Of a DNA stretch of 35,270 nt, positions 1 through 35,270 are shown one piece after another; position 1 is the stretch's first letter; each line of letters opens with the position of its first letter. The position numbers and the translations under genes are program-made. The notes under the pieces are model-generated. The model was given only the letters and a program-made list of their open reading frames with translations, was not told where the DNA came from and ran no database searches. The DNA is from Enorma phocaeensis (lineage in GTDB: Bacteria; Actinomycetota; Coriobacteriia; Coriobacteriales; Coriobacteriaceae), in assembly GCF_016901575.1 (NCBI RefSeq), contig NZ_JACJKQ010000020.1, positions 1 through 35,270 of the forward strand, in the 5' to 3' direction.

Positions 1-114
1 GGCACCGAATAGCCGAAAACGGTGGAAAAGCGTTGGCGGAACCGGTGAAAGTACGTTAGCGCGATCGGCGCCGATTCGTTTGCGCAGATGGTGAAAAGTA
101 GGTTGACGGTATCA
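1..114. mobile_element. Probable terminal repeats of an insertion element (left window edge)
   Basis: Three imperfect copies of a roughly 20-base unit lie at 21-40, 44-63 and 90-109, each beginning GGTGRAA and continuing with a GTTRRCG-like core. Several internal copies of a degenerate unit near one end, and a possible terminal CA at 113-114, resemble the multiple terminal repeats of IS21-family elements. No transposase is visible inside the window, so family assignment is inference. Confidence 0.4.
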
Positions 115-550
115 CCCCGACGCCCTGAGCCTCAGTAACTCCCTCACGGGTATCCTTCTCGCCATGCCCGATACCTCCTTGTCTCGCTGGAACACATGGC
201 GCCGCGAGCGTAGCGCCGGCCCGACGCTCGCGGGGCGGCGGCGTCCGCGGCCGGTACCGAGGCGGAATATCGGCGGTATCGAACGGGAATATCGGCGTGG
301 GCGCGAGGCGGTATCGATTCGCGCTGCACCCGGTACCGAGAAGGACGATTACTCACCGAGCGGACAGGGATACAAATTGAGGGGTAACACAACCACAGCG
401 GGAAAAGCCTGGATCCGGTTGTGTCGGATACAGACTATTGAAATATCACAAAGGTCTTCCAGCGAAAACGTCATTTGTCTGAATCCCAGATTGCTGTCAA
501 CTGAGTAACCATAGACTAACTTGAACTGCCCTGATAACCTGGTTATGCGT
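115..550. other. Gene-less left flank with interspersed short repeats
   Basis: No credible gene is visible here; the open frames are short, Arg-rich and lack a ribosome site. The stretch 250-340 contains paired repeats: GGAATATCGGCG at 264-275 and 286-297, GGCGGTATCG at 272-281 and 307-316, and CCGGTACCGAG at 251-261 and 330-340. This looks like a second set of element ends. At 387-394 and 417-424 lie the complementary arms ACACAACC and GGTTGTGT around a 22-base loop. Composition then drops in GC towards the methyltransferase gene. Confidence 0.4.
534..546 (+). promoter_or_regulatory. Perfect inverted repeat in front of the methyltransferase gene
   Basis: ATAACC, one T, GGTTAT forms a perfect 6-1-6 palindrome about 25 bases upstream of the chosen methyltransferase start. 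TTGAAC at 521-526 could be a -35 element, which would place the palindrome over the -10 region. The position suits an operator, or autoregulation by the methyltransferase, but no binding protein can be named. Confidence 0.4.
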
Positions 551-570
551 TTAGTCGGAAGGTGACAGTG

Positions 571-2082
571 ATGATTCCCATGATTGATCTATTTGCGGGG
601 CCAGGTGGGCTTGGCGAAGGTTTTTCCTCCCTACGAAATAAAGAAGGACAGCAAATCTTCCAAAGCGTCCTGTCGATTGAACGCGACGAGCAAGCCCACA
701 AAACATTGAGGCTGCGCGCCTACCTTAGAAAAATCCTCAGCTCGGACAACAAGGTGCCTGGTGTCTACGTAGACTATATGCGCGGACATGATTCGACGAC
801 GTTCGAATCTCTCATCTCCCTTAGGCCGAGTCTCTGGAAGGCGGCTTGCGGCGAAGCGGTGCGAGCCGAATTGAGAGAGGGCGACAACACTTATGTGGAG
901 CTCGGGAGGGATCGACTTATAAAGTGGAGAAAAGTGCACGGTGAAGAACCGTTGGTAATCATCGGAGGTCCACCATGCCAAGCGTACTCACTTGCCGGCA
1001 GGTCTAGAAGAGCCCACGACAAGGCCTTTGAGAACGATGAGAAACATACTCTTTACAAGTGCTACCTGTCGTTTATCAATAATCTACAGCCGGACATCTT
1101 CATTATGGAGAACGTTAAGGGACTGCTATCTGCCACCCATGGTGGTGAGAGAATGTTCTCCCGCATCGTTGATGACATGAGGGAAGCCGGATATGAGATT
1201 CGCTCTCTCGTAACCGAAAGTCCAAGTAACCCTCGAGATTTCGTCGTAAGGGCAGAAAGGTTCGGTATCCCCCAAACTCGTCACCGTGTCATCCTTATGG
1301 GAATCCGCAAAGACCTTAACTTAGCAACAACGATTTTGGCTGAGAAAGACGAGGTCAGCTTAGGGGAGGCTCTCGCCGGAATACCTAGTATCCGAAGTTC
1401 TTTTTCCAAAAGAAACAAGGAAATCGAAGCTGTCAGCTGGACGAAATATGTCGATTCCGCCGCAAAACGAATCATGGAAACCGCAGAAGGTCGAGGGTTG
1501 GCACCCGTCCTGGAGCGCGTCATCTCCAGCCATCCGCCAAGAAAGACCGAGAAGGGCGCAGTGACTTCGGAACTTGGGCCATATGACCGATGGTATCGGG
1601 GACGGCTTGGAAGAAGAGCCATATTGACCAATCACGTGGCGAGAGCGCATCTCGCCTCCGATCTCGATAGGTATTTGTTCTGTGCCGCGTACGCGGAGGT
1701 CAACGGCAATCCTCCCCACCTCGAAGACTTTCCACGGCAGTTGCTTCCAAACCATAAGAACGTCCAAGGGGCGGAGACAGACTCGTTTAAGTTCAATGAC
1801 AGATTCCGCGTGCAGCTTATTGATCGCCCCTCGACAACCATCACGTCGCACATCGCGAAAGATGGCCACTACTACATCCATCCCGATCCAATACAATGTC
1901 GAAGCTTGACTGTCCGCGAGGCAGCTAGGCTGCAGACCTTTCCCGACGATTATCTGTTTGAGGGAAACCGCACCTCACAGTTCACGCAAGTTGGCAACGC
2001 TGTTCCACCGCTGCTCGCGCAGCAGATTGCAGCCATCGTTGCCTGTGCGCTCGGTCAAAAACCGAAAGTCGATCAATCATGA
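571..2082 (+). CDS. drmMII: DNA (cytosine-5-)-methyltransferase, DISARM DrmMII-like
   Basis: This enzyme should transfer a methyl group from S-adenosylmethionine to C5 of cytosine, marking host DNA so that the adjacent DISARM-like machinery spares it. The 503-residue product has motif I (FAGPGG, residues 8-13), the catalytic motif IV PPCQ with Cys136, motif VI ENVKGL near 180, motif VIII QTRHRV near 235-240, a long variable target-recognition region at about 250-420, and the closing QVGNAVPP motif. GTG codons at 562 and 568 are possible starts, but ATG at 571 has GGAAGG (557-562) at a good distance, so it is preferred. The gene converges on the drmB-like gene with a 60-base gap, an arrangement that separates it from the drmE-drmA-drmB operon. 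The family is certain; the DISARM role follows from the neighbours. The recognised sequence cannot be read from the protein. Confidence 0.88.
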   Translation: MIPMIDLFAGPGGLGEGFSSLRNKEGQQIFQSVLSIERDEQAHKTLRLRAYLRKILSSDNKVPGVYVDYMRGHDSTTFESLISLRPSLWKAACGEAVRAELREGDNTYVELGRDRLIKWRKVHGEEPLVIIGGPPCQAYSLAGRSRRAHDKAFENDEKHTLYKCYLSFINNLQPDIFIMENVKGLLSATHGGERMFSRIVDDMREAGYEIRSLVTESPSNPRDFVVRAERFGIPQTRHRVILMGIRKDLNLATTILAEKDEVSLGEALAGIPSIRSSFSKRNKEIEAVSWTKYVDSAAKRIMETAEGRGLAPVLERVISSHPPRKTEKGAVTSELGPYDRWYRGRLGRRAILTNHVARAHLASDLDRYLFCAAYAEVNGNPPHLEDFPRQLLPNHKNVQGAETDSFKFNDRFRVQLIDRPSTTITSHIAKDGHYYIHPDPIQCRSLTVREAARLQTFPDDYLFEGNRTSQFTQVGNAVPPLLAQQIAAIVACALGQKPKVDQS

Positions 2083-2142
2083 GTTTAAATGCCGAGTCTG
2101 ATATGCCCTAATCGTGGAGATCAACACCTGCGGATTCGAATA

Positions 2143-3954
2143 CTAGAGCTCAAAATAGCCAGTAGCACCTCCAAGCGCATCGACCACGAGGAGTCTGTCT
2201 AGAAGCCTATTCCCATTTTCACAGCACGTTTCAGGTAGAAGCGCGCAATTATGGCAGGCGGCAAGATTGCAGGAGTCGGGGCCTTGCCCGTCGCTTTGAG
2301 AACAGACCGGATCGGAAGAGCACCACTCAGCGTCTTCCAGTGCATTCATTAATACATTCTCTAGCCTTCCCGGCCTCCCCATACGAACCAATCCGCCCAT
2401 AGACCCCTCGGAATCGCCAGATGCCGTATAGATAAGCACCCCGTACATTTCTCCGAGGTCCGTGTTGGACTCGCCTTGACGGCAGTAAAGTCTTTCCCGA
2501 ATAGACGAGCTGCCGTAACCGCATTCGTAGCAAAGACGGTTGATGAGCAGATGGGAAAAGGTGTGGATCATCACGAACTCGGGAGATACTGGTGTCGTAT
2601 TTCTGCCCCACCTGCTAGATGCTTTTGCATATGCCTGACTCAATTTCTCAGCTCGTTCGACCACTCTAGGACGCAATCTCCATTCCCTGATTCTTTCTGA
2701 ATTGAATTGCAGGAAGATGCCCTCGCCGAATACCTTTATAGCGGGTGCCCATTTGGTTCCGGATTCGAGAGAAAGCTGAAGGAGGCTGTCTCTCGTACTG
2801 ATGTTATCGCAAGGCTCAACACGACTAAAGCCGACGAACGCCCTCGTCTCCCGCAGCTTTCGCACGAGAGTTGCTCCTGCAAAGTACCTCGCCATCTCAG
2901 TCTGATACTGATCTATTGGAACACGCTTGGATGAATAGTCCGAATTGTCATCTCCTCTTCCAGAAACAAGCACTTCGTACTCTTCAAAACGGTAGTCGTC
3001 CTCTGATTCGGTCACATCCTCCGCAGATGATGCGCCGCGTTCACGGTGAAGCATCCATTCACGCTCCACCTCTTCAACAGAAAGCCTGGGGAGCTTCTGG
3101 TTGAGCCTATCGATTACGAGAACCTTGACATAATTAGGGTCGAGCTGCCCATCAGCGCTTTCGCCAGAAGCCAACAATTCCTCAACCTCATCCAGTCTCC
3201 TCTGGATGATAGAGCTCCTGTTAACTGGCGGAATCCAAATCGAGCTCTTGATATTCGGAAACCAAACATTGCTACCCCCCGCTTGGACAACCCTAAGTTC
3301 TTCGCCACAGGATACGGGATTGTTCCCGAGCCAAGGCCGGTTTCCCGAACAGAGTACTCCCACGCCTGATAGCGCGCCCTTCGCGGTGGCTCCCGCCATG
3401 CTTCTTGATTTACCACAGCTACATTCATATCGGACGGCTGCGAGGGTCGTGCTTGAGCCGCTCGACTTCCTAGTTATCCTATGGCCATCTCCAGAGGGGA
3501 CGCCTTGGTGCACCCATTCCAGAATGGGGAAATCTTCGATATGTCCATGGGGACATATCGCTACAAAACGCTCCGGGATCATGCGTACGCTTTTATGTGG
3601 CTTTTCTGGGGTCCCCTCGCAGAAATACTCGTTTTGCCAAGGAGAGTATTTCATCATCTGACCGCAGGTCGGACAGTAATGCCAGAGAGGGAACTGTACA
3701 GCTGGAATCGTAAGATGGGTGTCCTCTCCGTGAAGCTTTTCTGACGGAGGCTCTCGCAGCTCCTCGACGCCGAGATGTCTGCAGAGACGCTTATCGTCAA
3801 TGAGATATTGAGATGGATCGTTCCCAAACCTCCACATGTCTAAGCCAGCAATCATTACCGAGCGGTTTTTTGGGAGGGGAAGGATGGCACCAATACCCCA
3901 TGGAGAGATAAGCTGTCCTTTTCTTACGCTTTGCTCAAATTCGCTATATCCCAT
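2143..3954 (-). CDS. drmB: DISARM protein DrmB (DUF1998 domain)
   Basis: DrmB partners the DrmA helicase in DISARM; in the known system the DrmAB complex binds DNA and takes part in restriction of incoming phage DNA. The 603-residue product shows the DUF1998 signature HTFSHLL (464-470) followed by a Cys-rich tail (545-578) typical of this family. Further Cys pairs lie at CPTC (94-97), CPHGH (134-138) and CSC (178-180), probably binding zinc. The ATG start overlaps the end of the drmA-like gene by 11 bases (ATGGGATATAG), so translation is probably coupled. Length and N-terminal opening (GQLISPWGIGAIL) match DrmB-type DUF1998 proteins. The assignment to DISARM rests on the combination with DrmA, DrmE-like and methyltransferase genes; DUF1998 also occurs in other helicase pairs. 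Confidence 0.85.
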   Translation of the reverse strand: MGYSEFEQSVRKGQLISPWGIGAILPLPKNRSVMIAGLDMWRFGNDPSQYLIDDKRLCRHLGVEELREPPSEKLHGEDTHLTIPAVQFPLWHYCPTCGQMMKYSPWQNEYFCEGTPEKPHKSVRMIPERFVAICPHGHIEDFPILEWVHQGVPSGDGHRITRKSSGSSTTLAAVRYECSCGKSRSMAGATAKGALSGVGVLCSGNRPWLGNNPVSCGEELRVVQAGGSNVWFPNIKSSIWIPPVNRSSIIQRRLDEVEELLASGESADGQLDPNYVKVLVIDRLNQKLPRLSVEEVEREWMLHRERGASSAEDVTESEDDYRFEEYEVLVSGRGDDNSDYSSKRVPIDQYQTEMARYFAGATLVRKLRETRAFVGFSRVEPCDNISTRDSLLQLSLESGTKWAPAIKVFGEGIFLQFNSERIREWRLRPRVVERAEKLSQAYAKASSRWGRNTTPVSPEFVMIHTFSHLLINRLCYECGYGSSSIRERLYCRQGESNTDLGEMYGVLIYTASGDSEGSMGGLVRMGRPGRLENVLMNALEDAEWCSSDPVCSQSDGQGPDSCNLAACHNCALLPETCCENGNRLLDRLLVVDALGGATGYFEL

Positions 3955-6900
3955 CGTTGCCGCCTCCGTAATACTTCCCAGAAAGTAGTCTAACTACGCA
4001 GCTCGCGTCTACGCTTCGCATCGAGGACGGAACCTCCCAGATGCGCTCGATATTCCAGCTCTTGTTGACTTTCGAATCCGTTCGCATAATGAGCGGCGTA
4101 ATCTCGTCACTCGGTTTGCTCATATACTCCTGCGGTCGCCAACTGGCCCATTCGTCGATTAAGCGAGCTGCTTGTTTTTTTGTCGGTTCAACCTCGCTAT
4201 TGTCAACAACGCTTGTTCTGTCAACAATGATTTGCACGACTCTTTTGAATAGCTCAGGGCTCACATCCCTAGGGTCATCCTGTTTCTTGATGGGGCAAAG
4301 TTGACGTACCAACGCGACAAGGAGTGCCCTAAGGGCGCGGTCTCTTACCGGCGCGGAGAACGGAGTCACGCTCGTTGGTTCGACATTGCAGTAAAGGCGT
4401 GAGTGGTATCGCTGAAAGTCCTCGTAATGGGATTTATCGCGAGGTTTAGTTGGACTATAAATCGTAAATACGAGGCCAGGATTGGATCCGCGCCCAACAC
4501 GGCTGGATGCCTGAATATACTCGGATGTGGTTTTGGGCTGACCGTCAATGGTCATGAGGGCGAGCCTCGATATGTCCACCCCGACCGAAATCATGTTTGT
4601 TGCAAGGCAGATGTCAACCGCTCGGTCCTTCGAGTTGCTTCCAATGTATGGGGTTTCCAGCCGCTTTAGCGCAGGGGGGATTTCGTTACTGGGTACACGA
4701 CTGGTTAGCTCACATGAAGTAATCGAGCTTGCATATCTTCCATTACAGTTCGGGTCCTTTCTCCATCTACGTCGCTGCATCGCTTCGAGGTTCTCTGCGA
4801 TGTTTCCCGAAATCCAAGTGGCTGCCTGGCCCAGCTCCCTAAGGCTGTTGAAATAGGCTAAATTGGTTTTGTATCCATCTAAGACCTCAGGGCTTTCGTC
4901 ATTCGCAAAAACATCATGGGACAAGAGTAAGCTTGCGAACAGGTTGATGACGCTCATCGCCATGGAGCAGCCGGGAGCACATAGGCCGACATATAGCCTG
5001 CCGGGTCGTTCCGGATCCGACTCCTCCACTGCAAAGAAAGAATCGTCAGCATCGATTCCCGACGGTGGAAACTGCTCGACCAGTTCCGGGCTTCGACCGT
5101 ACAGTGAGGCGCATTGTTCTTTGGCATGACTGATTGTCGCGGTTGAACCGACAATTTTAGCTCGATGGTTATTAGCATCGGTGCAGAGAACGTCTATGGC
5201 CGTCTCATAGAATCCAACCATCGAACCCAATGGGCCAGAGATTAAATGCAGCTCATCTTGGATGATTAAGTCGGGCGGGGAGCTCGGGTTGTCACCTCTG
5301 CCAAAAAGATTTCGTGTTGCAGATGTCGTAGAAATCGCTGCAAACTTGTCAACAGTGCCGATAACAAGCGAGGGGCGCTGCTGATAAATATCGTCATCAA
5401 TGCAGAATATGGGAAGCTCTCCAGCACCGTGTTCAGAGAAGTGGCAACTGGGGTTACTGCAGACATAGCGAAAGTGAACCCCGCCCCTTCTACGTGCCCC
5501 GTGACGCACGTTTTCATATCCCAGAACGACGCGATCCCTCTTTCTTCTAGAACCCTCATCAACTATACCCATCTGAGCGCCGCACCAAGGGCATTTCAAA
5601 AGAACGAATGGATTATCGGAACTCTCCGAAGTTCTCATTTTCTTAAGCTGCTCGGATGCATCCTCTCGGCGATTTGGAGATGTTGAATTGCCGACCCACA
5701 ACCCGATTGAAAACTTCTCGGTTCCCAAGACTTCAGGCATGCGCTCGCGTATAGTTTCACAAGCGCAGATGAGCGATGAGGCGCGTTCGAACTGCTGCGT
5801 GGTTAGAAGTCTTAGGGTATACCGCATGAGAACAGTAACCCCTGCATTGTCCCTATCAAGAAGTCGCCTTATGAAAAGAGTGAATGCGGTCAGCCCTAAA
5901 TAGGCTTCGGTCTTGCCTCCTCCTGTGGGAAACCAGATCAGATCGATTATGTTGCGCTCGTCGCAATCCTCATCGCGCATTGACTTTAGATTCATAAGGA
6001 TGAAGGCAATCTGGAATGTTCTCCACCTCCCAAATACCCCATTGGTTGGCCAAGTGCTGCAATCATGCAAAATTGGCTTTACAGCCAACCCGACGTATCC
6101 GCCGTTTTTCCCACCTTCCCACTTTGCCAGAGGAAGTCTGTAATGCAGTTGCTGCAGAAGCATCGCTTCGTTCATGAGGGCGAAGGCTTGATAGGTTAAT
6201 CCGTCCGATTGCAGCAATCGGACGCCTTCTTTCATACGCAATAGGCATTCTTTACAAGATTTAATGTTTGATGTTGCCGCCGCAACCAAATCTGGAGGAA
6301 GTTCCACCGTACGCTGCTCAATTTCGGCAATCCAAGCTTCATATGCAGAACAGAGATTAGTTAATGAAACGATTGCTTGGCTCTTGTTCGATGTCGTACT
6401 CATCTCCATCATGTCAAACACAAGATGGGGCGCGCCTGGGACAACAGGCCTAACTTCGTAAGATGGCATGAAATCTATGCGCACCTCATGAACGCTCTTG
6501 GCAGATTGGTCCCAACAAGCAGCACAGCCGTGCCCAATTCCATAAGTTAGTGTATTTCTGTACAGGAGCTGGTTGTTCCAGTAGTCGAAATCATTTGACC
6601 GATCCTTAGGACTATCCAAAATAGGAAGGAGCGGTTCACTAGAGAATATCGACATCTCGGTTTGGAAGGCGCACTTCTCAGTGTCATCGTGTCCCTCGCT
6701 GCTTTGAGCAACATTTACAAGGCTGAATGTCAACATCCCTTTGGTTCTAGGATCGCTTGTCGTTCTGCTGGTCACAATAAGCTGCAGCTTTGCTTGTTCA
6801 GAATCGCTCGGAAGAGCTCTGACAAGTTGACGGCGCCCATCTGGTAACTCCGCCGAAGAGAAAGGCAGCTCTGCCTGATGGGGGCATCTACGATATTTGG

Positions 6901-7360
6901 TTTTTACTTTACCGCCATCCCGCTCGGAAGACTTAGTGTAAGTGGCATAGGCAATTATGGCGCGAATGCCAGAACAATTCGGAGCTACCCTAAGGGTAAT
7001 GCTTGCTGCAGATTGATGGTAGGTATTCGATAGACTTACCGGGTCATCCTGTGGCTCATCATCGGCAGATGCTCCCTGCAGCTCCGTTTCGAGCGAAGGA
7101 GGATTATTGTCCTCGTCCTCGTCCTCCTCAACCATTTCATCGTTTCCGCCATCGTCGATTCCAATCTCACCTAGCTCGTCGAGAATCCTCATCTGAGGAT
7201 ATAGAATTCCCACTGAATAACGCGAGAGCGGGGAGTCTGCATCATGTCGACGCTCGATGACCTCCTCCCCATCTTCAACGGGGTTTTCGTCAGGGCAAGG
7301 TCCAATGAACTCACTTTTCACAAGCTGGACGATTCGATTTCTGTAGCTGTTTTCAGACAT
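3944..7360 (-). CDS. drmA: DISARM helicase DrmA-like (SF2 helicase)
   Basis: This is a 1138-residue superfamily 2 helicase expected to act with DrmB as the core of DISARM. Visible motifs are Walker A FPTGGGKTEAYLG (477-489), the DEAH-box equivalent QDELHLI (701-707), motif III GSTATI (738-743), motif V ATNMISVGVDI (920-930) and motif VI QASSRVGRG (950-958). A CPWC / CSNPSC pair (590-639) may be a zinc-binding insert. An acidic stretch rich in Asp and Glu lies at 65-85. The frame stays open to 7606, but ATG at 7360 is chosen: it is preceded by GGAGGAG, and a longer product would overlap the upstream helicase gene by about 250 bases. The chosen start overlaps the upstream stop by 8 bases (ATGTCTGA). 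Codon use is less GC-rich than in the housekeeping genes to the right, consistent with transfer. Confidence 0.86.
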   Translation of the reverse strand: MSENSYRNRIVQLVKSEFIGPCPDENPVEDGEEVIERRHDADSPLSRYSVGILYPQMRILDELGEIGIDDGGNDEMVEEDEDEDNNPPSLETELQGASADDEPQDDPVSLSNTYHQSAASITLRVAPNCSGIRAIIAYATYTKSSERDGGKVKTKYRRCPHQAELPFSSAELPDGRRQLVRALPSDSEQAKLQLIVTSRTTSDPRTKGMLTFSLVNVAQSSEGHDDTEKCAFQTEMSIFSSEPLLPILDSPKDRSNDFDYWNNQLLYRNTLTYGIGHGCAACWDQSAKSVHEVRIDFMPSYEVRPVVPGAPHLVFDMMEMSTTSNKSQAIVSLTNLCSAYEAWIAEIEQRTVELPPDLVAAATSNIKSCKECLLRMKEGVRLLQSDGLTYQAFALMNEAMLLQQLHYRLPLAKWEGGKNGGYVGLAVKPILHDCSTWPTNGVFGRWRTFQIAFILMNLKSMRDEDCDERNIIDLIWFPTGGGKTEAYLGLTAFTLFIRRLLDRDNAGVTVLMRYTLRLLTTQQFERASSLICACETIRERMPEVLGTEKFSIGLWVGNSTSPNRREDASEQLKKMRTSESSDNPFVLLKCPWCGAQMGIVDEGSRRKRDRVVLGYENVRHGARRRGGVHFRYVCSNPSCHFSEHGAGELPIFCIDDDIYQQRPSLVIGTVDKFAAISTTSATRNLFGRGDNPSSPPDLIIQDELHLISGPLGSMVGFYETAIDVLCTDANNHRAKIVGSTATISHAKEQCASLYGRSPELVEQFPPSGIDADDSFFAVEESDPERPGRLYVGLCAPGCSMAMSVINLFASLLLSHDVFANDESPEVLDGYKTNLAYFNSLRELGQAATWISGNIAENLEAMQRRRWRKDPNCNGRYASSITSCELTSRVPSNEIPPALKRLETPYIGSNSKDRAVDICLATNMISVGVDISRLALMTIDGQPKTTSEYIQASSRVGRGSNPGLVFTIYSPTKPRDKSHYEDFQRYHSRLYCNVEPTSVTPFSAPVRDRALRALLVALVRQLCPIKKQDDPRDVSPELFKRVVQIIVDRTSVVDNSEVEPTKKQAARLIDEWASWRPQEYMSKPSDEITPLIMRTDSKVNKSWNIERIWEVPSSMRSVDASCVVRLLSGKYYGGGNDGI

Positions 7361-9047
7361 CGAAATACTCCTCCATGAGACTGAGGCGTTGTTTTTCCGC
7401 ACGTTCGTTTTCGAAAACCACCAGTTTGGTAGTTGCCCTCGACATTCCAACGTAATAGAGCGAAACGTTAGAAAAGGACTCGCAGTCGACGAGGAAAACA
7501 ACCTTGCTTTCAAGACCTTTGAATGCGGCGATCGAGGACACCTTAATTCCAGTGAATGCTGAGTTCGCCGGTAGTTCAGAAACGACACAGGAAGCGACGG
7601 ATTCACAAGGAGAACGCGGGGTCAGAATCACAACGTCGTCCCCTGATACACCTTCTTCCTCCAATCGATGAAATTGCTCCAGTATCTGTAGCCGTTCATC
7701 CTCCTCATCCGTCCATCTGATGTACGTGACAGGAGGACCAGCCATTGCAGCGGGAGGATAGGAACATGTAGTTCCACAGACAAGGTGAATAGCAATTCCG
7801 ATGTTTTTCGTATTGCGACAGTTTATGGTAAGCCTCGCACGAGCGAACGTGGAGCAATCTTCGACCATCGAAATCAGAGTCTCTGCGGTCTTTCCCGATT
7901 GGAAGATAGATTGCTTGCTAAAATCTCCAAACAACGCCCACCGCCCCCGGTCAAAGCCTTCACGAAGGATGTTGTCGAAGACGGGGAGATAGTTCTTGCG
8001 AACCAAATCCTGTGCTTCATCAACTATCAATCTATCAAATTGTGCAGAGCGATAGTGACTAATAAATAAATCTGGAAGAGTTCTGGAATAGAAGGTCGAA
8101 TCTAGAGAAGTGCGACGTTCGTTGACGTTGAAAAGCAGAAACGAGTGAAACGTCCCGATATAAGAACCCTTATTACGCGGACCGCATAACTGTGTATTGA
8201 GCCATTCTCCAAGAGCTTTATTGAAGCATAGCAGTGCCACCCGCTCGCCTCTTTCGATAGCCCTGCGGGCCATTTCAACGGCAAGTAGAGTCTTTCCAGT
8301 TCCAGCATAGCCCTCAACTAGTATTCGTTTGTTGTCCTCGAACATATCAAGGCATCGGAACTGCTCGTGAGTTAGCTGGTTAAGCTCGCGCTCTGTCTCG
8401 TTCAATTGAGTGGCAAGGAGCACGGGACAATCGAAGTCACCTCTAAGAACGTCCGCTATTTGTCTAACGTCTTGTCGAGTCGGAAGCCTCCTCTCGCCGA
8501 CATTTCCATTGATACGCACCTGCTTCTTTTGGGTGTAACGGGATACTCTCTTTATAAATACGCTGATGTTCGATTGCGCTATCTTTGATCGATCCCATAC
8601 CTGAACAAGATCGTAATCAGGTCCGACCACATCAAAATCGATATCTGGAAAAACCACTCCATATCCGAATAGAAGATGCGACACATCTGACTCGGAGGGC
8701 ATTCTACAATCAAGTTCTCGGATGAGAGAGAACATGCCTTCGCGCGCCTGGTCGAATGGGCCGCGAGCTTTTCGATTTGATTGACCAAACCTATCTGTGA
8801 AAGTCCACAGTCCACTTTCGCGAGACACTCGCCCGCCCTTGACCTCAAGACAAAAAACACCGAGATTGGGGGCGAGGACCACGAAATCCACCTCACCGAA
8901 TAGGAGCCTCTGATGCCGTGCAAGGCCGAGCGAATGGAGGACGACCCATCCATCGGTTTCAGGGTCATTCTGTAGCCACTCGAAGACTCGCCGTTCGGCG
9001 GTGCTCCTGACATCAGGAGATATTCTAGTGGGCAGCATGAGCGCCAT
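7353..9047 (-). CDS. NERD-domain nuclease / UvrD-like helicase fusion
   Basis: The 564-residue product combines an N-terminal NERD nuclease-related domain with a superfamily 1 helicase. NERD residues are GEVDFVV (51-57) and LEVKGG (67-72), the Asp/Glu-Lys metal-binding core of this restriction-like fold. The helicase part has EGYAGTGKT (245-252), VDEAQD (342-347) and GMSRAT (534-539). A GTG at 9053 overlaps the upstream stop, but ATG at 9047 has GAGGAG at workable spacing and is preferred. It sits second in the four-gene minus-strand operon, tightly coupled on both sides. Canonical class 2 DISARM has a phospholipase-D nuclease, DrmC, which is absent here; this protein may supply the nuclease activity instead, which is inference. 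Stand-alone NERD helicases exist, so independent membership in the island is the alternative. Confidence 0.85.
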   Translation of the reverse strand: MALMLPTRISPDVRSTAERRVFEWLQNDPETDGWVVLHSLGLARHQRLLFGEVDFVVLAPNLGVFCLEVKGGRVSRESGLWTFTDRFGQSNRKARGPFDQAREGMFSLIRELDCRMPSESDVSHLLFGYGVVFPDIDFDVVGPDYDLVQVWDRSKIAQSNISVFIKRVSRYTQKKQVRINGNVGERRLPTRQDVRQIADVLRGDFDCPVLLATQLNETERELNQLTHEQFRCLDMFEDNKRILVEGYAGTGKTLLAVEMARRAIERGERVALLCFNKALGEWLNTQLCGPRNKGSYIGTFHSFLLFNVNERRTSLDSTFYSRTLPDLFISHYRSAQFDRLIVDEAQDLVRKNYLPVFDNILREGFDRGRWALFGDFSKQSIFQSGKTAETLISMVEDCSTFARARLTINCRNTKNIGIAIHLVCGTTCSYPPAAMAGPPVTYIRWTDEEDERLQILEQFHRLEEEGVSGDDVVILTPRSPCESVASCVVSELPANSAFTGIKVSSIAAFKGLESKVVFLVDCESFSNVSLYYVGMSRATTKLVVFENERAEKQRLSLMEEYFDV

Positions 9048-9049
9048 AG

Positions 9050-11695
9050 TCACTCCTCGTATAGTTTTCCAGTCTTCCAGTCTGGGACCCGAAGGACGTG
9101 ATCTCGATCAATTGCCAGAATTCTGCATAGCTTTACAGCTCCAATACCATCGATAATGAGATCTACGGGGCTCCATATATCTTCCGGCTTAGAAAGGTCG
9201 CTTTCGACCATATACGACATGAATGCTTCAGCAAGCGTACTGCTTAGCTGACGTCCGGCAAGTCTATGTCTTGTCTGAATCTCGACCCCTGCTTGTGCAA
9301 TCTCTTCGGCGCGATCCACAAGCTGCTCATCATGTAGAGCTCTGCCGATAGCCCTGACGGTCTCTACGATCTCTGTGAGGTTTCGGCCTGGGGCAATTTT
9401 GTTGGAATCGTCCCTAAGACTGCGAAAAGCCTGCAGACCCTTGCTCATACCCCTGACGCTCAAAGCGTTGTACACACTACGATCGTCGTAGTGCCACAGC
9501 TCGTACAACCGACGAAGCCCATCTCTCCATGCGCTTGCGGTGCTACGAAGTTGTGGAGCAGCATCACCCATTAATTCGTCCGCAAGCTGCTCAATTAGGT
9601 CACGATCTGCTTCTTTTATGAGAACAAAAGATCCGACCGCAAGTCCCTCTGAATCTCCTACACGCTGGGCCTTCGCGAGTTTGGAGCCCCCTTCGATGAT
9701 GTCAGTTACGTCCGTGAGGTATGCATTCTCACGATAGAACGCAATGAAGTCCCCTGCGAAGCGAACCGGAATCGCTTGAACCGACGACTCCCTCTCCTCG
9801 CCCTTCGCTTCGTGCTTGGAATACGTCCTCTGTCTCCAAAGGTCCTCAGCATTATCAATAACCGTATCGGTATGATTATGCGCAACAGTCAGTGGTTTAG
9901 GAAGAGCTGGAAGGGTTCCGTTGAAGATAGCGTGCGTCTCACGCAGAACGCGATTGGAGTCATCAGTATCCAAAGCGTGCTTCTTCCATGCGTTTGTACG
10001 CGAGAGATACCAGCCTGTTTCACATCCTTCATAAAGAACAAGATTCACAATCTCTGCCGTACTCCCATTAAGCAGCGAGGTCATCTTTTCTTTTCCGAGC
10101 CAACCAACGACAATCACGCGTCCAACTAAAGGCGTTCGCATGGCCTTAAGCGCCGCATAGGGAAGCACGGTAAGCTTAGTTGTACCAAAGTCCGCCATAA
10201 ACTGAGACCAGTAACGTGTTGAAACTTCTGCTTCAATTGGGCTATTTACAACAAGCGTGACACTTCCGTTGTATGCCATATCTCTGATTCCATGATAAAT
10301 AGCCCGTTGCTTCTTATTATACTCAGATGAGGCTATCTCGGTGATGAGCAGAAATGAGCGATAGAAGAAATCTAAAAGCTTTGTTGAAATGAAGCCCTGT
10401 TGTCCCATTAGGGGAGCTCTGAGCTCTGAAATGGCCCTCAAGATGTCTGAAGACTCGAAAGAGAAGGGTGCCTGCGTCCTCAAAAGCTTAATAAAAATAC
10501 GCCAAAGGGCGGCACGGGTATCAGCTGCTATTTCGTTAGCGCTCTCCGTTCCGAAACAGCCGTCGATACCTTCCAGCAAGTTATAAAGATTATCCAATCG
10601 AGCGTCGGAGACAGTAGTGAGCTGGATACTCCCGTCTGTACAGTACTTGCATCGTAGATTGAGATTATGAAAAAAGGGAATCCGCTCATCCAGATTGCGC
10701 GGATGGACGTCCTCTGTGCTTTCGCTGCGCTCCAAAGTTCGTGAGTCCCAGCACCACTTTAGAAAACCCTCCTCGCGAAGCAAATCGACTGTCTCCACGC
10801 TCGCATTCGAAACGATCACATACATTGGAAGCTTCAATTGCTGCAGCTTCCTAAGCTCAGATATGTTGCTGCGAACGAAGGCCTGATAGTTATCAACATC
10901 GATAACTATTGCCTTTACGCTGCGGAGCTTGTCTTCGTCAAGCTGAAGCACATCATACAAATCCATTGCAGAAACGAGAGCGGGAGTCCCAGTATATTGC
11001 CCTTTGCCAATCGTCTCGTAAACAGCCTTGTCATTTTTGTCATAAGTGATTTGAGCACACAGAACAAGAGTGTTCAGCGGCATTTCGTTGATGAGTGTGT
11101 TGCGGAAAAAGTCCCTAGATCGTTTTAGAGGGCCCACTATGATGACAGATGAAGTGGCGAATGTGATTCCGCGATGTAACGATGCGGCCCAGTCGGAAGA
11201 ATTGCGTAGCTTGCGCCTTTCCTCGTTGAACTTTTTGGTCGGAGATAGTCTGCGCCCAGAGTCGGTCCTCTGAAGAACCAGGGACTCTTGGCGCGTAAGG
11301 GTATGTATCAAGGGATTTTTTGGGTTGTATCGAATAACAACGCCTCCGGTGTCAACGTCAGCGCGTACGTACTCGACAATAGCGTTTCCCATCTTCAATT
11401 TGTCACCGGGAGTGAAGGCGGCCGATCCGGGACCGATAAACAGGCGGTCCTCATCCACTAAGCGTAGCTGGTCGTCCATAGCAAGAAGGGCGGCTACTAC
11501 CTGACCGAAGGACTCTTTTGATGGTGTAGTGATGATGAGATTCTGCTTTTCGCAAATCGATGCGATGATGAGAGATAACGTATCAAGAACAATACAAGGG
11601 GGACGTTGTTGAGAGGTTGGATGATCGACGGATAAAGACGAAAAGGCGACGCCGCTCAATCGTTGGTCAAAGTTTGCTTGAAGTCGAAGATCCAT
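9050..11695 (-). CDS. drmE: Large DrmE-like protein of the DISARM operon
   Basis: The 881-residue product opens the DISARM-like operon, the place taken by drmE in class 2 loci. No catalytic motif is obvious. Hydrophobic strands followed by loops, such as SSVIIVGPLKRSR, IVIDVDNY and RVIVVGW, suggest two Rossmann-like lobes reminiscent of a degenerate helicase, and the C-terminal third contains GSFVLIKEADRDLIEQLAD-like sequence resembling nucleic-acid-handling defence proteins. CKYC lies mid-protein. A GTG at 11746 extends the frame, but it coincides with the predicted -10 box; ATG at 11695 lies about 44 bases after the predicted transcription start and has GGGAG upstream, so it is chosen. The stop overlaps the next gene region (GTGA). 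The DrmE name rests on size, position and partners rather than a diagnostic motif. Confidence 0.62.
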   Translation of the reverse strand: MDLRLQANFDQRLSGVAFSSLSVDHPTSQQRPPCIVLDTLSLIIASICEKQNLIITTPSKESFGQVVAALLAMDDQLRLVDEDRLFIGPGSAAFTPGDKLKMGNAIVEYVRADVDTGGVVIRYNPKNPLIHTLTRQESLVLQRTDSGRRLSPTKKFNEERRKLRNSSDWAASLHRGITFATSSVIIVGPLKRSRDFFRNTLINEMPLNTLVLCAQITYDKNDKAVYETIGKGQYTGTPALVSAMDLYDVLQLDEDKLRSVKAIVIDVDNYQAFVRSNISELRKLQQLKLPMYVIVSNASVETVDLLREEGFLKWCWDSRTLERSESTEDVHPRNLDERIPFFHNLNLRCKYCTDGSIQLTTVSDARLDNLYNLLEGIDGCFGTESANEIAADTRAALWRIFIKLLRTQAPFSFESSDILRAISELRAPLMGQQGFISTKLLDFFYRSFLLITEIASSEYNKKQRAIYHGIRDMAYNGSVTLVVNSPIEAEVSTRYWSQFMADFGTTKLTVLPYAALKAMRTPLVGRVIVVGWLGKEKMTSLLNGSTAEIVNLVLYEGCETGWYLSRTNAWKKHALDTDDSNRVLRETHAIFNGTLPALPKPLTVAHNHTDTVIDNAEDLWRQRTYSKHEAKGEERESSVQAIPVRFAGDFIAFYRENAYLTDVTDIIEGGSKLAKAQRVGDSEGLAVGSFVLIKEADRDLIEQLADELMGDAAPQLRSTASAWRDGLRRLYELWHYDDRSVYNALSVRGMSKGLQAFRSLRDDSNKIAPGRNLTEIVETVRAIGRALHDEQLVDRAEEIAQAGVEIQTRHRLAGRQLSSTLAEAFMSYMVESDLSKPEDIWSPVDLIIDGIGAVKLCRILAIDRDHVLRVPDWKTGKLYEE

Positions 11696-11745
11696 GCCGA
11701 CAGCGAGCTCCCATCTTTGCCTGCAATGAATAGAGACACCGACCA

Positions 11746-11773
11746 CTTATAAAGCAATTCAGGACTGTATCAA
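11746..11773 (-). promoter_or_regulatory. Predicted sigma70-type promoter of the DISARM-like operon
   Basis: On the minus strand TTGATA (11768-11773) and TATAAG (11746-11751) are separated by 16 bases, each matching five of six consensus positions. Transcription would begin near 11739, upstream of the ATG at 11695 and at or after the GTG at 11746, which argues against the longer reading of the first gene. Confidence 0.55.
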
Positions 11774-11783
11774 GTGTACTTGA
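11770..11783 (-). promoter_or_regulatory. Candidate operator overlapping the -35 box
   Basis: TCAAGT, GT, ACTTGA is a perfect 6-2-6 inverted repeat. It overlaps the predicted -35 element of the DISARM-like operon, where a bound repressor would block RNA polymerase. No regulator gene lies next to it in the window. Confidence 0.45.
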
Positions 11784-11861
11784 AGCCAGATAAAGTATCG
11801 ATAGCTATCTGCTCATTGACGGGGAATGAAGTCATCATAATGTAGATGATTGCTTGAACGT

Positions 11862-13168
11862 TTATAGCAGCCTTTCTATCAAACGCCCATTCCTCCCCGT
11901 ACCACCTCTCCGGGTATTCCACAGGCAGCATCCGCCCGGCTGCCACGCACCCATCATGTCTCGCCGCTTCTCGGCGCTCGTGTCCGTAACGACACTGTCA
12001 TCGAAGTTCGCCCGCTCGTCCGAAAACACAACGCCCAGTGACTGAAACGCCGCTATAACGCCCGGCATATCTCTGCGATCGCCATTTCCAGAACGTGCTC
12101 ATGTCGGCCGATGCTACACATCAGCGCCTAATTATCCGACGTCACCTCGGTGGCGGTCTCAAGTACCAGACCCCGTCGAAGTCAAGACAGCTGATCTTGA
12201 ACCCATACTGTTCGCCCCGCATCTGCAGCACCGTCCACAGGGTTTTCTTCTGCGCATCCGTCCTCAGCGCTGGTGCGAATTCAGTGCTAAACACCTTCTA
12301 AAACACAGTGCGATCCTTCCCGCCGAACGAGATGGAAACCATTCGACCGTGCCAATCCTCCTCTGGATTGAACATCACGTCGGACAGGAACAGGCGCATC
12401 TCTCTGTTAGCGAACTCTGAAATCATCGCGTCAGATGCGAGGTCTAACGCCCGCATGGCATCCATCCGCGAACACCGACCGCCATAAGGGCTCAAATCCG
12501 CCCGCATATTACCCACCGACTTAATAATCGCGAACGTGGACCACTCCAATCCCGTCTTGTACACCGGGCACATTCCGACAGGCACGACCTCGTCGCCGTA
12601 TCCGTCGAAGTACGCCGTCTCGATGCGATACTCACCCACATCCATCAAATGGCATCATTAACTGCTCGAGGACTTTGCTCTGGCGGAACGCCCGCGTCAC
12701 GAGCCCGCAATCCATCACGCCCTCCTCGTCCTAGGTGAGAGACACCGGCATATGAGCGTCATAGCACCGAATACGTGCTTTCCGCATGTCCGCGTCAGCC
12801 CGCAGTGCCCATGCGCTCGTGCCCATCCCGAACGCCTGGGCGACGATGGCCCGAGCCGCCGGAATGAACCCTGTCTCGGCAAAACATGCGGACAGCCAGT
12901 CCATGAATTCTTAGTCGCCACACACAGACTGCGCTATGTCATGTAATAGCCGCGGCCCCAACTCGCGGCACACTTGCATCTCCAGATGGACACTTCAACG
13001 GTGCATCTCATATAGCCCACTCACACCGCCTGCGTCCTTGTAACTGTAGAACGCTTCCTAAGCCTGTATCCAACCGTGCCGGCAACGTGCCCAAGGCTCC
13101 ATCGCCTTCGGCGGTAGCACAAACCCCAACCCCCGCAGGCGCTCGGAAACCCAACGCATGACGTCCAT
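11862..13168 (-). pseudogene. Degenerate phage portal protein gene
   Basis: Read on the minus strand, pieces in order match the Gp6-like portal family. They are an N-terminal part starting MDVMRWVSERL, a part around EFMDWLSACFAETGFIP, a middle part with IETAYFDGYGDE and MRALDLASDAM, a part reading FAPALRTDAQKK, then ETATEVTSDN and CSIGRHEHVLEMAI, and a C-terminal FDDSVVTDTSAEKRRDM. Portal proteins form the capsid ring through which phage DNA is packaged. The frame is broken by several stops (for example near 13060, 12910, 12735, 12300 and 12120) and by shifts near 12650 and 12170. No terminase or capsid genes remain beside it, so this is the relic of a prophage. It is clearly non-functional. 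Confidence 0.8.
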
Positions 13169-13465
13169 AACACCCGTCACTGTGACCCCTGACCTTTCAA
13201 CCATAACCATCCCTAGCATCATTCCAGCCCGTCATGCGCGGAGGCCGACCTCCCGACCGCAACAATACACATACAGCCCACAGAGAGCGCCCATCGCGCG
13301 CACGGCGAACGCATCGGAGAAACAATCATTGCCATTCATCCTGCACACCGCACCTGTGGGGTCATCGAGGGCCAAGCCTCAGGTTCCAGAAGCACAGCCC
13401 AACTTGCACGAACTACTCAATTTCCGATGCATGGACATCTCATTTCCCTGTGCGCGTTTGGACTA
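13169..13465. other. No gene seen between portal and transposase relics
   Basis: Short frames occur on both strands but none has a ribosome site or a recognisable motif. The stretch is likely leftover prophage or transposon DNA. A small palindrome GTCAC-T-GTGAC lies just upstream of the portal relic's start. Confidence 0.4.
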
Positions 13466-13940
13466 TTATCTATTGCACATCAACACCTTGAGCAGCGCGG
13501 CGGGGCAGAACTTGTCCGAAAAGAGCCGCTCGTTCTCAAGAAACACCTGGTCGAGAATCGCGGCGGCACGGTTCTTGAGCACCGAGGGCTCGAAGCGCTT
13601 ACAGCACAGGCAATCGGCGATTAACGAGACGTCAATGCTGTCGGTCTTGGCGGGGCGAACGGCACCCACCCTGCGCCGCGCGTCGACCTATTGATGATGC
13701 AGACCTCGAGACCGCTGGGATGTAGGTAGTCGAAGAGTGCCACCCAGCAATTGCCAATCGTCTCCATGCCGACCAGTGCGCTGTCCGGCGAGCCCCCTTC
13801 CCCGCCGCGAGCCTCTCGAGCAACCGCTCGAGCCCCATCTAGGCGTTCTTGAAGTCGAACGGCCCGACAACCGCCTCGTCACCATTCATCGCTGTGGCAA
13901 CGTAGGGGCGCTTTGCGACGTCGATGCCGATGTAGAACAT
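13466..13940 (-). pseudogene. Degenerate IS110-family transposase
   Basis: The minus-strand reading starts with MFYIGIDVAKRPYVATAMN at 13940, preceded by GGAGGGG, which is the typical IS110 opening with the first Asp of the DEDD catalytic site. After an in-frame stop near 13840 and frame changes, it continues with LVGMETIGNCWVALFDYLHP and then KTDSIDVSLIADCL and LKNRAAAILDQVF, all characteristic of the DEDD_Tnp_IS110 domain. The C-terminal serine-containing domain is missing. The gene cannot make an active transposase. It lies directly behind the portal relic and has probably been decaying together with it. Confidence 0.78.
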
Positions 13941-15035
13941 ACCCCTCCGTCCTCTCGGCGGGTAGAAAGTCCTCCTTCGGAATCCGAGGGCATAACCCTC
14001 CCAAGAGACCCGGCTCCGGACACCATCCTATCTATCCCGCATCCTCCTGCGGACAGGAGGGACGATTCTTTCCTCAGCTGCCGAACCTCAGGGACGCACA
14101 CCCCCTCTGCCCCATTCGCGCCCTTTATCCTATATTCGCGCCCACGGATAAAGAAGCGCGACCGCTGCACGAGAAGCGGCAACATCAATAATGGAAGAAC
14201 GACCACTATGAAAACTGCACACGAGAGGGCGGCGCGGACGCCAACGTCCGCGCCGACTCCGCGCTCGCCTCGACAACATGCGACACGTATGTCTCGGGAG
14301 CCTCTGCCCTCAAAGTCGAGCGCACTTCCGACCTAGGCGCGAAGTCAACGAGCCGCTCTGCGTGTCGCGGCCGCGCGCTTTGTTGGACGCCTAGGCGGAC
14401 CCCGAGCTCGTGCGCACAGACCACCAACGCGCGACGGAACTGCTCATCGACTCCGACCACCACGACACGGAGTTACTCGAGGTCGCGGGGTCGGCGGCGC
14501 TCGCCCACCTTTCACTCGCATGGGAGCACCGGTACCGAACCCACACGCACAACGTCTAGAAGCGTATGGACAGCAAGGTCAAGTGGAGAACCAGAGTGAT
14601 GCAGATGTTCTCCCGACGGCGTCGTCGCCGCGTCTCGTGAGTGCAGGTCGCTTGCACCACTATTTGTGACGTGATTATCCAGACACTGGTCTACAAATAT
14701 CCCACATCCATGCAAATACACTTATGCAAAGTCGATGAATGCAGTTTTTGCCTTACATGAGAACAGAACAGTCAGACGGCCATTTTATTCCAGATTGAAT
14801 CAGTGACTGCCCGTCTCCGTTGCGCCTCCCTGATAAAGCGCTGTAGAGCGGTTGTCAAAAAGACTCCGAATTGAAGCCAGAGCTCGCAGAGAAACTGAAC
14901 GAGGTCAAGGATAGGTGCGTAACCCAACGAAGCGATGAGTGCGCATTTTGGTGCATTCACCGACAGGCAGCCGTGAGCTTCTCTCCGCCTTCGTAGAATG
15001 GTGGGCAATGTCCATTCGTCGAGCTGGGAGGAACG
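13941..15035. other. About 1.1 kb without a recognisable gene
   Basis: Frames on both strands are broken by stops and show no family motif. One plus-strand frame between about 14390 and 14580 reads as a plausible former coding segment interrupted by stops, with LVRTDHQRATELLIDSDHH-like sequence, but I cannot name it. The end of the stretch (15026-15032) holds the GGGAGGA ribosome site of the next gene. Confidence 0.4.
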
Positions 15036-16850
15036 ATGCATCCCGTAGTCACGGAATCGGGTCGCCTTATCGGATACTACAGCTTCGAGGAGGCAGGACG
15101 CCTCTTTGCCGGTCACATGCGCATTAAGCGTCAACAAATTATCGTTTCAGACAAGGTCGCAGCAGGCATGACGGTTGAAAACGGCTGGAGGTTCCTAAGA
15201 AACTCAGACGGAACCTACAGCCTCTGGAACAGTGAATCCTTCGAACGGGAATTCGGAGTCAAGTTTGATTCAACCATTCGCCGCCGCGAAGATATCCGGT
15301 GGGCACGAAAGCGCCAGCTGCAGTCGCGTTTCCAGCAGCTCATCACCGGGTCGGAATCTCCAACGTGGAGCGATGTTGAACGAAAAACCGTTAAAAAACG
15401 CTCCACCTCTGTGCAAATGGAGCATGGCCAATGGGATGGCACAATTCCTGTACCCGCAGTCTCTGAACAGCAGGACACTTCGGAAGAAACGAAGTGGCGT
15501 CAACCAAGCGAAAAACAACTCAAAGCGCTAGAAGCGCGCGTGCGGGTGAGCGAGGAACAACGCGCAGAGATGGAACGCGAGCGCCAGGAGGTGCTGGCAC
15601 GACGTCGCGAGCAGAAAGCCAGGGCAGCCGCCAAAAAGCAGCCGCCGCAGAGCGATGATGCTCTCGAACCGCAAGGGAGACACCTGAGAACAAAGCGGAC
15701 CGACCAGGTAAAGAGCGGATGGAGAGAAGTTACCTCTCAGGGCGCAATGCGGGAGAGCCGCAAGCGTGAACTGGAACAAAAAGAAAAACAACGCAGACAG
15801 CGCGAGGAGAGAAACAGGCAGCTTCATCCGGAACCGACCCCGCAGAAACCCGACGTCAATCCGCCCATCGTCGAAGATGCCTGTCCTATCCTCAAGCAGG
15901 AACCGCCCAAAGACGCCAGACTTTCTGACGAGGAGATACTCTCCAATGTTGCGGAGCACCATGGGAAGGACACCCATGCGCAGTTAAAGACGCTGCTGGA
16001 AAGGAAGACGATGGAGGGTGCCATACTCAGGGTGATAACCATCGCGGGATTTCATCCAGAATTCATCCTGCCGAGGGGATTCTCCCTCGACGCCAGCTCC
16101 TCTCGCATACGAAACCTCTACTGCAAGAGCAACCTCATCCGCACTTTCTGCCTCGACTTCCTCGCAAGCCTAATCGAGCGCTCAGGAAATACGGACGCAC
16201 CCTATGGAGCCGAACCGCTCACCTGGGCACTCGACCACTGCGAAGATGCATCCGGCCCCAAACGCTCTGCGGCACGACAGATTCTAGCGGAACGTGAGCA
16301 CACCCTAGTCTTTTCTGAATCTTGCATCGAAGAGGCGACTACCTGCAAGGAACCCCTAACCTACATCCCCTACAAAACAACGCTCGTTCGAATACCGGGA
16401 TATGAGGGCGAGAGCTGGGGCGTCGCCGCGCTACAGGATGGAGACGAAATAAGCCTTGTCACCATCGGCAGGAAGGGGCTGACCGACATCGCGCACAACA
16501 TGCTCGCCTTTGTAGAGAACCGCTGCAGTCCCCATGAACATAATGACGGGACAATGGATTACAGTAGGCTTCCCAGAAAATGCGGCGCTCCACACAGATT
16601 TGAAACCGCAACCGAGAATCGTGTGCATAGGGTCACGAGCGGCTCTTTCGGTAGCACGGCGACTCCCCACATAAGCCGGGGCGGATCAATTAGCGCCCCC
16701 TATACACGTCGCGCACACACAAGGCGGCAGCACTACGGTGCCGGCAACCGCCTTGTGAAGATTGTCACCATCCGCGAAACGCTCGTTACAGGCAAGTGCA
16801 AAAATCCCAGCAAGATGCCAAAGGGCATGAGAATCCACCATGTTGGTTAG
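15036..16850 (+). CDS. Hypothetical charged coiled-coil protein
   Basis: I do not recognise this 604-residue protein. A GGAGG site four bases before the ATG supports the start. The N-terminal ~120 residues look globular. Residues 157-200 and 236-263 are rich in Arg, Glu, Lys and Gln with heptad-like spacing, predicted coiled coil. A Pro-rich linker (264-280) follows, then a globular C-terminal half with segments such as ILRVITIAGFHPEFILP and a final basic tail. No signal peptide or membrane segment is seen. It ends 27 bases from the end of the convergent GIY-YIG-like gene, so it could belong with that cluster. GC content is lower than in the housekeeping genes, suggesting transfer. A structural or DNA-binding role is possible but unsupported. 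Confidence 0.7.
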   Translation: MHPVVTESGRLIGYYSFEEAGRLFAGHMRIKRQQIIVSDKVAAGMTVENGWRFLRNSDGTYSLWNSESFEREFGVKFDSTIRRREDIRWARKRQLQSRFQQLITGSESPTWSDVERKTVKKRSTSVQMEHGQWDGTIPVPAVSEQQDTSEETKWRQPSEKQLKALEARVRVSEEQRAEMERERQEVLARRREQKARAAAKKQPPQSDDALEPQGRHLRTKRTDQVKSGWREVTSQGAMRESRKRELEQKEKQRRQREERNRQLHPEPTPQKPDVNPPIVEDACPILKQEPPKDARLSDEEILSNVAEHHGKDTHAQLKTLLERKTMEGAILRVITIAGFHPEFILPRGFSLDASSSRIRNLYCKSNLIRTFCLDFLASLIERSGNTDAPYGAEPLTWALDHCEDASGPKRSAARQILAEREHTLVFSESCIEEATTCKEPLTYIPYKTTLVRIPGYEGESWGVAALQDGDEISLVTIGRKGLTDIAHNMLAFVENRCSPHEHNDGTMDYSRLPRKCGAPHRFETATENRVHRVTSGSFGSTATPHISRGGSISAPYTRRAHTRRQHYGAGNRLVKIVTIRETLVTGKCKNPSKMPKGMRIHHVG

Positions 16851-16877
16851 ATGGAAAAACCTGCTTGTCTCCTGACC

Positions 16878-17684
16878 CTATCTCTCCCGGTTATACGACC
16901 CATCCGCATCAAGCGCCGTAATCAGTGACGCTTCGAGCTCATCGAGTTTGTCCTTCTCGCATGGATAGAGCAGCACGTAGACATGCTGCTTATACTTCAC
17001 GTCAGCATAGACGTCAACATTGCCAAGGCCGATGAAATCGGCATGGATGCTCGCGCCCATATTCTCAGATTTGCCCACGTAAAGCTCGCGGTATCTGCTG
17101 TAGTCATCCTTGTGAACAGCGCCATCACAGGTGATTGTCACATAGCAACCCGAATATACCAGGTAGCCTTCCCCCGCTTGTACGTCCACAAGCTTCTGCT
17201 GCGTTTCCCAATTCTCGGTGAATTTCTCAGCAGACATGCGAATGCCCGCGCCATCGAGGAGGGTCTTCCGTGCAAGAGCCCTAGCCTTCTCCTGAGCCCT
17301 CTGATCGATGGCGCCCATAAACTTGTCGCGCACTCCTGCGGCGGCGCCACCCACTGCCTCCCCCGCCGTGTCGGCTGCACCCTTGACGGCACCAGCCACT
17401 TTGCCAACGCCGTTATCAACTGCAGCCGGAAGCTTCTCAGCAGCCGCGTCGGCCACTTTTTTAGCTGCAGGAGCCACAACTGGCGCGATTCTTGGCAATT
17501 GTTCAACCGCCACCTGAGCAAATGGGGCAGCCTTCTTCATCACTTCAGCCGCAGCGGCAGCTCTTCCGCCCTTGGGAAGAAAGGGAATCGCCATCCCCAC
17601 GATATCAATCACCGCGTTGACTGCATCAATATAGCAGTCGACGGAACGGTCTTCAGCGGAACCACCCACGTTATTCATGGCCAT
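16878..17684 (-). CDS. Ala-rich protein with C-terminal GIY-YIG-like domain
   Basis: The 268-residue product has an Ala/Gly-rich N-terminal half (about residues 40-120) that looks like amphipathic or flexible helix. Its C-terminal domain carries GCYVTIT (179-185), YVGKS (202-206) and LEASLI (250-255), the order expected for the two tyrosine strands and the closing Glu of GIY-YIG nucleases. Where active enzymes have Arg after the second strand, this protein appears to have Ser (GASIH), so catalysis may be lost or altered. The start at 17684 is chosen for GGAG nine bases upstream; ATG at 17690 is also possible. A longer frame to 17807 would overlap the upstream gene and reads as non-coding. It lies 82 bases behind the helical protein gene, probably in one operon. 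Confidence 0.68.
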   Translation of the reverse strand: MAMNNVGGSAEDRSVDCYIDAVNAVIDIVGMAIPFLPKGGRAAAAAEVMKKAAPFAQVAVEQLPRIAPVVAPAAKKVADAAAEKLPAAVDNGVGKVAGAVKGAADTAGEAVGGAAAGVRDKFMGAIDQRAQEKARALARKTLLDGAGIRMSAEKFTENWETQQKLVDVQAGEGYLVYSGCYVTITCDGAVHKDDYSRYRELYVGKSENMGASIHADFIGLGNVDVYADVKYKQHVYVLLYPCEKDKLDELEASLITALDADGSYNRER

Positions 17685-17766
17685 TTCCATCGTCTCCAAA
17701 GAACGGAATCCAACGAAGCAGAAGCGGTGACAAAGCCCTTTGCCGCCCCGCCCCACTTCAACCAGC

Positions 17767-19062
17767 TTACTTCCTGAACGGAAGTTTGAACGGCAGGCCC
17801 TCGGCAACCTTTCCCAAATCTACCCCTTGAAGCGCCTTCCCGATTTCCTGAGCACCGCCGGCAACAGCAGAGCCAAGCTCGGCAGCGCCCTTTCCAGCCG
17901 CTTCGCCAAACACGGCCGCCCCATCGGCAATTGCACCACCGACCTGCTGGGCACCTCCCGCTGCGCCTGCGGCGACCTCCTCCACGAACTTTCCCGCCAC
18001 CTTATCCCACGCAGGGGCACGCTCAATGGTTCTCTCATCCATCTCTATTCCAAGAGCGTTTGAGAACGAACCGGTCTGCTCCATGAGCCAATCGAGTGCC
18101 GTGAGGGTCTTGTCAACAGCGAATGGGTGCAGCAATTTCTCGCTGCGAGCTTTATCCGCAGCCTGCTCAAGCGCAACGCGGAACGCCTCGATTCCGCTTC
18201 GAACCTTGCCCAGTCGATCCAGCCGCGCTTCGACAATGCCCTCGCGATGCTCCTCAAGAGACTCAGGCGTTTCGGAAAAGGCTCGCTCGAGTTCAACCAC
18301 AGACAGACGGTCACGCGTTTTGATGGCACAGGCAACGACCGCAAACCAGGCGGGAACGTCATCATGAGCGCTCTCCACAACATGAGAAAGGTCGTCGACT
18401 GAGCCGGACTTCACCATTTTCTCCGCGATACCTTGCAACTTCCCCAGCGCATAGGCAAGTGCCGTCGCCGTCGTCGGAGCGCAAGGGGCCAGCTTCGTCC
18501 ATGCGGTGTCGCTAAGGAACCCGGTTTTGGTCCGTATCGCCGCCGCTTCGTCGACCTCAAAGGAAGCACCCATGAGCTCTGCGATAACACGGTCCTTCTG
18601 GTCGCGCAGCAAATCGTTAACCTTGTCGTCAATGCGGGCAAGATAGTCCGTTATCTCCTGAATCGCCTGCTCCATAGCCATTTGGGTCATCATGCCAGCA
18701 ACACCCGTGGCCATTGCGGGGCTAAAAAGCTGACTTGGGTTCTCGAACTTGAGCCATTTGACAATCTGGCCGTTCGGTTTTTGAACCACACCGGACTGGA
18801 CCTTGCCCGGCTTTCCATATTTCTTAACAAGCTCTGCAGACTCTTTGGTCAATTTGACCCACCGGCCGGAGGTGTCTGTGGCTCTCTCTGCCACTTTTGC
18901 TATACCTCGTGCCATGCCTGCAGCTTTCGCTGTGAACTCGTATGAAGTCAGACCTTGCTCGTCAAGCCATTCTTTTACCTGCATGGGCTCACCTAGGAAG
19001 AGGAGCCCTTGCTCGTCCTCGACAACGCTGATTGCAAACTCTTCGCAATCGCCCTCGCTCAT
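17767..19062 (-). CDS. Hypothetical helical protein with Ala/Gly-rich C-terminus
   Basis: The 431-residue product belongs to no family I can name with confidence, though its middle (MAMEQAIQEITDYLARIDDKV, then WTKLAP) resembles uncharacterised actinobacterial proteins with a helical core. The C-terminal ~70 residues repeat Gly-Ala-rich helix segments (GAAGGAQQVGGAIADGA-like), echoing the Ala-rich half of the next gene's product. No signal peptide is present, but the hydrophobic ATGVAGMMTQMAM patch could touch a membrane. The start at 19062 has GGGGG upstream; ATG at 19098 and TTG at 19116 are alternatives. Sharing composition and orientation with the GIY-YIG-like gene suggests that the two proteins work together. 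Function is unknown. Confidence 0.68.
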   Translation of the reverse strand: MSEGDCEEFAISVVEDEQGLLFLGEPMQVKEWLDEQGLTSYEFTAKAAGMARGIAKVAERATDTSGRWVKLTKESAELVKKYGKPGKVQSGVVQKPNGQIVKWLKFENPSQLFSPAMATGVAGMMTQMAMEQAIQEITDYLARIDDKVNDLLRDQKDRVIAELMGASFEVDEAAAIRTKTGFLSDTAWTKLAPCAPTTATALAYALGKLQGIAEKMVKSGSVDDLSHVVESAHDDVPAWFAVVACAIKTRDRLSVVELERAFSETPESLEEHREGIVEARLDRLGKVRSGIEAFRVALEQAADKARSEKLLHPFAVDKTLTALDWLMEQTGSFSNALGIEMDERTIERAPAWDKVAGKFVEEVAAGAAGGAQQVGGAIADGAAVFGEAAGKGAAELGSAVAGGAQEIGKALQGVDLGKVAEGLPFKLPFRK

Positions 19063-19715
19063 AATCGACCCCCGACCATCACTTGCCCCATTAGTCATTC
19101 TTCGCCGCACAATCAAAACGCCGCATATTAATTGAGGCGCTCTTGGCTAACAGTTACAACTTTCTCATCCATGCCACTTACATGCAAGCGTTAGGTGTGT
19201 CCATAAATGCCTCGAAAGGAGCTGCGTTTGGATTTAAACAATCGAAACACCCTTGAGCCTATTGCTGGTAATGACCCTGCAAGGCCAGCGAACTCACCTC
19301 TCCGAGGTGAATCCGGTTATCCTCCGGCTCGAGCGCTTCCGCTATGTCCATCGTTGTCCTCTTCATCGTACTGGCGGTCGCGCCGCCCTCTCCGCTCAAA
19401 AAACCTCTCTTCGACTGACACCTCCTCGGCTATCATTGAAGTTTCTGGCGAAGAAAGTCCAGCAGGACCGCCCTCGCAGTCTCCCCGACGGCGCCCTCAT
19501 GGCCCCAGGGCTCATCAGAGTTGCAGTGGCGCATCACCCTCGAACACTCGACAAGAAGCCATAGTTTACCCACGTAGTCATTTATCATGGGCGGCCCGAG
19601 GTCGAGCCGCAGCCCCTCTGGAAATGCTGGTGCCCGGACAGCGTACCCACTCGTGGTATCCACGGTAGCCTAACAGAGATTTGTAAAAAGCGGTTCTCTT
19701 CTAGAGCAACCAATA
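19063..19715. other. Intergenic stretch with one weak gene relic
   Basis: Apart from the short minus-strand frame described separately at 19433-19663, this stretch shows no coding signal. TAATAT just upstream of the helical protein gene could be a -10 box, but no well-spaced -35 partner is evident. Confidence 0.4.
19433..19663 (-). pseudogene. Possible short gene relic
   Basis: A GTG-initiated frame of 76 codons reads PPMINDYVGKLWLLVECSRV and ends DFLRQKLQ. The order of charged and hydrophobic residues looks protein-like rather than like a shadow frame, and no real gene lies on the other strand. It has no clear ribosome site and may be the end of a lost gene. I cannot assign a family. Confidence 0.3.
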
Positions 19716-20642
19716 TCACTTGCCCAATTTATAAGCGAGGAAATAGACTGGGAAATCATATCCATCGCGAGATAGGATGGCCGAGGCGATGCGAGTGGCT
19801 GCATTTGGATCAGCCTCCACCGAAAGCGTCTTCTTGACCTCGAGGCCAAAGTCGTAACCCCTTAAGTGCGCCATATACCTATCCCAAAAGCCTTCGAAAT
19901 CGGAAACACTGACATAGGCGACGATGAAAGTTGCTGTTCCCAATGCGTTGTAATTGCATATCGCCTTGTCAATGTGGCTATCGATATATGACGAATGAAC
20001 GCTGTTGAGCTTAAGCCCTTCTATAAGCGCGACTTCTTTCCCGGATTTGCTGACGAGGATGTCTACCTCACCAGCGTTTTCGCCCTTACTGGACAAGCCG
20101 TGCCGAGCCTGGTCCTTAACTTCGGTATATCCCATGAGCGATAACACGTCGCGCAGGAAATCGTTCATGCTATCTTCAGGGCGCTCATACGAATATGTCG
20201 AGTTCAAGCATAGGCGTTCCCCAATCGAAACAAGATCAGTAAGCACACTGCGAGCCGTTTTGATATCGGTTTTTAAACGTACTTCGTTTGTCAAAGGGAG
20301 CTCATCGGCACCATCTACAGTCAAAGGAATAATCTTACGTACTTGGAATCCAGATACTTTAGAATTTAATCCTATTGAAATAGCATATTTTAAGTCGTCT
20401 ATATGCTTCTCGATGATCTCGATGCATCCCTCAGGACCTTCGATAGTGAAGTCAAGGGCTTTCATATTCCAATTGTCGCCCCTGATTCCAGCGTAGTATG
20501 CGTTGCCCAAATCCTCATACTCATAAGTGCAGCTCTCAAATGCTTCCGCAAGTCCCGAATTCCGGAATAGCTGCCGCAGTATTTGCCTCACGCGCCGCTC
20601 GAAGTCGTCGGGAATCGAATAGCTATAGTCATATTGGCCCAT
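19716..20642 (-). CDS. Restriction-endonuclease-like protein next to GmrSD
   Basis: The 308-residue product has an N-terminal helical region opening MGQYDYSYSIPDDFERRVRQ and a C-terminal domain with NAGEVDILV (189-197) followed by EVALIEGLKL (203-212). That Glu-x-Asp...Glu...Lys spacing resembles the PD-(D/E)XK nuclease core, with ExxK in place of ExK. This sort of domain is found in uncharacterised bacterial defence-associated proteins. The gene follows the DUF262-DUF1524 gene after 179 bases and has AAGGGGG ahead of its ATG. It may be an accessory nuclease of that system, which is inference. Active-site completeness cannot be judged without a structure. Confidence 0.62.
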   Translation of the reverse strand: MGQYDYSYSIPDDFERRVRQILRQLFRNSGLAEAFESCTYEYEDLGNAYYAGIRGDNWNMKALDFTIEGPEGCIEIIEKHIDDLKYAISIGLNSKVSGFQVRKIIPLTVDGADELPLTNEVRLKTDIKTARSVLTDLVSIGERLCLNSTYSYERPEDSMNDFLRDVLSLMGYTEVKDQARHGLSSKGENAGEVDILVSKSGKEVALIEGLKLNSVHSSYIDSHIDKAICNYNALGTATFIVAYVSVSDFEGFWDRYMAHLRGYDFGLEVKKTLSVEADPNAATRIASAILSRDGYDFPVYFLAYKLGK

Positions 20643-20821
20643 ACAAAGCCCCCTTGTTTCTTATCGACCAGGACAGACAGCCAGCACAAACACCCTCGTA
20701 GCCAACATGGCATAATCGCTGGGATCCAGTTGCCCGACCTTTAGCGAAGTCGACTTACGCAGGTAATGCAATGAGATGGATGTTGGCCTGCCTGAATGGC
20801 GGAGAGCCTCAACGCAGCTCG

Positions 20822-22600
20822 CTACTCACACAGCTTCCTGTATGCAGCCCGCACCGTTTCGGCCATAAGCAAGCGGCGCTGCCTCAGGAAATCCTGGTAC
20901 TCCATCTCCTCGAAGCCTAAGGGGAGCGCATTCTGCTTGCAGGTCAACGCATAGCCCGTCTCGCCGAGTTTTTGCCGAAATTCGCCGACGTACTCCGCGG
21001 GCGCTTTGTCCCCGATGTCGATGTTCGTGTTGTAGTCGAGGTAGGTGAAGTTTGCAATTTGGTTGCGATCCCTGTCGTTGTCGTAGCCAATCTGGGTGAG
21101 GTAGTTCTTGGGGAAGATATGGTGCTTGTCGATGGAGGTCTTGCCCCCGCTCGAACCGATGATGAAATGCTGGGACAATGGAGACGTGCTGAAAAGCATC
21201 GGCGTTCCGAGAACGATAAGAGACGCAACGTAGCCGAACCACGCGGGCGAGTTCGCTGAAGACCCCTCCAAGCTGCTCGGCAGCGTATAGGTGAAGTAGT
21301 CATCGGTAAGAACAGTCGAGATTGTGGTCTCAAGGTAAGAGACAAAACCTTCGGCGTCCTTCACATCGCGCAGGTCGGCGAACTGCTTCTCTACCTCCGA
21401 CTCGGTCGAACCCGTATAGAAGCCAGTGACAGTCGCCATGAAGATCCACTTGGTGATTACCTGGTTGAGCCTCATCGGGGACACCTTGTACGAGTACTTC
21501 CCGACAAGATAGAGCACGTAGCTGAACACGACCGCATTGGTGGAGGCAACAATCGAGCCCTTCAGGTAGCCAGCGCGAACAAAGAGATTAAGGAAGGCGT
21601 GCCAGTTGTTCAAGTCGGTCGCCAAACCTAGCGCCTCCTTGAACTTGGCAAGGTTCTCCTCCCGCGTCTCTGGTGACGTGACCCCGGTCTGCAGGTTCTT
21701 TCCCCGTAGGAGCATGTAGGCGTACTTCAGTCGGGCGCGGTGGAAGCCGACGCCGACGGCGATGCGAATAAGATGCGATGGGTCAACGGCGATAATCTGA
21801 TTGTAGGGCGTATGATCAGCAGGAATCCTCGACTCCGCGCAGAAGGCCCCAATTTTATCGTGAACCCCGTTGTCGAACACGGCGAGCAGCGTCTCTATGA
21901 AGTTTTTCTCGGTGAGCTTCGTTCCGCCCGAGTTCACGCGCACGAATATCTCTGCGACGTCCTCCTCGTCAGCCCTCGAGTTTATCTTCAACGTCGGAAG
22001 CGTGTAGATTCCCAAGTTCAGGAGGTCGTTGATGTTCTGCTCTATGACGTCTTCTTCCTCATCGGTCAAAGACTCCCTACCATTCTTCTCTCTGCCTTCG
22101 TTCGCCTGCTTGATGAATGCTTTCCTGAACTTGGACACAGAATGGTCTTTGTCGGCCTCGAACACTGAACTGATGGAACTTACCCACTCGGAATTTCGCT
22201 CATACGCCTGTGTCCAGACCGCGAACTCCCTCGTCAGAGGATTGAATGATATCCGAATCTTTCTCTCCGTGTAATTCTTGTCCCGGATAGAGACGCCATG
22301 CATCGCGGCAAGAAGCGCAGTTAAGCGTTGTTGTCCATCGATGACAAGATCATCTGGCTGCTTATATATCTTCTCGTTTCGACCGATTTGCCCGACATTC
22401 TCGTAGTTCTCTGGAGAAGACCAGAGCATGATGTAGCCGATAGGGTACCCCTTCATCATCGAGTCAAGAAGGTTGCGAACCTTGCTGTCCGGCCAAACGA
22501 AGGGCCTCTGCAGGTCGGGAAGGCCTATCTTGCCGATTTCTACATCGCGCAGAAGATCCTCAACTTTGCTAGGAATGTTGTCGAACAGTTCTTTACCCAT
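20822..22600 (-). CDS. GmrSD-type restriction protein (DUF262 and DUF1524)
   Basis: The 592-residue protein joins a ParB-like DUF262 domain to an HNH-type DUF1524 domain in one chain, the layout of single-polypeptide type IV (modification-dependent) GmrSD restriction enzymes, which use nucleotide hydrolysis to cut glucosylated or otherwise modified phage DNA. Visible motifs are LPDLQRPFVW (27-36), the nucleotide-binding IDGQQRLTAL (87-96), and the nuclease motif DKHHIFPKNYL (491-501) followed by NQIANFTYLD. Key residues are intact, so it is probably active. It starts 12 bases after a truncated upstream frame, with AAGG upstream, so it may be co-transcribed with that relic. It is a second, independent defence gene in the island. 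The exact target modification is unknown. Confidence 0.85.
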   Translation of the reverse strand: MGKELFDNIPSKVEDLLRDVEIGKIGLPDLQRPFVWPDSKVRNLLDSMMKGYPIGYIMLWSSPENYENVGQIGRNEKIYKQPDDLVIDGQQRLTALLAAMHGVSIRDKNYTERKIRISFNPLTREFAVWTQAYERNSEWVSSISSVFEADKDHSVSKFRKAFIKQANEGREKNGRESLTDEEEDVIEQNINDLLNLGIYTLPTLKINSRADEEDVAEIFVRVNSGGTKLTEKNFIETLLAVFDNGVHDKIGAFCAESRIPADHTPYNQIIAVDPSHLIRIAVGVGFHRARLKYAYMLLRGKNLQTGVTSPETREENLAKFKEALGLATDLNNWHAFLNLFVRAGYLKGSIVASTNAVVFSYVLYLVGKYSYKVSPMRLNQVITKWIFMATVTGFYTGSTESEVEKQFADLRDVKDAEGFVSYLETTISTVLTDDYFTYTLPSSLEGSSANSPAWFGYVASLIVLGTPMLFSTSPLSQHFIIGSSGGKTSIDKHHIFPKNYLTQIGYDNDRDRNQIANFTYLDYNTNIDIGDKAPAEYVGEFRQKLGETGYALTCKQNALPLGFEEMEYQDFLRQRRLLMAETVRAAYRKLCE

Positions 22601-22612
22601 TGCTACTTAACC

Positions 22613-22831
22613 TTACCTGAATTTCTCCACCAGAAGCTTGCCAATCATCTCCATCATAGCGCGATGCTTGTCCTCATCCTCGAAGAGCGTGGTGAACGCC
22701 TCGGTATTGTCTAGGTACGCCTGCCGAACAGAGTAGGAAACGCAGTAAGCCAGGAGCCCATAATGGACCCCCATCGATGGCCCGGCGCATCCGCCGAGAA
22801 TAATCCTGTCTGGAATAATCCTCGGAAGCAA
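22613..22831 (-). pseudogene. C-terminal relic of a larger protein
   Basis: The last ~45 codons read YSVRQAYLDNTEAFTTLFED and end IGKLLVEKFR. This resembles the extreme C-terminus of a large restriction or helicase subunit, while the upstream sequence soon turns non-coding. The stop lies 12 bases before the GmrSD-like gene, as in an operon. The missing body of the gene was probably deleted. Assignment to a restriction subunit is tentative. Confidence 0.4.
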
Positions 22832-22943
22832 GTGTCATCAGGGCCAGCGATGGCAAGCATCGGCAAACCCCGCCCACTGCATGTCCAAGCAGGGGGCCTC
22901 AACCCACCCGCCGCCAGACGCGACGCCACACACTCGTGCGCAC

Positions 22944-23521
22944 TCAGCACCACCGTATCGGGTTGCCCGTTTCGATCGAGGCAACGAACAGCCTCCTGAT
23001 TCGCTCGGCGGTCCCGTATTTCCCCTCGTAGAGGAACGGCGCCCTCTCGGAGGTGACGAGAAACTCTCGCTCGGTCTTCGGGGCGCCTTCAGGACCAATG
23101 GAGTCGAAGGCCTCCGTCGTCGCATCGATGTCCAGACAGACGATTCTCATCCGTTGGTGGTCGCTTTCATCCGGCTCCCCGCACGGAACCTGCCTGAAGT
23201 GCGTGGTCTCCACCGGCTGCTGTCCCGCATGCCAGAAGCGAACCTTTTCGTCGACCATGCACGCCTCGTGCAAGGGCCCATCATCCAAGGGAACGACCGC
23301 GCCCCCACCGATGTCCAGATTGTCTCTCCCGACTCCGCATCTTGCAAAACCCACTCGTCGACATCGACGACCTTTTCGATGAACCGGTCGAGCTTCGCAT
23401 CAAGCTTGCGCGAGGAGAGATAGCCCTCCGTGTCGACATACACGTCCTCCAAAGGGACGGGGCCCGGCCTGAGCCTCCCCTCTTCAAAACATCTGCAGCG
23501 AACCGACGCATCGAGACCCAT
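22944..23521 (-). pseudogene. Frameshifted conserved hypothetical gene
   Basis: The first part, from ATG at 23521, reads MGLDASVRCRCFEEGRLRPG and continues LEDVYVDTEGYLSSRKLD, the opening of a common uncharacterised bacterial family (MGLDAxVxCxC). After a frameshift between about 23310 and 23340 the same protein resumes as DNLDIGGGAVVPLDDG, continues through MRIVCLDIDATTEAFDS, and ends ETGNPIRWC. One shift is enough to join both halves, so this is either a recent inactivation or a sequencing error. The function of the family is not known to me. Confidence 0.55.
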
Positions 23522-23696
23522 ACTTGCTCCCATCTCACTTGCCTTTTCATCAATCTACCAGCCCGGGCGGACACATCCCTCAAAGCAAGCATCGTCGAAA
23601 GCGAACAGGCCCCACATAGTGCGTCACCGGCCACGTTGTCGCAGCGCGCCTCAAACCACGGCGATGCCCCCGCCCCCTCCCGCCATCGCGTCCAGC

Positions 23697-24254
23697 TCAG
23701 GCAAGCACGTTCCCAAGCGCTGCGCGGTACCAGCGGTCGAGCTCTTCCGGGCTCTGCTTGAGTCCGCCGCGGACCCACCATTGCACCATCTCGACAAAGC
23801 TGCCTGCGGCAAGGTCCACCAAATAGTCCACCGGTATATCCTGCTCGGCCGCCCAGGCGCGCGACACGCGCGGCGACACGAGCTCCTCAAGGCTGTCCGT
23901 AAAGTAGCGCGTGAACACCCCGCCGCTCTCGCCGGCAAGGAGCCTCAGCACGTTGTCGCTATCCTCTATGAGATGCTGGAGCAGGTGAAGAAAGACCGAG
24001 GGGGCGCCCGCGCCCTCCTGGCCGTCGCGGTGCGCCCGCTCCCCCGCTGCAGACGTCACATGGTCAAACAGCTCTTCGCACAGCTCGCGCAGCAGGTCGT
24101 CCTTTGTCTCAAAGTTATCGTAAAAGGTCGTCCGACCCACGTCGGCGCGCTCGATAATGTCGCGCACCGTGATCGAGGTGTACGAGCGCTCCGCGAGCAG
24201 CCCCTCGAACGCGGAGAAGATCGCCGCCCTCGTCTTTCTGCGCCTCCGGTCCAT
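23697..24254 (-). CDS. TetR-family transcriptional regulator
   Basis: The 185-residue product has the TetR N-terminal helix-turn-helix: SITVRDIIERADVGRTTFYD with the preceding helix AIFSAFEGLL. The C-terminal part is a helical ligand domain with GGVFTRYF-like sequence. ATG at 24254 has GGGAGG eight bases upstream; the frame extends further upstream but without coding character. It is transcribed divergently from the metal ATPase gene over a 170-base region that holds a palindrome, so it probably represses the ATPase, itself, or both. The inducer is not evident: metal sensing is unusual for TetR proteins, so the ligand may be something else. Confidence 0.85.
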   Translation of the reverse strand: MDRRRRKTRAAIFSAFEGLLAERSYTSITVRDIIERADVGRTTFYDNFETKDDLLRELCEELFDHVTSAAGERAHRDGQEGAGAPSVFLHLLQHLIEDSDNVLRLLAGESGGVFTRYFTDSLEELVSPRVSRAWAAEQDIPVDYLVDLAAGSFVEMVQWWVRGGLKQSPEELDRWYRAALGNVLA

Positions 24255-24343
24255 CGCCTGCGCCTCCCGTACACATCGGCCTCTCTGTTCGGTATCGAAC
24301 CGGCATGGCCCAATGTCCGTTGCCGCTCCGCACCTTTCGCACG

Positions 24344-24372
24344 ATACTAGTTTACGAACATCTTGTTCGCAA
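24344..24372 (-). promoter_or_regulatory. Predicted promoter of the TetR gene
   Basis: TTGCGA (24367-24372) and TAGTAT (24344-24349) on the minus strand are separated by 17 bases, each with four of six consensus matches. The palindrome at 24355-24369 lies inside it, suiting autorepression. Confidence 0.4.
24355..24369. promoter_or_regulatory. Palindromic candidate TetR operator
   Basis: CGAAC, ATCTT, GTTCG is a perfect 5-5-5 inverted repeat midway in the divergent tetR/ATPase control region. A second, shorter one, GGTA-N7-TACC, follows at 24374-24388. TetR proteins usually bind palindromes of about 15 bases or more, so this is the best operator candidate here. Confidence 0.5.
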
Positions 24373-24424
24373 TGGTATGCAACGTACCGAACTTTACCTC
24401 CGCTCATCCGAAGGAGGAAACGCC

Positions 24425-26314
24425 ATGCTCAAGCGCTTCACCGACTTCCTCGCCGGAGTGCCCATGACCATCGTCTCGGGCATCTTTCTGCTGCTCGACC
24501 TGGTACCGCACCTTTCTGGGAAGCTCACCGGATCAGAGATAGGCGCGCTCCCGATACCCTTCGACCCCGCATGGGCGACCATCTTCATCAGCGGAGTTCC
24601 CCTCGTGTACCTGGGCGCCTGGCGCGTCATCCACAACAAGGGCATTTCCAAGATATCCTCAGCGCTGCTCATCGACGTCGCCATGGTCGCCGCCATCGCC
24701 ATCGGCGAGCTGTTTGCGGCGGGCGAGGTCGCCTTCATTATGGCCCTCGGCGCGATTCTAGAGGACAAAACCACCGAGCGCGCCCGCAAGGGCATCAAGA
24801 GCCTCATCGCGCTCGCTCCCACCATGGCGCGGCGCATAGACGGCGGCACGGAGGCAGAGGTGCCCGCCGACCAGATCCTCTCCGGGGAGCTCGTCCGCGT
24901 GCGCCCCGGAGAGACCATCCCCGTCGACGGCCGCATCGTCGCCGGAGAGAGCTCGGTGGACCAGTCGGTCATGACCGGCGAGTCGCTACCGCAGGACAAA
25001 GGTCCCGGCGACGAGGTGTTCAGCGGCACGATCAACCGCTTTGGCTCGATCGATGTCGAGGCGACCAAGGTGGGGCAGGACAGCTCGCTCTCCCGCCTCA
25101 TCCGCATGGTCGAGGATGCCGAGGGCAAGCAGGCGCCCATGCAGCGCATCGCCGACCGCGTCGCCAGCTGGCTCGTACCGGTGGCACTGCTCATCGCCGT
25201 CGGCGCCTACCTCATCACGGGAGACCTGGTGAAGGCGGTCACGGTGCTCGTGGTCTTTTGTCCGTGCGCGCTCGTACTCGCGACACCTACCGCCATCATG
25301 GCGGCGATCGGGCAGGCGACCAAGCACGGCGTCATCATCAAGAGCGGCGAGGCGCTCGAGCGCATGGGCAAGGTCGACATCATCGCCTTCGACAAGACCG
25401 GCACCCTCACCTACGGACGCCTCGAGGTGAGCGACGTCATATCGTTCGACGGACGGCCGCCGCAAGAGCTGCTCGCGCTGGCCGCCGCGGCCGAAGTCCG
25501 CAGCGAGCATCCGCTGGGCAAGGCGGTTGTGGCACAAGCCGCCGCAGAAGGCGTCGCCGTCGCCGAGCCCGATGCGTTTGCCATGGATGCCGGGCGGGGC
25601 GTGCGGGCGCGCATGGGCGCCGCCGCAGTCCTTTGCGGCAGCGCGGCATACCTCGCCGAGCACCAGGTGGCCTGCACGGCTGCCGACGTCCCGCTCAAAC
25701 GCCTGCGCGCCGAGGGCAAGGCGACGGTGCTCGTCGCCATTGACGGCAGGCTTGCCGGCGTCATCGCCCTCTCCGACACCCTTCGCCCCTCCGCCGCAGA
25801 GATGACGAGGCGGCTTGCCGGCATGGGCGTGCGCACCGTGCTGCTGACCGGCGACTCCAGCGCCGCGGCGAGCTACTTTGCCGGGCGCGCCGGCGTCAGC
25901 GAGGTGCACGCCGAGCTGCTGCCCGAAGAAAAGGTCGACGCCATCGAGAGACTACGCACCAGCGGGCATGTGGTCTGCATGGTCGGAGACGGCGTGAACG
26001 ACGCCCCCGCCCTCAAGACCGCCGACGTGAGCGTCGCCATGGGAGAGATGGGCTCCGACATAGCCGTGGACGCCGCCGACATAGCCCTCATGGGTGACGA
26101 CGTGTCCAAGATCCCCTACCTCAAGCGCCTCTCAAACGCATGCGTCGCCACCATCAAGTTTGGCATCACGCTGTCCATGTGCCTCAACGCCGTCGCCATC
26201 ACCCTGTCGCTCGTCGGCTGGCTCACGCCGGTGACCGGAGCGCTCTGGCACAACGCAGGGTCCGTCCTTGTGGTGCTCATCGCCGCGCTGCTCTACGACC
26301 GCAGGTTTGACTAG
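24425..26314 (+). CDS. P1B-type heavy-metal transporting ATPase
   Basis: This membrane pump uses ATP to move a transition metal across the cytoplasmic membrane. The 629-residue protein has TGES (184-187) in the actuator domain, CPC (279-281) in the ion-path helix, DKTGT (323-327) with the phosphorylated Asp, SEHPLG in the nucleotide domain and GDGVNDAP near the end, followed by two closing membrane helices with LWHNAGS. The N-terminal metal-binding domain common in CopA or ZntA is absent, so this is a short form. CPC with HNxxS in the last helix leaves the metal undecided among Zn/Cd, Co and Cu. The start follows AAGGAGG; the frame is open further upstream to 24305 but that part is the promoter region. 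Control by the divergent TetR protein is likely. Confidence 0.9.
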   Translation: MLKRFTDFLAGVPMTIVSGIFLLLDLVPHLSGKLTGSEIGALPIPFDPAWATIFISGVPLVYLGAWRVIHNKGISKISSALLIDVAMVAAIAIGELFAAGEVAFIMALGAILEDKTTERARKGIKSLIALAPTMARRIDGGTEAEVPADQILSGELVRVRPGETIPVDGRIVAGESSVDQSVMTGESLPQDKGPGDEVFSGTINRFGSIDVEATKVGQDSSLSRLIRMVEDAEGKQAPMQRIADRVASWLVPVALLIAVGAYLITGDLVKAVTVLVVFCPCALVLATPTAIMAAIGQATKHGVIIKSGEALERMGKVDIIAFDKTGTLTYGRLEVSDVISFDGRPPQELLALAAAAEVRSEHPLGKAVVAQAAAEGVAVAEPDAFAMDAGRGVRARMGAAAVLCGSAAYLAEHQVACTAADVPLKRLRAEGKATVLVAIDGRLAGVIALSDTLRPSAAEMTRRLAGMGVRTVLLTGDSSAAASYFAGRAGVSEVHAELLPEEKVDAIERLRTSGHVVCMVGDGVNDAPALKTADVSVAMGEMGSDIAVDAADIALMGDDVSKIPYLKRLSNACVATIKFGITLSMCLNAVAITLSLVGWLTPVTGALWHNAGSVLVVLIAALLYDRRFD

Positions 26315-26371
26315 GACCACGAGCCGAGAAGACGCCCGCCAGAAGCGAACGGGAAAGTGCGTCACCTTAAT

Positions 26372-26401
26372 AAAAAACGGGCCCGCATGATGCAGGCCCG
26401 T
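26372..26401 (-). terminator. Intrinsic terminator after tRNA-Ala
   Basis: ACGGGCC (26377-26383) and GGCCCGT (26395-26401) form a stem with the extra inner pairing GCAT/ATGC, and six A residues at 26372-26377 become a U-tract on the minus strand. It lies just past the 3' end of the tRNA gene. It may also act on the convergent ATPase transcript. Confidence 0.75.
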
Positions 26402-26413
26402 CCAAATTGCTTG

Positions 26414-26489
26414 TGGTGGAGACGAAGGGAATCGAACCCTCGGCCTCTGCCATGCGACGGCAGCGCTCTCCCAGCTGAGCTACGTCCCC
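26414..26489 (-). tRNA. tRNA-Ala (anticodon CGC)
   Basis: The minus strand folds into a full cloverleaf. The acceptor is GGGGACG with CGTCTCC (one G-U pair), the D-loop AGCTCAGCTGGGAGAGC, the anticodon arm CTGCC-GTCGCAT-GGCAG, and the T-loop GTTCGATTC. The anticodon CGC reads Ala codon GCG. Discriminator A and an encoded CCA end at 26414. A terminator follows. tRNA genes are common integration sites, but I see no repeated 3' end of this tRNA in the island to the left. Confidence 0.93.
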
Positions 26490-26588
26490 AAGCAGAGATA
26501 TATGATAGCAGCCAGAAAGCGTCTGTCAACGAAAAACTCGCTCACACACACCTCGAGTCCGCTTTCACCGAGGCAGAAAGGCACCGCC

Positions 26589-27341
26589 CTACCCCAAAAG
26601 CTCGAGCACGCGGCGCTTGTGTTCCAGGAACTCCTCCGAAAGCGAGAAGCCCGCGCGATCGGTGCGGGGACGCTCGATGCGCTCGGTGCCCACGATGCGC
26701 GAAGGCACGCCGGACTGCGGGGCGCCCCGCATGACATGGATCTCGTCGGCAAGCTCGAGCGCCTCGTCGATATCGTGCGTGACCACGAGCGCCGTGGTGC
26801 CGAAGCGCTCCGCCACGCCCAGAAACCAGGTGTGCATGTCGCCCTTGGTGAAGGCGTCGAGCGCCGAGAAGGGCTCGTCGAGCAGCATGAACTCCTGCGA
26901 GAACAGGTAGCTGCGCAGCAGCGCCGCGCGCTGGCGCATGCCGCCCGAGAGCTCCGAGGGCCAGCGGTCGCCCGTGCCGGCGAGCCCGAAGGTGTCGAGC
27001 AGCTCGCCCGCCTGCCCGCGCGCCTCGGCGCGGGGCACGCCGCGCAGCACGAGCGGCAGGCTCACGTTGTCGAGGATGGTCTTCTCGGGCAGCAGCAGGT
27101 CTTTTTGCAGCATGTAGGCAAGCTGTCCGGGCACGCCGGTGATGTCGCGCCCATCGAGCAGCACGCGCCCGCGATCCGGCGCGGTGAGCCCTGCGACCAC
27201 ATGGAAGAGCGTGGTCTTGCCGCAGCCCGAAGGCCCCAGCAGGCACGCAACCTTTCCCGATTCGACGTCAAGGCTCACGCCGTCAAGAACCGTCATGCCC
27301 CCAAAGGACACGGTCACATCCTCAACCTGAAGACGCGCCAT
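26589..27341 (-). CDS. thiZ: ABC transporter ATP-binding protein (thiamine precursor uptake)
   Basis: This ATPase should energise import of a thiamine pyrimidine precursor together with the adjacent permease and binding protein. The 250-residue product has Walker A GPSGCGKT (36-43), the ABC signature LSGGMRQR (131-138), Walker B MLLDEP (152-157) and the H-loop VVTHD (186-190), as in SsuB/TauB/ThiZ ATPases. A GAAGGAGG site precedes the ATG. It is the last gene of the TPP-riboswitch operon, 126 bases behind the binding-protein gene. The family alone would also fit sulfonate or nitrate transport; the riboswitch and the YkoF-like gene decide for thiamine precursors. Confidence 0.85.
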   Translation of the reverse strand: MARLQVEDVTVSFGGMTVLDGVSLDVESGKVACLLGPSGCGKTTLFHVVAGLTAPDRGRVLLDGRDITGVPGQLAYMLQKDLLLPEKTILDNVSLPLVLRGVPRAEARGQAGELLDTFGLAGTGDRWPSELSGGMRQRAALLRSYLFSQEFMLLDEPFSALDAFTKGDMHTWFLGVAERFGTTALVVTHDIDEALELADEIHVMRGAPQSGVPSRIVGTERIERPRTDRAGFSLSEEFLEHKRRVLELLG

Positions 27342-27467
27342 GCACGACCTCCTTCTTCACCGGGGCGGCGCCCCGACCGTCACCTGCAGCGGACGACGTA
27401 GGCCTCACCGCTGCCCGCGTAGGCGGGCGCGCCATATCGCGGACGCGCCCGCCGCCAATCGTCAATC

Positions 27468-28517
27468 CTAGATGAAGTCGAGGTTGAGGCCCGCGCCCGC
27501 ATCGATCGCGGGGGCAAAGCCCTGGTCTCCCACCCATCCAAAGAAGGCGTCCCAGCGGTCCTGGTCGATCTTGCCCCACTGCTCGGCGTCGGCCTGGTAC
27601 TGGTCGGCCAGATACTCCTGGCTCGCCACCACGAGCTCGCGGTCGAGCTCGGGCGCGCCCTCGAGCAGCGCCTCGGCGGCGCCGTCGGGGTCGGAGATGG
27701 CGTCCTCGTAGCCGCGGCGGGTGGCGTCCACAAAGGCCTGCACCGTATCGGGGTCGGAGTCGATGAGGTCGTTGTTGGCAATAATCACTGGCGTGTAGAA
27801 GTCGAAGACCTGGTCGATGTCGGCAAAGGCGAAGTAGTTGGTGTCGAGCCCGGCGAGGTCGCACTTCACGCCGGCCCACGCCCAGTAGATCCAGATGCTG
27901 TCGACCTGGTCGGTCTGGAGCGCCGTGACCTCGTCGGTGACGGTCGAGGGCACCATCTGCACGCGCGAGAAATCGCCGCCGTCGGCCTCCACGCAGCGCT
28001 GGATCACGCCCTGCTCGATCGGCATCTCCCACGTCGCATAGGTGTGGTCCATCATGCCGGCGGGGCTCGTGATGCCCTTCTCCTTACGGCTGATGATGCC
28101 GGAGGTGTTGTGCTGGATGATGGCCGCGACGGCGCTCACCGGCAGCGGGCTGTCGCTCGACACATAGGTGGCCATGGTGTCCTGGAACGACACGCCGAAG
28201 CCCGCCTCGCCGGTGGCGACGAGCGCGTCGGCGCCGTTCTCGGGCGCCTGGACGATCTCGACCTCGAGACCCGCGTCCTTGTAGTATCCGCGAGCGGAGG
28301 CGACGTAGACGCCCGTGTGGTTGGTGTTGGGCGTCCAGTCCAGGGCGAAGGTGACCTTCTTAAGGCCGGAATCCGAGGTGGAAGAGCCCGCGGGTGCATT
28401 GGAGCCCGTGCAGCCCGCAAGCGCGGCGGCGCCGGCAAGGCCGAGGCCGGCAAGGCCGCCGCGGACAAACGAGCGGCGCGAGATCGAGCGGGAACCAAGC
28501 GTATGAATGCGATTCAT
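27468..28517 (-). CDS. thiY: Thiamine-precursor substrate-binding lipoprotein (NMT1/THI5-like)
   Basis: This surface lipoprotein should capture a thiamine pyrimidine precursor for the ABC importer. The 349-residue product starts with a twin-arginine signal (SRRSFVRG, Arg14-Arg15), a hydrophobic stretch and the lipobox LAGC with Cys36, so it is probably exported folded by Tat and then lipidated. The mature part opens VTFALDWTPNTNHTGVYVA, the hallmark of NMT1/THI5-like binding proteins (ThiY, formyl-aminopyrimidine). ATG at 28517 follows AAGGA; an upstream ATG at 28535 is less well placed. It lies between the permease and ATPase genes of the operon, with a 175-base gap after the permease gene. 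Confidence 0.87.
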   Translation of the reverse strand: MNRIHTLGSRSISRRSFVRGGLAGLGLAGAAALAGCTGSNAPAGSSTSDSGLKKVTFALDWTPNTNHTGVYVASARGYYKDAGLEVEIVQAPENGADALVATGEAGFGVSFQDTMATYVSSDSPLPVSAVAAIIQHNTSGIISRKEKGITSPAGMMDHTYATWEMPIEQGVIQRCVEADGGDFSRVQMVPSTVTDEVTALQTDQVDSIWIYWAWAGVKCDLAGLDTNYFAFADIDQVFDFYTPVIIANNDLIDSDPDTVQAFVDATRRGYEDAISDPDGAAEALLEGAPELDRELVVASQEYLADQYQADAEQWGKIDQDRWDAFFGWVGDQGFAPAIDAGAGLNLDFI

Positions 28518-28692
28518 GAGAATCCTTTCTGTCATCAGAATATGACGCCGCAAAAACGGCGACGGTACGGCGCGCGAGCGGCGAGGGCGCGTCTCACGCG
28601 CAAGGCGGGGGCTTCTATGGCGGGCGGGTGCCGCGAGCACGCCCGGGCAGCCGAGCAGTGCCGGCGACGCCTGGCGACGCGGCAGGCGACCC

Positions 28693-29565
28693 TTACCGGT
28701 CGCGGCGCGCACGCTCCGGACGCTCCCAGGGCATGGCGGCGCGGCGCACGACCTCGACCACCCGCATGAGCACGAGCGAGAGCGCCGAGATGAGCAGGAT
28801 CACGGCGAACATCTTGTCGAAGGCATACGCGCTGCGCACGCGGGTCATGTACACGCCCAGGCCTGAGAAGCCGCCCAGCCACTCGGCGATCACCGCGCCC
28901 ACGATGGCGTAGGCGGCAGAGATCTTGAGGCCGGAGAAGAAATGCGGCAGGGAGGCCGGCAGCTTGGCGTGGCGCATGATCTGCGCGCGGCTCGCCCCCA
29001 TGGAGCGCATGAGGTCGATGACGTCGGGGTCGACCGAGCGGAAGCCGTCGAGCAGGCCCACGGTGATGGGAAAGAACGTCGACACCACGATGAGCACTAC
29101 CTTCGGCAGCATGCCGTAGCCAAACCACAGCACCAGAAGCGGCGCGATGGCGACCGTGGGGATGGTCTGGGTGAGCACCACGAGCGGGTAGAACGCCCGG
29201 TACACGAGCTCGAAGCGATCCATGACCACCGCCGCCCCGAAGCCGAGCGCGATGCCTGCGCCCAGGCCGAGCGCCGCCTCGGCAAGCGAGGTCACCGCAT
29301 GGCCCGCCAGCAGCTGCCAGTCGCCCACGAGCGCCTGGACCACCGCCACGGGGCTCGGCAGCAGAAACGACGGCACGAGCCCGAGCGAGCATACGAGCTG
29401 CCAGATGCAGACCAGCGCGACCACGGTCACGGGAGCCGCGGCAGAGGCGAGCACGCCCGGGCGCGCGGCGCGGCGCGGGGCGCCTGGCCGTACAGACGCG
29501 GTCGAGCGGGCCTCGCTCCCCTTCTCAGGCGAAGGCGTGGCGGAGGCTTTATGCCTCGTGCTCAT
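28693..29565 (-). CDS. thiX: ABC transporter permease (thiamine precursor uptake)
   Basis: The 290-residue integral membrane protein has about six predicted helices (for example APVTVVALVCIWQLVCSLGL and VVLIVVSTFFPITVGLLDGF). Its EAA loop MRSMGASRAQIMRHAKLP couples to the ATPase, as in SsuC/ThiX-type permeases. A long basic, Pro/Ala-rich N-terminus of about 45 residues precedes the first helix. The ATG lies within the last codons of the YkoF-like gene (17-base overlap) and has GGAAAG upstream, so translation is probably coupled. The substrate is inferred from the TPP riboswitch upstream. Confidence 0.85.
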   Translation of the reverse strand: MSTRHKASATPSPEKGSEARSTASVRPGAPRRAARPGVLASAAAPVTVVALVCIWQLVCSLGLVPSFLLPSPVAVVQALVGDWQLLAGHAVTSLAEAALGLGAGIALGFGAAVVMDRFELVYRAFYPLVVLTQTIPTVAIAPLLVLWFGYGMLPKVVLIVVSTFFPITVGLLDGFRSVDPDVIDLMRSMGASRAQIMRHAKLPASLPHFFSGLKISAAYAIVGAVIAEWLGGFSGLGVYMTRVRSAYAFDKMFAVILLISALSLVLMRVVEVVRRAAMPWERPERARRDR

Positions 29566-29857
29566 GGTACTTTCCAACCTTCTGCTCGGTGGTGAGCAGC
29601 CCCTGCTCGGGGGCGTAGAAAATCTTCGCGTAGGTCGCCACCTTGTCCGCACCGGCCTTCACCACGATGCGGTTCACCTCGGCGAGCACCTCCATGCACA
29701 GGTCGTAGTCGCCCTCGATGGCGGTCTCGAACGGCCCCACGTAGGCGTCGGGGAACTTGGACTGGATGTAGGCGATCGCCTCGTCGACGATGCGGCAGAC
29801 CTCCTCGTCGCCCCCAACGTTTTGCGGCAGCACCTGGATCGCGACACTGGCCTCCAT
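29549..29857 (-). CDS. YkoF/MTH1187-like thiamine-binding protein
   Basis: The 102-residue product, starting MEASVAIQVLPQNVGGDEEV, matches the small thiamine/hydroxymethylpyrimidine-binding family (DUF77, related to YkoF). Members are ferredoxin-like proteins thought to hold thiamine or its pyrimidine inside the cell. GGAAGGAG precedes the ATG at 29857; the frame is open much further upstream, but that part is the riboswitch leader. It is the first gene of the operon directly after the TPP riboswitch terminator and overlaps the permease gene. This gene order is a known pyrimidine-uptake arrangement. Confidence 0.83.
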   Translation of the reverse strand: MEASVAIQVLPQNVGGDEEVCRIVDEAIAYIQSKFPDAYVGPFETAIEGDYDLCMEVLAEVNRIVVKAGADKVATYAKIFYAPEQGLLTTEQKVGKYHEHEA

Positions 29858-29878
29858 GACGTCTCCTTCCCGGGGCAG

Positions 29879-29906
29879 AAAAAAGCCCCTCGTCTCCGTA
29901 GGGGCT
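29879..29906 (-). terminator. Riboswitch-controlled intrinsic terminator
   Basis: On the minus strand AGCCCCT and AGGGGCT (29900-29906 and 29884-29890) form a stem followed by six U residues at 29879-29884. It lies between the TPP aptamer and the first gene's ribosome site, so TPP binding probably favours it and stops transcription. Confidence 0.8.
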
Positions 29907-29927
29907 TCGATATGCGCTTCGCGCGAG

Positions 29928-30023
29928 TTCCCTACGCCGGCATTACCCGGATCAGGTTTTGGGTCGAAGCGGTGCGCGCCGGGCGCGCGGGGCTTCCTCT
30001 CAGCCAGACTCCTCCAGCTCCCC
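29928..30023 (-). ncRNA. TPP riboswitch (THI box)
   Basis: The minus strand contains the conserved THI-box elements in order: GGGGAGCTGG at the 5' end, CTGAGAGGAAGC, CCTGATCCGGGTAATGCC and GCGTAGGGAA at the 3' end. This is the canonical thiamine pyrophosphate aptamer; the variable P3 region is GC-rich. It precedes an intrinsic terminator and the uptake operon, so high TPP should shut the operon off. Confidence 0.95.
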
Positions 30024-30037
30024 TCTGTACGCGGTCG

Positions 30038-30067
30038 AGTATAGCACTCGGGCCAAACGGCGCACAA
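30038..30067 (-). promoter_or_regulatory. Predicted promoter of the thiamine-precursor operon
   Basis: TTGTGC (30062-30067) and TATACT (30038-30043) are 18 bases apart on the minus strand, just before the riboswitch. The -10 box matches five of six consensus bases. Confidence 0.5.
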
Positions 30068-30114
30068 CGAGCTCGCGCCTTGATGCACTTGTCTTCTGCC
30101 GGGGCGTCCTCCTG

Positions 30115-30390
30115 CTACCAGGCGAGCACGAGCGCCTCGAAGGCGTGGAGCGCCACCATGCCGCTCACGGGGTCGATCAGCTGCTTGGGGTAGGTCCCCA
30201 GAAGCACGCCCGCGTCGCCGAGGCCCTCCGCCGCCGCGCCCGAGAGGCGCACCGCGCACGGCTCGTCGTCAAACGAGCAGAGCACGAGCAGGCGCTTCGG
30301 CTGCCCCGCGGGCGCGTCTTCGAGCACGCGCTCGTAGGCGATCACCTTGGGCGCCGCCGGGCCGGCGTCGACGAAGCGCACCATCACGGT
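30115..30390 (-). pseudogene. C-terminal fragment of a GH13-type glycoside hydrolase
   Basis: The minus-strand frame reads VIAYERVLEDAPAGQPKRLL, then VLCSFDDEPCAV, and ends GMVALHAFEALVLAW. This fits the closing beta domain of GH13 alpha-glucosidases or trehalose-6-phosphate hydrolases (YxR..., LLVxxSF, a GTYP loop, then a final aromatic-EAxVL strand). The catalytic barrel is missing because the sequence turns into an unrelated fragment at about 30390-30404. It cannot be active. Confidence 0.55.
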
Positions 30391-30403
30391 CGAGCCCGCC
30401 ACC

Positions 30404-30565
30404 GAGCATGACCGGGAGCTGCTCGACATCGAGGGCTTCGGCTATCTCGCCGTCATGACGAGCCAGACCTTCGACAGCAAGGGCAACATGTTCGAATACA
30501 CCACCTCGCGCCACCGCCCGGACACCTTCTGCTTCCACGACACCGCCGTGCGCAGCACGGTGTAG
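30404..30565 (+). pseudogene. C-terminal fragment of a GntR/UTRA regulator
   Basis: The plus-strand frame reads EHDRELLDIEGFGYLAVMTS and then GNMFEYTTSRHRPDTFCFHD before its stop. FEYTxSxxRxDxFxF is the typical end of the UTRA ligand domain in GntR/HutC-type repressors. The DNA-binding N-terminus is missing. It abuts the 5'-truncated hydrolase fragment on the other strand, so a single deletion removed both 5' ends and the shared promoter region. Confidence 0.6.
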
Positions 30566-31262
30566 CGAAGCCGGCTCCGCATGCGCGGAGAGCAGATGCA
30601 TCGCGAAGCGGGCGCCGCAAGCGACGCCCGTCTGAGCACGCACCGATTTCGTTGTAGCCAAGGAGAAGTGCGCCGGGGCCCGCCCAGCTTGCGCAACGGG
30701 GCCCGCGCACAAAAAGACCGCCCCCTGCTTCACGTAAATGAACCCACCTCTACAAGGTGGGTGCCCTCATCGCCTCTTCCAGCGTCCTTAACAACGAAGG
30801 ATACCTGTACTGAATGCGACTGTGTGGGCTCCCTAGAAAAACGCGACGGTTCACCCAGTTGCTCCGCAGGGGGCGGAACATCTTTATCATAAACCGCCCG
30901 AAATCGAATACCAGTCTTGACTTCTCGATGCGCCTGTCGGATGATGGGACGTGGACACGTGACGTTCCAATCATTCATTTTCCCATGTAAATAGCCATAT
31001 TTTATGCCCCATCGGCTTAGTGGGGATACCCTCGCTTGGACCCCGTGCCAGACAAGGGCGCAAAACGCCGCCGGGCACCCAAGGCGGGCAGACGCGACGC
31101 CGCGCCCACGCGCCCGCATCGCCCCATGGTATCCGGGTGGTGACGCGCCCGGACACCCTGTGGGAGGGCCTTGGTCGAGTATCATGTATGGTCGTATGTC
31201 GCGACGGCAGCTCCTGCCGCGCGACGCAGTACAGTCCACGACCAAGACGGCGGTTTTCGCAC
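30566..31262. other. Gene-less stretch with hairpins before the tagO-like gene
   Basis: No frame here has a recognisable motif. Two hairpins stand out: ACCCACCT-CTACA-AGGTGGGT at 30742-30762, and a GC-rich one around 30669-30711. A minus-strand frame ending near 30750 reads RIQYRYPSLLRTLEEAM, perhaps an old coding relic, but I cannot name it. The last part should hold the promoter of the glycosyltransferase gene. Confidence 0.4.
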
Positions 31263-32498
31263 ATGCAGCAGTACCTGCCTTACATATGTATCGCGCTCGC
31301 CGCCTTTGTGACCACCTATGCGCTGGTTCCGGCGGTGAGGCACCTCGCCATCAAGCTCGACGCGGTCGACTATCCCTCCAAGCGCCGCATCAACACCACG
31401 CCCATCCCCCGCATGGGAGGGGTCGCTGTGCTCGCGGGCCTTGTCGTCGCCCTCATCGTCCAGCTGCTCGGCACCTGGTACTGGGGATGGCCGCCGGTGT
31501 TTGTGCCCCATCCCAGCATGAGTATCAACTATCCCCTGCTCGGCCTGTCGTTCTTGCTCGTGTTTCTCACGGGCGCCGTCGACGACGTGGTGCAGCTGCG
31601 TCCCAAGGTCAAGCTCGCCGGGCAGATCGTCGCCGCCGCATGCGCCGTGGCGAGCGGCATGGTGATCCACTCCATCGTCGACCCGTTCGACGCCGGCTAC
31701 ATCCAGCTGGGCTGGGTGGCCTACCCCATCACCGTGCTCTACCTCGTCGCCTACAGCAACATCATCAACCTGGTCGACGGCCTCGACGGGCTTGCAACGG
31801 GCATCTCCTGCATCGCCGCGGTGAGCATGTTCTCGTTCGCCCTGCTTGCCGGCCGCGTCGACGCCGCGGCGCTCGCCATCGCGCTCGTCGGCTGCTGCCT
31901 GGCCTTTTTGCGCTACAACTTCCATCCGGCGAGCATCTTCTTAGGAGACTCGGGGTCGCTTTTGCTCGGCTTCTCGCTCGGCACCATCTCGCTGCTCAAC
32001 GTGTCGCGCACCGCAGCCCTCACCTCCCTCATCATCCCGCTCATCGTGGCGGGCGTGCCCATCATCGACACGTTTTCCGCCATCATCCGCCGCATGCGCG
32101 CCCACGTGAGCATCGGCCAGGCCGACAAGGGCCACATCCACCACCGCCTCATCCAGGAGGGCTACGACCAGCGCCAGGCGGTGCTGCTCATCTATGCCTG
32201 GTGCATCCTGCTCTCCCTGGGGGCCGCCGCCATCAACCAGGTCGGCATCGAGCTGCGCATCGTGATCTTCCTCGTGCTGCTTGCCTGCTCGGCCGCCTTC
32301 GCCATCCGCCTGCACCTGTTTGAGCCGGTGCTGCGCCACCATTACAACCCCAAGACCCACGAGGACGAGATCGTCACCCCCGACGACACCGGGTTCATCG
32401 AGGCCGTCGAGGAGGACCGCCGCGAGCACGAGCGATGGCGGCGCAAGCACAGCCCGCGCTCGCGAGGCTCTCACGCGCCGCGCCACTTCAAGAAGTGA
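31263..32498 (+). CDS. Undecaprenyl-phosphate sugar-1-phosphate transferase (TagO/WecA-like)
   Basis: This membrane enzyme should transfer a sugar-1-phosphate, usually GlcNAc from UDP-GlcNAc, to undecaprenyl phosphate, starting synthesis of a cell-wall polymer. The 411-residue product has about ten membrane helices and the MraY/WecA motifs in order: DYPSKRRINTTPIPRMGG, DDVVQLRPKVKL with the paired Asp, NLVDGLDGLATG, FLGDSGSLLLG, and the cytoplasmic HIHHRL motif. The tail is hydrophilic. ATG at 31263 begins at the first helix and has only a weak GGCGG upstream; the upstream frame is non-coding in character. It stands alone on the plus strand upstream of trpS. Confidence 0.88.
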   Translation: MQQYLPYICIALAAFVTTYALVPAVRHLAIKLDAVDYPSKRRINTTPIPRMGGVAVLAGLVVALIVQLLGTWYWGWPPVFVPHPSMSINYPLLGLSFLLVFLTGAVDDVVQLRPKVKLAGQIVAAACAVASGMVIHSIVDPFDAGYIQLGWVAYPITVLYLVAYSNIINLVDGLDGLATGISCIAAVSMFSFALLAGRVDAAALAIALVGCCLAFLRYNFHPASIFLGDSGSLLLGFSLGTISLLNVSRTAALTSLIIPLIVAGVPIIDTFSAIIRRMRAHVSIGQADKGHIHHRLIQEGYDQRQAVLLIYAWCILLSLGAAAINQVGIELRIVIFLVLLACSAAFAIRLHLFEPVLRHHYNPKTHEDEIVTPDDTGFIEAVEEDRREHERWRRKHSPRSRGSHAPRHFKK

Positions 32499-32659
32499 CG
32501 CACGAGCCCTCATGAGCGCCCGACGCCCCGCCCGGGCATCCGAGCCGTCCAAGACGGCCGGCGGATAGATGCGGGCGGCGCCGGAGCGAGACCTGCTACC
32601 TTCTGCCCGTCAGGGCGACCAAGCACGAACCCTGTACCACGACCACGAACGGAGAGACC

Positions 32660-33709
32660 ATGCCGAACGACCGCAGCTACGAGACCGCGCAGAAGCGCAG
32701 CGACGAGATTCGCGCCGACCTCGCGCAGCATCCCGAGAACTATCGCATGCTCACGGGCGACCGCCCCACCGGACGCCTGCACCTGGGCCACTACTTCGGT
32801 ACGCTGAAGGGCCGCGTGGAGCTGCAGAACATGGGCGTGAACACAAGCGTGCTCATCGCCGACTACCAGGTCATCACCGACCGCGACACCACCGAGCACA
32901 TCCAGGACAACGTCTACAACATGGTCATGGACTACCTCGCCTGCGGCATCGACCCGGACAAGACCATGATCTACGCGCACTCCGCGGTGCCGGCGGCGAA
33001 CCAGCTCATGCTGCCCTTCCTCTCGCTCGTCTCCGAGGCCGAGCTGCAGCGCAACCCCACCGTCAAGGCCGAGATGGAGGCCTCCGGCCACGAGCTCACC
33101 GGTCTTCTGCTCACCTATCCGGTGCACCAGGCCTGCGACATCCTGTTCTGCAAGGGCAACGTGGTGCCCGTCGGCCGCGACCAGCTGCCGCACATCGAGC
33201 TCACCCGCCTCATCGCCCGCCGCTTCAATAACCGCTTTGGCAAGGTCTTCCCCGAGGTCGACGCGCTGCTGTCCGACACGCCGCTGCTGCCGGGCCTCGA
33301 CGGCCGCAAGATGTCGAAGTCCTACGGCAACGCCATCTCCATCTCCATGACGCCCGAGGAGACCGCCAAGCGCATCAAGAAGAGCCAGACCGACTCCGAG
33401 CGCATGATCACCTTCGACCCCGAGGCACGCCCCGGCGTCTCGGGCCTGCTCTCCACCGCCGCCATCTGCACCGGCCGCACCGAGACAGAGATCGCCGAGG
33501 AGATCGGCATGGGCGGCTCGGGTACGCTCAAGAAGTATGTGACCGAGGCCGTGAACAGCTACTTTGAGCCCATTCGCGAGCGTCGTCACCAGTATGAGAA
33601 CGACCTCGGCTACGTGAAGGACGTGCTTGCCGAGGGCAACCGCCGCGCCAACGAGATCGCCGAGGCCACGCTCGCCGAGGTGCGCGAGGCCATGGGCATG
33701 GTGTACTAG
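32660..33709 (+). CDS. trpS: Tryptophan--tRNA ligase
   Basis: This class I aminoacyl-tRNA synthetase charges tRNA-Trp with tryptophan in the cytoplasm. The 349-residue product has the HIGH-type motif HLGH (41-44) within GDRPTGRLHLGHYFG and the KMSKS loop (217-221), plus the family's PVGRDQLPHIELTR motif. Length is normal for bacterial TrpS. GGAGAG lies just ahead of the ATG. Codon use is very GC-rich, as expected for a native gene, in contrast to the island on the left. No T-box leader is evident in the 160 bases upstream. Confidence 0.96.
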   Translation: MPNDRSYETAQKRSDEIRADLAQHPENYRMLTGDRPTGRLHLGHYFGTLKGRVELQNMGVNTSVLIADYQVITDRDTTEHIQDNVYNMVMDYLACGIDPDKTMIYAHSAVPAANQLMLPFLSLVSEAELQRNPTVKAEMEASGHELTGLLLTYPVHQACDILFCKGNVVPVGRDQLPHIELTRLIARRFNNRFGKVFPEVDALLSDTPLLPGLDGRKMSKSYGNAISISMTPEETAKRIKKSQTDSERMITFDPEARPGVSGLLSTAAICTGRTETEIAEEIGMGGSGTLKKYVTEAVNSYFEPIRERRHQYENDLGYVKDVLAEGNRRANEIAEATLAEVREAMGMVY

Positions 33710-33773
33710 GCCCACGACCCCGCCCCCCGCCGCACCTTCGCGCCCGCCGTCCCGCTTTTAGAAAGGAATCCCC

Positions 33774-34613
33774 ATGTATCGCCTGGTTGCCAGTGACATG
33801 GACGAGACGTTCCTCGATGACGACCACCTCATCCCGCAGGCAAACGTCGAGGCGCTGCGCCGCATGCGCGAGCTCGGCGTGCTGTTCGTGCCCAGCTCGG
33901 GACGCCCCTATCAGTCCATCATGTCCAACTTCGCCGACATCGACCAGAGCCTTCTCGAGGGCTCCTACGTCATCTCCTACAACGGCGGCTTCATCAACCG
34001 CTACGGCGACCCCGAGCCCGTGCTCAGCACGACCATGGACCGGGCGTCGGTGGAGTTCCTCTACCGCTACGGCGTCGAGCACCGCATCGCCATGCACATC
34101 TACACGCCCAGCGGCAAGATCTTCACGCAGTTCCTCCCGCCCGAGGAGGCGCGCTACGTGCGCAACATCACCGGCGTGATCGAGCTCGAGGATTCCGTCG
34201 ACTCGCTCGACTTCGTGGGGGACGAGGACCTCGTCAAGATCCTCTACATGAACTCCGACTTCGACGTCGTCAAGCGCCTGGGCGCCGAGCTTCGCCCCAA
34301 GCTCGACCCCCGGCTCGTGGACATCACCTATTCCTCGCAGCGCTATGTCGAGTTTGTCCCCGCCGGCGTGAACAAGGGCACGGGCCTTTTGCACCTCGCC
34401 GAGCTGCTCGGCATCGACGCTGCCGACACCATCGGCGTGGGAGACTCCGCCAACGACCAGGCCATGATCGAGATGGCGGGCCTGGGCGTGGGCGTCGCCA
34501 ACGTCACCGACGACGTGCGCCCGGTCTGCGACCTCGTGCTCGACACCACGGGCCGCGACGGGGCCTTCCCCGAGCTGGTGCGCCGCGTCATCGAGCCCGA
34601 GCATCGCCTCTAG
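33774..34613 (+). CDS. Cof-type HAD-superfamily phosphatase
   Basis: The 279-residue protein is a cytoplasmic HAD hydrolase of the Cof (IIB) subfamily, which dephosphorylates sugar phosphates, nucleotides or cofactors such as FMN or PLP. Motif I DMDET (8-12) supplies the nucleophile Asp, motif II is SSGRP, and the metal-binding motif is GDSANDQAMIE near the end; a cap domain lies between. AAAGGAA precedes the ATG. It follows trpS after 64 bases, probably co-transcribed or with its own promoter, and ends at a strong terminator. The substrate cannot be read from sequence. Confidence 0.9.
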   Translation: MYRLVASDMDETFLDDDHLIPQANVEALRRMRELGVLFVPSSGRPYQSIMSNFADIDQSLLEGSYVISYNGGFINRYGDPEPVLSTTMDRASVEFLYRYGVEHRIAMHIYTPSGKIFTQFLPPEEARYVRNITGVIELEDSVDSLDFVGDEDLVKILYMNSDFDVVKRLGAELRPKLDPRLVDITYSSQRYVEFVPAGVNKGTGLLHLAELLGIDAADTIGVGDSANDQAMIEMAGLGVGVANVTDDVRPVCDLVLDTTGRDGAFPELVRRVIEPEHRL

Positions 34614-34655
34614 GCCACAGGCGGCGCGATGCGTCGCGCCATACATCGCATAGAC

Positions 34656-34700
34656 AGAGAGCGGCCCGCCTAACACATGGCGGGCCGCTCTCTGAGTTTT
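34656..34700 (+). terminator. Strong intrinsic terminator after the HAD gene
   Basis: AGAGAGCGGCCCGCC (34656-34670) and its exact complement (34679-34693) form a 15-base-pair stem with an 8-base loop, followed by GAGTTTT. It closes the trpS-HAD unit. Confidence 0.85.
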
Positions 34701-35025
34701 GCCGTTGATCGCACAGAGGGGAGGGATGCGATTCAAACCCGGCGGAGTCGGCTTTTTTCATCGCCTGGAGCCTTCTCCGTCGCTGAGTTAACTATAGTAA
34801 ACTACTGCGCCCTCCAGCGTGTGAATCGCCGCCTCCATAGCTCCTCCATAAGTTAGCTATGGCTTACCTGTTGGAGGGCACGGGGCGTCGGACGACGCGC
34901 CGCGACGGGGCTGCAGGCGATGGCGGAGCGTGACGCCATGCGGCGACCCCGCCCCGGGCAACATGCCGATGCAGGGGCATTCCCTGCGCGCCTTGCTACA
35001 ATGGAGGGGCAGCAGGGAGGGGCAT
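34701..35025. other. Intergenic stretch before the MGMT-like gene
   Basis: No gene is seen. A small palindrome CCATA-N7-TATGG lies around 34845-34863. TACAAT at 34997-35002 could be the -10 box of the next gene, but no clear -35 box is found at the proper distance. Confidence 0.35.
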
Positions 35026-35166
35026 ATGGATCAAGCAGGGTTCTTTGAGCGCGTATACGATGCCGTCGAGCAGATTCCCGAGGGCATGGTCGCGACCTAT
35101 GGCCAGATCGCGAAGCTAGTGGGCGAGCCGCGCAAGGCCCGCTATGTGGGATATGCCTGTGTTTAG
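35026..35166 (+). pseudogene. MGMT/ATL-like gene truncated by insertion
   Basis: The product opens MDQAGFFERVYDAVEQIPEG and continues VATYGQIAKLVGEPRKARYV, the start of the methyltransferase-fold DNA-binding domain of O6-alkylguanine transferase-like (ATL/MGMT) proteins. These bind alkylated guanine and hand it to repair. AGGGAGGGG precedes the ATG. After GYA, where the family continues with the recognition helix, the frame runs into CV and a stop within repeat-bearing sequence that looks like an insertion element end. Only 46 codons remain, so the protein is not functional unless it is restored outside the window. Confidence 0.72.
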
Positions 35167-35270
35167 TCAAGTAGTTTTGAGCAGAATGTGCATCGGGAAT
35201 TGAGCAGCATGAGCTCGCGGTCTGAGCGGTGGTTTTTGAGCAGCTATCCTTCCTGCATGAGGGCGTGCCT
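35158..35270. mobile_element. Probable insertion element end (right window edge)
   Basis: The octamer TTGAGCAG occurs three times, at 35177-35184, 35200-35207 and 35236-35243, at 20-40 base steps, right after the break in the MGMT-like gene. The element may begin with TGT at 35158. Several subterminal repeats with a TG start are typical of IS21-family ends; the transposase genes would lie beyond the window. Confidence 0.5.

What the first reader, a model, noticed from the sequence alone, without database searches (positions are those of the whole stretch)
571..11695. DISARM-like locus with a NERD-helicase in place of DrmC
The set methyltransferase (5mC) + DrmE-like + DrmA + DrmB fits class 2 DISARM as described, but no phospholipase-D (DrmC) gene is present. 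Instead a NERD nuclease fused to a UvrD-like helicase is translationally coupled inside the operon. This suggests a DISARM subtype in which a different nuclease-helicase does the DNA degradation step.
Basis: partly seen in the sequence, partly recalled or inferred. Interest (0 to 1): 0.78.

Follow-up and report, generated by a model that had tools for sequence, protein, structure and literature searches.

The report
DISARM operon with NERD nuclease-helicase
This is a bacterial anti-phage operon of the DISARM kind that lacks the usual nuclease gene drmC and carries in its place a nuclease fused to a DNA helicase; the same swap recurs in about 30 other bacterial and plasmid records from many phyla and was never seen together with drmC, so it is probably a real DISARM variant and offers a candidate for DISARM's unidentified DNA-cutting enzyme.

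Summary
Observation confirmed. A four-gene minus-strand operon, drmE-like / NERD nuclease-SF1 helicase / drmA / drmB (11695-2143), converges on a plus-strand C5-cytosine methyltransferase (562-2082). All junctions overlap or nearly do. No drmC is in the window, and the genome's only PLD-domain hit is polyphosphate kinase. About 30 records with the NERD helicase beside drmAB were collected; in the 31 loci measured it lies on the same strand, usually within 20 nt. In DrmB surveys that did not use the NERD gene, drmC and the NERD helicase never shared a locus (34 genome loci: 15 drmC, 6 NERD, 0 both; 54 plasmid records: 18, 10, 0). All 16 drmC-linked DrmAs fall in one clade; the window falls in another. 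Nuclease and helicase catalytic residues are invariant wherever readable. Limits: the NERD gene is common, not universal, in DrmE-type loci (4 of 7); the association arose several times; canonical class 2 (drmE with drmC) was not sampled; anti-phage activity and DNA degradation are inferred. Verdict: a DrmC-less DISARM lineage with its own nuclease-helicase, a new variant of a known kind; no description was found in the searchable literature.

The parts
562..2082 (+). C5-cytosine DNA methyltransferase, DrmMII-like (ATG at 571; GTG at 562 possible)
   Evidence: PADLOC DrmMII 302 bits; Pfam DNA_methylase 4e-51
2143..3954 (-). drmB (DUF1998/MZB protein, 603 aa)
   Evidence: NF038324 464 bits; PDB 7s9v_B E 2.5e-79
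3944..7360 (-). drmA (YprA-type SF2 helicase, 1138 aa)
   Evidence: NF038325 930 bits; PDB 7s9v_A E 5e-140; start overlaps the stop of the upstream gene
7353..9047 (-). NERD nuclease fused to SF1 (UvrD/Schlafen-group-3-like) helicase, 564 aa
   Evidence: PADLOC RTasNERD-Hel 133 bits; PF09848 and UvrD-type helicase hits; AlphaFold2 pLDDT 84.5, Foldseek SLFN11/UPF1/Dna2/UvrD
8514..9011 (-). NERD (PD-(D/E)xK) domain, about residues 15-180; catalytic E20, E54, D56, E70-x-K72, Q102 (numbered from the GTG at 9053)
   Evidence: alignment A1 and the DISARM-only alignment, where these are invariant in every sequence in which the region is readable
7389..8411 (-). SF1 helicase domain, about residues 215-555; Walker A G248-T255, Walker B DEAQD 345-349, R413, KG 512-513, R539
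9050..11695 (-). drmE-like gene, 881 aa; C-terminal half shared with the ~520 aa gene upstream of the NERD helicase in relatives
   Evidence: NF038316 263 bits; hhalign 98.9% to DrmE residues ~433-874 for the relatives' gene

Best explanation
A horizontally acquired, DrmC-less DISARM operon in which a NERD-SF1 nuclease-helicase occupies the nuclease slot. Shown by sequence: the gene set, the operon structure, absence of drmC and of any detected PLD nuclease in the genome, recurrence and mutual exclusion with drmC, and conservation of both catalytic centres. Inferred: DrmMII methylates host DNA; DrmAB loads on unmodified DNA with a 5' single-stranded overhang (as reported for Serratia DrmAB in PMC9142583) and unwinds it; the NERD helicase takes the exposed strand, translocates and cuts it, in the manner of a Dna2-type or AddAB-type helicase-nuclease; DrmE, in which no Walker A motif is evident, acts as an adaptor or sensor. 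Separate confidences: real DrmC-less DISARM variant with the NERD helicase as a genuine component 0.85; that protein acts as the system's nuclease 0.6; exact handover from DrmAB 0.35.
For: Family hits. Overlapping junctions. Recurrence: about 30 records with the NERD helicase beside drmAB in Actinomycetota, Acidobacteriota, Verrucomicrobiota, Mycoplasmatota, Bacillota, Deinococcota, Pseudomonadota and Chloroflexota; same strand in all 31 loci measured, typically under 20 nt apart. DrmB surveys made without the NERD gene: Actinomycetota 24 loci including the window (9 drmC, 5 NERD, 0 both), Clostridia 7 (4, 1, 0), Bacilli 3 (2, 0, 0); plasmids 54 (18, 10, 0); pooled hypergeometric P of no overlap 0.0009. 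DrmA tree: all 16 drmC loci in one clade (96), window in a 13-member clade with 10 NERD loci (99). NERD-helicase tree: window in an 11-member all-DISARM clade (96). DrmA and NERD-helicase distances correlate. Catalytic residues invariant. Positive control: one genome with a NERD locus also holds two other DrmB loci whose PLD gene is beside drmB, while its NERD locus has none.
Against: The NERD helicase is missing from 3 of 7 DrmE-type loci (L153, L155, L159), so DrmE-DrmAB can exist without it, although L155 carries an IS21 element next to drmB. The exclusion statistic is not corrected for phylogeny: drmC is largely one lineage. drmC detection rested on a model from three class 1 DrmC proteins plus an HKD motif check. 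Canonical class 2 (B. paralicheniformis type, drmE with drmC) was not sampled. No functional data.
Confidence: 0.6

Rival explanations
1. The NERD helicase is a separate defence or repair gene that travels with drmAB as a passenger and adds its own activity without being part of the DISARM mechanism.
For: NERD-SF1 proteins occur without drmAB (57 of 94 in the tree) and beside other systems; some DrmE-type loci lack the gene (L153, L155, L159).
Against: Position between drmE and drmA with overlapping or near-overlapping reading frames; an all-DISARM NERD clade spanning several phyla; correlated distances with DrmA; exclusion with drmC.
Confidence: 0.15
2. The NERD helicase cleaves RNA or tRNA, as Schlafens do, and acts as an alternative effector rather than as the nuclease that degrades phage DNA.
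For: Best fold matches are Schlafen 11/14, then UPF1, Dna2 and UvrD; Pfam Schlafen group 3 helicase match.
Against: The shared part is mainly the SF1 helicase core; the nuclease here is a NERD (PD-(D/E)xK) domain, usually a DNA nuclease fold, not the Schlafen core nuclease (domain knowledge). DrmAB is a DNA machine.
Confidence: 0.12
3. DISARM here needs no nuclease: DrmAB blocks phage DNA physically, and the absence of drmC has no functional meaning.
For: DrmC is reported as dispensable and often missing (PMC9142583); several drmAB loci in the surveys have neither drmC nor the NERD helicase.
Against: Strict conservation of the NERD catalytic residues in DISARM-linked copies implies that the nuclease is used.
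Confidence: 0.1

Closest known systems
DISARM class 2 (drmMII, drmA, drmB, drmC, drmE)
   Same: DrmMII-type methyltransferase, DrmA, DrmB and a DrmE-family protein
   Different: no drmC; NERD-SF1 nuclease-helicase inside the operon; DrmE matches the broad DrmE_fam model but not the DISARM_DrmE equivalog or any PADLOC model; a rule requiring DrmC (PMC9252829) would not call it
DISARM class 1 (drmD, drmMI, drmA, drmB, drmC)
   Same: DrmA-DrmB core
   Different: no drmD, no adenine methyltransferase drmMI and no drmC in the window; DrmA in a different clade
TALON (YprA helicase with a NERD nuclease; PMC12458937)
   Same: a YprA-family helicase paired with a NERD-type nuclease
   Different: TALON belongs to the ARMADA-like branch and has TPR-CSD and TBP genes; the window has a split DrmA/DrmB and a DrmE-like gene
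ARMADA type II (PMC12458937)
   Same: YprA-family helicase plus an SF1 helicase carrying an N-terminal nuclease domain
   Different: there the SF1 protein is GajB-like with a RelE-type RNase domain; here NERD, with DrmAB and DrmE
RTasNERD-Hel (NERD-helicase of reverse-transcriptase defence loci, PADLOC)
   Same: same domain architecture, best PADLOC hit (133 bits)
   Different: no reverse transcriptase in the operon here; the partner is drmAB

Membership tests
DISARM (core) | DrmA helicase | tested here: met
   NF038325 930.5 bits (cut-off 950, narrowly under), PADLOC DrmA 727 bits, 7s9v_A E 5e-140; placed among DrmA proteins in the tree
DISARM (core) | separate DrmB with DUF1998/MZB | tested here: met
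   NF038324 464 bits (cut-off 240), 7s9v_B E 2.5e-79
DISARM (core) | DNA methyltransferase at the locus | tested here: met
   DrmMII 302 bits; convergent, so not in the same transcript
DISARM (core) | protects against phage | not testable with these tools
   needs a plaque assay
DISARM class 2 (PADLOC rule: DrmA, B, C, E, MII) | drmC (PLD nuclease) | tested here: not met
   no NF038319 match in the genome; only PLDc_2 hit is polyphosphate kinase 1. The window begins at base 1 of its contig, but the genome is rated 99.8% complete
DISARM class 2 (PADLOC rule: DrmA, B, C, E, MII) | DrmE | tested here: inconclusive
   NF038316 DrmE_fam 263 bits (cut-off 80), but NF038323 DISARM_DrmE and PADLOC models did not match
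DISARM class 2 (PADLOC rule: DrmA, B, C, E, MII) | DrmMII cytosine methyltransferase | tested here: met
   PADLOC DrmMII 302 bits
TALON | ARMADA-like YprA fused to an inactive RNase H fold | tested here: not met
   helicase is DISARM DrmA with a separate DrmB
TALON | TPR-CSD and TBP genes in the operon | tested here: not met
   operon neighbours are drmE-like and drmB, with no room for other genes between them

The most novel reading that the evidence does not exclude
DISARM is a modular platform in which the DrmAB sensor-helicase is paired by lineage with different nuclease effectors: drmC in one DrmA clade, NERD-SF1 nuclease-helicases recruited several times in others. The window's lineage is a separate DISARM class whose dedicated nuclease-helicase performs DNA degradation, which would explain DrmC-less operons without borrowing a host PLD nuclease.
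Probability: 0.5. Interest if true: 0.75.

Novelty: new variant of a known kind. Interest (0 to 1): 0.6.

Why it matters
How DISARM destroys phage DNA is unresolved: DrmC is reported as dispensable and often absent, and a borrowed host PLD nuclease was proposed (PMC9142583). Here is an operon with its own nuclease-helicase in a genome in which no PLD nuclease was detected, plus some 30 relatives. That makes the question directly testable with one catalytic-residue mutant, and it shows that detection rules requiring drmC miss a widespread set of DISARM loci.

Tried and rejected
Split-DrmE idea: the ~330 aa plus ~520 aa gene pair upstream of the NERD helicase in relatives looked like a split DrmE. 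The ~520 aa gene does match the DrmE C-terminal half (98.9%), but the ~330 aa gene does not match the N-terminal half (2.5%), so only half is supported. L136 was first scored as a NERD locus, then dropped because its NERD protein groups with non-DISARM actinobacterial copies. PLD-SNF2 proteins near L072, L034 and the D. psychrotolerans locus are separate large proteins, not DrmC. DrmE structure: mean pLDDT 45; weak SF2-helicase-like matches for ~445-585 (best Z 8.8) are close to what unrelated models give and are not used as evidence. Tblastn of DrmE against plasmids and a viral-contig scan with it found nothing; a viral scan with the NERD helicase found only 4 distant relatives. The first DrmA profile had one row, the window's, in the wrong frame; it was rebuilt before the survey counts, but the first gene-order listing used the earlier one. 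The DISARM_DrmE equivalog (NF038323) was sought in four records without a hit; nothing rang in the controls either, so that search shows nothing.
Full report
What is there. Window 1-12 kb holds a convergent pair of transcription units. On the minus strand, in order: drmE-like (11695-9050, 881 aa), NERD nuclease-SF1 helicase (9047-7353, 564 aa), drmA (7360-3944, 1138 aa), drmB (3954-2143, 603 aa). On the plus strand, a C5-cytosine methyltransferase (562-2082). The helicase ATG lies 2 nt after the drmE stop, the drmA ATG overlaps the helicase stop, and drmB overlaps drmA; each of these three starts has a purine-rich stretch upstream. Family assignments: DrmB 464 bits over a cut-off of 240; DrmA 930 bits against a cut-off of 950 but 727 bits in PADLOC; DrmE_fam 263 bits over 80; DrmMII 302 bits. 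DrmA and DrmB match the cryo-EM DrmAB, 7s9v.

No drmC. The DrmC_I model finds nothing in the genome. The only PLDc_2 match is polyphosphate kinase 1. So in this genome, rated 99.8% complete, no PLD nuclease was detected, and the suggestion that DISARM borrows a host PLD nuclease (PMC9142583) has no candidate here.

The inserted protein. It has an N-terminal NERD domain with E20, E54, D56, E70-x-K72 and Q102, and a C-terminal SF1 helicase with all main motifs. In 36 DISARM-linked homologues, these nuclease residues are invariant wherever the region is readable (gaps in two to four rows, at least two of them trimmed by my start-codon rule), and the Walker lysine, the D345, E346 and D349 of the Walker B motif, R413, KG512-513 and R539 are invariant in all. 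AlphaFold2 gives mean pLDDT 84.5; the best structural matches are SLFN11/14, UPF1, Dna2 and UvrD, which supports an SF1 nuclease-helicase but does not tell DNA from RNA.

Recurrence. Plasmid searches and a scan of GTDB species genomes gave about 30 records with this protein beside drmA and drmB. Architectures differ. Methyltransferase - drmE or its two-gene counterpart - NERD - A - B: window, Rhodococcus opacus pROB02, Deinococcus psychrotolerans, Microtetraspora, Corynebacterium, Thermoanaerobaculia, Verrucomicrobiaceae, Pseudohongiella, a Mollicutes MAG (the methyltransferase is not beside every one of them). A - B - NERD with an SF1 helicase upstream: mostly alphaproteobacteria. A - B - SF1 - unknown - NERD: mostly gammaproteobacteria. 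Methyltransferase - DrmE - A - B - NERD: Lachnospiraceae L072 and Clostridia genome G561. In the 31 loci measured the gene is on the same strand as drmA or drmB, usually within 20 nt.

Test of replacement. Because the above set was collected through the NERD gene, I also sampled DrmB without using it: 396 Actinomycetota, 391 Clostridia and 346 Bacilli genomes, annotated around each hit. Of 34 informative loci (the window among them), 15 have drmC, 6 the NERD helicase, 13 neither, none both. Of 54 plasmid records with DrmB, 18 have drmC, 10 the NERD helicase, none both. P of no overlap: 0.020 for genomes (0.036 without the window), 0.041 for de-duplicated plasmids, 0.0009 pooled; these are not corrected for relatedness. 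In the DrmA tree all 16 drmC loci fall in one clade of 22 (SH-aLRT 96) and the window in a clade of 13 (99) with 10 NERD loci, so much of the exclusion is at lineage level. In the NERD tree the window's clade of 11 is entirely DISARM-linked (96), while other DISARM associations lie elsewhere: several recruitments. DrmA and NERD-helicase distances correlate (rho 0.50, p 0.03 in the window clade; 0.49, p 0.0002 overall).

Limits. Among seven DrmE-type loci (window, L016, L072, L154, L153, L155, L159), four carry the NERD helicase and none drmC; L016 and L072 were found through the NERD gene, so four of seven is an upper estimate. The gene is frequent, not obligate. Canonical class 2 with the NF038323-type DrmE was not sampled. 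DrmC detection used a profile from three class 1 proteins, checked by an HKD motif search; divergent drmC could be missed. The DrmE fold remains unknown.

Mechanism. Best reading: the methyltransferase marks self; DrmAB loads on unmodified 5'-overhang DNA as in PMC9142583; the NERD helicase degrades the exposed strand; DrmE adapts or senses. Only gene content, conservation and exclusion are shown. All functional steps are inference.

Relation to known systems and novelty. The core DISARM features are met; class 2 as defined by PADLOC (PMC9252829) is not, because drmC is absent. Bell et al. (PMC12458937) mention many uncharacterized DISARM-like classes; in the passages read, NERD nucleases are described only in TALON. 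Text searches found no account of NERD helicases in DISARM, but supplements and subscription papers, including the original DISARM paper, could not be read.

Noticed in passing
window 20822-22600: A GmrSD-type (DUF262) restriction protein, 110 bits to PF03235, about 9 kb from the DISARM operon: a defence island.
   Followed up: no
window 1-23000 versus 23000-35270: GC content is about 0.47-0.59 up to 23 kb and 0.62-0.70 beyond, with a tRNA-Ala at 26414-26489: the island looks horizontally acquired.
   Followed up: partly
window 12046-14700: Stretch upstream of drmE with only short frames and no family match, perhaps decayed mobile DNA.
   Followed up: no
L105 10974-16974: A class 1-type DISARM on a Sphingomonas parapaucimobilis plasmid where a type I-E CRISPR-Cas operon directly follows drmB and no drmC is annotated.
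   Followed up: no
L024, L026, L029, L032, L033, L034, L003: drmAB followed by a ~390 aa SF1 helicase and a ~520 aa protein of unknown family, then in most a NERD helicase: a further recurrent drmAB architecture.
   Followed up: partly
L027, L038, L040 (about 5200-10000): A 1400-1600 aa ResIII/DEAD-type helicase protein precedes the NERD helicase and drmAB.
   Followed up: no
L155 9993-12138: An IS21 element sits beside drmB where the related loci L072 and L154 carry the NERD helicase.
   Followed up: no
L011, L013: NERD helicases beside very large DEAD helicases (1600-2100 aa), possibly other YprA-type systems.
   Followed up: no
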